Shown: in pieces, positions 1 through 64,000 of the stretch
How the letters are laid out: every line of letters starts with the position of its first letter
Numbering within the stretch: position 1 is the first letter of the stretch
The notes under the pieces: model-generated
Seen by the model: only the letters and a program-made list of their open reading frames with translations
Told to the model about the DNA's origin: nothing
Database searches by the model: none
Program-made: the position numbers and the translations under genes
NCBI RefSeq assembly: GCF_900094805.1
Contig: NZ_FMAT01000001.1
Span: 124,001 to 188,000 of the forward strand
Source of the DNA: Arthrobacter sp. NIO-1057
GTDB taxonomy: Bacteria; Actinomycetota; Actinomycetes; Actinomycetales; Micrococcaceae
Direction: 5' to 3'
Length of the DNA: 64,000 bases

Positions 1-747
1 ATATTTGGCAGCGTTCGTCAGCGTCTCCTGTAGGACCTGGCGCATCACAGCACCTGTTTCGGCATCGGCCGCATCGATCAGCGCCGGACCGCTGAGCTGG
101 TAGTTGATCTGCATGCCACGATTCCGCGCCTGATTGATCAGGCGATCCACCGACTGTCCAGAAAGAACCAACGATGCCTGTTCATCCGGTTCACGGAGCA
201 CCTCAATGATTTCGTGTAAATGCTCAACAGCTTCATCCGCCTGAGCACGGATACGCACTGCTTGCTGATATGCCTCGGAGTCCTTGTCCAAAGACACTTG
301 TAAACCGCCGGTGGACAAGGCCAATAACGCCATATCGTGACCCAGCTGGTCATGCATCGCCTCGGCTATTCGAGCGCGCTCACGTAGCTTGGCTTGAAGT
401 TCTAGATGGTGCCGCTCCTGTGCACGAAAGGCTAGCGTATTGGCTCTGGCCCGCCCCGCCCACCAGGGCAACAGCACAAAAAGGACCACCCCGGTACCGA
501 TATTCAAAGCGAAGGTCAGCGCACTGACATGTGCCGAAAGCAGCAAGCTCACACCCGACGCGAGCGCTCCAACAGCCAGGGCGACAATGCCGTGTAAGGC
601 AGAAGCAACGTAACGGCCTGCAAAAAAGCTACCCACGGCTGCAACAGGCGCCAGCACCAACCACGCCACACTGGTAGAAATCGGAAGCAGGTAGGCGCTC
701 AACGCGAGAAAGATCAACAAGAGGATCTGCTTGAGCTGGGTAGTCAT
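1..747 (-). CDS. Sensor histidine kinase, 3' end cut by window edge
   Basis: An open frame runs from an ATG at 747 leftward to base 1 without a stop, giving 249 residues. The first ~105 residues contain about four hydrophobic segments. Next comes ERARIAEAMHDQLGHDMALL, the phosphoacceptor box of HisKA_3 (NarL/LiaS-type) kinases with the His of MHD, and the visible part ends at ETLTNAAKY, the N-box that begins the ATPase domain. It is therefore a two-component kinase that autophosphorylates on His; its regulator should lie to the left. An in-frame ATG at 756 is an alternative start; neither has a strong Shine-Dalgarno sequence. It is divergent from an ABC exporter, an arrangement often seen when the kinase senses a drug or peptide handled by that exporter (inference). 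Confidence 0.85.
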   Translation of the reverse strand, partial: MTTQLKQILLLIFLALSAYLLPISTSVAWLVLAPVAAVGSFFAGRYVASALHGIVALAVGALASGVSLLLSAHVSALTFALNIGTGVVLFVLLPWWAGRARANTLAFRAQERHHLELQAKLRERARIAEAMHDQLGHDMALLALSTGGLQVSLDKDSEAYQQAVRIRAQADEAVEHLHEIIEVLREPDEQASLVLSGQSVDRLINQARNRGMQINYQLSGPALIDAADAETGAVMRQVLQETLTNAAKY

Positions 748-882
748 GGTGAACATGCAACTGAAAATCTGCTCGGGCAGACACCGACCAAAGTAGGGGA
801 TCACCAGTGGGTAATGCCGACTAAATTCCGGTGTGCCCGGCCGCGCCCAATGACAGGGTTGAAACAACAAAAGAAGCACACC

Positions 883-1800
883 GTGATCACCCTTGAATCG
901 CTGAGTAATCACTACGGAACTACCCGAGCTGTCAACCAATTGAGCGTTGAGATTCACCCCGGAAAAGTCACCGGCTTCTTCGGGCCCAACGGAGCCGGGA
1001 AAAGCACCACCATGCGGATGATCCTTGGACTAGATGCTCCCACCAGTGGCCAAGCATTAATTAACGGGCAACGCTATGACCAGTTGACCTACCCCATGCA
1101 CACCGTGGGCGCGCATATTAGTGGCACGGCCGGACACCCCGGGCACACTCCACGAACATTCCTGCGCGCACTGGCCCAGAGCAACCGAGTACCCCAACAA
1201 CGCGTTGAGCAGGTCCTCGAAGAATCCGGACTCAGCAGCGTGGCAACCAAACGCATCAGGGGATTCTCCCTCGGCATGCGCCAATGTTTAGGTATTAGTG
1301 CCGCATTGCTCGCTGACCCCGACGTGCTCATTCTCGATGAACCGATGAATGGACTGGACGCGCAAGGAATCGCCTGGATTCGCCAGCTGATGCGAAACCG
1401 TGCCGATCAAGGCGGAACGGTATTCGTCTCCAGCCACCTGATGAGTGAAGTGCAGCAAGTGGCAGACCAACTCATCCTGATCGGCCGTGGGGAACTGATC
1501 GCCAACGCCACCACCCAGCAGCTGATCAATGAAGCCACCGAACAGGTCGTGACCGTACGCTCGCCACACGCCTCGGCGCTCGCCGGCCTACTCACCAGTC
1601 GAAATCTCCAATTCAGGGTGGTGGATGAACAGCTGATAGAAGTCATCGGCCTTGGACTTCAAGCAACCGGTGCATTGGCCTTTGCAAACGGCATCGAACT
1701 GCATGAATTAAGTGCAACACACGGGTCGCTGGAATCCGCATATAACCAGCTAACCCAAGAGTCAATGGAATTCTCGGCATCATCAGTAGAAAGAGGCTGA
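883..1800 (+). CDS. ABC transporter ATP-binding protein
   Basis: ATPase subunit of an ABC exporter of the BcrA/bacitracin-resistance type, 305 residues from the GTG at 883. Walker A is GPNGAGKS (residues 34-41), the signature is FSLGMRQCLG near 128, and Walker B is VLILDEPMNGLD near 148. The C-terminal ~90 residues are the variable domain typical of these exporters. GTG 883 is chosen because AAGAAG lies just upstream and the protein then starts with the usual ITLESLS strand; ATG 814 or 850 in the same frame would add up to 23 residues that do not look like the family. The permease gene starts 5 bases after the stop, so the two form an operon. Substrate unknown. Confidence 0.88.
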   Translation: MITLESLSNHYGTTRAVNQLSVEIHPGKVTGFFGPNGAGKSTTMRMILGLDAPTSGQALINGQRYDQLTYPMHTVGAHISGTAGHPGHTPRTFLRALAQSNRVPQQRVEQVLEESGLSSVATKRIRGFSLGMRQCLGISAALLADPDVLILDEPMNGLDAQGIAWIRQLMRNRADQGGTVFVSSHLMSEVQQVADQLILIGRGELIANATTQQLINEATEQVVTVRSPHASALAGLLTSRNLQFRVVDEQLIEVIGLGLQATGALAFANGIELHELSATHGSLESAYNQLTQESMEFSASSVERG

Positions 1801-1804
1801 ACCA

Positions 1805-2599
1805 ATGAAATCACTAGATCTTGCTGAATCGAACTCGGCTCATGGCCTCTCAGTGCTACTGGCTACTGCCCGGGCTGAAATCACGAAATTCTTCGGACTA
1901 CGCTCGCTGACGGGACTTTATGTGGTCGGTCTCGTGGTTACGGTAGGCCTAGGGTGGTTGCTGGGAGCTAGCGCCAAAGCCAGTGGCGAAAACGGTATAG
2001 ATTCCGCAATGCCCGCACCCTTGATCGTGTTTGCCACCTTGCAGTTTGGGCAACTATTTTTTGCGGCGGCCGCTGCCTTGCACCTAACTGGCGAATACTC
2101 CAGCGGAACAATGAGTAGCACGCTGCAAGCGGTGCCACGTCGCGGAATACTTACGGGCGCGAAAGCCTTGGTGCTTGGAATTTTTGGTTTTCTCACCGGT
2201 CTCGTGCTCATCCCGGTAGCGACCATTCCAACTGCCCTGGCCGCCGGCAGGTACGGAGAGTTTGATTTGTCTAAGCTATTCTCGGCATCCTTGGGGGCCG
2301 GAACCTATCTGGCATTGTTGAGTCTTATGGCCCTGGGGCTGGGTCTGCTATGCCGCAACTCAACGGGAGCCATAATCTCATTGATTGCGCTTGTCATTGG
2401 ACTGCCACAAATCCTTGGGCCGATCCCCATTGATTGGGTGCAATCGATGATTCAGTACCTACCCACCAACGCTGCAACGTTCATGGCGACCGGTGCCAGC
2501 GAACCATATGGGCCCGTCGTGGCCGTAGTGGTTCTTGTGCTTTGGGGTGTAGTGCTATTGGGGTCAGGGATGCTGATGCTGAAAAAGCGGGACGCCTAA
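1805..2599 (+). CDS. ABC transporter permease subunit
   Basis: Integral membrane partner of the preceding ATPase, 264 residues. Six hydrophobic segments are visible, the first around residues 38-56 (YVVGLVVTVGLGWLLGASA) and the last near the C-terminus (VVAVVVLVLWGVVLLGSGML). The segment LHLTGEYSSGTMSSTLQAVPRR after the second helix is characteristic of ABC-2 type permeases of antibiotic and lantibiotic exporters (the E-Y-x-x-G-T motif). No signal peptide or extracellular domain is seen. Transcription very likely ends at the long hairpin at 2718-2761. Substrate cannot be inferred from the sequence. Confidence 0.85.
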   Translation: MKSLDLAESNSAHGLSVLLATARAEITKFFGLRSLTGLYVVGLVVTVGLGWLLGASAKASGENGIDSAMPAPLIVFATLQFGQLFFAAAAALHLTGEYSSGTMSSTLQAVPRRGILTGAKALVLGIFGFLTGLVLIPVATIPTALAAGRYGEFDLSKLFSASLGAGTYLALLSLMALGLGLLCRNSTGAIISLIALVIGLPQILGPIPIDWVQSMIQYLPTNAATFMATGASEPYGPVVAVVVLVLWGVVLLGSGMLMLKKRDA

Positions 2600-2717
2600 G
2601 CTGGCAACCAGAATATTCACGAGGGCGATGGCCTACGATTCACTCCGAGCATGAACCGTCACGATTCCCTAACTTATTAGAAATCTATCGGCTACGTACG
2701 CCTCTAGGGTTGTTAAA

Positions 2718-2761
2718 CGAGTAGTGGGCAGGACACCGCTTGGTGTCCTGCCCACTACTCG
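2718..2761. terminator. Bidirectional hairpin terminator
   Basis: A perfect 20-bp stem (2718-2737 pairing with 2742-2761) encloses the 4-base loop GCTT. It lies between the rightward ABC permease and the leftward doxX, so it can stop transcription from both sides. T-runs are weak, but the stem is very stable. Confidence 0.8.
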
Positions 2762-2779
2762 TACGGAGTCGAGTCCTCT

Positions 2780-3202
2780 TTAGTCCTTGTTACGTAACTG
2801 TGCGCGGTCACGCCATGCCCCGGTGCCCCAAAGAGCAAGGGCAATAAGAACTGGTTGGAAAAAGAGCCGTGCTACACGTTTCGCATCTGTATCCAAGCCG
2901 AATGCGTCACGGTGATCAAGAAGCTGAGCAATATTTCCTGGGAAGACTGCCACGAAGAACAGCGCAGCTATCCACCCGACATGAACCCGCTTCTTGAGCA
3001 GGGTCATCAGCGATAGTCCCAAACCGACTTCGGCCACGCCAGAAAGAATGACCACGAGGTCTGGATCCAGTGGAAGGGATCGTGGAACCTGCGCCTGGAA
3101 CTCTTCTCGACCAAAGCTGAGGTGGCTTACCCCTGCATAGGTCAAGAAGGCGCCCAGAATCAGCCGAGCTGTGTGTCTCTTCTTGCTGAGTTGATTAGTC
3201 AT
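2780..3202 (-). CDS. DoxX family membrane protein
   Basis: Protein of 140 residues with four hydrophobic segments, including RLILGAFLTYAGVSHLSF and VVILSGVAEVGLGLSLM, the pattern of small DoxX/MauE-type membrane proteins. Function in this family is poorly defined; some members work with thiol or sulfur redox enzymes. The start is ATG 3202, which overlaps the 3' end of ohr (ATGACTAA), so translation is probably coupled; a longer frame back to 3331 lies inside ohr and is rejected. Being the third gene of ohrR-ohr-doxX, it is likely induced by organic peroxides together with ohr (inference). Confidence 0.8.
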   Translation of the reverse strand: MTNQLSKKRHTARLILGAFLTYAGVSHLSFGREEFQAQVPRSLPLDPDLVVILSGVAEVGLGLSLMTLLKKRVHVGWIAALFFVAVFPGNIAQLLDHRDAFGLDTDAKRVARLFFQPVLIALALWGTGAWRDRAQLRNKD

Positions 3203-3614
3203 CCGAAACGGTGATGGTGACGTCGATGTTGCCACGGGTGGCGTTGGAGTATGGGCACACAGCGTGGGCTGCGTCGGCAAGTTCCTGAGCTGCCTCGTGC
3301 TCCATGCCTGGGATGATGACTTCCAATTCAACCGAGAGCTTGAAGCCTTCGCCGTCGCGGTGCAGGCTAACTCGTCCGCCTACGCTGGAATCCTCAACCT
3401 TGATTTTTCGGGCACGGGCCACGGTGTTCAATGCCGAGTGGAAGCAAGCCGAGTAACCCGCGGCAAAGAGCTGCTCTGGGTTGGTGCCCAGTCCGCTACC
3501 ACCCAAGTCTTTTGGCGCGGTGAGGAGTAGATCTAGTTTTCCATCAGGGGTTTGAGCGCGGCCTTCGCGACCCTGGCCTGTGGAGAGTGCTTCTGCGGTG
3601 TAAAGGGCTTCCAT
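3195..3614 (-). CDS. ohr: Organic hydroperoxide resistance protein Ohr
   Basis: Thiol peroxidase of the Ohr/OsmC fold, 139 residues, the usual length. Ohr reduces fatty-acid and other organic hydroperoxides using a reactive Cys pair with lipoylated proteins as reductant (family knowledge). Both cysteines are visible: C57 in YSACFHSAL and C120 in VCPYSNATRGN, as is the TNPEQLFAAGY segment typical of Ohr rather than OsmC. The ATG at 3614 has an AGGAAAGG ribosome-binding site. It sits 36 bases downstream of its probable repressor gene ohrR, and the following doxX overlaps it. Confidence 0.95.
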   Translation of the reverse strand: MEALYTAEALSTGQGREGRAQTPDGKLDLLLTAPKDLGGSGLGTNPEQLFAAGYSACFHSALNTVARARKIKVEDSSVGGRVSLHRDGEGFKLSVELEVIIPGMEHEAAQELADAAHAVCPYSNATRGNIDVTITVSDD

Positions 3615-3650
3615 TGTTGTGCCTTTCCTAGAAAGTTGAGGTGTTCAGGG

Positions 3651-4100
3651 CTAGTTGGTGGGCTGGATTTTGATGGGCAGCTTCTGCATCTGTTCGGTAA
3701 TTTGATGCAGGGTGTCCAGGTATTCTCTAGCGCTTTGGATGTCCAGCAATCCGGTGCCGCAGGCAATCTGTTCTGGAACGTGGGCTAGTTCCTTGCGAAG
3801 GGCGCTGCCTTGCTCGGTCAGTTCCACGTTGACCACCCGGGTATCGTTCTGGCTACGTTCGCGCCGGATGAATTCTTTGTTCTCGAGGCGGCGAAGCAGT
3901 GGGGAGAGGGTCCCGGAATCAAGTTGGAGCATCTCGCCGATTTCACGAACTGGCTTTGAGCCTTCGTTCCACAGCACAACCAGCACCAGGTACTGGGTGT
4001 AGGTCAGCTGCCAAGGGGAGAGTAGCTCCGTGTAGGCCCTGGTTGTTGCTCGGCTTGCGGAGTACAAAGCGAAGCACACCATTTCATCAACTATTGCCAT
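3651..4100 (-). CDS. ohrR: MarR family peroxide-sensing repressor OhrR
   Basis: MarR-family transcription factor of 149 residues from ATG 4100. The single reactive Cys of OhrR is present as C9 in VCFALYSASR, followed by the winged-helix region VREIGEMLQLDSGTLSPLLRRLENKEFIRRERSQNDTR (recognition helix and wing). In this family, oxidation of the Cys by organic hydroperoxide releases the repressor from DNA. A GTG at 4118 would extend it by six residues, but that codon lies inside the operator palindrome, so ATG 4100 is preferred. It is transcribed with ohr and doxX and is probably autoregulated through the site at 4111-4135. Confidence 0.92.
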   Translation of the reverse strand: MAIVDEMVCFALYSASRATTRAYTELLSPWQLTYTQYLVLVVLWNEGSKPVREIGEMLQLDSGTLSPLLRRLENKEFIRRERSQNDTRVVNVELTEQGSALRKELAHVPEQIACGTGLLDIQSAREYLDTLHQITEQMQKLPIKIQPTN

Positions 4101-4110
4101 GAGAAAATCA

Positions 4111-4135
4111 TTGCACACAATTGAATTGTGTACAA
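4111..4135. promoter_or_regulatory. OhrR operator palindrome
   Basis: Inverted repeat with 12-base arms, TTGCACACAATT and AATTGTGTACAA, separated by one G; the arms match except for one position. The AT-rich ACAATT/AATTGT cores resemble known OhrR operators (TACAATT-AATTGTA type). It begins 11 bases upstream of the ohrR ATG, so binding would block transcription of the ohrR-ohr-doxX operon. Function is inferred from position and symmetry. Confidence 0.75.
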
Positions 4136-4235
4136 CTTAAAATAATGGTGATCTACTTCATGGCTGCTATGCCTGGCCTCAGAACTTGTGTGCCGGGCTC
4201 GCAACGCTTCCTAAAAACAAGGTGGGGATAGCAAA

Positions 4236-4272
4236 GCGGGTCGGAAACCAGCGTTTCTGGTTTCCGACCCGC
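4236..4272. terminator. Hairpin terminator of the RND exporter gene
   Basis: A 15-bp perfect stem (4236-4250 with 4258-4272) around a 7-base loop lies 14 bases beyond the stop of the leftward RND transporter. The neighbouring ohrR promoter faces away from it. Confidence 0.75.
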
Positions 4273-4285
4273 AATGTTTGTAGCG

Positions 4286-7200
4286 TTAGGATTCGTTTGT
4301 TGAATCCTTCGTCGACTTATTGAGCATCTCTTCGATCTCTCGACGTTCCTTACGGGTAGTCGGGATCTGCCCGGTCAACGGATGAACCAAGGAATTCTTG
4401 GAATCACTGCTCTTGCTTTGCTCCGCTGAAGCCGGCTTCGATGGCTTGGCCGTCTCAGTCTTCGCTGCCTCAGTTTTCGTTGCCGCAGGCTTTGACACCG
4501 ATGGCTTGGCAGGAGCGGTGATCTTAGCAGTGGCGGAATCCATGGCCACAGCAAGATCTGCAGCGTCGGACTCCTTCTGAGCCGAATGCTTACGGTTAGC
4601 CCGACGTAGGGCCCGCTTTTCCTTGCGCGACTCAACCAGACGGTAAAGTACCGGCACCAGAATCAAGGTCAGCAAGGTGGAGGACACCAAGCCACCAATG
4701 ACCACCACAGCCAAGGGCTGTGAAATGAATCCGGACTGTCCGGTCAATCCAAGACCCATCGGGATCAACGCGAAAATGGTGGCCAAAGCCGTCATGAGAA
4801 TTGGGCGCAAACGCTGACGTGCACCGTGCATGATCGCGTCATCCAAACTCATCGCTTCACGCTCAGGGGTGGCCAACCGGTACTGGTTGATCAAGTCGAT
4901 GAGCACGATGGCGTTGGTGACCACGATGCCCACCAACATCAACATACCGATCAGCGATGGCAAGCCCAGAGGGATGCCGGAGATCAGCAACAGACCGATG
5001 GCGCCGGTGGCTGCGAATGGAATGGAGACTAACAGGACCAGAGGCTGGATCAGCGACTTGAAGGTGGCCACCATGATCACGTAGACAATGGCAATAGCTG
5101 CCAGCAGTGCCAGATACAACTGGTTGAAGGAGTCGGCCTGTTCGGTGGCAGCACCACCGATCTCCGCGCTGGCACCTTCTGGTAGCTGCACCGTTTCCAG
5201 GGACTTGGTGACCTCCGTAGAAACTTTGCCCAGCATGTTCTCTTCGGGCGTCAGCGTGACAGTGGCAATGCGCTCACCATTGGAGGTAGTGACCTGCTGG
5301 ACGACCTTGGCACGGTCAACCTTGGCAAGGTCCTGAAGTTCCTTAACACCAGTGGCCGTCGGGATCTTCAGCTCGCGCAGCTTCTGCAAACTGTCTAGCT
5401 TCAGCCCCTCACCGATCTGTACCGTCAGGTCCGTGTAATCCAGACGCAGCGTACCGGCAGGTACAGGGGAGACCTGACCAGCAACCATGCCAGCCAACTG
5501 TGTTTCGGTCAGCCCGGCAGCAGCAGCCTTTTCAGCATCGATGTCGATGGAGACCTGCTCACGTTCGGCCGATAGGTTATCGGTAATCCCGGTGACGTGG
5601 GCAGTATCCTTCAGCGCATCGCGCATCTTCTGCGTGGCCTCGCGCAAGATCGTCTCATCCGGAGCCTTGACCTCAACGGTGACATCGCTAGAAGTCATTG
5701 CCGAAGAGTTGGAGCCGAAAGTGACGGTCATGTCCTTGGAAAGATCCAAGCCCTTGATCTGCTCACGAACCGTATTACCTAGTGCTTCCTGATCAACATC
5801 AGGATTGGTGATGGCCGTGAAGTTGGCAGTATCGGAGCCGGAAGCAAACATGGCTGCGATACCACTGGCGGTACCGACAGTCATCTGTACATCTTCAACA
5901 CCGTCGATATCACGCAGCTTAGACTCAATCTTTGCTGCTTCGTCCGCCGTCGTATTCAGGGCAGTGCCTGAAGGCATCTTCGCGGTGACGGTGATGGAGT
6001 TTTCTCCGGTGGATCCCAATAGGTTGGTATTGAGCAGCGGCGTCATTGCGGCGGTTCCAGCCAGAATCAGCACCGAGGCCAGCAAAGTAATGACAGGATG
6101 CTTCTGCGTGGACTTCAATACAGGCAAATAAGCACGTTGCATCCAGGACTTGTCTTCAGCAACGTGAACCGTGCGAACCTTATCGCTACCTGGACGATGC
6201 GGGAGGAACCAGTAGGCCAATACCGGCACAATGGTCAGCGAAACGAGCAAGGAAGCCAGCAACGCAATGGTCATGGTCAAGGCGAACGGGCTAAAGAGCT
6301 CACCGGCCATACCACCAACCATGGCGATGGGCAGGAAGACCGCGACAGTAGTCAGCGTTGCTGCGGTAATAGCACCGGCAACTTCCTTGACCGCCAACAT
6401 GATGGATTGAGCTTTGGACTCCCCAAAGGCCAGATGTCGTTTGATGTTTTCAATGACAACAATCGAGTCATCCACCACGCGACCAATGGAGATGGTCAAC
6501 GCACCCAAGGTCAGCATGTTCAGTGTGTAGCCGAAGACATTCATCCCAATGAAGGTGACCATCAGGGAGAGTGGGATCGAGATTGCGGTGACCAAAGTGG
6601 AGCGTACCGAGAAGAGGAAGATCAGAATGATGATGACCGCGAAGCCCAGACCGAGGGCACCTTCGACAGCCAGGTGGCTAATGGAGTCCTCGATGAAAGG
6701 CGCCTGATCAAAAATTGTGGTCATCGTGGCCTTGTGGCCCAACTCTGATTCAAGATCCGGCACCATGGCAGCAACGGCATGGGAGATCCCGACGGTGTCA
6801 CCATCCGGGGTCTTGGTCACCGAAATAGAAAGCGTCTCTTCACCATTGGTGCGGGTGATGCTGGTCGCCTCATCGGCCTTCACCGAAACGTCGGCCACAT
6901 CCTTGAGTAGGACTGGGCCACTGTCGGTGACCAGTGGGATGTTTTTGATGGCATCAAGATTATCCGGGGTGGATCCGGCAATAACTGGCAGTTCTAAACC
7001 GTCTACATCCATGTTGCCCACAGGGATTGGCGAGCCAGCATTTTCAATGCCGTCCTTCAAATCACTCACGCTAAGACCAGAGCGGGACATCTCGGTGTTC
7101 TTCGGGATCACGGCAATGTGCTGGGATGCACCGCCAGACACCGATGCTTCACGGACGCCATCGATCTTCTGAAGCTTAGGAAGCGCAATGCGGTCAACAT

Positions 7201-7663
7201 CATCGTTGAGCGCATCGAGGGACTCATCCGAGGACACCGCGAGCATCAGTACTGGCAGATCAGCGATAGAACCGGCTAGCGCGGTGGGCTCAACATCATC
7301 TGGAAGCTGCTGTTTGGCATTGGAGATGGCTCGCTCAACTTGGGAACGGGCTCGGTCCATATCCGTGCCATATTCGAAGGTCAATGCAATCCGCGTGAAT
7401 CCCGCCTGAGAGGTAGCACTGGAAGATTCGAGACCTTCCACCGCCTGCAGCGAAGTTTCTAACGGTTTTGCAACTTGCTCATCAATGACCTCCGGGCTGG
7501 CACCCATCTGGGTCGCCATGACTGAGATCTGGGGGAACTCCATGGACGGGATGAGCTCTTGCTTGAGCGAGCCCATGGAAATCACGCCGAATATGGCAGC
7601 AAAGACGGTAACCAGTGCAATGAGCGCACGGTTTTTTAGTGACAGGATGGCCAAGCGATGCAT
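4286..7663 (-). CDS. RND family efflux transporter (AcrB/HAE1-like)
   Basis: Large inner-membrane exporter of 1125 residues. The first membrane helix is at 13-31, followed by two long extracellular loop regions and two groups of helices (about 330-480 and 840-1010), the twofold layout of the AcrB (ACR_tran) family. The proton-relay motif GRVVDDSIVVIENI with paired Asp is present near residue 395. In Gram-positive bacteria such proteins (SwrC/YerP type) export surfactants or drugs without an outer-membrane channel. The last ~110 residues form a Lys/Ala/Ser-rich cytoplasmic tail, unusual for AcrB, with KPSVSKPAATKTEAAKTE-like repeats. No adaptor (membrane-fusion) gene is next to it. The start at 7663 has AGGAC upstream; substrate unknown. 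Confidence 0.9.
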   Translation of the reverse strand: MHRLAILSLKNRALIALVTVFAAIFGVISMGSLKQELIPSMEFPQISVMATQMGASPEVIDEQVAKPLETSLQAVEGLESSSATSQAGFTRIALTFEYGTDMDRARSQVERAISNAKQQLPDDVEPTALAGSIADLPVLMLAVSSDESLDALNDDVDRIALPKLQKIDGVREASVSGGASQHIAVIPKNTEMSRSGLSVSDLKDGIENAGSPIPVGNMDVDGLELPVIAGSTPDNLDAIKNIPLVTDSGPVLLKDVADVSVKADEATSITRTNGEETLSISVTKTPDGDTVGISHAVAAMVPDLESELGHKATMTTIFDQAPFIEDSISHLAVEGALGLGFAVIIILIFLFSVRSTLVTAISIPLSLMVTFIGMNVFGYTLNMLTLGALTISIGRVVDDSIVVIENIKRHLAFGESKAQSIMLAVKEVAGAITAATLTTVAVFLPIAMVGGMAGELFSPFALTMTIALLASLLVSLTIVPVLAYWFLPHRPGSDKVRTVHVAEDKSWMQRAYLPVLKSTQKHPVITLLASVLILAGTAAMTPLLNTNLLGSTGENSITVTAKMPSGTALNTTADEAAKIESKLRDIDGVEDVQMTVGTASGIAAMFASGSDTANFTAITNPDVDQEALGNTVREQIKGLDLSKDMTVTFGSNSSAMTSSDVTVEVKAPDETILREATQKMRDALKDTAHVTGITDNLSAEREQVSIDIDAEKAAAAGLTETQLAGMVAGQVSPVPAGTLRLDYTDLTVQIGEGLKLDSLQKLRELKIPTATGVKELQDLAKVDRAKVVQQVTTSNGERIATVTLTPEENMLGKVSTEVTKSLETVQLPEGASAEIGGAATEQADSFNQLYLALLAAIAIVYVIMVATFKSLIQPLVLLVSIPFAATGAIGLLLISGIPLGLPSLIGMLMLVGIVVTNAIVLIDLINQYRLATPEREAMSLDDAIMHGARQRLRPILMTALATIFALIPMGLGLTGQSGFISQPLAVVVIGGLVSSTLLTLILVPVLYRLVESRKEKRALRRANRKHSAQKESDAADLAVAMDSATAKITAPAKPSVSKPAATKTEAAKTETAKPSKPASAEQSKSSDSKNSLVHPLTGQIPTTRKERREIEEMLNKSTKDSTNES

Positions 7664-7794
7664 GCGGGTGTAGTCCTAGTTAGGTCGCAGTACGGAAGTG
7701 GGCTTGATGTTAAGTCTATGTGGTTGTTAAAGCTCAACTGTCCGTTCTGACAGTAAAACCGCAAAGATCATCCGTTTGGATTAGGTCAATAAGA

Positions 7795-7828
7795 GAACCC
7801 CTTGAGTATGACGGCATTCAAGGGGTTC
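7795..7828. terminator. Hairpin terminator after aldo/keto reductase
   Basis: An 11-bp stem (7795-7805 with 7818-7828; GAACCCCTTGA arm) with a 12-base loop lies 36 bases past the stop of the leftward reductase, followed by TCTTATT on that strand. Confidence 0.65.
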
Positions 7829-7863
7829 AACGTAGAGAAAAGATCAGCGTCGGAACAAAGAAA

Positions 7864-8895
7864 TTATGCTCTGATGTTTCCACCTGGTTCGGCAGCAAAC
7901 TGGTCGATAGCGGTCAATTCTTCAGCCGAGAAATCGAGATTATTGACCGCAGCTAGTGAATCTTCTAATTGCTTCACACCCGAAGCACCGATCAGTGCCG
8001 AGGTGACTGGGGTGCCGACCGGCTGATCACGCAATAGCCAAGCAATGGCCATTTGGGCTAAGGATTGTCCACGCTGTTCAGCGATGTCGTTTAGCCCGCG
8101 AATCCTCTCCAAAATCGGCTCGGTAATGGCTGATTCGGAAAGGAAGCGTCCCTTGGTAGCACGGGAGTTCTCTGGGATCCCATTCAAATACCGGTTAGTC
8201 AGCAGACCTTGAGCTAAGGGTGAGAAAGCAATCGAGCCGGCGCCAACTTGCTCCAGGGCTTGGAAGAGAATCGGCTGCCCGTCCTCGGTCCAGCGATCAA
8301 ACATCGAGTAGCGAGGTTGGTGGATGAGTAGCGGGGTGCCAAGTTCCTTGAGAATTCGAGCGGCTTCGATGGTTTGCTCGGGGGAGTAGGAGGAAATGCC
8401 CGCGTAAAGGGCTTTGCCGGAACGAACCGCCTGATCCAAAGCACCCATCGTTTCCTCCAATGGGGTATCTGGGTCTGGGCGGTGGCTATAGAAGATGTCC
8501 ACGTAGTCAAGACCCATGCGCTCTAGCGACTGGTCAAGGCTGGAGAGCAGGTATTTTCGTGAACCACCATCGCCGTAGGGACCGGGCCACATGCGGTGCC
8601 CGGCCTTGCTGGAGATGACCAATTCATCGCGGTAAGGCTTAAAGTCCTGGGCAAGGTGCCGCCCGAAGTTCGTCTCGGCGGTGCCATCCGGTGGACCGTA
8701 GTTATTGGCAAGATCAAAGTGCGTGACGCCGAGGTCGAAGGCTCGACGCAGAATGGCGCTCTGTTCATCGAAACGCTTGTCGTCACCAAAGTTGTGCCAA
8801 AGCCCCAAAGAGATGATGGGAAGTTTCAGTCCGCTACGCCCGACGCGACGGTAAGGCATGGACTCATAACGGTTCTGAGCTGCACTGTAAGTCAT
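7864..8895 (-). CDS. Aldo/keto reductase (YghZ / glyceraldehyde-3-P reductase type)
   Basis: NADPH-dependent oxidoreductase with a (beta/alpha)8 barrel, 343 residues. The catalytic tetrad is visible: D61 and Y66 in FDLANNYGPP, K97 in SSKAGH, H138 in YSHRPDP. The segments MPYRRVGRSGLKLP and HRMWPGPYGDGGSRKYL are typical of the YghZ/Kv-beta-like subfamily, whose E. coli member reduces L-glyceraldehyde 3-phosphate and methylglyoxal. Substrate here is inferred only from family. It has its own terminator at 7795-7828 and lies alone between the RND exporter and mqo, so it is probably monocistronic. Confidence 0.88.
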   Translation of the reverse strand: MTYSAAQNRYESMPYRRVGRSGLKLPIISLGLWHNFGDDKRFDEQSAILRRAFDLGVTHFDLANNYGPPDGTAETNFGRHLAQDFKPYRDELVISSKAGHRMWPGPYGDGGSRKYLLSSLDQSLERMGLDYVDIFYSHRPDPDTPLEETMGALDQAVRSGKALYAGISSYSPEQTIEAARILKELGTPLLIHQPRYSMFDRWTEDGQPILFQALEQVGAGSIAFSPLAQGLLTNRYLNGIPENSRATKGRFLSESAITEPILERIRGLNDIAEQRGQSLAQMAIAWLLRDQPVGTPVTSALIGASGVKQLEDSLAAVNNLDFSAEELTAIDQFAAEPGGNIRA

Positions 8896-9064
8896 TGATA
8901 CCTTTCAGCAGGGATGACCGGCGCGGACTGCGCTGGACAACATTTCTGAGAATACCGGTAAAAGTGATTTAGGACTCTTTCTTGCGAAGTGAGTCGTGGT
9001 GAGTCGTTGGTGGTGTCTTGAAACTCGTTAGCGTACCCGTGACTATTTCCGGTTAAAGGACAAT

Positions 9065-9092
9065 GGACCGCTCACCAAATGGTGAGCGGTCC
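9065..9092. terminator. Terminator of mqo
   Basis: A perfect 12-bp stem (9065-9076 with 9081-9092; GGACCGCTCACC arm) and AAAT loop lies 15 bases past the mqo stop on the minus strand. Confidence 0.8.
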
Positions 9093-9106
9093 TTAGCACG
9101 TGGGGA

Positions 9107-10597
9107 CTAAACCAGTCCCAGAGTCTTGTCAGTAGCTGCCTTGACCTCAGCGTAGAGTGCTGGGTTCTCGTTGAGCTTCTGGCCGTAGGAAGGAACGATG
9201 TCCTTCAGCTTCGACTCCCAGCCTGCGAACTGCTTCGGGAAGCAGCGTGAGAGCAGGCCGATCATGATTGGGGTTGCGGTCGAAGCGCCTGGCGAAGCGC
9301 CGAGCAGACCGGACATGGAACCATCCGAAGAAGTGATGACCTCGGTACCGAACTGCAGTACGCCGCCCTTCTTGGCGTCCTTCTTGATGACCTGAACGCG
9401 CTGACCGGCGGTGATCAGTTCCCACTGGGAACCATCGGCAGCTGGGAAGTACTCGGTCAGTGACTCGTCCTTCTTGGCGCGAGACTTGAGAACTTCCTTG
9501 ATCAGGTAAGTCGTCAGATCCAGGTTGTCCTTGCCCACTGCCAACATTGGGATGATGTTGTGCAGACGCAGGGACAGAGGCAAATCTAGCTGTCCGGTGG
9601 ACTTTAGGAAGTTCATGGAGAAGCCAGCGTAAGGGCCGAACATCAGCGAACGCTTGCCATCAACAAAACGGGTGTCCAGGTGCGGAACCGACATTGGAGG
9701 AGCGCCTACCGATGCCTGGCCGTAAACCTTGGCATTGTGCTGAGCAATGACACTCTCATCGGTGCAACGCAGGAACTGACCGGAGACTGGGAAGCCACCG
9801 AAGCCCTTGATCTCATCGATACCGGACTTCTGCAACAGTGGCAGTGCGCCACCGCCAGCGCCAACGAAGACGAACTTGGCCTTGACGTTCTTTACTGCGC
9901 CCGAAGCCTTATCCTTGACGGTCAGTTCCCAACCAGCGCCGGAGCGCTTGAGGTTCTGTACCTTGTGACCGTAGTTCACCGAGGCACCGGCTGCGCTCAG
10001 CGAGTTGGTCAGGTCACTGGTGAGTCGACCGAAGTCGACATCGGTTCCTGCAACAACACGGGAAGCAGCCACGGTCTGCGAAGCATCGCGACCCTGAGCC
10101 ACCAGTGGAGTCCACTGGTTGATAGTGTCCAGGTCGTTGGTGAATTCCATGTCCTCGAAGAGCGTCTGAGTCTTCAGCGACTCGTAGCGGGTCTTGAGGT
10201 ACTTTGAGTGATCTTCGCCGATAACGAATGACATGTGAGGCAGTGGGTTGATGAAGCTATTGTCAGCAACACGCTTATTTTCTACTGCCCAGGAGAAGAA
10301 CTGGCGGGAGATCTGGAACTGCTCGTTGATGCCAACAGCCTTTGCTGGATCAACGGAACCGTCAGCCGCAGCCGGCGCGTAGTTCAACTCGCACAGGGCC
10401 GAGTGTCCGGTGCCTGCATTGTTCCAAGGGGAGGAGGATTCCTCACCTGCCTTGTCCAGGTTCTCAAAAAGACCAATGGACCAGGTTGGCTCCAGCTGGT
10501 TGATCAGAGTGCCAAGGGTGGCACTCATGATGCCGGCACCGATTAGTACTACGTCAAAAGATTCGGTTGACGTTTCAGAAGGCACGAGGATCTCCAT
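9107..10597 (-). CDS. mqo: Malate:quinone oxidoreductase
   Basis: FAD-dependent peripheral membrane enzyme that oxidises malate to oxaloacetate and passes electrons to menaquinone, linking the TCA cycle and the respiratory chain. The product is 496 residues from ATG 10597, close to the corynebacterial enzyme. The FAD motif [14 protein letters not shown] is at 17-30, and [18 protein letters not shown] and [10 protein letters not shown] are Mqo signatures. A GTG at 10639 would add 14 residues; ATG 10597 is preferred because the protein then begins close to the FAD strand. An inverted repeat (CTAACC ... GGTTAG, 10632-10650) lies just upstream and could be a regulator site. Confidence 0.95.
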
Positions 10598-10675
10598 CGA
10601 CAGTGATACTTTGCTCTTACCCAGAGTAGACCTAACCACCCTTGGGTTAGAAATCCTTAACTGGGCTACCGGTCA

Positions 10676-12520
10676 TTAACTTGTGACGGATGGTGAGTTC
10701 GTCATCTGGACATCGGCGAAGCACTCATTGAGCATCGGCGATGGCGGATAGAAGGTGACATTCCCATTAAACGCCAGCGCAGAGATCGGAAATACCAGTG
10801 GGAGCAGGGGCAAGTCCTGATCCAGGGTTTGCATGATGGTCGCGTAGGCGGCAGTGCGTTCCTCACCCACAGGGATCGATCGAGCCAACATGACTTGTGA
10901 GTCAAGTAACGCGGACTTGTAGCCGAACTCATTCTCTTTATTAGCCAAGATGCCAGAAAGGAAATCATCCGGGGAGCGGTAGCCACCAGAGAATCCAAGC
11001 AGATGCAGCCCGTTGAACTTATTGGACTGCACCGTCTTGACGTAGCCATCGGTCCAAGCAATGGGACGAGGCTTGATACGAATGCCTACCTTGGCAAGAT
11101 CTTCAGCAATTTGCGCGAAAGTACGTTCAGGTAACGGAAGGTAATTGCGGGAGACGCGCAGTGGATACGCAAACTCGATTTCCTCGCCCTGATATTCGAC
11201 ATCTGCCAAGAGCTCTTTAGCCTTGGCCACATCATGGGAGGCGGTGTTATCGGGATTGGGGATGTTCAGCGCCGGCGGCAAAATGGTTTGCGCGTACTTG
11301 GAGCCCTGAATGAACAACTTGTCGGCAAGGGTGCTGCGATTAATCGCGTGCGCCACGGCTTGACGGAATTTTGGCTTGGCCAGCCATTTGTTCTTCTGAT
11401 CCATCCCGAGGTAAAGCACGGAGAACGGGTCACGCTGTACGACGACTTTAGCGTTTCGAACTAGCGTGCGCATGGTGTCAACTGACACCATGTCGAAACC
11501 ATCAATCTCGTCGGCCAGTAGCGCGCCCTCGCGGTTGTAGGGAGAGGGAACCGAGGAAATCAGGGCGACTTCAGGATATTGCTTATTGTTATTCAGTCGT
11601 TCCTGATCCCAGTAGTTAGAAAAAATCTCTAAACGAACTTGATCGTCTTCCAAAGAATGGAACTTATACGGCCCGGTGCCCATAGGAGCGGTGGACAAGG
11701 ATTCCGCAGGATTGTCATCTGGCCCACCGGTCAGCGCGCTGGGCGCAGCGATTGCCATGCCAGGAAGGGTTAGGGCTTCAATGAGTCCCGGAAGTCGGCG
11801 ACGCAAGTTGAGGGTGACAACATACTTATCCGTGGCCTCGACGGACTGGAAGTAGCTCGCGGTGCCACCTTTGGAGCTGCCCTGGAAAAGATCTGTGGTG
11901 AACTGCTTCTGCAGGTCGGTGAGTTGTTGGAGGCGCTGCTGCTCTGCAGTGAGCTCCTCCGGGGTAGCATCTTCTTTTTCTTTGGTGCTCAGTTCAAGGT
12001 CTTTGGCTTTGGGCAAGGTGGGAATGTTGCTGTAGTGGTGGAAGACATCAAAGAACCCCTGAGCTGATTGTGCGCTCAATGATGTGGACAGAGACTCCCA
12101 GCGCTCAAAGTTCTTGACTACTGCCTCGGCATCTAGCTCCGTACCATCGTGAAAATGCACGCCTTCGCGAAGGTTGAAGGTGTAGCGCAAGCCATCACTG
12201 CTTTCATTCCAGGTCTCGGCCAGCCCGGCGACCGTAGCGCCGGTATCCAAATCGATATCGACCAAAGTTTCGTAGACTTGGCGCGTGACGCGGAAGGACT
12301 CGTTGTCCGAAACGATGGCCGGATCCAGCTTGACCGGGGGAGCAGAGACCGCCAAGCGCAGTGTGCGGGGGACAGCATCTGATGATGCAGAAGCAGTTCC
12401 AGTCGATGATGCCTGAGACTGAGGTCCTCCGGTGCAAGCAGTCAATGCCAGTGCGGTGGTCGCTAAGGTACCGGTGAGCACTGCGCGTCGAGATACGAGA
12501 CTTGGTGGCAAATCGGGCAC
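10676..12520 (-). CDS. ABC transporter substrate-binding lipoprotein (SBP family 5)
   Basis: Extracellular peptide or nickel-type solute-binding protein, 614 residues. The N-terminus carries SRRAVLTG followed by a hydrophobic stretch and the lipobox LTAC with C29 as lipidation site; the paired Arg suggests possible Tat export. The body contains family 5 features: LAVSAPPVKLDPAI, the ETLVDIDL region, LREGVHFHDGTELDAEAVVKN (residues ~120-140), and RQAVAHAINR in the second half. An insertion rich in Glu/Lys/Gln near 180-215 looks like a short coiled coil. No permease or ATPase gene is adjacent, so it is an orphan binding protein. Its stop is about 80 bases before the mqo start. Confidence 0.88.
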   Translation of the reverse strand: MPDLPPSLVSRRAVLTGTLATTALALTACTGGPQSQASSTGTASASSDAVPRTLRLAVSAPPVKLDPAIVSDNESFRVTRQVYETLVDIDLDTGATVAGLAETWNESSDGLRYTFNLREGVHFHDGTELDAEAVVKNFERWESLSTSLSAQSAQGFFDVFHHYSNIPTLPKAKDLELSTKEKEDATPEELTAEQQRLQQLTDLQKQFTTDLFQGSSKGGTASYFQSVEATDKYVVTLNLRRRLPGLIEALTLPGMAIAAPSALTGGPDDNPAESLSTAPMGTGPYKFHSLEDDQVRLEIFSNYWDQERLNNNKQYPEVALISSVPSPYNREGALLADEIDGFDMVSVDTMRTLVRNAKVVVQRDPFSVLYLGMDQKNKWLAKPKFRQAVAHAINRSTLADKLFIQGSKYAQTILPPALNIPNPDNTASHDVAKAKELLADVEYQGEEIEFAYPLRVSRNYLPLPERTFAQIAEDLAKVGIRIKPRPIAWTDGYVKTVQSNKFNGLHLLGFSGGYRSPDDFLSGILANKENEFGYKSALLDSQVMLARSIPVGEERTAAYATIMQTLDQDLPLLPLVFPISALAFNGNVTFYPPSPMLNECFADVQMTNSPSVTS

Positions 12521-12624
12521 AGGAGTAGCTCATCTTCCTTTGGGTAAGCAATCTTCACATCCACGCGTCGCGATATACGGCGAGAGGGGAATGGTATTTA
12601 TCAAAGATAGCGCACTAAAGCGAT

Positions 12625-12652
12625 GCTCCCGGGAGCTGAACCTCCCGGGAGC
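12625..12652. terminator. Terminator of the 2-hydroxyacid dehydrogenase gene
   Basis: An 11-bp stem GCTCCCGGGAG / CTCCCGGGAGC with a 6-base loop, 20 bases past the stop of the leftward dehydrogenase. Confidence 0.72.
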
Positions 12653-12671
12653 AAATTCTGTCGCCGAATCG

Positions 12672-13604
12672 TTAACTACGGTGTACGAGATTCTCGCCCG
12701 CTTCATCTGCGGACCATGCGACTAACTGTCGTTGAAGTAGCTTCACCATGCGTGGGAAGAATGCTCCGGTATTACCGCCGTTGTGCGGAATGATCAGTGC
12801 ATTGGGGCAGCCCCACAGTGGGTGGTCCTTTGGCAGTGGCTCCGGATCAAAAACATCTGAGGCAACGTTGAGTCGGCCTGAAGCGACTTCGGCCACAAGA
12901 GCATCCGTGTCGACAACTGGACCACGTGCGACGTTAACAATGGTGGCCCCATCGGGAAGCTGAGCAAGGAGTTCGGCATTTACGAGGTGATGGGTCGAAT
13001 CATTGAGCGGCACGATCAGGATTAACACTTCGATCTCTTGCGCGTGATTGGCCAGATCCTTGGTTGCAAACACTTGGCCGTGCTCATCGGTACGCGCCGT
13101 CGAACCAAAGCGCAGCAGGTTGACCTCGAAGGGTGCCAACCTTTTGCGGATTTCTTCGCCGATTCCACCGACACCAACTAGACCTACAGTTCGGTCGGCT
13201 AACCCGGGCCACTGTTGTGGATTCCAATGTTCTTCTTGCTGGTCTCGGACAGACTGCGGGAATCCGCGGAGCGAGGCGATTGCTAGACCGATGGCCATTT
13301 CCGCGGTCGAAGCTGCGTGAACGCCGGCAGCGGTATTGATGTTGGCGCGGTCCCCAATCAGTTCAACCATGCCGTCGTAGCCGGTGGTCTGCGTCTGAAC
13401 AATCTTCAGGTTGGAAGCCTTGCGAACATTGCGCAAGGTATTGGCGGTGGCCATATAAGGCATGACCGCAATGTCAATCTCCTCTAGCGGTACCTGTGGG
13501 TCATTCTGCAGATCCCACAGCACTGGCTTGAGATTTTGCGGGAACGGGCCGACTGCATCAATGAGATCTTGGCTGGGGAGTGAAATAGTTCGTGGGGCGC
13601 TCAT
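12672..13604 (-). CDS. D-2-hydroxyacid dehydrogenase (NAD-dependent)
   Basis: Protein of 310 residues in the D-isomer-specific 2-hydroxyacid dehydrogenase family (glyoxylate/hydroxypyruvate/phosphoglycerate dehydrogenase-like). The NAD-binding motif GLVGVGGIGEE is at 141-151. The catalytic Arg is R227 in NVARGPVVDTDAL, the Glu is E255 in DVFDPEPLP, and the catalytic His is H274 in IPHNGGNTG. It lacks the ACT domain of SerA. The substrate cannot be told from sequence. ATG at 13604; it is followed by its own terminator and is preceded by a tRNA region on the other strand, so it is likely transcribed alone. Confidence 0.9.
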   Translation of the reverse strand: MSAPRTISLPSQDLIDAVGPFPQNLKPVLWDLQNDPQVPLEEIDIAVMPYMATANTLRNVRKASNLKIVQTQTTGYDGMVELIGDRANINTAAGVHAASTAEMAIGLAIASLRGFPQSVRDQQEEHWNPQQWPGLADRTVGLVGVGGIGEEIRKRLAPFEVNLLRFGSTARTDEHGQVFATKDLANHAQEIEVLILIVPLNDSTHHLVNAELLAQLPDGATIVNVARGPVVDTDALVAEVASGRLNVASDVFDPEPLPKDHPLWGCPNALIIPHNGGNTGAFFPRMVKLLQRQLVAWSADEAGENLVHRS

Positions 13605-13695
13605 GGATTCACTCTACAAACGCCATCAGCACTTGAGAAGTAACTCCTAGTCATATCCTGTAATGAAGGTCACCGCTGATCTGTACCTTTCGAGT

Positions 13696-13723
13696 TTGCG
13701 CTGGGGGATAAAGCTGGTAGAGT
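13696..13723 (+). promoter_or_regulatory. Putative promoter of the tRNA-Lys cluster
   Basis: TTGCGC (13696-13701) and TAGAGT (13718-13723) separated by 16 bases, 56 bases upstream of the first tRNA-Lys. Spacing and hexamers fit a primary sigma-factor promoter; not proven. Confidence 0.45.
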
Positions 13724-13778
13724 TTTATCTCGTTGCGAAAGCGCGGAGCCCAAAAAAGCTTCTAGAACATCGCAGCGG

Positions 13779-13854
13779 GCGCCTCTAGCTCAATTGGCAG
13801 AGCAAATGACTCTTAATCATTAGGTTCCGGGTTCAAGTCCCGGGGGGCGCACCA
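13779..13854 (+). tRNA. tRNA-Lys (anticodon CTT), copy 1
   Basis: A complete cloverleaf can be drawn: acceptor GCGCCTC pairing with GGGGCGC (one G-U pair), D arm GCTC/GAGC, anticodon stem AATGA/TCATT with loop CTCTTAA (anticodon CTT), T arm CCGGG/CCCGG with loop TTCAAGT, discriminator A at 13851, and encoded CCA at 13852-13854. It is the first of three identical copies. Confidence 0.96.
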
Positions 13855-13896
13855 ACATATAGTCGTTTTTTCGATCGTATGCTGATAAATAAATAC

Positions 13897-13972
13897 GCGC
13901 CTCTAGCTCAATTGGCAGAGCAAATGACTCTTAATCATTAGGTTCCGGGTTCAAGTCCCGGGGGGCGCACCA
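13897..13972 (+). tRNA. tRNA-Lys (anticodon CTT), copy 2
   Basis: Identical in sequence to the copy at 13779, including the encoded CCA (13970-13972). The two are separated by only 42 bases of AT-rich spacer, so they are probably one transcript. Confidence 0.96.
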
Positions 13973-14406
13973 AAATCAAGGTTCGAATAACTACCAAATT
14001 AGGTAGTGATTCGGGCCTTGTCTGTTTTGTTTGAAATGAATTTTCTTTTGCCCGCTGCTGATGGTTTGGAGCAACGGATCGGACCTAACGTCTGGCTGCC
14101 AATTAATGTACCAGGAGTCTCTGGGGAAGTCTGTACTCGATATCCAGTGACCCTGTTATCAGGGTAGGAGCTCACGTTGATTCGCGGAGTAGTTTGGTAC
14201 TTCAAATCTTTAGGCTCAGTGAGTGCATAAAAATTCTTTGTGTCTTAGATTACTGTAAATTTCATTCTCGTCGATAATATGCGTGTTGACCTGATGTTTT
14301 GCATCATTTAGGGGACGGGTGCCGATTTTTGATTTTGGCTAGTTTCTGGCTACGATTGTCTACGTTGCAATGACGGGTTATGGAAATAAACTAGTCAGAG
14401 CGATAT
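13973..14406. other. Gene-less AT-rich spacer between tRNA-Lys copies 2 and 3
   Basis: A 434-base stretch with no convincing gene. A 68-codon frame on the minus strand (13999-14205) has no ribosome-binding site and no recognisable motif and is not called. The region is visibly AT-richer than its surroundings, as is common for leftovers of insertions beside tRNA genes; no integrase or transposase remnant was recognised. Confidence 0.6.
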
Positions 14407-14479
14407 GCGCCTCTAGCTCAATTGGCAGAGCAAATGACTCTTAATCATTAGGTTCCGGGTTCAAGTCCCGGGGGGCGCA
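14407..14479 (+). tRNA. tRNA-Lys (anticodon CTT), copy 3, no encoded CCA
   Basis: The 73-base body is identical to the two upstream copies, but after the discriminator A (14479) the sequence continues CGG instead of CCA, so the 3' CCA must be added by nucleotidyltransferase. A rho-independent terminator follows at 14486. Confidence 0.95.
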
Positions 14480-14485
14480 CGGTTG

Positions 14486-14517
14486 ATCCGATCTGAATAA
14501 TTCAGGTCGGATTTTTT
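14486..14517 (+). terminator. Terminator after tRNA-Lys copy 3
   Basis: A 12-bp stem (14486-14497 with 14501-14512, one G-T pair) with a TAA loop is followed by a run of T, a classical rho-independent terminator. Confidence 0.82.
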
Positions 14518-14545
14518 GTATACCGTGACGAGAAGGGGTTCAACT

Positions 14546-15037
14546 ATGAGTACTTCCGAAACTACCGCACGACTGTCCGCTGGTGACCAAGCTCCTGATT
14601 TCACTTTGCAGGATGCCGCCGGCAATTCAGTGGCCCTATCTGCCTACAGCGGTCAAAAAACCATCATCTACTTCTACCCAGCAGCTTCGACTCCAGGTTG
14701 CACCAAGCAGGCCTGCGACTTCCGCGACTCGCTGGAATCGTTGAAGTCATTGGGCTACCAGGTTCTGGGCATCTCTCCAGACAAGGTTTCGAAGCTTGAA
14801 AAGTTCGTGAACAAAGAGGAACTGAATTTCCCGCTGCTCTCCGACGAGGATCACGCTGTGGCGGAAGCCTACGGTGCATGGGGCGAAAAGAAGAACTACG
14901 GCCGAGTCTACGAAGGGCTCATTCGTTCGACCATCGTCCTAGATGAAGAGGGCAAGGTCACTCTTGCTCAGTACAATGTTCGTGCTACCGGTCACGTAGC
15001 AAAGCTCCGTCGTGACTTGGGAATTGACTCAAAATAG
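14546..15037 (+). CDS. bcp: Thioredoxin-dependent peroxiredoxin (Bcp/PrxQ)
   Basis: Thiol peroxidase that reduces hydrogen peroxide and alkyl hydroperoxides with thioredoxin, 163 residues. The peroxidatic Cys is C52 and the resolving Cys C57 in PGCTKQACDFRD, the C-x4-C spacing of Bcp-type peroxiredoxins. APDFTLQDAAGN and YPAASTPGCT are family signatures. ATG 14546 is chosen because AGAAGGGG lies just upstream; the frame upstream of it overlaps the tRNA terminator. Single gene, followed by a short hairpin at 15049. Confidence 0.93.
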   Translation: MSTSETTARLSAGDQAPDFTLQDAAGNSVALSAYSGQKTIIYFYPAASTPGCTKQACDFRDSLESLKSLGYQVLGISPDKVSKLEKFVNKEELNFPLLSDEDHAVAEAYGAWGEKKNYGRVYEGLIRSTIVLDEEGKVTLAQYNVRATGHVAKLRRDLGIDSK

Positions 15038-15048
15038 GTTGGTGAGAC

Positions 15049-15067
15049 GCCCGATTTCGTATCGGGC
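15049..15067. terminator. Short hairpin after bcp
   Basis: A 7-bp stem GCCCGAT/ATCGGGC with loop TTCGT, 12 bases after the bcp stop. There is no T-run on the plus strand, so termination strength is uncertain. A possible -10 (TACACT, 15079-15084) for the tRNA-Leu gene follows. Confidence 0.45.
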
Positions 15068-15128
15068 AAAACTTCCGCTACACTAAATGAGGTCGCCTTC
15101 GAGAACTAAGGTTCTTGGTGTAGCGCTA

Positions 15129-15213
<85 letters not shown>

Positions 15214-15216
15214 GAG

Positions 15217-15255
15217 AAAACCCTGCGGTCCCGGTTGTTGGATCGCAGGGTTTTT
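15217..15255 (+). terminator. Terminator after tRNA-Leu
   Basis: A stem of AAACCCTGCG with CGCAGGGTTT, with further partial pairing inside the loop, ending in TTTTT: a rho-independent terminator immediately after the tRNA. Confidence 0.8.
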
Positions 15256-15351
15256 GCATGCCTCGCGGCTTGTCCGCGGGCGTAGTATCGAAATACGCAG
15301 TTAGTCAGCGGCGGTGACCGCTGCCCCACGTCGCGGCAAGGGAGAACCGTC

Positions 15352-15909
15352 ATGGCCGAAGAGCGTTTGCCTACCACCTACGGGCTGGCGGCATCTGACC
15401 CGCAGCAGATCCTGATTGATCGCCGGAACATCAGCGCCTCGGATCTCGAGCAGATTGAACAGATCATGGCTGAAACGGGGCGCATGAGGCAAATCGAACG
15501 CAAGATCATGCGCAGTTCGCAACGTTTCATGAAACTCAATGAGACGGATATGCGGGCGTTGCGGCAGATGATTGCCGCGAAGAACACGGGCAAGGTGCTG
15601 ACCCCGTCGGACCTTCGCGAGTACCTGGGGATATCCAGCGCCTCGGTGACCAAGATGGTCGACCGGCTTGAAGCCACCGGCCATGTCAGGCGAAGCCAGC
15701 ATCCCACCGACCGGCGTTCGCAATGCATCGAAGTCACCGAGCAGACGCACCTGACCGCGCGCGAGCAAGTGGGACGGCGCCACGCGCAACGATTCCAAGT
15801 CGCACGCTCCATGACCGCCGAGGAGCGCCAGATCGTGATCCGCTTTCTCTCGGCGACCTCTGATGCGCTGGAGGGGAGCCTGGTGCAGGCCGCGGAGCAG
15901 GGGCAGTAG
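15352..15909 (+). CDS. MarR family transcriptional regulator
   Basis: Protein of 185 residues. The winged helix-turn-helix is recognisable: LTPSDLREYLGISSASVTKMVDRL with the wing GHVRRSQHPTDRRSQCIEVT, typical of MarR dimers that respond to small ligands or oxidants. About 35 residues precede the conserved fold. ATG 15352 has GGGAGA upstream. It is convergent with the NAD(P)-binding gene (13 bases apart). GC content rises sharply from here rightwards, so this gene belongs compositionally with the carotenoid block. Target unknown; the nearby crt or TspO-like genes are candidates (inference). Confidence 0.85.
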   Translation: MAEERLPTTYGLAASDPQQILIDRRNISASDLEQIEQIMAETGRMRQIERKIMRSSQRFMKLNETDMRALRQMIAAKNTGKVLTPSDLREYLGISSASVTKMVDRLEATGHVRRSQHPTDRRSQCIEVTEQTHLTAREQVGRRHAQRFQVARSMTAEERQIVIRFLSATSDALEGSLVQAAEQGQ

Positions 15910-15921
15910 CGGGCCTACGGC

Positions 15922-17388
15922 CTACACCTGCTGGTCATCGTGTTCGGCGGCCGTCACGATATTCTTGATGGTGGCCGGGAAGATGATCCCGTGGAACGGA
16001 TACACGGCCCACCAGTAGCATCGTCCCCACAGGCCGCGTGGGAAATACACCGCGCGTTGTACCAGCTCGGTCTTCCCGTTCTCTTGGGGGCTCAGCCGAT
16101 ACTCCAGCCACGCCTGGCCAGGGACGCGCATTTCAGCCCGCAATCGCAGCAGCCGGTCCTGCTGGAGGGCTTCCACGCGCCACCAGTCCAGCACGTCGCC
16201 CAGGGCCAAGGTGCTCTTGGAGCGCCGCGTGCGGCGAGAGCCCACGCCTCCGGCGAGCTTGTCCAGCAGCCCGCGCAACTTCCACAGCGTGGGAAAGGCG
16301 AAATAGGGGGAGTCCCCGCCGAGTCGCTGTACCACCTGGAACAACTCTGGTGCGCTGGCCGTCGTGGTGGCCCGGCGGACGTCGCTGTAGCTCTTGCGCC
16401 CGGCCCATTGCGGGTCTGACGGCAAGGGCTCGGCTGGTGCCGACAGCGGATGGGCCGTGGCCCACGTGGTCTCCACCGCGTCCGCCTCGATTTTCTCCAG
16501 CGCCAGCTCCACCGCCCTGGGATAGTCGCACAAGCCTTCCGCCGGCGGGGGAATCAGCGTGTCGATCTCGCGGGAGCCCATGACGCAGTCGTGCTGCAGG
16601 GATTGCACCAGAGCCGAGGCCAGGGTGCGCGGCAGCGGGGTGACCAGGTTCACCCAGTGCGAGGCCAGCCGCGGCGTCAGCAGGGGCAGGGCCCACACCG
16701 AGGGTTCGCGCAGGCCTGCGCAACGGGCGTAGATCTTCATCAGTTGCGCATAGCTGTAGGCCTTCGGGCCGCCGATATCGTAGACGCCCTGCACCGGCTC
16801 TTTCAGCTGCGCGGCGCGGACCAGGTAGTGCAGCGCGTCGCGCACGGCGATGGGCTGGACCTGATTGGTGACCCAGCGCGGAGCCGGCATCACCGGCAGC
16901 ACGTCGCTCAAATGCCGGATCATCTCGAAGCTGGCCGACCCCGACCCGATCACCAGTCCTGCTTGGAGCACCAGGGTGTCCACCGATGAGGCCAGGATCT
17001 TTCCCACGGCCACGCGCGATGCCAGATGCTCGCTCAGCTGCCCTTGCGGGTGCAGGCCCGAGAGGTACACCACCTGCTCCACACCCTGGTGCTTCGCGGC
17101 CCGGGCCATGATGGCGGCGCAGTTCTTTTCCTGCTCGGCAAAATTGCGCGTTCCGGACATGGAGTGAACCAGGTAGTAGACCAGCGCGACGCCGCGGCAC
17201 AGTCGGTTGACCGCCTCGGCGTCTTCCAGATCGCCTTCGATGATCTCGACCTCGTCGTGCCACGGAATATCGCGAAGGCGCTGTGCGTCCCGGGTGAAGA
17301 CCCGCACCTGATGCCCGTTGCGCAGGAGCCGGGGGACCAGCCGCCCGCCAATGTATCCGGTGGCTCCGGTGACTGCGATCAGGCTCAT
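15922..17388 (-). CDS. NAD(P)-binding protein (SDR/NmrA-type) with C-terminal DUF2867-like domain
   Basis: Protein of 488 residues from ATG 17388. The N-terminal Rossmann domain starts MSLIAVTGATGYIGGRLVPR (motif TGATGYIG at 7-14) and continues in the YbjT/complex-I-NDUFA9-like pattern (IIEGDLEDAEAV, YYLVHSM, VYLSGLHP). The C-terminal ~150 residues (W-rich, ending in a hydrophobic segment near YPFHGIIFPATIKNI) resemble the DUF2867/SRPBCC-like domain found fused to such proteins. Function unknown. GGAGGGAGA precedes the ATG, and the ATG overlaps the stop of the TspO-like gene by four bases (ATGA), so both are translated from one mRNA. The neighbouring crt genes hint at a role linked to isoprenoid or membrane redox chemistry (speculative). 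Confidence 0.85.
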   Translation of the reverse strand: MSLIAVTGATGYIGGRLVPRLLRNGHQVRVFTRDAQRLRDIPWHDEVEIIEGDLEDAEAVNRLCRGVALVYYLVHSMSGTRNFAEQEKNCAAIMARAAKHQGVEQVVYLSGLHPQGQLSEHLASRVAVGKILASSVDTLVLQAGLVIGSGSASFEMIRHLSDVLPVMPAPRWVTNQVQPIAVRDALHYLVRAAQLKEPVQGVYDIGGPKAYSYAQLMKIYARCAGLREPSVWALPLLTPRLASHWVNLVTPLPRTLASALVQSLQHDCVMGSREIDTLIPPPAEGLCDYPRAVELALEKIEADAVETTWATAHPLSAPAEPLPSDPQWAGRKSYSDVRRATTTASAPELFQVVQRLGGDSPYFAFPTLWKLRGLLDKLAGGVGSRRTRRSKSTLALGDVLDWWRVEALQQDRLLRLRAEMRVPGQAWLEYRLSPQENGKTELVQRAVYFPRGLWGRCYWWAVYPFHGIIFPATIKNIVTAAEHDDQQV

Positions 17389-18266
17389 GAAATTCTCCCT
17401 CCTGCACCTGCACCTGCACCTGCACCTGCACCGGCACCGGCACCGGCCGCGGTTCGGCGCCGCCACGCAATCAGCAGCGAGCCGAGCAACGCGGCCAGCG
17501 CGCAGCCCAGCGAGGCATAGCCAACGATCTCCGAGGGGTTGCTCCCGGCCAACCGGCTCACGCCGATCCAGGCAAGGCCCCAGCTGATGGCCAAGGCGGC
17601 GAAGGCATTGCCGGCGTAGTAGCTGATGGCCATGGCCACGAGCGCGGCAACCACCAGCAGCGCTACGGCCGCTGCGGGCGCCCACCGAGCACCTTCGCCG
17701 ACACCCAGCGAGAGCAGCCAGGCGGCCACGTTCGCGATGCTGGCCACGCAGACCCACCCGAGGTAGAGCCCGAAGGTCAGCCAGATCACCCAGTACTCGG
17801 TGCGTGAGCCCGGGGTTCCGGAGGACATGAGGCGGATCATCCAGGCAAGGACGGCGACGAGCGCGAAAATGACGATCACGCTGAAGCCGAGCCAACCCAG
17901 CTGGACCACGGAAATCCAGGCGGCGTTGAGCAGGGCCGAGATCATCGCCGGAACCCTGACTTTCGCACCCCAGCCGGAGCGCCGTCCCGGGGCGGTGAGC
18001 TGGTAGACGCCATAGACAGCAAGCCCGGTATAGACCACGCTCCAGATGGAGAAGGCGGGCCCAGCCGGGGCCAGCAGGGTCGCATCGGCGCTCAGGTAGC
18101 CGCCGGCAACTTGCTGGACCGGGGTTCCGCCGAAGGCGCCGCTGCCGATGAAGGATACGGCGATGGCAATGAGCAGGGACAGGGCGGTGAGCAACGGGGT
18201 GGTCCATAGCGGATCACCGATGCGCTGCGCGCCGGGCGATAGTGCGGGGTCAGGCGATCGATTCAC
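17385..18266 (-). CDS. TspO/MBR-like (tryptophan-rich) membrane protein with Ala-Gly repeat tail
   Basis: Protein of 293 residues with about eight hydrophobic segments and conserved-looking Trp residues (GPAFSIWSVVYTGLAVYGVYQ, LLNAAWISVVQLGWLG), the pattern of TspO/MBR family (tryptophan-rich sensory protein) relatives, which are linked to tetrapyrrole and carotenoid responses in other bacteria. Only the first ~150 residues have the TspO look; the extra C-terminal helices are less familiar. The end is a cytoplasmic RRR tract followed by seven to eight Ala-Gly repeats encoded by a hexamer repeat (17401-17448). Divergent from the MarR/crtE operon across ~110 bases, so probably controlled from the same intergenic region. 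Confidence 0.72.
   Translation of the reverse strand: MNRSPDPALSPGAQRIGDPLWTTPLLTALSLLIAIAVSFIGSGAFGGTPVQQVAGGYLSADATLLAPAGPAFSIWSVVYTGLAVYGVYQLTAPGRRSGWGAKVRVPAMISALLNAAWISVVQLGWLGFSVIVIFALVAVLAWMIRLMSSGTPGSRTEYWVIWLTFGLYLGWVCVASIANVAAWLLSLGVGEGARWAPAAAVALLVVAALVAMAISYYAGNAFAALAISWGLAWIGVSRLAGSNPSEIVGYASLGCALAALLGSLLIAWRRRTAAGAGAGAGAGAGAGAGGRIS
17401..17448. repeat. Hexanucleotide tandem repeat (CCTGCA / CCGGCA)
   Basis: Five exact CCTGCA units, then CCGGCA twice and CCGGCC. It lies in the 3' end of the TspO-like gene and encodes an Ala-Gly tract. Changes in copy number keep the frame, so the tail length could vary between strains. Confidence 0.9.
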
Positions 18267-18337
18267 GGGGGTCCTCTACAGGATCTTCAAAGATTTCCAA
18301 ATCCGGGTCGACAAAACGAGATAGTTAAACCATGATG

Positions 18338-18347
18338 TATCTAGATA
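18338..18347. promoter_or_regulatory. Palindrome in the divergent crt control region
   Basis: A perfect TATCTAGATA palindrome lies in an AT-rich island (about 18300-18360) inside otherwise very GC-rich DNA, between the leftward TspO-like gene and the rightward MarR-crtE operon. MarR proteins bind short AT-rich palindromes, so this is a candidate operator for the adjacent regulator; it may also overlap a -10 element. Confidence 0.45.
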
Positions 18348-18379
18348 AGCTAAATATCAACCTTTCGAGATAAGTGATC

Positions 18380-18877
18380 ATGCGCCACACACCTCCGCTT
18401 CGAACCTCGGATTTGTTCCGGGTGCTCCTGGGCCTGCAGCGTGCCTATGCACAGAGTGAAGTGCGTCTTCGTTCCAGCCTCAACCTGAACGATACAGATC
18501 TGCGGGCCGTCAACCTCCTGCGCTCCCGGCAAACGCCCAGCCCCGGCGAACTCGCCCGGGAACTGGGGCTTTCCTCGGCCGGGATCACCTCGGTGCTCGA
18601 TCGCCTCGAGGCCCGGCAGATGGTCCAGCGCGAGCACCACAGATCGGATCGACGCCGGACACTGGTGCGCCCGGGCCGCGCATTCCCCGGGAACGCCGGC
18701 GCCTCGATGGTGCTCCTGCGCGGCCTGCACCGGTTCTACTCCCAGCTCGATGAGCCGACCCGCCTCGCGCTGGGCCAGCTGCTGGCCCAGATCCATCGGG
18801 AGCTGGAAGCCACCGGCGCGACGGTGCCCGCAGCCCCCACATCCACCCCCACCACGCCCCGGAGCAGTGACCAATGA
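18380..18877 (+). CDS. MarR family regulator, first gene of the crt operon (CrtR-like)
   Basis: Protein of 165 residues with a MarR winged helix: LARELGLSSAGITSVLDRL (recognition helix) and wing MVQREHHRSDRRRTLVRPG. ATG 18380 has GAGA nine bases upstream; a GTG at 18374 is too close to it. The last four bases (ATGA) overlap the start of crtE, so regulator and pathway are co-translated. In Corynebacterium glutamicum a MarR protein, CrtR, represses crtE and responds to geranylgeranyl diphosphate, but there it is divergent. The assignment as carotenoid regulator is therefore from context. The ~19-residue tail is rich in Pro/Thr and low in structure. Confidence 0.82.
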   Translation: MRHTPPLRTSDLFRVLLGLQRAYAQSEVRLRSSLNLNDTDLRAVNLLRSRQTPSPGELARELGLSSAGITSVLDRLEARQMVQREHHRSDRRRTLVRPGRAFPGNAGASMVLLRGLHRFYSQLDEPTRLALGQLLAQIHRELEATGATVPAAPTSTPTTPRSSDQ

Positions 18878-19983
18878 CCACGCACACACGAAGCCATTGC
18901 GGCCAACCCGCCGACGCCCAGCCGAACAGCGCCGAGGCCCGGCTCATCGACGACCCCACCCGCGCGGCCATCAGCCAGCGCCTGGCCCAGATCGGGGCGC
19001 AGGCGAAAGCGCGGGCAGCCGCCTACTCGCGGACCGCCGCCGAGCTCTGGGCGGAAATCTCCGGCGGCCTGGCCACCGGAAAGATGATGCGCCCGGCCTT
19101 GGTCATTCTCGGCTACCGCGCTTTCGGCGGCCGCAACGAAGCGCGGGCCATTGACCTGGGGTGCGCCTTCGAGCTGCTGCACACCGCCCTGCTGATCCAC
19201 GACGACGTGGTGGACAGGGACTTCGTGCGCCGTTCGGAACCGACCATCTCGGCCCGCTACCGGGATCAGGCGAGGGCGGCCGGGCGGAGCCTGGCCGAGG
19301 CCGAGCATGCCGGGAACTCGGTGGCGATCATCGCCGGGGACCTGCTGATCAATGAGGCTATCAAGCACGCCATCAAGGCCGCCGCGGGGACCGACGCGGA
19401 AGCCGCGGTGGAGCAGGCTTTCTTCCAGGGCATCGAGCAGGCAGGGGCCGGCGAACTCGAGGACCTGCTCTTCTCCCTGGGCGCCACGCCGGCGACCACC
19501 AGCGAAGTGCTGCGCATGGAGCAGTTGAAGACCGCGGCCTACTCCTTCCAGCTGCCGCTGCAGGCCGGGGCGCTGCTGGCCGGGGCTTCCAGCTCGCAGG
19601 CCGATGACCTGGGCACCGTGGGGTGTCAGCTCGGCGTGGCCTACCAGGTCATCGACGATGTGCTGGGCACCTTCGGGGATCCGATGCGCACCGGGAAGTC
19701 CGTGGAATCGGACCTGCGTGAATTCAAGAGCACCATCTTGCTGGCGCTGGCCGCCGAGCAGCCCGAGTTCGCGGCGCTGCTGGTCGAGTTCCGGTCCGGC
19801 CGCATTCCAGCCCAGCAAATCCGCGAGGAATTGACGGCCCAGGGGGCCGAGCGCTTCGCCCGGCAACTTGCCGAGCAATTGTGCGCGCGGGCCACCGGCT
19901 CGGTGGCCTTCCTCGATCTGCCCGATGAGGCCCAGGCGCTCCTTCGCACCTGCAGCCACCTGATTCTGAATCGAAGCCGATGA
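18874..19983 (+). CDS. crtE: Geranylgeranyl diphosphate synthase
   Basis: Trans-prenyltransferase that condenses isopentenyl diphosphate with allylic diphosphates to make C20 geranylgeranyl diphosphate, the carotenoid precursor. Product 369 residues. The first aspartate-rich motif is LLIHDDVVDRD (DDxxD at 110-114) and the second is YQVIDDVLGTFGD (from D261). GKMMRPALV near 70 is the conserved substrate-binding segment. An N-terminal extension of ~25 residues precedes the fold. It overlaps the MarR gene upstream and crtB downstream by ATGA, forming a tightly coupled operon. Confidence 0.95.
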   Translation: MTTHTRSHCGQPADAQPNSAEARLIDDPTRAAISQRLAQIGAQAKARAAAYSRTAAELWAEISGGLATGKMMRPALVILGYRAFGGRNEARAIDLGCAFELLHTALLIHDDVVDRDFVRRSEPTISARYRDQARAAGRSLAEAEHAGNSVAIIAGDLLINEAIKHAIKAAAGTDAEAAVEQAFFQGIEQAGAGELEDLLFSLGATPATTSEVLRMEQLKTAAYSFQLPLQAGALLAGASSSQADDLGTVGCQLGVAYQVIDDVLGTFGDPMRTGKSVESDLREFKSTILLALAAEQPEFAALLVEFRSGRIPAQQIREELTAQGAERFARQLAEQLCARATGSVAFLDLPDEAQALLRTCSHLILNRSR

Positions 19984-20921
19984 ACCTGATCAAGCCCCGG
20001 GGCATCGCCCCGCAAGCCCCGGCATTGCAGCGGTACTCGCTGACCGCCCAGCGCAGCGCCAAGGTGCTGCTGGAGCAGTATTCCACCTCCTTCTCGCTGG
20101 CCTGCCGGCTGCTGGATGCGGCCAGCGCCACGCATATCGCCAACATCTACGCCCTGGTGCGGCTCGCCGATGAAATCGTGGACGGGGTGGCGCAGCAGGC
20201 CGGCCTGGACGCCGGGGACATCGCGGCCTGCCTGGATGATCTGGAAGCCGAAACCCGGCGCGCGATGCAGCGCGGCTACAGCACCAACATGGTGGTGCAT
20301 GCCTTCGCGCTCTCGGCCCGGGCCACCGGCATCGGCACCGAGCTGACCACCCCCTTCTTCTGCTCCATGCGGGCGGACCTGACGACATCAACCCACGACG
20401 CGCACAGCCTGGAGCACTACATCTACGGCTCGGCCGAAGTCATCGGGCTGATGTGCCTGCAGGTCTTCCGCGCCATCGACTCGGCCCCCGAGCTGCGCCC
20501 GGAGCAGGTGGAACAGGCCCAGCGTTCGGCCCGCAGCCTCGGGGCGGCCTTCCAGAAGGTCAACTTCCTGCGCGATCTGGCCCAGGACAGCCTGGATTTG
20601 GGGCGCGCCTACTTCCCGGGCATCGATGCGCGGGACTTCGGCGAGGCGGACAAGGCCCTGCTGGTCCAGCAGATCGATGCCGACCTGGCCACCGCGCGTT
20701 CCGGGCTGGAACTGCTGGCTCCGCCGGCAGCCCGTGCCGTCCGCCTGGCCCATGACCTCTTCCGGGAGCTGAACCGCCAACTGGCCGCGGCCCCCGCGAA
20801 GGAGCTGCTGCGCACCCGCATCTCGGTCTCCACCGGCCGCAAGGCGCTGATCGCCGCGCGGGTGCTCGTGCCCTGGGCAGGACCCAGGGAAGCCAAGACG
20901 CAGGCAGGGGGCGGCAAATGA
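19980..20921 (+). CDS. crtB: Phytoene synthase
   Basis: Squalene/phytoene synthase family enzyme, 313 residues, that joins two geranylgeranyl diphosphates head to head to form phytoene. Both aspartate-rich motifs are present: YALVRLADEIVDG (D64 and D68) and NFLRDLAQDSLDLGRAYFP (D199 and D203). The start ATG overlaps the crtE stop and the stop overlaps the crtI start, each by ATGA, as expected for stoichiometric co-expression. Confidence 0.95.
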   Translation: MNLIKPRGIAPQAPALQRYSLTAQRSAKVLLEQYSTSFSLACRLLDAASATHIANIYALVRLADEIVDGVAQQAGLDAGDIAACLDDLEAETRRAMQRGYSTNMVVHAFALSARATGIGTELTTPFFCSMRADLTTSTHDAHSLEHYIYGSAEVIGLMCLQVFRAIDSAPELRPEQVEQAQRSARSLGAAFQKVNFLRDLAQDSLDLGRAYFPGIDARDFGEADKALLVQQIDADLATARSGLELLAPPAARAVRLAHDLFRELNRQLAAAPAKELLRTRISVSTGRKALIAARVLVPWAGPREAKTQAGGGK

Positions 20922-22510
20922 GCGGCGCGCCACAGGACGTCGTGGTCATCGGCGCCGGATTCTCCGGACTGGCCAGCGCAGGGCTGCTCGCGGCCCGGGG
21001 ATGCAAGGTCACGCTGCTGGAGCAGCACAACCATGTCGGGGGCCGCTCGGGACGCCTCGAGCGCGACGGCTTCCGATTCGACACCGGCCCGTCGTGGTAC
21101 CTCATGCCGGAGGTCTTCGAGCACTGGTTCTCCCTGATGGGAACCAGCGCCAGCGAGCAACTGGATCTGCGCCCCTTGCCCATCGGCTACCGCACCTTTT
21201 TCCAGGGGCGGCAGGCACCGGTGGACGTGGGCACCGGCACCACGGTCCGCGAGCTGTTCGAGACCCTGGAACCCGGCAGCGCGCCGGCCCTGGACGAGTA
21301 CCTGCGCACCGCCCGCGAAAGCTATGAACTGGCCCTCCAGCACTTCTTATACGACGATTTCAGCTCGCCGGGATCACTGCTCAAGCCCGCGATCCTGCGC
21401 CGGCTCCCGCAGCTGGCGCCGCTGCTGGGATCGAGCTTGCAGAAGTATCTCGCGCGGCGTTTCCAGAGCACGGAACTGCGCCAGATCCTGGGCTATCCGG
21501 CAGTGTTCCTCGGGTCCAGCCCGGAGCGCACCCCGGCGCTGTACCAGCTGATGAGCCACCTGGACCTGGCCGACGGCGTCAAGTACCCGATGGGCGGGTT
21601 CGCCGCGCTGGCGGATGCCATGGCCGATCTGGCGGCGCAGCACGGGGCGGACATCAGATTGGGCGCCACGGCCACCGCCATCGAGACCAGCTCCCGGGGC
21701 CAGGCCGCGGTCACCGCGGTGGAATGGATCGATGCGCACGGCCAATGCCATCGGACCCCGGCGCAGCAGGTCATCGCCGCGGCGGATGCGCAGCATCTTG
21801 ATCGCCGGCTGCTCCCAGAACGCCTGCAGACCCATTCGGCGCGCCGCTTCGCGCGCCGGGACCCTGGGCCCAGCGCGGTCCTGGTGTGCCTGGGCGTCAC
21901 CGGGGAACTGCCGGAATTGCGGCACCACAACCTGCTGTTCACCCGTGATTGGGCCGATAATTTCGCGCGCATCCGCCAGGGGCGCGCCCTGCAGGAGGAA
22001 ACCAGCATCTACGTGTGCAAGCCCAGCGCCACGGATCCCGGCGTCGCGCCGGAGGGCTGCGAGAACCTGTTCATCCTCGTTCCCGCCCCGGCCGCCCCTG
22101 AATGGGGCCATGGCGGTGCCGACGGCAACGGGGAGAGCATGGTGGAGCAGGTGGCCGACGCGGCCATCGACCAGCTCGCCGCCTGGGCCGGGATCCAGGA
22201 CCTGCGCGAGCGCATCGTGGTGCGCCAGAGCATCGGGCCGGCGGATTTCGAACAGCAGTACGGGGCCTACCGCGGCGGGGCCCTCGGGCTGGCCCACACG
22301 CTGGGCCAAAGCGCCATGCTGCGCCCAGGAAATCACAGCACCAAGGTCTCGGGACTGCACTATGCCGGCAGCACCGTGCGCCCGGGCATCGGCGTGCCCA
22401 TGTGCTTGATCAGCGGGGAGCTGGCGGCCAAGGCCGTGCTGGGCCTCGCCGACCCGGGCCCGCTGCGCGAGCAGCCGCCGGCCGGCTCTGAAGGGAAGGC
22501 GGGGGCATGA
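20918..22510 (+). CDS. crtI: Phytoene desaturase (lycopene-forming)
   Basis: FAD-dependent desaturase of 530 residues. The dinucleotide motif VVVIGAGFSGLASAGLLAARG is at 8-28 and the substrate-entry segment FRFDTGPSWYLMPEVFE follows, both typical of CrtI. The C-terminal signature LHYAGSTVRPGIGVPMCLISG marks the bacterial CrtI group. It introduces the double bonds converting phytoene to lycopene, the substrate of the downstream elongase. Overlaps crtB and crtYe. Confidence 0.95.
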   Translation: MSGAPQDVVVIGAGFSGLASAGLLAARGCKVTLLEQHNHVGGRSGRLERDGFRFDTGPSWYLMPEVFEHWFSLMGTSASEQLDLRPLPIGYRTFFQGRQAPVDVGTGTTVRELFETLEPGSAPALDEYLRTARESYELALQHFLYDDFSSPGSLLKPAILRRLPQLAPLLGSSLQKYLARRFQSTELRQILGYPAVFLGSSPERTPALYQLMSHLDLADGVKYPMGGFAALADAMADLAAQHGADIRLGATATAIETSSRGQAAVTAVEWIDAHGQCHRTPAQQVIAAADAQHLDRRLLPERLQTHSARRFARRDPGPSAVLVCLGVTGELPELRHHNLLFTRDWADNFARIRQGRALQEETSIYVCKPSATDPGVAPEGCENLFILVPAPAAPEWGHGGADGNGESMVEQVADAAIDQLAAWAGIQDLRERIVVRQSIGPADFEQQYGAYRGGALGLAHTLGQSAMLRPGNHSTKVSGLHYAGSTVRPGIGVPMCLISGELAAKAVLGLADPGPLREQPPAGSEGKAGA

Positions 22511-22869
22511 TTTACCTGGGTATCCTGCTTTTCCTTCTGGCCTGCATGGCATTGCTCGATGCCCGGTTCACGCTCTTCGTCTTCGCTGCGCCGCTGCGGG
22601 CGCTGCTGTGCTTGGCCGCGGGCACCGGGTTCTTCGTGCTCTGGGATGTTCTGGCTATCGAACGCGGGATTTTCGTGCACAAGGAATCCGAGCTGATGAC
22701 CGGGATCATGGTGGGCGAGCAATTCCCGGTGGAAGAGGTGTTCTTCCTGGTTTTCCTCTGCTACTGCTCGATGATCGCCGTGGCCGGCACGCACCGGCTC
22801 GGCGCCCGAAGTCCGCGCTCCAGCCGCGGCGGCCGCAACGATCCCAAGGAGCCGGGCAATGTTTCTTGA
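22507..22869 (+). CDS. crtYe: C50 carotenoid epsilon-cyclase subunit (CrtYe)
   Basis: Small membrane protein of 120 residues with three hydrophobic segments. The signature GEQFPVEEVFFLVFL (PVEE at 74-77) belongs to the heterodimeric carotenoid cyclases of actinobacteria (CrtYc/CrtYd, CrtYe/CrtYf). With CrtYf it cyclises the C50 chain ends, giving epsilon rings of decaprenoxanthin type in Corynebacterium and Glutamicibacter. The exact ring type cannot be read from sequence. The start overlaps crtI by ATGA; the stop lies inside crtYf. Confidence 0.88.
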   Translation: MIYLGILLFLLACMALLDARFTLFVFAAPLRALLCLAAGTGFFVLWDVLAIERGIFVHKESELMTGIMVGEQFPVEEVFFLVFLCYCSMIAVAGTHRLGARSPRSSRGGRNDPKEPGNVS

Positions 22870-23218
22870 AATGAGCCTGTGGTTCCTCGCCGCGGCCAGC
22901 CTCGTGTTCCTGGCGGGGCTGCTGGCCAGCCGACGGCGGCTGCGCACCGTGGCGCGGCCCATGCTGCTGGCCATGGGCCTGATGCTGCTGCTCACCGCGG
23001 TCTTCGACAACCTGATGATTGCCGCGGGCCTGTTCGACTATGGAAGCCACGCGCTGTCCGGGGTCCGGGTGGGCTTGGCGCCGATCGAGGATTTCTTCTA
23101 CGCCGCCTGCGCGGTGCTCCTGGTTCCGGGGCTCTGGTGGCTCACCGAGCCGCTGGAGCGCCGCCGCGCAGCCAGCCAGCGTTCTGCTAAGCCAACCGGA
23201 AGGACCCCGCAACTATGA
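22859..23218 (+). CDS. crtYf: C50 carotenoid epsilon-cyclase subunit (CrtYf)
   Basis: Second cyclase subunit, 119 residues, three hydrophobic segments, with the counterpart motif GLAPIEDFFYAACAVLL (PIED at 75-78). Start ATG 22859 has AAGGAG seven bases upstream and overlaps crtYe by 11 bases; a second in-frame ATG at 22871 is less likely. The pair CrtYe/CrtYf acts as a heterodimer. The stop overlaps crtEb by ATGA. Confidence 0.88.
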   Translation: MFLEMSLWFLAAASLVFLAGLLASRRRLRTVARPMLLAMGLMLLLTAVFDNLMIAAGLFDYGSHALSGVRVGLAPIEDFFYAACAVLLVPGLWWLTEPLERRRAASQRSAKPTGRTPQL

Positions 23219-24078
23219 TTCGCGCCATTCTGGCCACCTCCCGGCCGGTGTCGTGGGTGAATACCGCCTATCCCTTCGCCGCAGCCTATCTCTTGGCCGG
23301 AGGCGGGCTCGATGCGATGCTCATCGTGGGCAGCCTCTTCTTCTTGTTCCCCTACAACCTGGTGATGTATGGGGTCAATGACGTCTTCGACTACGAGTCC
23401 GACCTGCGCAACCCGCGCAAGGGCGGCATCGAAGGCGCGCTGCTGGCCCGGCAGAGCCATCGAATGATCCTGCTGGCCTGCCTGGTGCTGGCCGCACCGT
23501 TCCTGGCCGTGCTGGTGCTGGCCGGCGACCTAGCAGCCAATGCGGTGCTGGCGGGCTCGATGGCCGCTGTGCTGGCCTACAGCCTCCCGGTCCTGCGGTT
23601 CAAGGAGCGGGCCGGGCTGGATTCGCTGACCAGCGCCGTGCACTTTGTCTCCCCGGCGGTCTACGGGTGGATCCTGGCCGGTGCTCCCGTGCATCGGACC
23701 CAGTGGATGGTTTTCGGTGCGTTCCTGCTGTGGGGCGTGGCCAGCCACGCCTTGGGCGCGGTGCAGGACATCATCCCCGATCGCTCAGCGAAGCTCGGAT
23801 CCATTGCGGCATCCCTGGGCGCGCGCCCCACGGTGTTCCTGGTGCTTGGCGCTTATGTGCTGGCCGGAGCCATGATCTTTTTCGGCGTGTCGGGCCTGCC
23901 GCGGCTGGCCGGCCTGCTGGCTGTGCCCTATGTGCTCAATGCGCTCCCGCATGTGGGCGTGGACGATGACTCGTCGGGTACGGTTAACCGGGCGTGGAAG
24001 AGATTTTTGTGGATTAACTACCTGTGCGGATTCCTGCTGACCATGCTGCTCATTTCCACCGCCGTGTTCACGGGCTAA
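23215..24078 (+). CDS. crtEb: Lycopene elongase (UbiA family)
   Basis: Membrane prenyltransferase of 287 residues with about eight helices. It adds C5 units from dimethylallyl diphosphate to both ends of lycopene, giving C50 flavuxanthin-type products. Both UbiA Asp-rich motifs are visible: NDVFDYESD at 55-63 and DIIPDRSAK from D185. FLFPYNLVMYGVND is typical of the lycopene elongase group. Overlaps crtYf; idi begins 26 bases further on. Confidence 0.92.
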   Translation: MIRAILATSRPVSWVNTAYPFAAAYLLAGGGLDAMLIVGSLFFLFPYNLVMYGVNDVFDYESDLRNPRKGGIEGALLARQSHRMILLACLVLAAPFLAVLVLAGDLAANAVLAGSMAAVLAYSLPVLRFKERAGLDSLTSAVHFVSPAVYGWILAGAPVHRTQWMVFGAFLLWGVASHALGAVQDIIPDRSAKLGSIAASLGARPTVFLVLGAYVLAGAMIFFGVSGLPRLAGLLAVPYVLNALPHVGVDDDSSGTVNRAWKRFLWINYLCGFLLTMLLISTAVFTG

Positions 24079-24104
24079 CCACGATCAAGAAGTAGAGGCA
24101 AAGA

Positions 24105-24626
24105 ATGGATGTCATCTTGCTTTCCGCCGATGGCCAGCCCATCGGCACGCAGTCCAAGCAGTCGGTGCATAGCACAAATACCCCCTTGCACCAGGCTTTC
24201 TCCTGCCATGTGATCAACGATGCCGGGCAGGTGCTGGCCACCCGCCGGGCTCTGGGAAAACTGACCTGGCCGGGAGTGTGGACTAATTCCTTTTGCGGGC
24301 ATCCGCAGCCGGGGGAGGACCTGGAGCGTGCCCTGGCGCGCCACGCGCAGTGGGAGCTGGGCCTGGAGGTACGGGACGTGCGGATGGCGCTTCCGGACTT
24401 CCGCTACCGGGCCGTGGATGCCTCGGGCATCGTGGAGAATGAAATCTGCCCGGTCTTCACGGCGATCGCGGCAGGCGAGATCGCCGCGAATCCGGAGGAA
24501 GTCATGGATTACTGCTGGGTGAAGCCCGGGGCCCTGGCCCAATCGGCGCGGGCAACTCCCTGGGCTTTCAGCCCGTGGCTGGTCATGCAGGCCAATGACA
24601 TGGAGCTCTACCGAAGTCGAGGCTAG
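24105..24626 (+). CDS. idi: Isopentenyl-diphosphate delta-isomerase, type I
   Basis: Nudix-fold isomerase of 173 residues interconverting isopentenyl and dimethylallyl diphosphate, supplying both substrates needed by CrtE and CrtEb. Catalytic C64 is in TNSFCGHP and the metal/catalytic Glu pair is in VENEICPVF (E111, E113). WELGLEV lies in the Nudix helix region. AGAGG precedes ATG 24105. It is the last gene of the carotenoid operon; a strong hairpin follows. Confidence 0.94.
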   Translation: MDVILLSADGQPIGTQSKQSVHSTNTPLHQAFSCHVINDAGQVLATRRALGKLTWPGVWTNSFCGHPQPGEDLERALARHAQWELGLEVRDVRMALPDFRYRAVDASGIVENEICPVFTAIAAGEIAANPEEVMDYCWVKPGALAQSARATPWAFSPWLVMQANDMELYRSRG

Positions 24627-24632
24627 CGCTGT

Positions 24633-24682
24633 GGCAATGGCCACCGGCCGATGCCCTGGGGCATCCACCGGTGGCCATCGCC
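24633..24682. terminator. Long hairpin terminator after idi
   Basis: An outer 11-bp stem (24637-24647 with 24668-24678, extended by three pairs past a mismatch) encloses an inner stem GATGCCC/GGGCATC. It separates the rightward crt operon from the convergent unknown gene. It also marks the right-hand border of the GC-rich block. Confidence 0.7.
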
Positions 24683-24704
24683 AGCTGGGATCTCAGGCCA
24701 GCGG

Positions 24705-25166
24705 CTATACGAAGTTTTCGGTGCCTTCAATGGTGTTCATGAAGTGATCCATGAATTCTGCGAAGTCGCGGGCATCGGATTCCTGATCAATCTGTGCGCC
24801 AACGGTCACCGCGTCATCAATGTGGAAATCGATGCTTGGTTTCTCTGGAACGCTGAAGCGGAAGACGCGGCCAGTTGACGTGGCCACTTCATAGCCACCG
24901 TCATTGAGCTCCGCGAGCTGGTTCACGTTGGTGTTGTTGATGTTGATGGCGTTTTCCGATGCGCTCAGATCATTCGCATTCACTGGTGCGATGATCAGTT
25001 CTGCTGGTTGGCGCCGATATCCAATGACCTTGAGCCCTCCGGAACCGGCGATGCCGGTGCCAGCGACGAGGTTGTAGCTGGCGAAGTTAGGGATCTGCGA
25101 GTCGAAGGCCTCGTGAAGACGGGCCTTGACCTGCTCGGCTGGATTTTCGTCTGGGCGGTTGTCCAT
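24705..25166 (-). CDS. Unrecognised conserved-looking small protein
   Basis: Protein of 153 residues, not recognised. It has no signal peptide or membrane segment and is acidic. The start reads MDNRPDENPAEQVKARLHEA (a likely helix); alternating hydrophobic strands follow (LVAGTGIA, LKVIGYRRQPAELIIAP, YEVATSTGRVFRFSVPE), and the C-terminus is helical with FAEFMDHFMNTIEG. The composition matches the housekeeping genes to its right rather than the crt block. Convergent with idi and divergent from ilvD. Codon use and length support it being real; no function proposed. Confidence 0.7.
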   Translation of the reverse strand: MDNRPDENPAEQVKARLHEAFDSQIPNFASYNLVAGTGIAGSGGLKVIGYRRQPAELIIAPVNANDLSASENAININNTNVNQLAELNDGGYEVATSTGRVFRFSVPEKPSIDFHIDDAVTVGAQIDQESDARDFAEFMDHFMNTIEGTENFV

Positions 25167-25283
25167 GACTCATACTCTACCGATAAGTTTGGACAATTTG
25201 ATCAGTGAGAACATTTATCGAAATGTGTCACGGTCGCGTCATAGGTTATCCCATTGGTCATATTGACGACTAGAATGAATTTT

Positions 25284-26987
25284 ATGAGCCAGGATGCTAC
25301 GCCAGATATCAAACCACGTTCCCGTGTGGTCACCGATGGTATTCATGCCGCTCCGGCGCGCGGCATGCTCCGCGCTGTCGGGATGGGTGATGATGACTTC
25401 GCAAAACCTCAAATTGGTATTGCTAGCTCATGGAACGAAATAACCCCTTGTAATCTTTCACTGAACCGCCTCGCCCAGGGTGCCAAAGAAGGCGTCCACG
25501 CTGGCGGTGGCTTCCCGATGCAGTTTGGAACCATTTCAGTTTCTGATGGAATTTCCATGGGCCATGAAGGGATGCACTTCTCCTTGGTCTCGCGAGAAGT
25601 CATTGCCGACTCCGTGGAAACAGTGATGATGGCCGAGCGGCTCGATGGGTCAGTACTCTTGGCCGGATGTGACAAGTCTTTGCCGGGTATGCTGATGGCC
25701 GCGGCACGACTGAATCTTTCCTCCGTATTCCTGTACGCCGGATCCATCATGCCTGGCTGGGTGAAGTTAGAAGATGGCACCGAAAAAGATGTCACGCTGA
25801 TTGACGCCTTTGAGGCAGTCGGCGCTTGTGCCGCAGGGCGCATGAGTGAAAAAGATTTGGACTCCATCGAACGGGCTATTTGTCCGGGGGAGGGTGCCTG
25901 CGGTGGAATGTATACCGCCAACACCATGGCTTCCATCGGTGAAGCCCTGGGCATGAGCCTTCCTGGTTCAGCGGCTCCACCTTCGGCGGATCGACGCCGC
26001 GATATGTTCGCGCACCGTTCGGGCGAAGCCGTGGTGAATATGTTGCGCAAGGGTATTCGTGCCCGCGACATCATGACCAAAGAAGCTTTTGAAAACGCCA
26101 TCGCCGTAACCATGGCCTTTGGCGGTTCAACCAATGCTGTTCTGCACCTGTTGGCTATTGCGCGTGAAGCCGAAGTGGATCTTTCACTCAGCGACTTCAA
26201 CCGCATCGGCGATAAGGTGCCACACCTCGCGGATCTCAAGCCCTTCGGCCGCTACGTCATGAATGACCTAGACCGTATCGGCGGTGTGCCGGTAGTGATG
26301 AAGGCACTTCTTGACGCTGGTTTGCTGCACGGCGACTGCCTGACTGTGACCGGTAAGACGATGGAAGAAAATTTGGCACACATTGCCCCGCCAGATCCTG
26401 ATGGCAAGATCTTGCGGGCCATGGACAACCCCATCCACAAGACCGGCGGCGTCACAGTGCTACACGGTTCCCTGGCGCCAGAAGGTGCCGTGGTGAAATC
26501 TGCTGGCTTTGACGCAGATGTTTTTGAAGGAACCGCGCGAGTCTTTGAACGTGAGCAAGGTGCCCTCGAAGCCTTGGATGCCGGGCAGATCCAGGCCGGG
26601 GATGTCGTGGTGATTCGCTATGAGGGACCCAAGGGCGGACCGGGGATGCGCGAGATGCTGGCCATTACCGGTGCCATCAAGGGAGCAGGCTTAGGCAAGG
26701 ACGTTCTTCTGCTCACCGATGGACGCTTCTCCGGAGGTACCACCGGACTGTGTATTGGACACGTAGCCCCGGAAGCCGTGGATGGCGGACCGATCGCTTT
26801 TGTTCAAGACGGGGATAAAATCCGGGTGGATATCTCCGCCCGAAGCTTTGACCTGTTGGTTGAGCCGGAGGAACTGGAAGCCCGCAAAGTTGGCTGGAAG
26901 CCACTACCGGCGAAGTTCAACTCCGGGGTCTTGGCGAAGTATGCAAAATTGGTCAATTCGGCTTCGACAGGCGCATATTGCGGCTAA
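25284..26987 (+). CDS. ilvD: Dihydroxy-acid dehydratase
   Basis: Fe-S enzyme of branched-chain amino acid and pantothenate synthesis; dehydrates 2,3-dihydroxy-isovalerate and -methylvalerate. Product 567 residues. Cluster cysteines are visible: C56 in [12 protein letters not shown]129 in [11 protein letters not shown] and C206 in [19 protein letters not shown] 25284 begins MSQDATP. A TAGAAT hexamer (25271-25276) ends seven bases before this ATG, so the mRNA may be leaderless; upstream in-frame codons (25254, 25275) have no ribosome-binding site. It is separate from ilvBNC, which follows after ~290 bases with its own promoter and attenuator. Confidence 0.95.
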
Positions 26988-27020
26988 GGAAGTCATAGTC
27001 CGGCGTGTGGAACGCAATAG

Positions 27021-27037
27021 TGTCCACGCAATGGACA
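27021..27037. promoter_or_regulatory. Inverted repeat upstream of the ilvBNC promoter
   Basis: TGTCCA-N5-TGGACA, a perfect 6-base inverted repeat just upstream of the -10. Its position overlaps the expected -35 region, as for a repressor or activator site. Regulator unknown. Confidence 0.4.
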
Positions 27038-27039
27038 AG

Positions 27040-27058
27040 CATCTCATATAATGAGATG
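27040..27058 (+). promoter_or_regulatory. ilvBNC promoter -10 inside a palindrome
   Basis: A consensus TATAAT (27047-27052) lies within the perfect inverted repeat CATCTCAT-ATA-ATGAGATG (27040-27058). Transcription would begin near 27059, about 50 bases before the leader peptide. The symmetric sequence over the -10 suggests an operator. Confidence 0.6.
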
Positions 27059-27107
27059 AACGGGGTGTCTAGTTGATCTTTATTCTTGGGTAGAGAAAAC
27101 TAGAGAC

Positions 27108-27155
27108 ATGCAAACAAACTTCGATGTTCTACTAGTTATCAGGCGCGGAGCCTGA
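27108..27155 (+). CDS. ilv operon leader peptide
   Basis: A 15-codon frame, MQTNFDVLLVIRRGA, starts at ATG 27108 behind TAGAGA. It carries the run Val-Leu-Leu-Val-Ile, i.e. the three amino acids made by the pathway, directly upstream of a terminator and ilvB. This is the layout of ribosome-mediated attenuation: ribosomes stalling on these codons when branched-chain aminoacyl-tRNA is low would favour read-through. Too short for standard gene callers. Confidence 0.82.
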   Translation: MQTNFDVLLVIRRGA

Positions 27156-27189
27156 GACGCTGTCGCACTAAGCGAACAGAACATCGGTA

Positions 27190-27237
27190 ACGCGCAAGCC
27201 CCCTTTCGTCATCAGTGACGGCCGCGGGGCGTTTTTT
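27190..27237 (+). terminator. ilvBNC attenuator (rho-independent terminator)
   Basis: GCCCC (27198-27202) pairs with GGGGC (27226-27230), with an inner CGTCA/TGACG stem, followed by TTTTTT. It lies between the leader peptide and ilvB and overlaps the false upstream start codon at 27215, so it is the terminator half of an attenuator. Confidence 0.78.
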
Positions 27238-27274
27238 ATGCGCAAACGAAGAGATAGATATGGAAAGGATCCCG

Positions 27275-29158
27275 ATGAGCAACTCAACACCCGCCAATCC
27301 GGCGTCGGTTGCGAAGTCAATCAATCGATCTAAGGATGCCGCCGCCGCTGTCTCTTCCGTTGTGGAAGCTTCGAACCCGGTGCAGGGTCCGAATAATATC
27401 GTTGCTCCCACACAGATGACGGGCTCACAAGCCATCGTCCGCTCGCTGGAAGAACTAGGCGTCAAAGACGTCTTCGGATTACCAGGTGGGGCCATCCTTC
27501 CCACCTATGATCCACTGATGGATTCGACCAAGATCAACCACGTCTTGGTCCGCCACGAACAGGGTGCAGGCCACGCCGCACAGGGTTTCGCTATGGTGAG
27601 CGGGGAGGTTGGCGTGTGCATCGCCACCTCCGGACCGGGCGCAACCAACCTCGTCACCGCACTGGCCGATGCCAATATGGACTCGGTACCAATGGTGGCA
27701 ATCACCGGTCAGGTCAATAGCGCTTTCATTGGCTCTGACGCATTCCAGGAAGCAGACATTGTCGGCATCACGATGCCGATCACCAAGCACGCTTTCTTGG
27801 TCACCAACGCAGAAGACATTCCCAAGACTCTGGCCAGTGCCTTCTACCTCGCCCAGACCGGTCGCCCCGGTCCGGTCCTGGTAGATATCACCAAGGATGC
27901 CCAGACCTCGGATATGACCTTCTCCTGGCCGCCAAAGGTGGACCTCCCCGGTTACCGTGTGGTGACCCGAGGACACAACAAGCAGCTTCGTGAAGCAGCA
28001 AAGCTGATCGCGGGGGCAACCCGTCCCGTGCTCTATGTTGGTGGTGGCGTGATCAAGGCCAACGCCCACGAAGAGCTCAAGGAATTTGCGGAATACATCA
28101 ACGCGCCAGTGGTCACCACCCTGACCGCCCGCGGTGCCTTCCCGGATTCGCACGAACAGCACGTAGGCATGCCCGGCATGCACGGTGCCGTCTCCGCAGT
28201 GACCGCACTGCAGCAGTCGGACCTGCTGATCACCCTTGGCGCCCGCTTTGATGACCGAGTCACCGGTGTGCTCTCATCCTTCGCCCCTAACGCGAAGGTG
28301 ATTCACGCCGACATTGACCCGGCAGAGATCTCCAAGAACCGCGTGGCCGATGTGCCCATCGTGGGTTCGCTGGAAGAAATCATCCCGCAGCTCCAAGAAG
28401 CCTGCGCAACCCGCTTTGAGAATGAACCACAGCAGGATCTTTCCAGCTGGTGGGGTCTGCTCAAGCGCCTGCGTGAGACCTACCCGATCGGTTACACCGA
28501 AACTCAGGATGGCCTCTCGGCACCACAGCACGTAATCCAGCGCATCGGTGAACTGACCGGGCCAGAAGGCGTGTATGTGGCCGGTGTGGGCCAGCACCAG
28601 ATGTGGGCTGCCCAGTTCGTGAAGTACGAGCGTCCGCGTTCATGGCTGAACTCGGCCGGCCTTGGCACGATGGGCTACTCGGTACCCGCCGCCATGGGTG
28701 CCAAGGTTGCCCAGCCAGACCGTGTGGTCTGGGCCATTGATGGGGATGGTTGCTTCCAGATGACCAACCAAGAGTTGGCCACCTGCGTGATCAACAATAT
28801 TCCGATCAAGGTCGCGGTCATCAACAACTCCTCGCTGGGTATGGTCCGCCAGTGGCAGACCCTGTTCTACGATTCCCGTTACTCCAACACGGATCTGAAC
28901 ACCGGTCACGGCACCGCTCGCGTTCCTGACTTCGTGAAGCTCGCCGACGCCTACGGTTGTGTTGGCCTGCGCTGCGAACGCGACGAAGACATTGATGCCA
29001 CCATCCAGAAGGCGTTGGAAATCAATGACCGTCCGGTCGTCATTGACTTTGTTGTTTCGGCAGATTCGATGGTGTGGCCAATGGTTCCATCGGGCGTGAG
29101 CAACGATCAGATTCAGATTGCCCGTGGCATGACCCCAGAATGGGAAGAAGAGGACTAG
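27275..29158 (+). CDS. ilvB: Acetolactate synthase large subunit
   Basis: Thiamine-diphosphate enzyme joining two pyruvates, or pyruvate and 2-oxobutyrate, in the first common step of branched-chain amino acid synthesis. Product 627 residues from ATG 27275 (AAAGGA upstream). The catalytic Glu is E95 in [12 protein letters not shown]; the FAD and ThDP domains follow, with the metal/ThDP motif [13 protein letters not shown] near 490 ending in NNSSLG. The first ~45 residues are a low-complexity Ala/Ser/Asn-rich extension, common in actinobacterial IlvB. The frame extends back to 27215, but that would start inside the attenuator. The stop is three bases from ilvN. Confidence 0.95.
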
Positions 29159-29161
29159 AAC

Positions 29162-29680
29162 ATGGCAAAGCATACGCTGTCGGTACTGGTTGAAGACGTA
29201 CCCGGGGTACTGACCCGAGTAGCAAGCCTCTTCGCCCGCCGTGCCTTCAATATTCACTCCCTGGCCGTAGGCCCCACGGAAATTGACGGCATTAGCCGCA
29301 TGACCGTGGTGGTTGACGCCGAGGGGGATTCCCTCGAACAGGTGACCAAGCAGCTGAACAAGCTGATCAACGTCATCAAGATTGTCGAACTGCTTCCGGA
29401 GAACTCGGTGCAGCGCGACCACATCATGGTCAAGGTGCGCGCCGATGCGACCACCCGTCTGCAGGTGACCCAGGCTGCGGAACTCTTCCGCGCCTCAGTC
29501 ATCGACGTGTCCATCGACTCGCTGGTGGTTGAAGCCACTGGCAACGCCGCAAAGATTGAAGCGCTGCTGGCGGTACTGGAGCCATTCGGCATCCGCGAAA
29601 TCGTCCAGTCCGGCACCCTGGCGGTAGGCCGCGGCGCTAAGTCCATGAGCGATAGAGCACTGAAGGCCCTGAGCGCCTAA
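29162..29680 (+). CDS. ilvN: Acetolactate synthase small regulatory subunit
   Basis: Regulatory partner of IlvB, 172 residues. An ACT domain spans about residues 4-76 (HTLSVLVEDVPGVLTRVASLFARR...), which binds valine for feedback inhibition in this family. The C-terminal half (VKVRADATTRLQV...) is the ALS small-subunit C-terminal domain. It starts three bases after ilvB, indicating co-translation. Confidence 0.95.
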   Translation: MAKHTLSVLVEDVPGVLTRVASLFARRAFNIHSLAVGPTEIDGISRMTVVVDAEGDSLEQVTKQLNKLINVIKIVELLPENSVQRDHIMVKVRADATTRLQVTQAAELFRASVIDVSIDSLVVEATGNAAKIEALLAVLEPFGIREIVQSGTLAVGRGAKSMSDRALKALSA

Positions 29681-29756
29681 GGGCAATCAAGACTTCTACG
29701 GACACGAACTACAAATTTTAGATACTTGGCATCTAGCTTAGAAATTGAGCTAATAA

Positions 29757-30815
<1,059 letters not shown>

Positions 30816-30845
30816 GCTCGGTCGCCGCGCATAGCAGCGTCTTAT

Positions 30846-30894
30846 AAATGGTTCGGTGCCCTTCCTCAGACAGAGGAAGGACACCGAACCATTT
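30846..30894 (+). terminator. Terminator of ilvBNC
   Basis: A long stem AAATGGTTCGGTG-C-CCTTCCTC with its complement (one mismatch) and a 5-base loop, ending in ATTTT. It lies 30 bases after the ilvC stop. Confidence 0.85.
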
Positions 30895-30926
30895 TGCTAC
30901 TAGCATTTTGAAGATTGAACAAAACG

Positions 30927-30975
30927 AAGCATGCCCGGTCTTTTCCGTGTTCACTTGAAAAGACCGGGCATGCTT
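30927..30975 (-). terminator. Terminator of the secreted Lys-rich protein gene
   Basis: A perfect 18-bp stem (30927-30944 with 30958-30975) and 13-base loop. It lies about 40 bases past the stop of the leftward gene at 31017, and back to back with the ilvC terminator. Confidence 0.82.
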
Positions 30976-31016
30976 ATGTGTTAGGGCGCGAGGCTTACTG
31001 ACTTGCCGCTTGCGAT

Positions 31017-31628
31017 TTAGCGCTTCGAAGCGCGGTATCCCGCCTTGCGAGCATCGGCTGCGGTCTTGAAGCACTCTTCTGGCTTGGTACGTGAATAGAA
31101 CTGACCACCAGGTACGTGGTACTTCCATTCACTCTTGCTACCAGTGCGGTTTCCCTTCACTGGGTAGCCCGATGGGCAGTTGTAAGATTTGCCGTTCATC
31201 TTCACTGAACGCTTGGTTGAAGCTGAAGCCTTCTTCACCTGCAAGGTCTGAGTCTTAGAGACCGAAGACGTCTTGCCCTTGTACTTGTACTTAACGGTGG
31301 TGGTGACCTTGTAAGTACCAGCTGCCAGCTTCACTGACTTCTTGTTCTTGGCCACCGTTTTCTTACCCTTGGTGACCTTTAGGACAGCAGATTTGATCTG
31401 AACGTTCTTGACCTTGGAATAGCTAGGCTTAATCGTGGCCTTGGCATTTCCCTTAACGGTCTTGGTACCGATGTTCTTGATAGTGACTGGCGCAGTCTTC
31501 TTAGCCGCGGCGACACTGATAGTTGGCGCAGTGGCCGGCTGCGGAGCAGCAGAGGCCACTGAAGCGCCCGAAAATATGAGCGCGGCGCTGGCAAAAACAA
31601 CGAGTGCGCGCTGAATGAGTTTATGCAT
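31017..31628 (-). CDS. Secreted Lys-rich protein with C-terminal sunset-like domain
   Basis: Protein of 203 residues with a clear Sec signal peptide (MHKLIQRALVVFASAALIFS..., cleavage near ASA-AP at about 28). The middle (45-140) is strongly basic and Lys/Thr/Val-rich with a beta-sandwich look (VTIKNIGTKTVKGNAKATIK, YKVTTTVKYKYKGKTSS). The last ~55 residues, with Cys in YNCPSGYPVKGN, then YHVPGGQFYSRTKPEECF and ADARKAGYRASKR, match the small actinobacterial domain known as the sunset domain. Function unknown; the basic charge suggests binding to cell-wall polymers or DNA (inference). Confidence 0.78.
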   Translation of the reverse strand: MHKLIQRALVVFASAALIFSGASVASAAPQPATAPTISVAAAKKTAPVTIKNIGTKTVKGNAKATIKPSYSKVKNVQIKSAVLKVTKGKKTVAKNKKSVKLAAGTYKVTTTVKYKYKGKTSSVSKTQTLQVKKASASTKRSVKMNGKSYNCPSGYPVKGNRTGSKSEWKYHVPGGQFYSRTKPEECFKTAADARKAGYRASKR

Positions 31629-31900
31629 TTTTCCCCATGAAGTTCGTTTGCGAGTGGAGAACGAGAAAGTCCTCTCAGCGTATTCTAAGCTTTTATTCCT
31701 GAATCCGAAATCTGCGATTTAGTTTCCCAATTTTCTGGGACCGATGTCCGAGGCATTGGATGTGAATATTACGCTGGTACCGCTCCCATAGTGGGGGCCG
31801 ATCTTTCACTTTTATTCAGGCCCCGAAGTAGTGAAAGGCCAGTGGGAGGGTATGCGCCAGATTGGTAGGATGTAGCAAAAATCCGCGAATAGGAATCCGC

Positions 31901-32602
31901 ATGAACGATGATAGTAACTACGATGACTTTGCGCAGGACTACGTGACGGAAAACGAGTCTAGCCTCTTGAACGCATATTACGAACGCCCAGCTATGTTGG
32001 AACTGGCCGGAGAGGTAACCGGCCGACGGATTCTCGATATCGGATGCGGTGCCGGGCCATTAACAGAACAATTACTACGTCGCGGTGCTCAGGTCTCAGG
32101 CTTCGACGCCAGCACCGCCATGATTGATCTAGCGAGGGAACGATTGGGCACCCAAGCAGATCTGAAGGTTGCTCGACTCGGTGAGGCACTACCGTACCCG
32201 AACGATTCATTTGATGATGCCGTGGCATCGCTCGTATTTCACTATTTGCCCGACTGGACTCTCGCCTTGTCTGAAGTTCGCAGGGTACTCAAGCCTGGTG
32301 GGCGTTTGATTCTTTCGGTGAATCATCCGTTCCTCTATCCCTTTAATCACCGGGGAACCGACTACTTCAAACTCACCAAGTACACAGATGACGTCACCCT
32401 TGGCGGAAAGCTGGCGCAATTAACTTACTGGCACCGGCCATTACATGAAACGATGACCGCATTACTAGAAAGCGGATTCATCATAGATCGCGTGTGGGAA
32501 CCACCTTATGTGAAGGACGCTCCACCTGAAGTTGTTCCTGAACAGCTTCGCGAACGCGACGCGTTCCTAAGCTTCTTGTTTTTCGCCTTGCATGCTAGCT
32601 AG
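31901..32602 (+). CDS. Class I SAM-dependent methyltransferase
   Basis: Protein of 233 residues from ATG 31901 (AGGA eight bases upstream). The SAM-binding motif I is RRILDIGCGAGPLTEQLL; motif II/post-I is VSGFDASTAMIDLARE; LPYPNDSFDDAVASLVFHYLP and the loop VRRVLKPGGRLILSVNHP complete the Methyltransf_11 fold. The substrate is unknown; small-molecule or ubiquinone-like methylation are equally possible. It is convergent with rmlA, and no operon partner is evident. Confidence 0.85.
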   Translation: MNDDSNYDDFAQDYVTENESSLLNAYYERPAMLELAGEVTGRRILDIGCGAGPLTEQLLRRGAQVSGFDASTAMIDLARERLGTQADLKVARLGEALPYPNDSFDDAVASLVFHYLPDWTLALSEVRRVLKPGGRLILSVNHPFLYPFNHRGTDYFKLTKYTDDVTLGGKLAQLTYWHRPLHETMTALLESGFIIDRVWEPPYVKDAPPEVVPEQLRERDAFLSFLFFALHAS

Positions 32603-32667
32603 TCAGCTCGTTGCATAGAACTTTCCAAGCCCGTTCATTTGACCTAGCTCGCGCTGTCTCTTGATGC

Positions 32668-33576
32668 TCATTGAAGCGCAGAAGACAGGTCTGAATGGTG
32701 AGGATCAAGGAATTTTTGCTCCGCGATTTGCAACAGGTAGTCACCGTAGCCACTCTTGCCCAGACCCTCTGCGAGCCTACGCAGTTGGTCAACATCGATG
32801 AATCCTTGCCGCCACGCGACTTCTTCAGGTGCACCAATCTTCAACCCTTGACGCGACTCAACGGTACGAACGAAATTGGAAGCATCATTCAATGAATCAA
32901 AGGTTCCAGTGTCCAACCATGCAGTGCCTCTGGCTAGCACGGTGACATTCAGTTGACCTTCATCGAGATACAGCCGGTTGATATCAGTGATCTCCAATTC
33001 GCCACGGGCCGATGGTCGAAGCTTCGCGGCTTTCTCAACCACAGAATTATCGTAGAAATACAGGCCTGGAACAGCGTAGTGGCTCTTGGGATCCAGTGGC
33101 TTTTCTTCCAGAGATACGGCCCGACCTGAGCCATCGAATTCAACGACACCATAGGCGCTGGGATCCTTGACCCAGTATCCAAAGATGGTGGCACCGGGCT
33201 CGTCAACGTAGTGCCGTAATTGCGTACCAAATCCTGGGCCGTAGAAGATGTTGTCACCCAAGACAAGTGCCACAGATTCGCCTCCGATGTGCTCGGTTCC
33301 AAGGATGAAGGCTTGGGCCAGGCCTTCCGGTTTGGGCTGCACGGCGTAGGTAAGGTTGATGCCAAACTGCGAGCCATCGCCGAGCAAAGACCTGAACTGC
33401 CCTGCATCCTGTGGCGTCGTGATGACAAGGATGTCTCTGATTCCGGCGAGCATCAACGTGGTCAGCGGATAGTAGATCATCGGCTTATCGAAGACTGGCA
33501 CCAATTGCTTTGAGATGCCACGTGTGATCGGGTGCAGACGAGACCCGGTTCCCCCAGCTAAAATTATTCCCCTCAT
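32668..33576 (-). CDS. rmlA: Glucose-1-phosphate thymidylyltransferase
   Basis: First enzyme of dTDP-L-rhamnose synthesis (glucose-1-P + dTTP to dTDP-glucose), 302 residues from ATG 33576. The nucleotidyltransferase motif [20 protein letters not shown] is at 1-20, followed by [26 protein letters not shown] and the metal region. The C-terminus ([14 protein letters not shown]) is normal. It is divergent from rmlB across ~100 bases; the frame upstream of 33576 is intergenic. Together with rmlB and the rmlC-rmlD fusion it gives a complete rhamnose pathway. Confidence 0.95.
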
Positions 33577-33620
33577 GGCTATCGAGCCTAATGAAGTACG
33601 CAGCGATCGCGTCAGAGTAG

Positions 33621-34696
<1,076 letters not shown>

Positions 34697-34697
<1 letters not shown>

Positions 34698-36115
34698 TGG
34701 GCAGACAGGCACCGCTCATGGTGGAAGACAGTTCGATTCAGGGACTCAAGGTGGTCACCCTTCCGGTGCACCGGGATGACCGCGGTTGGTTCAAGGAAAA
34801 CTGGCAACGGGAAAAAATGGTGGCCGCAGGGCTGCCTGATTTTCGCCCGGTGCAAAACAATGTCTCTTTTAATGCTCGGCAGGGGACCACTCGCGGACTG
34901 CATGCCGAACCATGGGACAAATACATTTCGGTGCTGTCGGGGACGATCTTCGGTGCATGGGTGGATCTGCGCCCTGGGCAGGGTTTCGGCAAATTGTTCA
35001 CGGCGGAAGTAGGTGTGGGACAGGCGGTCTTTGTGCCCCGAGGGGTAGCCAACGCGTTCCAGACCTTGGCAGCTAACACCGTATATTCCTACCTGGTCAC
35101 CGAACACTGGACCGAGTCAGCGCGGTTGAAATACAGCTACGTCAATCTGGCCGATCCGCAATTGCAGATCCCCTGGCCCATAAGCCTAGATGAGGCCATT
35201 ATTTCGCAGGCGGACAAGGAACATCCGTTGCTTGCGCAAGCGAAACCCGTGCAGCCCAAAAAGATCTTGGTATTGGGAGGAAACGGGCAACTGGGACGTG
35301 CCTTCGCCCAGCTAGGACAGGTCGATAAGCGGATCATCCTGCATACCCGCGCCCAGAGCGACTTGCAGTCTCCGGACTTCGCGGAGTCACTGGATCTTTC
35401 AAATTGCAGCCACGTGGTTAATGCGGCGGCGATGACAGCAGTAGATCGCGCCGAGACCCCTTCGGGTTGCACCGAGGCGTGGCAGGTTAATGCAGTGGCC
35501 GTGCGCGCGCTCGCAAGACGATGCGCGGAGCTGGAGGTGTCACTGGTGCACGTGTCCACCGATTATGTGTTCGATGGCGTTCAAAGTGAGGTCGATGAGC
35601 AGCATCCGATCTCGCCGCTCGGGATCTACGGCCAGAGTAAGGCCGCCGGCGAGCAGGCCGTGCTGGCCCATGCTAACAACTATGTTGTTCGCACCAGTTG
35701 GGTTATTGGGCAGGGTGTGAATTTTGTGTCCACCATGTGCCAGCTGGTCGAGCAGGGAATTGCGCCAAGGGTCGTAGACGATCAAGTAGGACGCTTGACC
35801 TTCGCCAGCGAGCTTGCCCGCGGCATCATGCACCTAATAGATACCGGAAGTGCCCCGGGAATCTATCATCTACAGGGTGGGGGTGCGCCTGCTAGTTGGT
35901 ACCAGATTGCTTGCGAAGTCTTCGCGTTGCGTGGCTATGACCCGAATGCCGTGCAACCGGTTTCCACACGAGAGTATGCCCTAGGGCAACCACAGCTGGC
36001 ACCGCGGCCGGCGAATAGCACCCTGGACACCACAAAATTGCTAGCGACAGGCTTCGTGCCGAAGCCGTTCTTCGATTCGCTGGATCAGTACCTTAGCCAG
36101 GTGCGCGTGCCGTAA
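34697..36115 (+). CDS. Fused dTDP-4-keto-6-deoxyglucose 3,5-epimerase / dTDP-4-keto-rhamnose reductase (RmlC-RmlD)
   Basis: Bifunctional protein of 472 residues. Residues ~10-185 are an RmlC-type cupin (RGLHAEPWDKYISVLSGTIFGAWVDLRPG, with the catalytic-type His in RGLH, and VFVPRGVANAFQTL). From ~193 on it is RmlD: ILVLGGNGQLGRAF (NAD motif), VVNAAAMTAVDRAE, VHVSTDYVFDG and YGQSKAAGE. It therefore completes dTDP-L-rhamnose from the RmlB product. RmlCD fusions occur widely in actinobacteria. ATG 34697 overlaps the rmlB stop; TTG 34694 in the same frame is less likely. Confidence 0.93.
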
Positions 36116-36446
36116 TAAAAGTGGGCTAAGTAAAAAACGAGTATCGCGCAAGTGTCGGACGGGTGCGCGACCAGATCTCAATATTCTGATTCAGCAATCC
36201 TGTGTGAGGACCTAGTTGTTCCAAGTCATCCGGAAACTAAGGCGAAGAGATCCGCGTTCGCTCTGGGACGGTGAGGTAGTGTGCGTTCGCTGGGAATAGG
36301 AGAAAAAGTGACTGAGCTTCATTTTCTCTACTGAATCCGGTGATTTCGCTGCCTTTAAGTCCTAGGATGGTGGAAATACGCGGGAGAGCCTTGGCAATTT
36401 CTTTCGCAGTTAAATGGGGAAACGAACCGATGGGGCGGTTTGAATA
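36116..36446 (+). promoter_or_regulatory. Intergenic control region upstream of the tandem LuxR genes
   Basis: A 331-base gene-less stretch. It holds a direct repeat of GCGTTCGCT (36254-36262 and 36283-36291, both followed by TGGGA within a few bases), 29 bases apart, and near the end two boxes TGGGGA (36415-36420) and TGGGGC (36431-36436) followed by GGTTTG. The same TGGGG/GGTTTG arrangement recurs upstream of other units in this locus. No convincing terminator for rmlCD was seen. Confidence 0.45.
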
Positions 36447-39080
36447 ATGGAATATTCACGAATTCTCTCGACGGTGGTCACTCGCAATGTCCAAGCGCAA
36501 CCGGGAGAAAGCAAAACAACTTCTAAACTTTCACAAATTTCGAAAGGTATCTTGGGCCGGGTTCTGAGCGACCCGCATTGCGCCGGTGCTGTTATCTCCG
36601 GGCCGGTTGGCAGTGGCCGAAGGGCGCAACTGGAAACCGACCTAGGGCAGATGGCGGAGCCGCCACAACTCATCCGGCTGAACGGAAGCAACTTCGGGAC
36701 GAAAGTTCCTCTTGGCGTGCTGTCATTCTTGCTTGCCCAAGTCGACGCGGTCGAGACGTGGAGCCGTCATGAGCTAATCCATCATCTTGGCAGGGTGTTG
36801 TGCATAGACCGTCGGCCCTCGATGGTGATGCTCGGGCGGCCTGAATTGATCGACGAGGAATCTAGCTCGTTGCTTGCCCAACTGGCGACGATTGGAAAGA
36901 TCAAACTCTTCGCGATCTGCGAACACGTGCAAGAACTTCCTAGCGACCTGTTTGCTTTGTACCGCTCGGGCAGGCTGGAACATCAACGAGTCAAGCGCAT
37001 GGGAAGCATGGAAACTCACGCCTTCGTGCAGCAGGAATTGGATGGTAGAGTCTCAGCCTATGCATCGGGAGCCCTGTGTTACTTGGCTGGCGGCAATCGT
37101 GCCCTACTGCTTAAGCTGATTCACAGCTGGCGCGAAGATGGCCAGTTGTTGCAACACAACGGGACCTGGGTCTTACGACTGAACGCACTGGATTCCGGGC
37201 CGGCCGTGCGATCTCTGCACACTTCGCTGACTCATGGGCTCGATGAACGAGAACGCGAACTGCTTGCCGCCTTGGCACTGGGCGGACCGGTGGATCTCAA
37301 TCGCCTCCGCCGTTCAAGGCTGACCTGCGAGCTCGACGGCTTGCTGAACCGTGGCCAGGTCAAGTACTTACCTGGCGCAGCCTACAAGGTTGGCATATCC
37401 AATCCGCTGTTATCCCTGCTCGTGCGCTTAGATTACGGCAATCAGGCGCAGCCTTACGGAGTGAAGCTGCTCGCAAAGCTACATGCGGACCCCGGGGCGG
37501 CCCAGATCCTTGCTCAGCTGAAGTCCTTGAACGACCTTGGCGATTACCAATCACAGGTCCAAGTGGCCGAAGAATTTCAACAGCAAGGCTACCTCGCCGA
37601 ACGTTGGCTAATTGACCCGCGAACCCGGGTGAGCATCCTGGAAATGCATGTGCGCGCGTTGGCCATGCTCGGCCAACTGTCCCTAGGGCTCAAAGTCATC
37701 GATGCGGCCAGGACCGGACTGGTTCAGGCCATCAGAGAATCCAATCCACGCGAGTCTCTGGATATCGCCTTCCAGGAATTGGAAATGCTAACCAGCTTCG
37801 CAACCTTGTTCGGTACTGAGATAAAACAGGAGACAGGTGTCGCTGGAAGCGTCGAGGCGATAGTGTCTCCCTCAGACTGGATGAGCGAATCTTTGCACCT
37901 CAGATCCCTGTCGTTGCAGGCAGTACGCTGGGCGGCTCAGTCGCGTCAGGCAGATGCCATAAAACTGGTCCGCTACGTGGACGAGGAACTGCGCAACATC
38001 AGCTTCAGTAGTCCGATGATCTCGAAATTCAATTCCGAGGACCAAGCAGACATAGAGTTCCAACTGCTCCAGGCCGAATTGGCTTCTGGAGACTGGAAGG
38101 CGGCATCTTCTCGCTCCCAGCGCCTGGCTGAAGGGCAGTACATTAATCCCTTGCTTATTTCCTACGGGGATATCATGCGGGGAATCCTGCTGGGGTTGAG
38201 CAATGACTATGATGCTGCCTTGCGGCTACTGGAACCGAACCTACATCAGATGCAAGTGGCCGGAGACCCGGGAGCAGGAGCGCTGATCGGAGCGGTGATT
38301 GCCTATGCACTGGCCTGTACGGGGCGACGGGCCGAAGCAGCAGCACTAGCCTGCCCAGAATACGGGACGCCCGGAGCAATGCAGGTGCCATTGAGCTTCT
38401 ATTCCTGGGCGGCAGAAGTCTTCTCCTGCCTAGTTCTGGCTGAACTCGGATCGTCGCAGGAAGCTTTACTTCGGCTGTCGGCTTTCGCCCAGCGTGCTCG
38501 CGACGGTCAGCGCGCTCTGCTTGAAGCGCTGACTTTGGGATTCATAGCGCGGTTGGGGGACCGGCAGGTGCTGGCGCAGCTGCACAGTGCCGCTAGTCGT
38601 TGTCAGGGCCCAGTCGGACAGAATCTGCAGGCGCTAGCGGACGCCGCTGTGGCAAAGGATTCGCAGCGCTTGGCTGTGGCCTTGGAAAGCTTGGTCTCGT
38701 CCGGGCATGTGCTTATGGCCGCGTCGCCGAACAACGAGTTCGTTGCAGCGATGGAGGCTAAGGACCAGCGCAAACTCTCCCGGGCGATCAACGGACTTAA
38801 GCGGGCTTCGTCTCCTGCGCTCCGCCTGCACGACGAACTGCACATCGATTCTATTGAACAACAGCCAAGCTGGATACGCGAGTTGACCAAGCGCGAGGCC
38901 CAGATCGCCAAGATGGCCATAACAGGCAAAACCAATCTGGAGATTGCCAAGTTCAGTGGTGTCTCGATTCGTACCGTGGAAGGGCACCTGTATCAGGTGT
39001 ATTCCAAGCTACAGGTCCGCAATCGCCAAGAGCTCACCGCGCTTGATCGCACCAGCCGCCGTACCGCTGGATTGCGATGA
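36447..39080 (+). CDS. Large LuxR-type regulator with degenerate ATPase domain
   Basis: Cytoplasmic protein of 877 residues. The C-terminal ~65 residues (from ~811) are a LuxR/GerE helix-turn-helix: LTKREAQIAKMAITGKTNLEIAKFSG with VSIRTVEGHLYQVYSKL. The N-terminal half has the layout of MalT/LAL ATPases, but the P-loop position reads GPVGSGRRAQ, lacking the Lys-Ser/Thr that binds phosphate. The middle (330-800) is helical, TPR-like. Its stop overlaps the start of a second, intact regulator by ATGA, so the two are co-translated and may act as a pair. Position suggests control of the surrounding polysaccharide genes (inference). Confidence 0.85.
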   Translation: MEYSRILSTVVTRNVQAQPGESKTTSKLSQISKGILGRVLSDPHCAGAVISGPVGSGRRAQLETDLGQMAEPPQLIRLNGSNFGTKVPLGVLSFLLAQVDAVETWSRHELIHHLGRVLCIDRRPSMVMLGRPELIDEESSSLLAQLATIGKIKLFAICEHVQELPSDLFALYRSGRLEHQRVKRMGSMETHAFVQQELDGRVSAYASGALCYLAGGNRALLLKLIHSWREDGQLLQHNGTWVLRLNALDSGPAVRSLHTSLTHGLDERERELLAALALGGPVDLNRLRRSRLTCELDGLLNRGQVKYLPGAAYKVGISNPLLSLLVRLDYGNQAQPYGVKLLAKLHADPGAAQILAQLKSLNDLGDYQSQVQVAEEFQQQGYLAERWLIDPRTRVSILEMHVRALAMLGQLSLGLKVIDAARTGLVQAIRESNPRESLDIAFQELEMLTSFATLFGTEIKQETGVAGSVEAIVSPSDWMSESLHLRSLSLQAVRWAAQSRQADAIKLVRYVDEELRNISFSSPMISKFNSEDQADIEFQLLQAELASGDWKAASSRSQRLAEGQYINPLLISYGDIMRGILLGLSNDYDAALRLLEPNLHQMQVAGDPGAGALIGAVIAYALACTGRRAEAAALACPEYGTPGAMQVPLSFYSWAAEVFSCLVLAELGSSQEALLRLSAFAQRARDGQRALLEALTLGFIARLGDRQVLAQLHSAASRCQGPVGQNLQALADAAVAKDSQRLAVALESLVSSGHVLMAASPNNEFVAAMEAKDQRKLSRAINGLKRASSPALRLHDELHIDSIEQQPSWIRELTKREAQIAKMAITGKTNLEIAKFSGVSIRTVEGHLYQVYSKLQVRNRQELTALDRTSRRTAGLR

Positions 39081-41764
39081 AACAGCATCAACTGATTACC
39101 AAGACTAGGCCAACTGAATACAATCAGTTGTTGCAGATTCTGCAACGGCCAGGTCCGGCAGGCGTCGTGGTGCTCGGCGAATTCGGCATGGGTAAGACCA
39201 GCCTAGTGGAGGCCGTGCTGGCTGCCCCTGGCACAGATGAACCGATCATGACGCTGTACTGCACGCCGACTTTGAGCACCATTGCTCATGGGGCTTTGTC
39301 GCCATATCTTGGGGCTTTAGAGAACATCGACGAGCCCGTGAGCGTGTTACGTGAGCTGAACCGGAGCTTGTTGTCCAGCCGTGGGCAGGCGGAGACGCAT
39401 ATCGTGGTTGTCGAGGATGCCCAGTTTCTGGATCCGCAGTCCTGCTTTATCCTCTCCTTGCTGGTGGAAAATGCAGACGTGAAGGTGCTGGCCCTTGCTA
39501 GTGGGCCGCTGGAAGCGGACAGCCCGCTGGGTTCGCTGGCCGAGCTAGGAGCCTTCACAACCGTGAGCCTGCAGCCTCTAGACCGCAACGGGGTGCGCTC
39601 GGTGGCCGAAGGTGTCATGGGGCGCAAGCTCGCTGACGGTACGGTTGCCTTGATCGACATGGTTACCGGCGGCAACCCCAGCTTCGTTGAAGCCTACGCC
39701 GCATCCTGCCTGGAACAGGGCACGCTCTTCCGCGATGATAGGTTGTCTCAAGGCCATGGGCTCCACGAACCCGTGTGGGTTGTGGCCCGCGCGCTCCCGG
39801 AGATCGACGCGCCAATGATGACTTTGGGCAGGGAGATCACCAGTCGGTTGCCCCTACAACAGCAGCAGACGCTGCTGCTGTTGGCTTTGGCCGGCCCGCA
39901 GCCGGCAAATGTGCTGGAACAATGTGGATTACCCTACCAAGCGCTGATGAAAACCGGTGAACTGACGTGGCACGGCTCAACGGTGGATCTGAAATCCAAG
40001 ATGATGCAGCGAATAATGAGAGCATTGGCTACCGAACAGGACATCGCACAGCTTCATGAGCTGTGGAGTTCCGTGGTGGACTCCCAAGGAAAAGAACCCA
40101 ATGCCCGCGAGGTGCTGTGGTCTCTGGAGATCGGCAAGCAAGTGCCCACTGAGCTGGTTTTGGAATTGGCCGAGCGGGCCGGTCGGGAACAGAATTTCGG
40201 ATTGGCCTTGCGCTTGTGTCGTCTGGGCAAGCTCGCCCGGCACCATGAGCAAGGGGCCCTGCTCGAAGCGCAGATGTTATTGAGCATGGGACGGCACCAT
40301 GCCGCGCGAGCCCTGCTGTTGCGCCTGATCGACCAATTGACTGACCTGACGCTGCTGGGGCAGGCCTACGCCTACCTGCTGGAGGTCACCTGCAATATCG
40401 GAGCCGACGGCGCCGAGGTGAAGCGGATCCTAGATGATTGGAAGCAACGTGCCCAGGGGCACCCGGATGCAGAAAAGGTAGCCAGCTTCTTAGCCCTACA
40501 TAGCGCAGGGGCCACTGTCATAGATTTCTGGACTCGGGTGAATACCGCCCATGGTCCGCTGCCGCGCGTTGTCGAGCTGCAAGAATTCCTTCAAGACAAG
40601 CAGCTGCCCGCGCAGGCACGCTTCTTCGGCATGATCATGCTCAGCGACCTACACACTTCCGCCGGGCAGTGCCAACAGGCCTTGGACCTGATGGAGTCGG
40701 CTTTGCAAGACCTTAATGAGTACCCGGCCCAGCGGTCCATGTACGAGGTCCGGGTGTTCTTCCGCATCGGCTGGAACCTGCTGTTCTTGGGACAATACGA
40801 GCGCGCCGCGGCATTCATCGACTCTTATCGCCATGCCCGGCTCCGTTCCATCCAGTACTATCAGGGGGCCATCTCGCTGCTCGATGGCGTTAGCCACCTG
40901 CTGCAAGGCAGAGTCCAGCTCGCCATGGCCAAAATGGCCGAGGCCGTGACGGAGCTGCAGATTGCGGACATCACTCAACTGCTGGCCTTGGCCAATAAAC
41001 TGTACCGGCTGCTGCTGGCCCGGTTGGGCTTTCCGGTGCCTGAATCCCTGGTGATCGGGCCCGGGTCCTCCAGTTCCAGCGGGACGATTTCGCTGAACGG
41101 ACAGCTGGGCGAGGAGTCGTCGAAGCAGCGGATCCTCGCACGGGCCTTCGCTGCGGGGCTGGGTTATCCGTATCCGGGTGAGTCGCTGGAGTGCTTCCCG
41201 CTGGTGGAACGCGAATTCGTTTTCAGCATGACACGGCAGCTGGGGGACCAGGAGCTGGCCGACTCCCAACTGGGTGAAAGACTGCGCGCCTTGGCGGCGG
41301 GGCAGCAGGGATCGCGAGCGGCGTTTTTGGCGCGCCTGATGGACTTGCGAGGCTCAGAGCTTGGCGAGCCACTGGAGCAGCTGGCCCAGGACGCCCTGGC
41401 CAAGAAAGAATACCTGGTGGTGATCGAGGCCTGGGCCCGGGCGGCCGAACGCTACGCCCAGTCCGGAGACCAGCGGCGCTGCGGCGCCTTGCTGCGCCGG
41501 GCCGCCCAACTGATCGACCAACAGGGGATAGACCCGGGAAAGTACATCGCCCGTGTCCTGGCCATGACAGAACTGACCGCGCGGGAAACGGAAATCGTCA
41601 GCCTGGCCCGGCAGGGATTGAATAACGCGCAGATTGCCCGGACCTTGACGGTCTCGCAGCGCACGGTGGAGGGGCATCTCTACCGGGTATTTTCGAAGTT
41701 GGGGATTACCGAGCGCGCGGAATTGGATCACGCAGGGCTTGAAGCGGGTACAACCGGCAGGTAG
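39077..41764 (+). CDS. Large LuxR-type ATP-binding regulator (LAL family)
   Basis: Protein of 895 residues. An intact P-loop GEFGMGKTSLVE is near 34-45, with Walker B-like HIVVVEDAQFLDPQS near 110; a long helical/TPR region follows. The C-terminal LuxR helix-turn-helix starts near 832 (LTARETEIVSLARQGLNNAQIARTLTVSQRTVEGHLYRVFSKLG in sequence order). LAL/MalT proteins are ATP- and ligand-controlled activators. It overlaps the upstream degenerate homologue by four bases; the two HTH regions are clearly related (RTVEGHLYxVxSKL in both). Transcription probably ends at 41999-42041. Confidence 0.9.
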   Translation: MKQHQLITKTRPTEYNQLLQILQRPGPAGVVVLGEFGMGKTSLVEAVLAAPGTDEPIMTLYCTPTLSTIAHGALSPYLGALENIDEPVSVLRELNRSLLSSRGQAETHIVVVEDAQFLDPQSCFILSLLVENADVKVLALASGPLEADSPLGSLAELGAFTTVSLQPLDRNGVRSVAEGVMGRKLADGTVALIDMVTGGNPSFVEAYAASCLEQGTLFRDDRLSQGHGLHEPVWVVARALPEIDAPMMTLGREITSRLPLQQQQTLLLLALAGPQPANVLEQCGLPYQALMKTGELTWHGSTVDLKSKMMQRIMRALATEQDIAQLHELWSSVVDSQGKEPNAREVLWSLEIGKQVPTELVLELAERAGREQNFGLALRLCRLGKLARHHEQGALLEAQMLLSMGRHHAARALLLRLIDQLTDLTLLGQAYAYLLEVTCNIGADGAEVKRILDDWKQRAQGHPDAEKVASFLALHSAGATVIDFWTRVNTAHGPLPRVVELQEFLQDKQLPAQARFFGMIMLSDLHTSAGQCQQALDLMESALQDLNEYPAQRSMYEVRVFFRIGWNLLFLGQYERAAAFIDSYRHARLRSIQYYQGAISLLDGVSHLLQGRVQLAMAKMAEAVTELQIADITQLLALANKLYRLLLARLGFPVPESLVIGPGSSSSSGTISLNGQLGEESSKQRILARAFAAGLGYPYPGESLECFPLVEREFVFSMTRQLGDQELADSQLGERLRALAAGQQGSRAAFLARLMDLRGSELGEPLEQLAQDALAKKEYLVVIEAWARAAERYAQSGDQRRCGALLRRAAQLIDQQGIDPGKYIARVLAMTELTARETEIVSLARQGLNNAQIARTLTVSQRTVEGHLYRVFSKLGITERAELDHAGLEAGTTGR

Positions 41765-41998
41765 CACGTGCCGGTTTGCGCAAACTTGGGGTAGGTACCA
41801 CCCGTGTTCGGCTGGGCACCAGTGAGTACTGTGATTTGCGGGAGCTGGTGATTTACGCAGACGATATCTTTTTCAACGTGTGCCTGTCCGTTTGGTGCGC
41901 GGTGATATTGCGGCGAAGCTCTTCCCAGAAACGGGGCCGGTGGTCAGCGATTCCGCGAGGAATATCCCCCAGCGCGACCGCCGGCTCCTTTCCGAATT

Positions 41999-42041
41999 AA
42001 CCCTGTACCGGTAAAACCTCAACGCCGGTGCAGGGTTTTTT
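41999..42041 (+). terminator. Rho-independent terminator after the LuxR pair
   Basis: A 13-bp stem AACCCTGTACCGG with CCGGTGCAGGGTT (one G-T pair), 13-base loop, followed by TTTTT. Located 235 bases after the second LuxR gene. Confidence 0.82.
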
Positions 42042-42137
42042 CACGCCCGGTCATAACCTTCCAAGTAGTGAGCGAGTAGGAACCAAGTGCCATACGAGTA
42101 TTTGCGAGAGATGTTGGCAATCTTTTGAGTGTTCTTC

Positions 42138-42185
42138 CACTCGTGCATAAGGTGCCTTCACATCCTAGGCTCACGGTAATGAACG
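42138..42185 (+). promoter_or_regulatory. Conserved upstream segment, copy A
   Basis: Contains CACTCGTGC (42138-42146), CACAT (42159), GCTCAC (42169-42174) and ATGAACG (42179-42185). The same blocks occur at 58312-58358, with an identical 31-base distance from CACTCGTGC to GCTCAC. This is likely a shared promoter or operator of the polysaccharide locus. Confidence 0.5.
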
Positions 42186-42244
42186 GTAGCCGTGCTGGTG
42201 GGACAGCGCGATGGCCTTTCGCATTGGGGAACTCGCTGACTCTC

Positions 42245-42261
42245 TTGGGGGAATACAGATG
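42245..42261 (+). promoter_or_regulatory. TTGGGGG leader motif at a start codon
   Basis: TTGGGGG followed by AATACAG and ATG. The same pattern, (T/G)TGGGGG-N(2-4)-CAG-(A)-ATGC, is found at 58457-58473 and 44072-44090. It may be a specialised ribosome-binding region. Confidence 0.4.
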
Positions 42262-42345
42262 CTCGACATTGTGTTGCCGGTTTGCGACCACCCTAGCTGG
42301 ATTGAATCGTTAGCCAGGGTGGGAACAAACCATGTCGCAAATTAG
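42259..42345 (+). CDS. Possible 28-residue small protein overlapping the sugar transferase start
   Basis: ATG 42259 lies seven bases after TTGGGGG and opens a 28-codon frame beginning MLDIVLPVCDHPSWIESLAR and ending at TAG 42345, 14 bases inside the next gene. The overlap suggests a translationally coupled leader peptide, or the remnant of a glycosyltransferase N-terminus (DIVLPV resembles such starts). No homologue was checked. Confidence 0.4.
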   Translation: MLDIVLPVCDHPSWIESLARVGTNHVAN

Positions 42346-43861
42346 CAGTAAGCTGCGCGAGGATCACGTATCTTCGCTCGGCACATGGACGCTTGCGCGT
42401 CCAGTAAGTACTCGGGACACCGGAACCATCGGTGCCCAAGGCCGCTCTTATTTGCGCAGACTCTATGGTACGGATCTGCTGGTCATTGCCTTGGTATGTG
42501 CCTTGCCGGCTATTGCACAAACCCAAGTCTCGCAGTTATCACAGGCAAGTGCGGGAAGCGCACGCTACTACGCGCTGGCCGGGTTGCTGTTGGCCTGTGC
42601 TTGGATGGCCAGCCTGCATTCCTTCAAAGCCCATCGTCTGGGAAGCATTGCTGTGGGGATGCAGGAATACAAGATCATGGTCTTTTCAGGGCTAGTGTTG
42701 GCGGGTTTCGTCGGGGTACTGATCTCGCTGACCGGCCAAGATGATCTGAAGATCTTCCTATTACTGTCCGTGCCGCTGGGATTGCCTGCACTGTTGCTGG
42801 GCAGGTGGACGTGGCGCCAGTGGTTGGCCTGGCGCAGTAGAAGCGGTTTTGCCTTGAGTAATGTTCTAGTCTTTGGCCAGCCCACCGACACCTCCTTCGC
42901 CGTCCGCCAGTTGTCCAAGAAATCCGGACCGGCCTATCGAGTGGTCGGCGTGCTGATGGACGGGGCGGCTGATCTGGAAGCTGAACGCGATATCCGCACG
43001 TCGGATCCAACTCTTCCGCTGACCTACGACACAGGTGCCATGGAACAGGACATCCAAAGGTTGCACGCTGATGCTGTCATCGTGGCCGGACCACTATCCG
43101 GAGGCAACGAAGCCTTGCAACAACTGGGCTGGCGACTTGAAGGCACAGGGACCCGTCTAATCGTGGTCTCCTCGCTCATCGGGGTTGCCAGTCGCCGTGT
43201 GCAGACCAGCCCGGTAGACGGGATGCCGTTGCTACATGTGGAACTGGCGAAGTTCACAGGACCTCGATACTTCTTCAAACGGGTCTTCGACATCGTCTTT
43301 TCGTCGCTCGCTTTACTCGCCCTGTCACCGGTTTTCCTAGCGATCGCTTTGATAATCCGCTTCGATGGGCCGGGAAAGGTATTTTTCTATCAAGAACGGG
43401 CCGGGCAGGACGGACGTCCTTTCAAAATGATCAAATTCCGCACCATGGTTCACGATGCGGAAGCGCAATTGGTTGCCTTGCAAGAGCTGAATGAAGGGGC
43501 AGGGCCACTGTTCAAATTGAAGGATGACCCGCGGGTCACACGTTGCGGCAACTGGCTACGCAAGCATTCATTAGATGAGTTGCCACAGTTCTTCAATGTC
43601 TTGCGCGGGGACATGTCGGTGGTCGGACCTCGTCCGGCATTATTCGCTGAAGTGGAAACCTATGAGGCTCACGCACGCCGCAGGTTGCTGCTGAAGCCAG
43701 GAGTGACTGGACTTTGGCAGGTTTCAGGTCGCTCAAACCTGGAGTGGAAGGAAAGTGTGCGGCTGGATCTTTACTACGCCGAGAACTGGACGGTTCTCAG
43801 CGATTTGCGGTTGATCTGGCGCACCTTCCAAGTAATGGTCAAGCCCGACGGGGCTTATTAG
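42332..43861 (+). CDS. Undecaprenyl-phosphate sugar phosphotransferase (initiating, WbaP/WcaJ type)
   Basis: Membrane enzyme of 509 residues that starts polysaccharide repeat units by moving a hexose-1-phosphate from a nucleotide sugar to undecaprenyl phosphate. Four to five N-terminal helices and a nucleotide-binding-like middle domain (VLVFGQPTDTSFAVRQL) are followed by the catalytic C-terminal domain from ~315: KRVFDIVFSSLALLALSP (membrane helix), FFYQERAGQDGRPFKMIKFR, RKHSLDELPQFFNVLRGDMS, VVGPRPAL and TGLWQVSGRS, all bacterial sugar transferase signatures. The sugar (often glucose or galactose) cannot be told. First large gene of the operon. Confidence 0.93.
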   Translation: MSQISSKLREDHVSSLGTWTLARPVSTRDTGTIGAQGRSYLRRLYGTDLLVIALVCALPAIAQTQVSQLSQASAGSARYYALAGLLLACAWMASLHSFKAHRLGSIAVGMQEYKIMVFSGLVLAGFVGVLISLTGQDDLKIFLLLSVPLGLPALLLGRWTWRQWLAWRSRSGFALSNVLVFGQPTDTSFAVRQLSKKSGPAYRVVGVLMDGAADLEAERDIRTSDPTLPLTYDTGAMEQDIQRLHADAVIVAGPLSGGNEALQQLGWRLEGTGTRLIVVSSLIGVASRRVQTSPVDGMPLLHVELAKFTGPRYFFKRVFDIVFSSLALLALSPVFLAIALIIRFDGPGKVFFYQERAGQDGRPFKMIKFRTMVHDAEAQLVALQELNEGAGPLFKLKDDPRVTRCGNWLRKHSLDELPQFFNVLRGDMSVVGPRPALFAEVETYEAHARRRLLLKPGVTGLWQVSGRSNLEWKESVRLDLYYAENWTVLSDLRLIWRTFQVMVKPDGAY

Positions 43862-43869
43862 GAGCCAGG

Positions 43870-44022
43870 ATGAGAACATTTGGCCTGCCCTCGGCATTGT
43901 CCGCAGGCACGCTTTTACCGGGGCAAAACGATGAGGGGTGTGTCGCTAAGACTACGGGGACAGATAGAAATCTGGGACACAACAAATTGCAACCAGGATC
44001 CGCAAGCAAGTTCTACTTGTGA
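43870..44022 (+). CDS. Possible 50-residue small protein
   Basis: ATG 43870 follows the previous stop by 8 bases with GGAGCCAGG upstream, giving a 50-codon frame (MRTFGLPSALSAGTLLPGQN...). It contains TTGTDRNLGHN, which resembles GTEPNIG in the small frame at 51906 at both DNA and peptide level. Either the DNA is a conserved regulatory element or the peptides are real; not resolved. Confidence 0.3.
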   Translation: MRTFGLPSALSAGTLLPGQNDEGCVAKTTGTDRNLGHNKLQPGSASKFYL

Positions 44023-44086
44023 TCGGATCCCGTGCATAACCGATGTTCGAAAGTAAAGCAGTACGGATTCTGTGGGGGATCAGAAA

Positions 44087-45070
44087 ATGCGTTCGTTGCG
44101 AGCACATGAACCGGGAAGTACTCGGGCACTAAACAAGAATTGCTCTGGCGGGGGACCGCCAGATGCACAACAACCAGCCCATCCTATAGCCCGAGCGGTA
44201 GAAGAATTCCCGCCGGCGGGTTCCGGGCGGGCTCATGAGGCGGAGTCGGTGGCATGTCAGTCGCGCGAAAACACGACTTGCTCCCCAGCTGCCGCCGGCT
44301 CCTTTGCCGTGCTGCCCGCACGACAGATAAGAATTCAGGTGATGCTGGGGATGGTGGCCGCCTCGGTCTTCTTGCTTGTAGCGTGCACTTCAACAACGCC
44401 CCAGGCATCCGAGCAGGAAAGCACGGTACCGCAGGCACAAGCTCCGTCCACACCATATGCACCGCCGACTGGGACTCCCAAAGCCAACCCGACGAAAGCG
44501 CCGGAAGATGGCGCCCCGCAACTGGAAGCAACTAAGGTGCCAAGCAATGAGCCGTCGCCCAAAGTCGAAAAGTCAGCAGACTACAACGGGGTAGCCTTCG
44601 AAGCCGACGAAGGTCATCTCCCGGTGGTTAAGCGTTCCGGTGAAGCAATCAGCGCCGCAGACCGCATGCCCACAACCATGAAGGATGCAACGGAAGCCAG
44701 CTATCAGGACGGGGTCAGCATCAAGGCTGTCGAGAGCGGAAATGGCATCGTGAAAAGCGAAGGGCCAGGCTATTTCACCGGAGCACGATACCGGGTTTAC
44801 GAAGTCAGCATCAGCAATGGCTCCGACGAGGAACTAGATATCTCCAACGTGATCATCAACCTTGTGCCGGGTAACGAACAGCAGGCTGCACTGCCGCTCT
44901 ACGGCGAGGTCGAGGCCTACGACTTTTCGGGGGCGATTGCCGCCGGTAAGCAAGCCAGTGCACACTACGCCTTTATCGTTCAGGATGCCGGTGCCGTCGC
45001 AAAATTGCAGGTGGATCTGGACAACCAGCACGCTCCAGCGTTGTTGACATTAAAGGCAGAGAAAAAATGA
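44087..45070 (+). CDS. Putative lipoprotein of the polysaccharide locus, paralogue of the gene at 60227
   Basis: From ATG 44087 (GGGGGA seven bases upstream) the product has 327 residues. A membrane segment ending in a lipobox, ASVFLLVAC, places the lipid Cys at ~100; the 80 residues before it are unusually long for a signal peptide, so the true start may be later (ATG 44342 in the same frame). After the Cys comes a Pro/Thr/Glu-rich linker (to ~165), then a beta-sandwich domain: SIKAVESGNGIVKSEGPG, YRVYEVSISNGSDEELDISN and ALPLYGEVEAYDFSGAIAAG, resembling DUF4352/Ig-like domains. The same Pro/Glu-rich linker plus domain occurs at 60227. It overlaps the flippase gene by ATGA. Role unknown; probably an extracellular assembly or anchoring factor. 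Confidence 0.68.
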   Translation: MRSLRAHEPGSTRALNKNCSGGGPPDAQQPAHPIARAVEEFPPAGSGRAHEAESVACQSRENTTCSPAAAGSFAVLPARQIRIQVMLGMVAASVFLLVACTSTTPQASEQESTVPQAQAPSTPYAPPTGTPKANPTKAPEDGAPQLEATKVPSNEPSPKVEKSADYNGVAFEADEGHLPVVKRSGEAISAADRMPTTMKDATEASYQDGVSIKAVESGNGIVKSEGPGYFTGARYRVYEVSISNGSDEELDISNVIINLVPGNEQQAALPLYGEVEAYDFSGAIAAGKQASAHYAFIVQDAGAVAKLQVDLDNQHAPALLTLKAEKK

Positions 45071-46359
45071 CTCTTGCCAAAAACCTGCTGAACAAGATTT
45101 CCGGTGTGGCTTCGTCTTCCACTGCTCAGGCCATACAGTCCCTGACGAGCCTGATCGTGCTGATGCTTGCAGCCAAGCTTCTTGGGTTGGAAGCACTAGG
45201 CCTCATCTCGACACTCTACGGAGCCCTGATCCTCGCAGCCGCCATCATCTCTGGCTTTGTTGGCGACTCTTTGACGGTACTTGACCGGCACGATCTTCAG
45301 GTGCAAGCGGGACTACGCTTCTGGCTCGCTTTGCTGGCCCTGTCTCTGGGAGTCATTGGAGCAATACTATGTTGGGTAGGCACCGATCTTGGTTTGCTCG
45401 GAGCCTTACTCTACGGCCTGGTTGTGGTTGCCTACATGGCTGAAGAGCTCGTTCGGCGCAGCTACATGGTCATCCTTAGCTTCGGAAAGTTGATCGTGGT
45501 GGACCTCGTGGTTCTAGGAACCACTAGCATCGTGCTGCTGGGGTTTGGCATCCTGTCCACCCTAACGCTGGAAGCGTTCTTCTTGGCTGTACTCGCAGGA
45601 CAATGTGCGGGAACCGTCTTTGGCTGGCTGCGCCTGCCAAACAGCGAAAAAGTACCGGCCCGCCGTCCTGCGCAGATCCGAGCCGTCGCCATGTTCGGGA
45701 TCTGGCGCGCAGCCCTACAGGGACTGCGTCCTGCACAGCTGACCGCGATGCGCGTATTGGTCACCGCCTTGATCGGTCTGGCCGCAGCCGGCGCGCTGGA
45801 AGCAGCCAGGCTGTACGCGGCTCCTGCAATGCTCTTAGTTAATGGCACCTGTGCCTATCTGTTTTCCTCATTGGCGCGAGACCGCGATGTCGGTGTTTGG
45901 CGTCAGCTGAAGAACACTGATTCGGTGGTACTCAAGTTGTTGCTGGCCACCGCAGGCTGCGCGGCCATCGGGCTGGTGTTGTTGCCTTGGGGTGGTCCTT
46001 TACTCACGGGCATCCTGCCATCAGGTCTTGCTGTTACCGGGTGGCTGGCATATGCCTGCGCGGTGGCGGCGTCAACGCCGTACGGCCTGTTGGCCACGGT
46101 ACATGAAAACGCGCGACCGGTATTTGTTATCAGGTTTATGGACAGCGTCCTCTCCGTGGCGTTGATTGCTTTGGTGTTGGTATTCACTTCGGACTACCGG
46201 CTGGTTCCGTGGGCCGCTGCCGCTGGTGCGCTGACCGGTGGCCTGATCATGCGGTGGTGGCTACACAAATCCGTTGCCGCGTATTTTCCCCCAGAGGGGC
46301 AGTTCGGGTCCGATTCGCTGAGCGACGCTGACTTTGCAAAGCCCCGGTATCAACAATGA
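45067..46359 (+). CDS. Wzx-like polysaccharide flippase
   Basis: Polytopic membrane protein of 430 residues with about 12 hydrophobic segments, beginning SSSTAQAIQSLTSLIVLMLA, the entry region typical of polysaccharide transporters in the MATE/MVF superfamily. Such flippases move lipid-linked repeat units across the membrane for Wzy-type polymerisation. No soluble domain. It overlaps both neighbours by ATGA, so lipoprotein, flippase and giant adhesin are translated in one block; this linkage suggests functional association of export and surface display. Confidence 0.82.
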   Translation: MTLAKNLLNKISGVASSSTAQAIQSLTSLIVLMLAAKLLGLEALGLISTLYGALILAAAIISGFVGDSLTVLDRHDLQVQAGLRFWLALLALSLGVIGAILCWVGTDLGLLGALLYGLVVVAYMAEELVRRSYMVILSFGKLIVVDLVVLGTTSIVLLGFGILSTLTLEAFFLAVLAGQCAGTVFGWLRLPNSEKVPARRPAQIRAVAMFGIWRAALQGLRPAQLTAMRVLVTALIGLAAAGALEAARLYAAPAMLLVNGTCAYLFSSLARDRDVGVWRQLKNTDSVVLKLLLATAGCAAIGLVLLPWGGPLLTGILPSGLAVTGWLAYACAVAASTPYGLLATVHENARPVFVIRFMDSVLSVALIALVLVFTSDYRLVPWAAAAGALTGGLIMRWWLHKSVAAYFPPEGQFGSDSLSDADFAKPRYQQ

Positions 46360-49300
46360 ACGGACTGGACATGGAAGAGCAGCAGATCACTGTAGGGCGA
46401 GGCACACCCGTGCGACGATTTACACGGGTACTGGCTTGCCTCGCCACCGCCGTGCTGGTCATCGCTGGCCTGAGCGTCATCCCAGCGACGGCCGCTGGCG
46501 AAGAAGAAATCGAGCTGCCTGAAACGGTCAGCGCAAATTATCTTCCCACCCCGCAACTGAACGGGGTGGCTTGGGACCTGCGTGTGCACGGGGATGTGGC
46601 GTATGTGGTCGGTTCGTTTACCCGGGCCCGGCCAAGCGGTGTGAATCCTGGCGGTGCCGGGGAAGTAGTTCGTAATAACGCCATGGCCTTCAACATCACC
46701 AGCGGGCAGATCCTGCCGTGGAACCCGAACTTCAACGCTCAGGTCATGGATATCGAATTCTCTCCGGACGGTACCCGCTTCTATGCAGGTGGTCAGTTCA
46801 CTGCTGTCAACGGCCAAGCCCGCAGTAAGGTCGCTGAATTCAACACGTCCAACGGCGCTTTGACTTCCTTCTCCACCAGTGTGGGTGGGTCTGTGGAAAC
46901 CCTCGCGGTGACCAGCGATGCGCTTTACTTGGGTGGTTCTTTCAACTCTGTGGGCAACCAGTCGCGGCGCAATCTCGCCAAGCTCAACCGCTCCAACGCC
47001 GAACTGCAAGCGTGGGCACCGACCACCGATGACATCGTACACGGCATCATTGCCACCGATGCCAGCGACCGTGTGGTCATCGGTGGACGATTCCAGACGA
47101 TCAACAGCGAGCCCAAGGTTGGTATCGGAGCAGTGAACGAGACCACTGGCCAGCAGGTGGCTTGGAGCTCCACTCCGGTTCCGGCACGGATCGATGACAA
47201 TGCCCGCGCGTGGGTCGTGGACCTGAAACTGGAAAACGGTGTCATCTACGCGGCCAACAATGGAATGGGCTGGCACTGGTTCGACGGCCGCTTTGCCGCC
47301 GAGTACGCCACCGGAGACTTAGTCTGGCTTGATAATTGTTATGGATCGACTTCATCGATCACCATCATGGGCGACGTGGTGTACTCCACACCACATGCGC
47401 ACGACTGCTCGTCGGTCAACGGATTCCCTGAGGAGAATCCCATGATTTGGAAGCGTGCGCTGGCAGAAACTGCCTTCGCCACCGGCACGGACACTACCGC
47501 GCCGTCGAATAATTCCTTGGTGCGCAACCAACCGATTCCAACCTTGCTGCACTGGTACCCCTCGATTAATACGGGTACCTATACCGGGCAGTATCAAGGC
47601 GGTTGGGCCATGGACAATAACGGGGACTATTTGGTTCTCGGTGGCGAGTTCACCAGATTGAACAACGCCAATCAGCAGGGTTTGGCAGTCTTCCCTAAAC
47701 GGTCCCTTTCTTCGAATTCCATCCGACCCGAGTACACCGCTCAGCTAAAACCCTCGGCGATTTCTCAACACAGTGGCTCCGTTCGCGTAGCTTGGCCAAC
47801 CACGTGGGATATTGACGACGAAACACTGACTTACGAGCTACTGCGCGATAACTCGCTCACCGCAATCGATAGCCAGCAAGTGCCGTCCATCTGGTGGAAG
47901 AAGCAGTCGCTGGGCTTCCGAGATGACAGTGTTGCACCGGGCAGCACGCACACCTATAGGGTTCGGGTTTCGGACCCGTCGGGCAATAACTACATCGGTC
48001 CACGTTCTGATCCAGTGACCGTCAGCAACAAGGCCGAGAGCCCGTATACGCAAGTCTTGCGTGACACGGGCGCGGATATCTACTATCCACTGAACGAATC
48101 CGAGGGCACCGTAGCCTTTGATAACATCGGCTTCGTCGATGCCGACGCCACTGATGCTTTGCAGCGCGGCGTGCCGGGCGCGATCAGTGACGATGACGCC
48201 AGCGGATTCAGCGGTCAGTCCCTGGCGAGTCGAAATACGGCGAGCGCACCAGATACCTTCACTACCCAGCTATGGTTCAAGACCGACAGTGACCAGGGCG
48301 GCAAGCTGATTGGGTACGGTAGCTCGGCCACCGGTGACTCGGGAAGTTATGACCGGCATGTCTGGATGGATAATTCTGGACGCCTGCACTTTGGCACATG
48401 GCTGGGGTGGGCGGCAACAGTCAGTTCCTCGGCAAGCTACAACGACGGGCAATGGCACCAACTGACGGCTTCTTTGGGTCGAGCTGGAATGCATCTGTAT
48501 GTTGACGGGCTGAAGGTCGCGGAGCGTACCGAAGTCACCAGCGGCCAGGCCTACTCAGGAATGTGGCGCATCGGCGGGGACAATCTCAATGGCTGGCCTA
48601 ACCAGCCATCGAGTAAGACCTTCAACGGCGAGTTGGATGAGGTAGCGATCTTCAACGAGCAGATCGACGCAGCGACAGTGTTACAGCTCTTCCAATCCAC
48701 CGGACGCACCGCGGACATTCCCGATCCTCCAACCGATGCCTACGGACTGGCGGTCCACGGCGATGAACCGCAGCTGTACTGGCGCTTGGATGAAACCCAA
48801 GGCAACGTGGCCAAGGACAATACCATCGCCCGCAATGACGGAACCATCAACGGTTCGGTCCGCTACGGGGAAGAATCCGCTATCGGCCACGGCACATCAA
48901 TGGGTTTCGGCCAGTCAGATGCCACGGTGGTCTCCAATCGGGCTATACAGAACCCTACGGTGTTTTCCACCGAGGCCTGGTTCCGAACAACAACGGAGAC
49001 CGGGGGCAAAATTATCGGATTCGGTAATGCCGCCAGTGGCTTGTCATCCAGCTATGACCGTCATGTCTACATGCGCAATGACGGCACCCTAGTTTTCGGC
49101 GTGTACACCGGCACCGAAAACCTCGTTACCACCGGCCGGTCCTACAATGACGGGGGCTGGCACCATGTGGTGGCCACGCTGTCTGGCGAGGGCATGAAGC
49201 TCTACGTGGATGGTGCGTTGGCCGGAACCAACCCACAAACCTCGGCCGAGCCGTTTAATGGCTACTGGCGCATAGGCGGGGACCGGGTATGGTCCGGAGC

Positions 49301-51821
49301 CAGCTCCGCGTGGTTTGATGGCGAAATTGATGAGGCCGCAGTTTACGCCAGAGCGCTAACCCAAGCCGAGGTCAATGAGCACTACGGGGTTGTCGGGGAA
49401 CCGAACCAAGACCCATTGGCCGATTTCACCAGCACCAGCCAAGGACTGGCGGTGGCCTTCGATGCCAGCGGATCAACCGATGCCGACGGAACCATTGCCA
49501 GCTACGCTTGGGACTTCGGTGACGGGCAGGAGACAACCGTGCAGAGCCAAGGGGTGCTGCACGAATACGCACAGGCCGGTACCTACACGGTGGTGCTGAC
49601 CATTACCGATGATCGCGGTGGCACTGCCACCAAGACGATGCAGATCGAGGCCAAAGCCGTCAACCAGCCGCCGGTGGCCGCCATAACCAGCGAACAGACC
49701 GGTTTAAAGGTAAGCTTCAGCGGTTCCGGATCCGAAGATCCGGAACAGGGAGAACTGTCCTTCGAATGGGACTTCGGCGATGGCAGCGAGAAGGGTACAG
49801 GTCAAGACGTGGAGCATGCCTACGGCACAGGCGGAGAATACACGGTGACTTTGACGGTCAGTGACAACGCCGGGGCCACTGCCCAGACACAGAGTACCCT
49901 GATCGTACAAAATGCTGCTCCACTGGCTGCCATTGAACTGGGTGTGGACGGTTTGAGCATCCATGTTGATGGTTCGGGATCCGCAGACCCCGAGGGCGGA
50001 GAACTTGACTATGCCTGGGACTTCGGCGACGGGGCAGAGGACACCGGGGCCGTGGCCACCCACGAATACGCAGAACCGGGAACCTACGAGGTCACCCTCG
50101 TGGTGACTGATGAACATGAGGCCACCGACACGGTGACACAGACGGTGCAAGTGAAGGTGCCCAACACTGCACCGGAAGGTGCCTTCGATTCCACCGTAGA
50201 CGGGCTGACCGCTACCTTCAGCGCCGCAGCATCACAAGATGTCGACGGACAAATCGTGTCTTGGGAATGGGACTTCGGGGACGGAACCGAGGGGAGCGGT
50301 GCCGAGGCCATGCACCAATACTCCAGCGGCGGAACCAAGACTGTGACGCTCACTGTCACCGATAACGAAGGCGCCACCGGCACCGCGTCTGGCGAGGTCA
50401 CCGTGCAAGACCCGGCAGAGCTGGAACCCACTGCTGCCTTCAGTTGGGAAGCGGATGAACTGTCGATTGCCGTGGATGCCTCCGCTTCGCTGCCTCCGGC
50501 AGCCGGCGGGGAGATCACCGGATACCTGTGGGATTTCGGTGACGGAACCCAAGGAACCGGCGTGACGGCCAGCCACAATTATGTCTCGGCCGGCACCTAT
50601 TCGTTGACGCTGACCGTACAAGCGGGAGAGCGGGAAAGCACCATCAGCCAGGTGGCCACCGTTGCCCTCGCCCAAGGTCCGCAAGCACAGTTCAGCACCT
50701 CGGTCCACGGACTGGCACTGGGGGTTGATGCCTCAGATAGCACGGCCGGGGATGCGCCGATTACCAGCTACGAGTGGGACTTCGGCGATGGGCAAAGCGC
50801 TCTTGGTCAAACTGCGCAGCACCGCTACGCCGAAGACGGCCGATACACGATCACCCTGACAGTCAGGGATGACAACGGGATGGAAGCACACACCGAAACC
50901 GAAGTGGATGTCCAAAATTCAGCTCCGGTGGCGGCCTTCAGCCTGGAAGTGAACGGCCTGGAAGTTCAAGTGGATGCTACTGCCTCCAGCGATGCTGATG
51001 GTCAGATTGCCTCATACTCATGGGACTTCGGAGATGGTAAGACGGCCAGCGGCAAGAATGCATCCCACGAGTACGCAGAGCCTGGCGACTACCCGATCAA
51101 GCTGGTGGTCACCGACGAAGATGGGCGAAGCGCCGAACTGGTTCAGCAGGTGCAAGTCACGGTCGACGCCGAACCGGCCCTGCTCGTTTCCGATACCTTT
51201 GGACGCACCATTTCCGACGGCTGGGGTGAAGCCGATACTGGGGGTACTTGGATACGGCAAGGCTCATCATCGAACTACAGTGTGCTCGAGGGCACCGGCC
51301 GGATCCGTATGTCAACCGCCGGCAGCGGTCCACTATCGTGGCTACCAGCCGCGGTACGGGAAGGGGACTTGCGCATCAAACTCAGCCGCGACAAGGCAGC
51401 CACCGGGGGAGGCATCTATCAGACGGTGACCATCAGGGACATTCCTGGTGTTGGAGCGTACCGCGCCAAGGTCCGATTCCTGTCCAATGGCCAGGTGGCA
51501 CTGACCTTGGAGAAGGTGGTTTCCGGCAGTGTCAGCGCATTAAGTGCTGAGACCGTCATCGGAGGCGTGGATGGTTCACCGGGCGAAGCCGTATGGCTGC
51601 GCCTGCAGGCTGAAGGTAGTGATTCCACAAGCTTGCGGGCCAAGGTCTACAACCGAGGCCAGGATGAGCCGGTGAACTGGCAGCTCCACGCCACTGACTC
51701 CACTGCCGCACTACAGGCGGAAGGTCGTTTAGGGCTGTCGGTATACCTGTCTGGTTCGGCGAATAATGCACCGGTTTACGGTGGATTCGATGATTTGGAG
51801 GTGCGGGAAATCGCCGAATGA
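46356..51821 (+). CDS. Giant secreted propeller/FN3/LamG/PKD surface protein
   Basis: Secreted protein of 1821 residues. A signal peptide (RFTRVLACLATAVLVIAGLSVIPATAAG, cleaved near 48; an alternative ATG is at 46371) is followed by a beta-propeller-like region (~50-460; repeated LYLGGSFNSVGNQ, FYAGGQFTAVNG units), an FN3-like domain (~464-558), two LamG/concanavalin-type domains (~564-783 and 794-1013; YDRHVWMDNSG and YDRHVYMRNDG), seven PKD domains (~1014-1608; YxWDFGDG in each), and a C-terminal ~210-residue domain starting DTFGRTISDGWGEADTGG. No LPXTG or membrane anchor. Likely a carbohydrate-binding adhesin or glycan-organising protein. Overlaps the flippase gene by ATGA. Confidence 0.9.
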   Translation: MNGLDMEEQQITVGRGTPVRRFTRVLACLATAVLVIAGLSVIPATAAGEEEIELPETVSANYLPTPQLNGVAWDLRVHGDVAYVVGSFTRARPSGVNPGGAGEVVRNNAMAFNITSGQILPWNPNFNAQVMDIEFSPDGTRFYAGGQFTAVNGQARSKVAEFNTSNGALTSFSTSVGGSVETLAVTSDALYLGGSFNSVGNQSRRNLAKLNRSNAELQAWAPTTDDIVHGIIATDASDRVVIGGRFQTINSEPKVGIGAVNETTGQQVAWSSTPVPARIDDNARAWVVDLKLENGVIYAANNGMGWHWFDGRFAAEYATGDLVWLDNCYGSTSSITIMGDVVYSTPHAHDCSSVNGFPEENPMIWKRALAETAFATGTDTTAPSNNSLVRNQPIPTLLHWYPSINTGTYTGQYQGGWAMDNNGDYLVLGGEFTRLNNANQQGLAVFPKRSLSSNSIRPEYTAQLKPSAISQHSGSVRVAWPTTWDIDDETLTYELLRDNSLTAIDSQQVPSIWWKKQSLGFRDDSVAPGSTHTYRVRVSDPSGNNYIGPRSDPVTVSNKAESPYTQVLRDTGADIYYPLNESEGTVAFDNIGFVDADATDALQRGVPGAISDDDASGFSGQSLASRNTASAPDTFTTQLWFKTDSDQGGKLIGYGSSATGDSGSYDRHVWMDNSGRLHFGTWLGWAATVSSSASYNDGQWHQLTASLGRAGMHLYVDGLKVAERTEVTSGQAYSGMWRIGGDNLNGWPNQPSSKTFNGELDEVAIFNEQIDAATVLQLFQSTGRTADIPDPPTDAYGLAVHGDEPQLYWRLDETQGNVAKDNTIARNDGTINGSVRYGEESAIGHGTSMGFGQSDATVVSNRAIQNPTVFSTEAWFRTTTETGGKIIGFGNAASGLSSSYDRHVYMRNDGTLVFGVYTGTENLVTTGRSYNDGGWHHVVATLSGEGMKLYVDGALAGTNPQTSAEPFNGYWRIGGDRVWSGASSAWFDGEIDEAAVYARALTQAEVNEHYGVVGEPNQDPLADFTSTSQGLAVAFDASGSTDADGTIASYAWDFGDGQETTVQSQGVLHEYAQAGTYTVVLTITDDRGGTATKTMQIEAKAVNQPPVAAITSEQTGLKVSFSGSGSEDPEQGELSFEWDFGDGSEKGTGQDVEHAYGTGGEYTVTLTVSDNAGATAQTQSTLIVQNAAPLAAIELGVDGLSIHVDGSGSADPEGGELDYAWDFGDGAEDTGAVATHEYAEPGTYEVTLVVTDEHEATDTVTQTVQVKVPNTAPEGAFDSTVDGLTATFSAAASQDVDGQIVSWEWDFGDGTEGSGAEAMHQYSSGGTKTVTLTVTDNEGATGTASGEVTVQDPAELEPTAAFSWEADELSIAVDASASLPPAAGGEITGYLWDFGDGTQGTGVTASHNYVSAGTYSLTLTVQAGERESTISQVATVALAQGPQAQFSTSVHGLALGVDASDSTAGDAPITSYEWDFGDGQSALGQTAQHRYAEDGRYTITLTVRDDNGMEAHTETEVDVQNSAPVAAFSLEVNGLEVQVDATASSDADGQIASYSWDFGDGKTASGKNASHEYAEPGDYPIKLVVTDEDGRSAELVQQVQVTVDAEPALLVSDTFGRTISDGWGEADTGGTWIRQGSSSNYSVLEGTGRIRMSTAGSGPLSWLPAAVREGDLRIKLSRDKAATGGGIYQTVTIRDIPGVGAYRAKVRFLSNGQVALTLEKVVSGSVSALSAETVIGGVDGSPGEAVWLRLQAEGSDSTSLRAKVYNRGQDEPVNWQLHATDSTAALQAEGRLGLSVYLSGSANNAPVYGGFDDLEVREIAE

Positions 51822-51833
51822 GTCCGGAGGTCA

Positions 51834-51865
51834 GTGGTTCCTTCCGTCCAGGTGGAACGAACCAC
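51834..51865 (+). terminator. Possible hairpin after the giant surface-protein gene
   Basis: GTGGTTC-C-TTCC with GGAA-C-GAACCAC, an 11-bp stem with one mismatch and an 8-base loop, 12 bases after the stop. No T-run, so it may only attenuate transcription. Confidence 0.4.
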
Positions 51866-51905
51866 GAGCACAGGTTCAGCGGCTTCGCAAACGAAGAGGA
51901 AATGA

Positions 51906-52001
51906 ATGAGTTTGTATTCAGTTCGTAATGTCTCCGGGGGACGCGCAGGAGTAACGCTGCGCTTGGGGACAGAGCCGAATATTGGGGAGGTTTGCGGCTG
52001 A
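51906..52001 (+). CDS. Possible 31-residue small protein / leader
   Basis: ATG 51906, preceded by GAAGAGGAA, opens a 31-codon frame ending at TGA 52001 (MSLYSVRNVSGGRAGVTLRL...). Its 3' half contains the paired boxes TTGGGGA (51963-51969) and TTGGGGA (51982-51988) followed by GGTTTG, seen also at 36415 and 36431. The signal may therefore be in the DNA/RNA rather than in the peptide. Confidence 0.25.
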   Translation: MSLYSVRNVSGGRAGVTLRLGTEPNIGEVCG

Positions 52002-52044
52002 TTACCACCGCAGGCACAAAGGAGTTCACTGGGGAGGACTCATC

Positions 52045-52779
52045 ATGCTACAAAAACAACAAGGGTACCGTTGGGCAGTTGCAGAACTGCGCCAGCGGCA
52101 GAAAACCAATAAGGGAGCGCCAGCTTACTCACGATTCGTGAACAGACCACTAGGTCGCCGGCTGGCAGCACTGGCCTACTTGCTTCGGCTAACGCCCAAT
52201 GGTGTCACTGGAATCAGTGCCCTGTGTACCGCTGCCGGGCTGGCAGTGATCGCCCTGTTGGAACCGTCCATCGGCTCTTCGGCGCTGATCACGGCATTAC
52301 TGGTACTGGGCTACGCACTGGATTCGGCTGATGGACAACTCGCCCGACTTCAAGGTTCCGGATCTGCCGCTGGCGAATGGCTTGACCATATTGTCGATGC
52401 AATCAAGACCTCCGCGCTGCACGCAATGGTACTGATCTCGTGGTACCGGTTTTATCCAGTTGAAGGCGCCTGGTATCTGGTGCCTATTGCCTACCAGATC
52501 GTGGCCTGCAGCCTGTTTTTCTCTATGATCCTTACCGACCAGCTGCGTCGGCTGGCCTCCGGGAAAACGGGGCACTACCTGCAGGGTCAGGGCAAGAGCT
52601 CGGCATGGTATTCCTTGGCCGTGGTTCCTACCGACTTTGGCCTCATCTGTCTTGCCTTCTTGACCCTGTGGTTGCCATCGGTGTTCATTATTGTTTACGT
52701 CCTGCTGTTGCTGGCCAATGCAGGCTTCCTGATGCTGGCCTTGAACAAGTGGTACCGGGAGGTGAAGTCCCTTGGCTAA
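52045..52779 (+). CDS. CDP-alcohol phosphatidyltransferase family membrane enzyme
   Basis: Membrane protein of 244 residues from ATG 52045 (GGGGAGG upstream; earlier in-frame codons lack a site). The complete CDP-OH-P signature D-x2-DG-x2-AR-x8-G-x3-D-x3-D is present from about residue 92: DSADGQLARLQGSGSAAGEW followed by LDHIVD. Six helices are visible. These enzymes move a phospho-alcohol group from a CDP-linked donor to another alcohol. Because it lies between the adhesin and chain-length genes, and a cytidylyltransferase is encoded at 59767, it may decorate the polysaccharide or its lipid carrier; a phospholipid role cannot be excluded. Confidence 0.88.
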   Translation: MLQKQQGYRWAVAELRQRQKTNKGAPAYSRFVNRPLGRRLAALAYLLRLTPNGVTGISALCTAAGLAVIALLEPSIGSSALITALLVLGYALDSADGQLARLQGSGSAAGEWLDHIVDAIKTSALHAMVLISWYRFYPVEGAWYLVPIAYQIVACSLFFSMILTDQLRRLASGKTGHYLQGQGKSSAWYSLAVVPTDFGLICLAFLTLWLPSVFIIVYVLLLLANAGFLMLALNKWYREVKSLG

Positions 52780-52864
52780 ATCACTTGATTACCAAGATCA
52801 TCGTATCTGGCCAGCTGCATCAGAACTGGGTTGGGGTGCGCATGCGCAGCGGGAGGCGACAGGA

Positions 52865-54157
52865 ATGGATCTAAGTGATTTCCTCTTCGTACTTCGCACC
52901 CGCATGTGGTGGATCGCGGCCAGCACCCTTGCCGGGATTATCGCCTCCATTGCCATCACCCTAGGGATGACCCCGGTGTATACGGCGAAGGCGACGTTGT
53001 TCGTCAGCGTTAATTCAAGCCAGGACACGGCCTATGCACGTGGCCAGTTCGCGCTGCAGCGTGTGGGTTCTTATCCGCAGCTGGTCAACGATCCGAAACT
53101 CATCAACCAGGTGATTAGCGGGCTTGATCTGGATCGTAGCTTTCAGGACGTTAAATCCAGTGTGACTGCCACCAATCCGGTGGATACAGTGCTCCTTGCA
53201 GTCACTGCGAAAGCTCCAGAGGCCCAGCAAGCTGCGGATATCGCCAACACGGCTGCCGGATTACTGGCCGAGTCCATCCAGAATCTGGAGAACACTGACC
53301 CGAAGAAGCTAGAAGTCAAGGCAGAGTTGTCTGTTCCGGCGGCAGCGCCGCAGTACGCCACCGCGCCTCGCAAATCAGTGAACCTGGCCTTGGGGGCGGT
53401 TTCGGGCGCCAGCTTCGGATTGTTGCTGGCGCTGGCGCTGCACAAACTGGATCCGAGGATCCTGCGAGGCAGGGATGTCGAACGACAATTGCGCATGCGT
53501 GTGCTTGGCACAGTGGTAGCGCAGCCCAAGGAAACGGCCCGTGGCAACCCGACAGGAATCCAGATCGGATACCGACAGATGGTGTCAAACCTGCTGATGG
53601 CCAATGATGGGCGCTTGCCACAGCGCATCTTGGCCCTTAGCACCCGCGGTGATGCGGTGATCGATGGGCAACAGCTGGCCCAGACCCTGGCGGCCATGGG
53701 CAAGCACTCGGTGATTGTGCAGGCCGACAGGCAACTGGAGCCTTTGCGCCAAGATGACGCACATGGCGCCGGTCTGGCCCAAGTCCTCGCCGGCACCAGC
53801 GAGCTGCATGATGCGCTACAGCATATCGAGTCGGTGCCGATGGGCTACCTACCTACCGGACCGCAACCTGAAACACTGCGTCGTTTTGATGTGTTCGCCG
53901 GACTAGACAGTTTGATCGCTTCCCTTGAAGAGGAATTTGACGTCGTGATCTTCGTGGCCAGCTTGCAGGGCCAGCCAGTGGATGCCACCGCGGTGGCCCT
54001 GCATAGCGATTGCGTGATCCTTACCGGACGCGCACGGCGCACCACCTACAGTCAGGTCTCCAGAGCCCTGCAGGAACTAAACGCGGTGCGAGTTGGCGCC
54101 ACCGGGTTGGTGTTAGTGGGTAAGCCTTCGCGCTTCCGTCACCGGCGGGGTGTCTGA
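52865..54157 (+). CDS. Wzz/CapA-type chain-length protein with pseudo-tyrosine-kinase domain
   Basis: Protein of 430 residues from ATG 52865 (GGGAGG eight bases upstream, giving the usual MDLSDFLFVLRTR start; TTG 52772 is rejected). Wzz domain: helix WWIAASTLAGIIASIAI at ~14-30, an outer loop, and the second helix near 200 with the PxxP-like stretch preceding it (SVPAAAPQYATAPRKSV). The C-terminal domain has the position and length of a BY-kinase, but Walker A reads STRGDAVIDGQQ (no GKS/T) and Walker B reads FDVVIFVAS (no Asp), and there is no Tyr cluster. It is thus predicted not to bind ATP productively. Role: control of polymer length and export. Confidence 0.87.
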   Translation: MDLSDFLFVLRTRMWWIAASTLAGIIASIAITLGMTPVYTAKATLFVSVNSSQDTAYARGQFALQRVGSYPQLVNDPKLINQVISGLDLDRSFQDVKSSVTATNPVDTVLLAVTAKAPEAQQAADIANTAAGLLAESIQNLENTDPKKLEVKAELSVPAAAPQYATAPRKSVNLALGAVSGASFGLLLALALHKLDPRILRGRDVERQLRMRVLGTVVAQPKETARGNPTGIQIGYRQMVSNLLMANDGRLPQRILALSTRGDAVIDGQQLAQTLAAMGKHSVIVQADRQLEPLRQDDAHGAGLAQVLAGTSELHDALQHIESVPMGYLPTGPQPETLRRFDVFAGLDSLIASLEEEFDVVIFVASLQGQPVDATAVALHSDCVILTGRARRTTYSQVSRALQELNAVRVGATGLVLVGKPSRFRHRRGV

Positions 54158-54159
54158 TC

Positions 54160-55443
54160 ATGCCTCCGGTCGTTAGTGCGTCTTGGTCACCGACGACGCA
54201 GTTCCCGGTGCATCGACGCTACCGGATCCCGCGTCTGTGGCAGTTGAACCTGCTGTGGATCCTCTTGGTCTTCAGCGTGGTCGCCTGGCGCCAAGGAACG
54301 CTGTTCACCGGCGGGCTGGACCAGGTGGTTGTACTCAAGGCGTTGCTGCAAACGGCGGTACTGTGCTGGGCAATCTTGCTGTGGATGTGGAGCGAAACCC
54401 GCCAGCCGGTGGGTGCGCGTAGCATCGCATTGCTCGCAATAGTCTTGGCCCTGAGCGTGATTGGGGCGATGGCAGATGGTAATTTTCTGGCTTCGTCCAT
54501 TATCGCGGTCCGCGTGGCAATGCTGGCCGTGACGGTGCTGTTCATCATGCGGGTTTACCCGGCACACGAAGTTCTGCTGGCCATGTGTGTCGGGCTGTCC
54601 GCGGTTGGCATTATCAGTTCTGGCACTGGGCTTGTATTGGGTGGAGGTGGTCGTCTAGCTGGCGGCATCCCTCCGCTGAGCCCCAATGAGATCGCCTTGC
54701 TTGCCGGTGTTCCGGCACTGGTTCTTTTTCATCAAGCGCTGCGCGCACAGGTGCGGTGGTGGCACGTTGGAATGCTGGTGGTGCTCAGCGCAATCCTGCT
54801 GCTCTCCGAATCGCGCACCGCGTTGATCGCAGCGGCATGCACAGCAGCAGGCATGCTGTTGATGCTCCGCAGGATCCCGTTGCAGACCGTCGTGGCGGCA
54901 CTAGCAGCTCTGCCACTGGTGTTCTACCTGGTGTTCCTGACTCCGGTACTGCAGAATTTGATGGCTCGTGAGGACAGCGCCTCGGTGATGACGCTGAACT
55001 CCCGGACCATCAGCTGGTCGGTAGTGCTGAACCTGCCCAATGATTCATGGCAAAGATGGATCGGCGCGGGACTAAGTCAAAAAACCATTGCTGTCGAAGG
55101 ACAATACTGGGACGAGCAAGTTTTCGATTCTTCGTGGATTTCCTTGCTCGCGCAAACTGGAATTATCGGAACACTGCTCGTGGCTCTCTGGGTTCTATTG
55201 ACAGTTTTCGCCGCTTTGCGTTCAGAGAGACTGCGCAGCTTACTGTTGCCGCTTTTGGCATTCGTGATCATCCGCAGTGTCATGGAAAACGGGTTGGTAG
55301 ATGCCGGTGCGCTATTCCTGATTTTCATGGTGCTCGCTCTGATGATGGAACCAGCCAGCAAACGTGCAGCCTTGGACTGGGACCACGCTGCACCCCTGCA
55401 ACGTAATCGGGTGAAGGACCCTCCGGTGGCGATGGGCAACTGA
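54160..55443 (+). CDS. Wzy-like O-antigen polymerase/ligase
   Basis: Polytopic membrane protein of 427 residues with about 11 helices and one larger extracellular loop (~255-330) containing NSRTISWSVVLNLPNDSWQRWIGAGLSQ, the arrangement of the Wzy_C/O-antigen ligase family. GGIPPLSPNEIALLAGVP and LLLSESRTALIAA are typical (SP-N and S-x-S-R-T-A). It would polymerise flipped repeat units outside the membrane, with Wzx and Wzz from the same operon. It starts two bases after the chain-length gene; the operon ends at the hairpin at 55454. Confidence 0.87.
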   Translation: MPPVVSASWSPTTQFPVHRRYRIPRLWQLNLLWILLVFSVVAWRQGTLFTGGLDQVVVLKALLQTAVLCWAILLWMWSETRQPVGARSIALLAIVLALSVIGAMADGNFLASSIIAVRVAMLAVTVLFIMRVYPAHEVLLAMCVGLSAVGIISSGTGLVLGGGGRLAGGIPPLSPNEIALLAGVPALVLFHQALRAQVRWWHVGMLVVLSAILLLSESRTALIAAACTAAGMLLMLRRIPLQTVVAALAALPLVFYLVFLTPVLQNLMAREDSASVMTLNSRTISWSVVLNLPNDSWQRWIGAGLSQKTIAVEGQYWDEQVFDSSWISLLAQTGIIGTLLVALWVLLTVFAALRSERLRSLLLPLLAFVIIRSVMENGLVDAGALFLIFMVLALMMEPASKRAALDWDHAAPLQRNRVKDPPVAMGN

Positions 55444-55453
55444 CCTTTAAGAC

Positions 55454-55494
55454 AGCGTATCCCGGCTCCGCACGATGCAGAGCCGGGATACGCT
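55454..55494. terminator. Bidirectional terminator between wzy-like and beta-helix genes
   Basis: A perfect 14-bp stem (55454-55467 with 55481-55494; AGCGTATCCCGGCT arm) with a 13-base loop between convergent genes. Confidence 0.82.
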
Positions 55495-55521
55495 ACTTGT
55501 ACCGTCAGAGTGCTCCAGAGC

Positions 55522-58119
55522 TTAACGCGGGTAGTTGCCGATACGCTTGGACGCCGGACCCTGGCCAATCAGGGAAGCGATATCGCTCGGCAATGCGGTG
55601 GCCTGACTGTTTTTTCCCGTCACACTGGTGGCCGGATTGTTGGCGCTGGTGAGCACCGTGTTGGCCGTGATTTCAAAAGAATTCAACTCTTGCCCGGTGG
55701 ACTGGCGGAAGGTTGGCAAAGTGGTGAATACCTCTGGGTTTCCGGCGGCTTTGGACCAGACAGCGGACCACTTCGGATTTGTGGTATTAATGCGGTGGTA
55801 AGCATTGGAGGCCAGAGAGATCTTCATCTGGTCTGCGGTATAGCTGCCGGAGTAGTCTTCAACAGCAAGAATCGCGTTGCCGCCGCCGGTATTGGAGAAC
55901 ACATTGTTCTTCGCGACAATGTTCTTATTGATCCATGTCATCGTGGTGTCTGGGAATGGCTGGCGCGGATCGTGTCCGGGGTCGGACTTGTTAGCGCCGC
56001 GCCGTGCATCCTGCACGATGTTGAGCACCCGGTTCTTTCCGCTAATGGTGTTGTTCCAGATCTTCACATCGCTGGTGTTGTTCAGTTTGAAGGCAAACCC
56101 CGAATTTTTTGCGATGCGGTTGTTGGCCACCACAGATTTGGCGGAGATTTCCAGTGACAGACCGTGACCGGTATTGGAGATTAAGTCGTTATTGAGGACC
56201 TTGGAATCGTAGACGGATTCATCCAGCCATAGTCCCGGACCGTAGTTGCTGTTGAGCTTGGAATCTTTCACCGTTACGCCTCGGGTGCGCCCGATCTTTA
56301 GCCCGCCAGAGACTGGAGAGGTATTGAACCGCTCGTGGTTATTACCAGTGGAGGTCAACTTATTGACAACTAGTCCATCAGAGTACACGGCGTTCATGCC
56401 CAGCATGCCGCTGCGTTGGATTTTCACGTTGCTCACGGTGTTCTTCACAGCGCTGACATTCAATCCGGTGGTCGCACTATCTTCGATGGTCAGGTTCTGC
56501 ACAGTGATGCCCGGCTTCTCGGCGGTAACGGCACCCATGTCAGGCACCGAAGGAGCGTATTTGCGCACGTTGATGCCTGACACAGTGGAATTGTCGCTGC
56601 GGATGCTCAGGGCCTTGACCAGCATGGAAGCGCGCACTGTTTTTCCAGTGGGGTCGGTGCCCAGATGCAGTTTGTCATTGGTGCGGTCTACATAGAAGGT
56701 GCCCGGCTTGAGGCTGGAAACGGAGGACACTTGGGTCTGCTTGCTCCCGTTGATCCATACCTGGTCGGGGTGGGCTGCCATGGGATAGCTGGAATTGATG
56801 AAGCCCCATGCTTCAGAAGTATTATCGTTAGCCCCGCGGGTGTAGGTCGGGCTGCTATCAAAATCGTAGTTCCAGCCCGATTTCACCCAACCATTGCTCG
56901 TGGCAGCGAAGCCAGTGACGGCTTGGGAACCATCGAGCCACACAGTTTCGCCCGGATATTCGCGTAGCTTGATGCTTTTGCCTGTGGGGATCACTACCGA
57001 CTCATGATAAGTGCCACCGCGCACTACGATGGTCTGCCCGTTAGCGGCTTTTGAAATGGCCTTAGACATGGTGCGCAGTGGTGCCGCAACGGTGCCACCG
57101 GATGCATCATTGCCGGACGCGGAAACATACAGTGCAGTGGACGGGATAGCACTCAGGGTCTCGGCACGCGGTGTCTGATCGCCGAGGTTTATGCTTTCGG
57201 AGTTGGGGGCAGTTTCATCGGTATCAGGGGCTGTGGTGGGAGGTGCGGAAGGTGATGGGGTAGGGGCTAGTTCTGGGGTCGGCGCCGGCGGTTCGGAAGT
57301 GGTGCGCGCGACAAGATTATCTACGTGCAAACCGGAATTCTTGGTGGCTCCGGCAGAAAGGTACCCGCCTATGCGCAAGTTGCCTTTGGCCGAGGCCAGC
57401 GCACTGGATGCGTCTTGCGTTGCTAACTGCCATCCCGGGGTGCGCTCTGCGGCTTCGAAAGCCCTGGCCTTCAATGATGTCGTTCCGTTGCCGGTGACGA
57501 AGAAGTCAAGATGGTATGCGGTTCCCGGGCGAGCTGCTGCGCTGATCTGCTTAGATTCCAGGACGTTCTTTTTCCCGTTGACGGTCCGTGAAATTTCCAG
57601 AGTCAATGTGCCAGTGCTTTGCAGCCGAAGCGACGCGGTGTATTCGCCATCAGCGGTACTCCGGGCGCTAAGGTGCGCGTAGGACGAACCCGTATCTGGT
57701 AGTGAGTCAAAGGAAACATCAACACCGGTCTGTAGGTTGGCCGCATTGATTGCCGCCGTTGCGAGGCTGAGTTTGCCGGGCACTAAGGTGATTTCACCCT
57801 GAGAGCCATCTACGGAGAAACGGTCTGGGCTGTTGGCTAAGTAGCTGATTCCACCTGAATTAGTGCCCCAACCAGAGTCAATCGTGCGATTCATGGCATC
57901 GGCGACCAATGTGGTCGATGCGACCGCTGGAACTGGGTTTAAAGAGGTGGCAATGATGCCGCACGCAGCGGCCAAGGCTAAGGCCGCGATCAGTCGTGGC
58001 CGATGGGAATTTTGGTCGGATTGATCCTGACCGAGGGGAACGTGATTTTTGGGAGAAAGGTTCAGCAAAGGATCCTCGGAACTCAACCCGTGCTCCCCAG
58101 CAAAACAGGCCTTGTTCAT
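55522..58119 (-). CDS. Secreted right-handed beta-helix protein with shared N-terminal domain
   Basis: Protein of 865 residues. A long n-region is followed by a signal/membrane segment (RPRLIAALALAAACGIIATS, ~42-61). Residues ~71-275 form the domain shared with the two giant proteins (TLVADAMNRTIDSGWGTNSGG). A Pro/Thr linker (276-330) leads to ALYVSASGNDASGGTVAAPL, the typical entry of DUF1565/parallel beta-helix enzymes, and many helix rungs (NNDLISNTGHGLSLEI, NNRIAKNSGFAFKLNNTSDV). Such folds act as polysaccharide lyases or epimerases; the catalytic residues were not identified. It is the only gene of the locus on the minus strand from 34 to 64 kb. Predicted role: trimming or modifying the exported polysaccharide. 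Confidence 0.85.
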   Translation of the reverse strand: MNKACFAGEHGLSSEDPLLNLSPKNHVPLGQDQSDQNSHRPRLIAALALAAACGIIATSLNPVPAVASTTLVADAMNRTIDSGWGTNSGGISYLANSPDRFSVDGSQGEITLVPGKLSLATAAINAANLQTGVDVSFDSLPDTGSSYAHLSARSTADGEYTASLRLQSTGTLTLEISRTVNGKKNVLESKQISAAARPGTAYHLDFFVTGNGTTSLKARAFEAAERTPGWQLATQDASSALASAKGNLRIGGYLSAGATKNSGLHVDNLVARTTSEPPAPTPELAPTPSPSAPPTTAPDTDETAPNSESINLGDQTPRAETLSAIPSTALYVSASGNDASGGTVAAPLRTMSKAISKAANGQTIVVRGGTYHESVVIPTGKSIKLREYPGETVWLDGSQAVTGFAATSNGWVKSGWNYDFDSSPTYTRGANDNTSEAWGFINSSYPMAAHPDQVWINGSKQTQVSSVSSLKPGTFYVDRTNDKLHLGTDPTGKTVRASMLVKALSIRSDNSTVSGINVRKYAPSVPDMGAVTAEKPGITVQNLTIEDSATTGLNVSAVKNTVSNVKIQRSGMLGMNAVYSDGLVVNKLTSTGNNHERFNTSPVSGGLKIGRTRGVTVKDSKLNSNYGPGLWLDESVYDSKVLNNDLISNTGHGLSLEISAKSVVANNRIAKNSGFAFKLNNTSDVKIWNNTISGKNRVLNIVQDARRGANKSDPGHDPRQPFPDTTMTWINKNIVAKNNVFSNTGGGNAILAVEDYSGSYTADQMKISLASNAYHRINTTNPKWSAVWSKAAGNPEVFTTLPTFRQSTGQELNSFEITANTVLTSANNPATSVTGKNSQATALPSDIASLIGQGPASKRIGNYPR

Positions 58120-58470
58120 TCAATATAGGTAACGGTTTCTGGGTCGCGCGGGCCCGCAATAAATGTTGGCATGGAATGAATCGTTATTCAATCGTGATGT
58201 TTCTCTCTTAGTTCACACATTTCGATGTTGACGAGGAAACTTCCCCCAGTGGCGAGTGAGTAATATTGGCGACCTTGAACAAGTAAATTGCGGGTAACGC
58301 GAGTATGCGTTCACTCGTGCGCCACGACGGTACGACACATATGCTCACCAGATGAGGAACGCATGCTTGCAATATGTTCCGGACCTTGCCGTTGATTTTG
58401 GGGATCGACGCCGGTGTAGCAAGCAAGCAATCGAACGTTGATTCTGCTGTTTAGATTTGGGGGTAACAGA
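58120..58470 (+). promoter_or_regulatory. Divergent control region between the beta-helix and glycosyltransferase genes
   Basis: A 351-base gene-less stretch. It contains the conserved segment copy B (58312-58358: CACTCGTGC, CACAT, GCTCAC, ATGAGG), a TTTTGGGGA box (58396-58404) and TTGGGGG-TAACAGA directly before the glycosyltransferase ATG. A 29-codon frame at 58352-58441 has no ribosome-binding site and is not called. Confidence 0.5.
58312..58358 (+). promoter_or_regulatory. Conserved upstream segment, copy B
   Basis: CACTCGTGC (58312-58320), CACAT (58336), GCTCAC (58343-58348) and ATGAGGA (58352-58358), matching copy A at 42138-42185 in order and nearly in spacing. It lies upstream of the glycosyltransferase gene. 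Confidence 0.5.
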
Positions 58471-59658
58471 ATGCAACGCACCGGTCATAATGACTCGCGC
58501 GCCAAACTGAGCATCGCCTTGGTTGGCACCAGGGGAGTACCTGCACGCTATGGCGGTTTTGAGACCGCTATCGAAGAGGTAGGGTGCCGTCTGGCCGAAC
58601 AAGGGCACGACGTTACCGTCTATTGCCGCGGTACTGCCAAAGACGAACGTTTGAGTGAATACCTGGGCATGAAGCTGGTGCATTTGCCAGCCATGAGGCG
58701 AAGAAGCCTTGAAACCCTGAGCCATACGGCACTGTCGGTGGTTCATGCAGTTCTCAAGCGGCCTGATGTCGCGATTGTCTTCAATGCAGCTAATGCACCG
58801 ACGCTCCCGCTACTTGGACTGGGGAGGATTCCTTTCGCAACACACGTGGATGGGCTGGAATGGAAACGGGCTAAGTGGGGACCCGTTGGCCAGAAGTACT
58901 ACCGGCTATGCGAGCGACTCTGCGTCTGGTGGAGCAAGGAATTAATTGCCGATGCTCGGGGGATCGCCAACTATTACACGTCGAAATTTTCGCGGGCAAC
59001 GAGGCTCATCGCCTATGGCGCACCGCAAATTCCCGAGGCCCCTGCCTCGAAACTGGCTACGCTGGGCTTGGAATCGGGAAAGTTCCATCTGATGGTGGCA
59101 CGCTTCGAGCCCGAGAACCACGTGGAGTTGATTGTCCGTGGCTACAGCCAGTCGCAGGCGAAACTCCCACTGGTGGTCGTCGGTTCGGCGCCATATGCCG
59201 AGCAATATACGCAGCAGGTGCACGCAGCAGCCACGGAGCAAGTCCGCTTCCTTGGCGGGGTATGGGACCAGGAACTGCTTGACGAACTCTATGCCCATGC
59301 ACTGGCCTACTGGCATGGGCATTCGGTAGGTGGCACCAACCCTTCACTGCTTCGGGCCTTGGGCGCAGGTACGGCAATTAACGCCTTTGACGTCAACTTC
59401 AACCGCGAAGTAGCCCAAGCAGCTGGGGAATACTTCACCGATGCTGAATCGGCTGCCCAGTTATTCGATAGCACCGAATCGCAGACGGCTACCGTCAACC
59501 ATCGCGCCCAGTTGGCCAGAATGCGGGCAAAGGACTACGACTGGGACGAAGTTGCCAAGGCATACGAGAACCTCTGTATGGATCTAGCTGGGGTCCGAAT
59601 GACTTCGAAAGAATTTGAAGCAGAACCGACAGTGGAATCTGGCCGTCGCCGTGCCTAG
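58471..59658 (+). CDS. Glycosyltransferase (GT4 with DUF1972 N-terminal domain)
   Basis: Cytoplasmic GT-B fold transferase of 395 residues from ATG 58471 (GGGGG upstream). The N-terminal domain starts LSIALVGTRGVPARYGGFETAIEE, the hallmark of DUF1972-type transferases, many of which are rhamnosyltransferases; YCRGTAKDERLSEYLGMKLVHLP follows. The C-terminal donor-binding domain has FHLMVARFEPENHVELIVRG and HSVGGTNPSLLRALGAG, with the E-x7-E position replaced by the GGTNPSLL segment. It would add a sugar, possibly rhamnose from RmlABCD, to the lipid-linked unit. It is the only recognised non-initiating glycosyltransferase in the window, so others must lie elsewhere. Confidence 0.88.
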   Translation: MQRTGHNDSRAKLSIALVGTRGVPARYGGFETAIEEVGCRLAEQGHDVTVYCRGTAKDERLSEYLGMKLVHLPAMRRRSLETLSHTALSVVHAVLKRPDVAIVFNAANAPTLPLLGLGRIPFATHVDGLEWKRAKWGPVGQKYYRLCERLCVWWSKELIADARGIANYYTSKFSRATRLIAYGAPQIPEAPASKLATLGLESGKFHLMVARFEPENHVELIVRGYSQSQAKLPLVVVGSAPYAEQYTQQVHAAATEQVRFLGGVWDQELLDELYAHALAYWHGHSVGGTNPSLLRALGAGTAINAFDVNFNREVAQAAGEYFTDAESAAQLFDSTESQTATVNHRAQLARMRAKDYDWDEVAKAYENLCMDLAGVRMTSKEFEAEPTVESGRRRA

Positions 59659-59766
59659 AGAAGACCTGAGAGCTTATAGGAACAAGGAAGCGTCTACCCC
59701 TGCGCCTGCGCTGGGTGTCATAGAGGAACAAACACGGTGCCTGTTCAATAAAAATTGGAGAAGATC

Positions 59767-60207
59767 ATGACCATTGGGTACGCAGCAGGCGCCTTCGACC
59801 TGTTTCACGTCGGGCACCTTAATATTCTCAGGCAAGCCAAATCCCGATGCGACTACTTGATTGCCGGAGTGGTCAGCGATGAAAGGCTGCTGCGGACCAA
59901 AGGACAACTTCCGGTGATCCCGGAAAGCGAGAGATTGGATATCGTCTCGTCGATTAGCTTCGTGGATGAGGCAGTTCTCGATTTTCATCCGGACCGTTTG
60001 CAGACTTGGAACGAGATCGGCTTTGACGTGTTCTTCAAGGGAGACGACTGGAAAGGGACGCATGAGGGGATCAGCTTGGAAGAGCTCTTCGCGACTGTCG
60101 GGGTACGGGTCGAATATTTCCCCTACACCGTGCATACCTCAAGTACCAAGCTCAGAGTGGCCCTCGGACAATTGAGTTCTCCATCTATACAGTCCCAGCG
60201 GGCCTGA
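59767..60207 (+). CDS. Cytidylyltransferase family protein (glycerol-3-phosphate cytidylyltransferase-like)
   Basis: Nucleotidyltransferase of 146 residues. HxGH is at 14-17 in GAFDLFHVGHLNILRQAK, then LIAGVVSDERLLRTKGQLPV, FFKGDDWKGT and the C-terminal SSTKLR (KMSKS-like) motif. This is the TagD/GCT and ethanolamine-phosphate cytidylyltransferase pattern, making CDP-glycerol or a similar CDP-alcohol. ATG 59767 has GGAGAAG upstream. Together with the CDP-alcohol transferase at 52045 it suggests phospho-alcohol substitution of the glycan (inference). Confidence 0.87.
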   Translation: MTIGYAAGAFDLFHVGHLNILRQAKSRCDYLIAGVVSDERLLRTKGQLPVIPESERLDIVSSISFVDEAVLDFHPDRLQTWNEIGFDVFFKGDDWKGTHEGISLEELFATVGVRVEYFPYTVHTSSTKLRVALGQLSSPSIQSQRA

Positions 60208-60226
60208 GTACAGAACCAAGCAAATC

Positions 60227-61000
60227 ATGAAAAGCGCGCAAGCAGTAGACCGTGAGGTCCATGACCCGGTCCCGGCCAAGTTTCGTCTCCTCCAGATGCT
60301 AATCGTTTTGGGATTCGCACTGGTTTCCTGCACGGCAGAGACAGTGGATTCGCCACAAGCTGCAGTGCCCGGGCAACCGGCGGAATCGTCTTTGGCCACC
60401 ATTGACAAGCAATTGCACGAATCAGCCGTGGCGGCGCCGACCACCGAGGCCGAGGCGCCGACCACTGAGGCAGAAAAATCCACTACAAAAACCGAGAGTT
60501 CCGTTTCTCCCTCCGAGAAAGCAGAGAAATCAACGTGGAAGAAGAATAAGGATGCGCAGAAAGTGGCCTCGGATTCCGAAGCTGCCGCCAGGCAACCTGC
60601 TACTGCCAAAGCAGTAGACCTTACTGAAGATGTCGAGGCCGGTCCGCACGCGCGTATGCGTATCAAGCGCATAGAGCAAACCCAATCTGAAGCAGAAGGC
60701 ATCGGACAAATTGCCGGAAACGCGACATTGGTTGAAATCGAGTTGTCCAACGATGGCACCACCACACTGAACTTAGACACGGCTCAAGTGCGCCTGTTCT
60801 ACGGTGAAGACCGGGAACCGGCGGCCTTGCTCGCCGACACCCGCAGTGCCGAACTCCCCGCAGAATTGGCCGCGGGCAAGCAGGCCACTGCCACTTGTTT
60901 ATTTAGCGCCCAAACAGCATCCGATACTGACGTGACCCTCGAATTTGAAACTGGCGCGACGAAGAAAATCCAACAGCTTGCAGGTGAGGTATCGCCATGA
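60227..61000 (+). CDS. Putative lipoprotein, paralogue of the gene at 44087
   Basis: Protein of 257 residues. A hydrophobic segment LLQMLIVLGFALVSC ends in a lipobox with C35. A long low-complexity linker rich in Thr/Glu/Ala/Lys (~40-140; APTTEAEAPTTEAEKSTTK) is followed by a beta-sandwich domain (~145-250: HARMRIKRIEQTQSEAEGIG, ATLVEIELSNDGTTTLNLD, VRLFYGEDREPAALLAD), matching the domain order of the lipoprotein at 44087. In both places it is directly followed by genes of a surface-protein block. The stop overlaps the next giant gene by ATGA. Likely a membrane-tethered partner for export or attachment. Confidence 0.72.
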   Translation: MKSAQAVDREVHDPVPAKFRLLQMLIVLGFALVSCTAETVDSPQAAVPGQPAESSLATIDKQLHESAVAAPTTEAEAPTTEAEKSTTKTESSVSPSEKAEKSTWKKNKDAQKVASDSEAAARQPATAKAVDLTEDVEAGPHARMRIKRIEQTQSEAEGIGQIAGNATLVEIELSNDGTTTLNLDTAQVRLFYGEDREPAALLADTRSAELPAELAAGKQATATCLFSAQTASDTDVTLEFETGATKKIQQLAGEVSP

Positions 61001-64000
61001 TCCGTAGATCCGTTTCAACCATCGTTCGATGGGCCATGACCACGATTACTGCCACGGCGATGATCGTGGCAGTCGCCGTAGCATCACCGTCGCAGGCACG
61101 TGCAGATAGTGTGCCCGCTGATCCCGCGGACCCGCTCACCCCGACGACGGTCACCGCAGACGCACTGCCGACCGTTCAGATCGATGGCGTGGTCTGGAGC
61201 CAGGTGGTCATCGGTAACACCGTCTACGCCGGAGGAAGCTTCACCACCGCACGACCTGCAGGCGCGGCGGCCGGGACACAAACAGTGACGCGCAAGAACA
61301 TCCTGGCCTACGACATCCGAACCGGAGATCTGGTAAATAGCTTCACCCCAGAATTTAATGCTCAGGTTCTTGCCCTTGCCGCCTCTCCGGACGGTCAGCG
61401 CCTCTACGTAGGCGGTGACTTCACCACCTTGGACGGGCAAAGCGCCTCGCGCATTGTGGCACTGGATCCGGCCACCGGAGAACGTATCGAGGAATTCGAC
61501 CCACAACCCTCCAACTCCGTGCGCAGCATTGTCGCTACGAACTCCACCGTGTATCTGGGCGGTTCATTCTTCCGCATCGGGGAAGCTTGGCGTGAGCAAG
61601 TGGCTGCATTACGTGCTAGTGACGCCGCACTCCTGTCATTCCGGCCAGTAGTTTCAGGAGGACACGTCGAGTCCATGTCACTGTCTCCAGATGGGACAAA
61701 GCTGGCCTTAGGTGGCAAATTCACGCAAGTGAATTCGACCGGCGATTTTGCCAGCGGCCTGGCCATCGTAAACACCGAGACCAGCGAGAAATACTCCTAT
61801 CCGGCAGCAACGTATATCCGCAATGGCGGGGACACCGGCTCCATAACGTCTATTGCTACGGATCAGGACACGTTCTACGCCAGTGGCTACACCTTCGGGC
61901 GCAACACCACCCTAGAAGGCGTGGTAGCAATCAAGTGGGCTGACCTTGAAACCCGTTGGGTAGAGGACTGCCATGGAGATACCTACTCCGTGCATGCTAC
62001 GGGAGACCTCCTCTACATTGCCGGGCATCCGCACTATTGCGGAAACATTGGTGGATTCGCCCAAGAACCTAACTGGCAGTACAACAGAGCCATGGCTTTC
62101 AGCAAGGAAACAGCCGGAACGATTGACCGTGAAATTCACGGATATACCAATTTTGAAGGACTGCCTCATCCACAGTTACAGACGTGGTTCCCGGCATTGA
62201 GCACCGGCACCTATACCGGACAGAGCCAAGGACCGTGGAGCGTCACCGGTAATGATGACTACATTGTCTATGGTGGCGAATTCCAACGGGTGAACTACAA
62301 AAACCAGCAGGGTCTGGTCCGCTTCGCAATCAGGGACCTAGCCCCTAATGACAGAGGACCGCTGCCAAGCGGCGAAGACTTCGTTCCGACCTTGAGCTCC
62401 ACCACTGCGGGCCAAGTGCGCATCCGTTGGCAGGCTGCCGCGGATATGGACAACGGGACGCTGACCTACAAGATCATCCGTGACGGGGCGAATAATTCTC
62501 CTATCCATACCGTAAAATCCAATTCGACATTCTGGATGCGCCAAGGCCTGTCCTTCATAGACAAGGATGTGGCGCCCGGAAGCACACACAGCTACCGCGT
62601 CTTCGCTGTGGATCCGACAGGGCGTGAGGCCCGCAGTACAACCGAAAGCATTACTGTTGCCCAGGACACTGTTGCTTCCACCGCATATGAAAAGATCATC
62701 AAGGCTGATAAGCCCAAGGCTTACTGGCCGTTCGGTGCAGCTGACAACACTACTGCAATTGACGCAGCAGCCAGTGAAGATCTACAGCTCACAGGAAATT
62801 CAGATGTCGACTCGTCATCAGCTATTACCGGAGGAAATGGCCACAGCCTGTCATTGGGCGGTAGCGGTGCACAGGACACGGTTCGCTGGACGCGTCCGCA
62901 AGAGTTCACAACCGAACTATGGTTCAAGGCCTCGTCCGTGCAACGCGGCCGTCTCATCGGCTATGGCAACGGGCAGAATGCAGACTCGACAGACCATGAC
63001 CGCGTGACCTATTTGAATTCTCAAGGACGCTTGTCCTTCGGGGTGACCGAACGTGGCGCTCGCCGAGTGATTACCTCGTCTAGGACCTACACCGATAACA
63101 AATGGCATCACGTGGTCTCAAGCCTGGGTGAAGAAGGTATGCGCCTGTATGTGGATGGGCAGCAAGTAGCATCGCGGGCTAGCACCAAATCCGCGTTGGA
63201 ACTCGATGGCTTCTGGAGACTAGGCAATGACCGGGTCAACGGATGGAGCTCGGCGCCTATTAGCGGTTTCGCCGGACGGATCGACGAAGCCGCCGTCTAT
63301 GACAAGCAGCTGAGTCCGGCCGCAGTCGAGAACCACTACCAAGCCGGCATCGGCCAAGCAGCCAACGCTACTCCATCGGCAGAATTAACTTATGAAGTCC
63401 AAGGCCAGCAGCTCACCGTAGATGCTTCGGGATCCACGGATTCTGACGGCACCATTGCTAGCTATGAGTGGGACTTTGGAGATGGAAATAGTGCCGAAGG
63501 CATGACCGCAGCGCACGACTATGCGGAACCCGGGACCTACCAGGTGAAGCTGACAGTGACCGATGACGCTGGCGGGAAAGACTCGGCCACGAAGCAGGTC
63601 ACCATTCTGCCGCCGCCGGAACCCAACCAGCCTCCGGAAGCAACCTTTGAAATCACTGAAGTCAACGGGCTGAAAGTCACCGTTGATGCCTCGCAGAGTA
63701 CAGATCCCGATAATGATGAGCTCAGCTACCGCTGGTCTTTCGGCAACGGCAGCGATTGGGTGGAAGGCTCAGCCGTGGAATCGTTCAGCTACACCGAGCC
63801 AGATGAGTACACGATTACCTTGGAAGTCAGTGATCCGGACGGATTGGTCGATACGCACACCGAAACGGTGAAGGTCGCACTTCCGCCTGGGCCGTTGGCC
63901 GCTGACACCTTTGACCGCAATGTCACTGGCAATTGGGGCGCTGCAGATACTGGCGGCACGTGGACAAGAACAGGATCCGCGGCGACCGCCAACGTTACCG
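60997..64000 (+). CDS. Second giant secreted propeller/FN3/LamG/PKD protein, cut by window end
   Basis: An open frame from ATG 60997 (overlapping the previous stop, ATGA) runs past base 64000 without a stop: at least 1001 residues. Signal peptide MIRRSVSTIVRWAMTTITAT with cleavage near 36 (ARA-DS); beta-propeller-like region ~45-450 (YVGGDFTTLDGQ, YLGGSFFRIG units); FN3-like ~465-556; one LamG domain ~567-785 (HDRVTYLNSQGRLSFGV); two PKD domains (~790-870 with YEWDFGDG, ~874-963 with YRWSFGNG); then the shared terminal domain starting DTFDRNVTGNWGAADTGG at ~966. It is a shorter paralogue of the 46356 protein. No stop inside the window, so anchoring signals further on cannot be excluded. Confidence 0.9.
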   Translation, partial: MIRRSVSTIVRWAMTTITATAMIVAVAVASPSQARADSVPADPADPLTPTTVTADALPTVQIDGVVWSQVVIGNTVYAGGSFTTARPAGAAAGTQTVTRKNILAYDIRTGDLVNSFTPEFNAQVLALAASPDGQRLYVGGDFTTLDGQSASRIVALDPATGERIEEFDPQPSNSVRSIVATNSTVYLGGSFFRIGEAWREQVAALRASDAALLSFRPVVSGGHVESMSLSPDGTKLALGGKFTQVNSTGDFASGLAIVNTETSEKYSYPAATYIRNGGDTGSITSIATDQDTFYASGYTFGRNTTLEGVVAIKWADLETRWVEDCHGDTYSVHATGDLLYIAGHPHYCGNIGGFAQEPNWQYNRAMAFSKETAGTIDREIHGYTNFEGLPHPQLQTWFPALSTGTYTGQSQGPWSVTGNDDYIVYGGEFQRVNYKNQQGLVRFAIRDLAPNDRGPLPSGEDFVPTLSSTTAGQVRIRWQAAADMDNGTLTYKIIRDGANNSPIHTVKSNSTFWMRQGLSFIDKDVAPGSTHSYRVFAVDPTGREARSTTESITVAQDTVASTAYEKIIKADKPKAYWPFGAADNTTAIDAAASEDLQLTGNSDVDSSSAITGGNGHSLSLGGSGAQDTVRWTRPQEFTTELWFKASSVQRGRLIGYGNGQNADSTDHDRVTYLNSQGRLSFGVTERGARRVITSSRTYTDNKWHHVVSSLGEEGMRLYVDGQQVASRASTKSALELDGFWRLGNDRVNGWSSAPISGFAGRIDEAAVYDKQLSPAAVENHYQAGIGQAANATPSAELTYEVQGQQLTVDASGSTDSDGTIASYEWDFGDGNSAEGMTAAHDYAEPGTYQVKLTVTDDAGGKDSATKQVTILPPPEPNQPPEATFEITEVNGLKVTVDASQSTDPDNDELSYRWSFGNGSDWVEGSAVESFSYTEPDEYTITLEVSDPDGLVDTHTETVKVALPPGPLAADTFDRNVTGNWGAADTGGTWTRTGSAATANVT

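Follow-up and report, generated by a model that had tools for sequence, protein, structure and literature searches.

A predicted jelly-roll domain shared by giant surface proteins and a GH120-like protein at an Arthrobacter polysaccharide locus

Results

Gene content of the locus

The window, i.e., the whole stretch of 64,000 nucleotides from Arthrobacter sp. NIO-1057 that was analyzed, contains a set of polysaccharide genes, two giant proteins and a beta-helix protein (Table 1). The giants share one layout (propeller, LamG, PKD, and a domain that we term CTD), their propellers are 34% identical, and they are paralogues. The beta-helix protein is therefore the only unrelated CTD host at the locus, so that an earlier note, which spoke of otherwise unrelated proteins, was right about the beta-helix protein and wrong about the giants. 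A gene for a DUF4352-like partner accompanies each giant: one overlaps the start of giant 2 by 4 bases, and the flippase-like gene sits between the other and giant 1.

Table 1 Features of the locus, in window coordinates
Feature	Position	Strand	Content	Basis
Nucleotide-sugar genes, dTDP-rhamnose type	33681..36115	+	RmlB-like; dTDP-sugar isomerase-RmlD fusion	
Initiating sugar-phosphate transferase (Bac_transf)	42332..43861	+		Pfam
DUF4352-like lipoprotein-type partner	44072..45070	+	lipobox-like LVAC	alignment; own Pfam match none
Multi-spanning membrane protein, probable Wzx-type flippase	45067..46359	+		hydrophobicity and place; no Pfam match
Giant 1, 1821 aa	46356..51821	+	signal-like N-terminus, propeller, two LamG, seven PKD, CTD	Pfam; same layout in relatives
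Giant 1, beta-propeller	46500-47795	+		Pfam Rax2 and sub-cutoff DUF5122
Giant 1, two LamG	48036-49400	+		Pfam Laminin_G_3, twice
Giant 1, seven PKD	49401-51170	+		Pfam PKD_4, seven times
CTD copy 1	51180..51821	+	C-terminus of giant 1; domain 51180-51818	translation, genome search, AF2 model
CDP-alcohol phosphatidyltransferase family protein	51982..52779	+		Pfam
Wzz-type chain-length protein	52772..54157	+		Pfam
Wzy_C / O-antigen-ligase-type polymerase	54160..55443	+		Pfam
Beta-helix protein, 865 aa	55522..58119	-		Pfam Beta_helix; fold; profile alignment
Helix part of the beta-helix protein	55525-57144	-	resembles GH120 glycosidase XylC	
CTD copy 2	57295..57918	-	N-terminal part of the beta-helix protein	translation, genome search
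Glycosyltransferase (DUF1972/GT4 type)	58438..59658	+		Pfam
DUF4352-like lipoprotein-type partner of giant 2	60227..61000	+	lipobox-like LVSC	
Giant 2	60997..64000, continues past window end	+	propeller, LamG, two PKD, CTD	Pfam, translation
CTD copy 3, start	63895..64000	+	C-terminus of giant 2; window end cuts the copy, stop 524 bases further	translation, genome search

A domain common to three proteins

Translations and a genome search revealed one domain of ~205 aa common to three window proteins, confirming the shared domain of about 200 residues that the earlier note had described. When the organism's whole genome was searched with copy 1 (E up to 10), these three places were the only matches. 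More specifically, copy 1 matched itself at E 8.5e-137 and the others at 2.3e-41 (39% identity) and 4.1e-16 (32%), values at which the likeness of the latter two is not due to chance. For the window copy, no Pfam family exceeded its curated cutoff, and the best NCBIfam match had an E-value of 0.06 (12.8 bits against a cutoff of 426). Across 113 members, any one Pfam family matched three at most (best E for that family, 0.003). These stray Pfam matches in one to three members were taken as chance, as were TOM40 matches (E 0.03) in a PDB sequence search, and membership of a known Pfam, NCBIfam or PDB sequence family was rejected. CTD is thus predicted with confidence yet has no entry in Pfam or NCBIfam, and the listings from literature searches showed no description of it or of such a locus type.

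Giant 1, whose C-terminus is visible, has neither an LPXTG motif nor a membrane-spanning tail, bearing out what had been read from the letters alone. Likewise, none of the 55 propeller giants whose C-terminus is closed had LPXTG in the last 60 residues, so that none qualified as sortase-anchored; 54 of them stop 3 to 7 residues past the last CTD copy, and the other (L073) extends 85 residues beyond it. Some giants in relatives carry repeated CTD copies with PKD spacers, and for 21 of 57 tandem copies the nearest neighbor lay within the same protein, which shows no clear concerted evolution.

Predicted fold of CTD

An AlphaFold2 model of copy 1 (pLDDT 97.6, pTM 0.93) gave a concanavalin-A-like, two-sheet antiparallel jelly-roll, a predicted fold rather than a solved structure. 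Searching the PDB with this model by Foldseek yielded 227 matches at E <= 1e-3, the best 50 of which include a GH43 C-terminal sandwich, GH16 lichenase, CBM66, the CBM2 of the phage J-1 Dit protein, and the L-type lectins ERGIC-53 and VIP36. The model thus resembles carbohydrate-binding modules (CBMs) and lectins, in line with the glycan-binding role suggested in the earlier note; sugar binding is not, however, the sole function of this fold class.

The top match, the GH43 C-terminal beta-sandwich (5jox; E 2e-7), is part of an enzyme chain, whereas CTD is a separate module on unrelated proteins. CBM66, a fructan-binding module of B. subtilis (4b1m), has the same type of jelly-roll (TM by target 0.74) and is an accessory module of sugar enzymes, as with CTD. 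However, the two are 18% identical over the structural match, a likeness of fold only, the solved CBM66 chains have 161 to 165 residues versus about 205 in CTD, and no CBM66 chain was among the matches listed in PDB sequence searches with CTD. A statement in PMC11002231 describes a CBM66 module as binding a bacterial exopolysaccharide derivative. The giants' own LamG domains (Laminin_G_3) are also concanavalin-A-like by fold, but profile kinship with CTD was undetectable (hhalign probability 0.1, from only three LamG rows), and the idea of CTD as a divergent LamG copy was rejected.

The beta-helix protein

By predicted fold, the helix part of the beta-helix protein is a right-handed beta-helix similar to the GH120 beta-xylosidase XylC (3vst; E 5e-17, 16% identity), with which it also aligned by profile (E 1e-19). 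Residues D308 and E332 of the helix part match D382 and E405 of XylC, to which a passage in PMC8954004 assigns the nucleophile and acid/base roles, and this catalytic Asp and Glu pair was invariant (24 of 24). The carrier differs from XylC in its signal-like N-terminus, its EPS locus and, often, its CTD. Judging by sequence and model, it is probably a GH120-type glycosidase. Among 27 distinct genes of beta-helix relatives, CTD is N-terminal in 11, C-terminal in 1 and absent from 15; the domain does change protein ends, as had been proposed, and thereby behaves as an accessory module.

Genomic distribution and neighborhood

CTD was detected at E <= 1e-4 in 64 of 295 genomes of the family; after 13 with only weak or partial CTD were dropped, 51 strong carriers with 98 copies remained. 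In a phylum-wide sample, 9 of 227 genomes, the organism's own included, had CTD at E <= 1e-15. A Wzz gene lay within 15 kb of CTD in 43 of the 51 strong carriers (12 of 13 genera) and Bac_transf lay near it in 40, versus random expectations of 0.65 and 0.75, respectively, that assume uniform placement; the two enrichments extend over 12 to 13 of 13 genera. Conversely, most genomes with Wzz lack CTD: outside the strong carriers, 244 family genomes were sampled and 174 of them have Wzz.

For the wider comparison, the best 80 of 122 relatives were kept, corresponding to 79 loci, and 18 under 17 kb were left out. The remaining 61 include two overlapping pairs (L052/L084 and L089/L116, one contig each). 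With the window's own proteins as queries, a homologue of Wzz, Wzy, the flippase or the sugar transferase was found at 42 of these 61 loci (40 of 59 when each overlapping pair is counted once), which come from several orders, versus 0 of 38 random regions, all from the window's family; 2 of 40 control regions had fallen on CTD loci and were counted apart. Both counts support the co-occurrence of carriers with Wzx/Wzy loci that the earlier note had raised, and profile search and structure prediction pointed neither to a known catalytic or unrelated fold nor to carriers found mainly without polysaccharide loci. At 14 wider loci whose carriers are propeller-free, an EPS core homologue was present at only 5.

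CTD is also fused to GH88, metallophosphoesterase, CBM96/Rhs and kinase domains and, as read by eye, to a GH16-type enzyme, and it occupies the N-terminus, the middle or the C-terminus of unrelated proteins. In one relative, CTD was 67% identical to ours, compared with 82% for the propeller and 57 to 62% for the PKD repeats; in distant relatives, it was conserved as well as the propeller or better. We therefore rejected rapid divergence as evidence that CTD is tuned to the glycans of individual strains, the pattern being inconsistent among relatives.

CTD in phage tails

CTD was further found in tail proteins of Streptomyces phages. Matches covered 17 phage records, three of them duplicate entries, and 68 viral contigs. 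In phages Lizz and Dagobah, the carrier is a minor tail protein with CTD close to its C-terminal end, and the Lizz carrier, gp24, directly follows the tape measure gene. In phage tails, the match is to the end of PHROG 24476, which bears the name phosphodiesterase. The Dit CBM2 of L. casei phage J-1 (5ly8) has a similar fold (E 1e-5), although identity is 9% and CTD sits in a minor tail protein. Lactococcal 936 phages resemble the CTD-bearing actinophages in having a CBM on the virion; these CBMs bind their hosts, according to a statement in PMC6669499.

The giants and their DUF4352-like partner

The partner of giant 2 matched Pfam DUF4352 at E 5e-5 (23.9 bits, below the cutoff of 25.9). The set of genomes with a full-length propeller was identical to the set with the partner (37 of 295, all with CTD), at cutoffs (E < 1e-130 and E < 1e-19, respectively) that were both set after seeing the lists. 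G269, whose propeller is split into two parts (E 1e-99 and 8e-86), was counted as having a full one. Beyond these, 51 further genomes had weaker or partial propeller homologues and 5 had weaker partner-like matches. The count of propeller-partner distances covered 45 of 46 strong partner genes, the omitted one (G255:C2) preceding a broken propeller. Of 51 propeller loci, 43 had the partner (42 of 50 once an overlapping locus is discounted), versus 1 of 19 propeller-free loci. In the phylum-wide sample of 227 genomes, the full propeller was found only in the organism's own genome (partial in 3 others) and the partner in that genome plus one weak match. The partner and the propeller-LamG-PKD giant are a conserved pair.

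Discussion

The lectin-like predicted fold, together with the presence of CTD on the giants, on a probable sugar-cleaving enzyme and in phage tails, argues that CTD is probably a sugar-binding module. We give a probability of about one half to CTD being a carbohydrate-binding module, not an enzyme, that would hold surface proteins and the glycosidase on the locus's polymer. Its ligand would be the polysaccharide assembled by the adjoining Wzx/Wzy-type genes. On the giants, CTD would act as a distal grip by which the long propeller-LamG-PKD rod stays on the polymer coat; the other end of the rod may be held or assembled by the membrane-anchored partner, plausibly an anchor too. On the beta-helix protein, it would retain the GH120-like glycosidase at its substrate, where the enzyme would trim or release polymer, and in actinophages the same module may help minor tail proteins to grip host surface sugars. 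Several results speak against this reading: divergence gives no consistent sign of tuning to particular glycans, only 5 of the 14 propeller-free wider loci have an EPS core homologue, kinases, metallophosphoesterases and Rhs proteins are among the carriers, most genomes with Wzz lack CTD, few genomes of the phylum-wide sample have it, profile comparison with the giants' LamG domains showed no kinship, and the fold class has functions other than sugar binding.

The main rival, which we regard as doubtful, makes the membrane-held partner the anchor and turns CTD outward as an adhesin whose ligands would be foreign glycans (of plants, soil or other cells) rather than the cell's own polymer. The identical occurrence of propeller and partner fits this, as do the association of the partner with propeller loci and its sequence, with a strongly hydrophobic segment in 51 of 53 partner ORFs (52 distinct) and, by pattern, a lipobox-like motif in 15, one of them doubtful. 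Yet an outward adhesin does not explain why the locus also encodes a GH120-like enzyme with CTD or why CTD is so tightly linked to Wzz.

It appears unlikely that CTD instead binds a general wall component common to actinobacteria (peptidoglycan, teichoic acid or a lipid-linked glycan), given its strong enrichment beside Wzz and Bac_transf. Such a ligand would nevertheless suit the occurrence of CTD on Ser/Thr kinases, metallophosphoesterases and Rhs-type proteins, frequently at a distance from EPS genes, its place in phage tails, with the match to PHROG 24476, and the lack of consistently fast divergence. Improbable, too, is a ligand-free structural cap or oligomerization domain of secreted rods: the terminal place on most giants and the repeated copies with PKD spacers would fit, but CTD also occurs at either end or in the middle of unrelated proteins, some of them probable enzymes or phage tail proteins, and its nearest folds (best 50 of 227) are sugar-cleaving or sugar-binding proteins. 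A catalytic GH16-like domain, suggested by GH16 enzymes among these best 50, was rejected as highly improbable, because the GH16-type ExDx(x)E motif is missing from 168 of 172 CTD copies and its four matches, all viral, lie at differing positions within the domain.

Extending the carbohydrate-binding reading to the whole locus, we tentatively suggest an undescribed actinobacterial machine for polysaccharide retention, in which partner and giant would together build a rod, with its lectin tail gripping the Wzy polymer non-covalently and so keeping it on the cell, a GH120-like glycosidase with the same lectin would trim it, and phages may have borrowed, or may share, the lectin to land on the coat. 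By what means secreted polymers and giant non-sortase proteins stay attached to actinobacterial cells is, to our knowledge, still largely an open question. The locus offers a domain lacking Pfam and NCBIfam entries, a two-gene unit with matching occurrence (295 genomes) and a probable glycosidase whose catalytic residues can be identified. If phage tails use CTD on the same sugars, it would also provide a handle on actinophage host recognition.

As a side observation, a PADLOC scan of eight other window proteins returned one match, of a desaturase-like model to a carotenoid oxidoreductase.

Three related copies of one domain in a polysaccharide locus

Queried with copy 1 (E up to 10), the complete own genome showed exactly three matching places, at 100, 39, and 32% identity to copy 1, which bears out the earlier proposal that three surface proteins of this locus share a related domain (~205 residues; here CTD). 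Translated, the window encodes one giant of 1821 aa, a beta-helix protein of 865 aa on the opposite strand, and the start (1001 residues) of a second giant, whose remainder and tail are encoded past the window end. Around the copies lie dTDP-rhamnose-type genes, Bac_transf, CDP-alcohol transferase, Wzz, Wzy_C, a glycosyltransferase, and a multi-spanning membrane protein presumed to be the flippase. Upstream of the polysaccharide genes, two large regulators of LuxR type (877 and 895 aa) are encoded side by side. Past the window end, giant 2 is followed by a GDPD protein, and glycosyltransferases, two pyruvyl-transferase-like proteins, and a UDP-glucose-dehydrogenase-type protein are also encoded there.

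Coordinates of the domain copies, their carriers, and neighboring features
Feature	Location	Strand
LuxR-type regulators	window 36447-41764	
Giant 1	window 46356-51821	+
Propeller of giant 1	window 46500-47795	
CTD copy 1	window 51180-51818	+
Beta-helix protein	window 55522-58119	-
Helix part	window 55525-57144	-
CTD copy 2	window 57295-57918	-
DUF4352-like partners	window 44072-45070, 60227-61000	+
Giant 2	window 60997-64000 and beyond	+
CTD copy 3	window, from 63895	+
GDPD protein	L004 2594-4039	
Ser/Thr kinases ending in CTD	L104 8807-10642, L111 8687-10642	
Carotenoid-type stretch	window 16000-24000	

Fold and carriers of the domain

No Pfam family reaches the window copy; across 113 aligned members, any one family hits at most 3, with weak scores, and no convincing PDB sequence match was obtained. 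The AlphaFold2 model built on the 113-row alignment is predicted to be almost entirely strand (pLDDT 97.6, pTM 0.93), and among its best 50 of 227 Foldseek matches in the PDB were GH43 C-terminal sandwiches (5jox, E 2e-7), GH16 lichenases (1gbg), CBM66 (4b1m, TM by target 0.74), the CBM2 of a Lactobacillus phage Dit (5ly8), and L-type lectins. The fold superfamily is already known; the CTD family, its polysaccharide-locus link, and the partner genes and GH120-like protein treated below did not appear among the papers listed by searches of the open-licence literature. A GH16-type catalytic motif was not found in 168 of 172 CTD copies, and likeness to the LamG domains of the same giants is one of fold only.

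A genome-contig scan limited to the best 80 of 122 relatives yielded 79 CTD loci; a scan of viral contigs yielded 68. The propeller of giant 1 occurs in 56 carriers of the 79 loci, usually with LamG and PKD and frequently with a second PKD-CTD unit. Ten non-propeller carriers were domain-scanned: four metallophosphoesterase-PKD proteins, two Ser/Thr kinases, two beta-helix proteins, a GH88 enzyme with an F5/8 domain, and a CBM96/Rhs protein. In one genus relative, CTD also precedes what looks from its sequence like a GH16-type enzyme. Metallophosphoesterase-PKD proteins with C-terminal CTD were seen at loci L056, L063, L117, and L118, and kinases ending in CTD in Thermocatellispora and Streptosporangium; the latter are perhaps glycan sensors. 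A tree built from 206 copies placed those of beta-helix proteins in four pure clades and the viral ones in five, some weakly supported.

By tblastn, 17 phage records matched CTD; 16 belong to Streptomyces phages and one is unassigned, and three of the records duplicate a phage already listed. The best viral-library structural match was a minor tail protein of Streptomyces phage KimJongPhill (TM 0.85), the carrier gene of phage Lizz directly follows the tape measure gene, and the last part of PHROG 24476 was matched by all seven viral carriers scanned and likewise by the window copy.

A GH120-like companion

The helix part of the beta-helix protein (predicted at pLDDT 96) had XylC, a GH120 xylosidase, as top match both in Foldseek (E 5e-17) and in profile search (E 1e-19). 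PMC8954004 gives D382 of XylC as nucleophile and E405 as acid/base; the profile alignment pairs them with D308 and E332, in the weaker of its two pieces (15.7 bits), and both of the latter are invariant (24/24). The protein resembles GH120 glycosidases on modeled fold and alignment, with both putative catalytic residues conserved. Across 27 distinct beta-helix genes, some cut by locus ends, CTD is N-terminal in 11, C-terminal in 1, and absent from 15, as accessory carbohydrate-binding modules behave.

Association with polysaccharide genes

CTD was present in 6 of 18 genus genomes searched (own genome included), in 64 of 295 genomes of the family sample (16 of 32 genera), and in 9 of 227 phylum-wide (E <= 1e-15, own genome included). 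In 51 strong carriers, left after setting aside 13 weak or partial matches, a copy lay within 15 kb of Wzz in 43 and of Bac_transf in 40, where uniform placement would give 0.65 and 0.75; three (G067, G111, and G242) had no Wzz or Bac_transf gene up to 30 kb away on the contig. Wzz is common in itself (50/51 strong carriers, 174/244 other family genomes). A homologue of Wzz, Wzy, flippase, or Bac_transf was found in 42 of 61 loci of at least 17 kb (40/59 distinct) versus 0 of 38 random 20-kb regions without CTD; by carrier, in 37/47 loci with the propeller and 5/14 without. CDP-alcohol transferase occurred in 26 of the 61, and this enzyme, the GDPD gene, and the metallophosphoesterase-PKD carriers may point to a phosphate-bearing glycan.

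The simplest reading is that CTD is a carbohydrate-binding module holding surface proteins and a glycosidase on polysaccharide, most likely that made by the neighboring genes. It draws support from the predicted fold, the association with glycan enzymes, the location in Wzx/Wzy-type loci, and the presence on phage tails. Sugar binding, ligand, and anchoring role are inferences. Against this reading stand carriers outside EPS loci, the many Wzz-bearing genomes without CTD, the phylum-wide rarity, and the failure to find consistent fast divergence of CTD.

A membrane partner of the propeller proteins

The anchoring may instead be done by a membrane partner and not by CTD. A DUF4352-like protein with a lipobox-like start is encoded directly upstream of giant 2, and a second upstream of the flippase-like gene that precedes giant 1. 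Partner profile matches occurred in 43 of 51 propeller loci (42/50 distinct) versus 1 of 19 others. The partner lay immediately upstream on the same strand for 38 of 78 propeller ORFs, those without one often being second giants or having another gene between; 51 of 53 such partner ORFs (52 distinct) carry a strongly hydrophobic segment. With cut-offs chosen after the lists were inspected, and related genomes not being independent, exactly the same 37 of 295 genomes (10 genera) hold full propeller and partner, and CTD occurs in all 37. For all 45 partner genes measured (46 in total), a propeller gene lies ~0.5-4.2 kb downstream on the same strand, from match start to match start. Several Cys, His, and Trp residues of the giants' propeller (alignment A5) do not vary (e.g., C280, H299, H301, and C303), a hint that the propeller is more than scaffold.

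Elsewhere in the window, an 8-kb stretch of 67-69% G+C (54-60% across the rest), near three tRNA-Lys genes and one tRNA-Leu, carries a carotenoid-type set (polyprenyl synthase, phytoene synthase, oxidoreductase, lycopene cyclase, and UbiA) and looks imported from a higher-GC actinobacterium.
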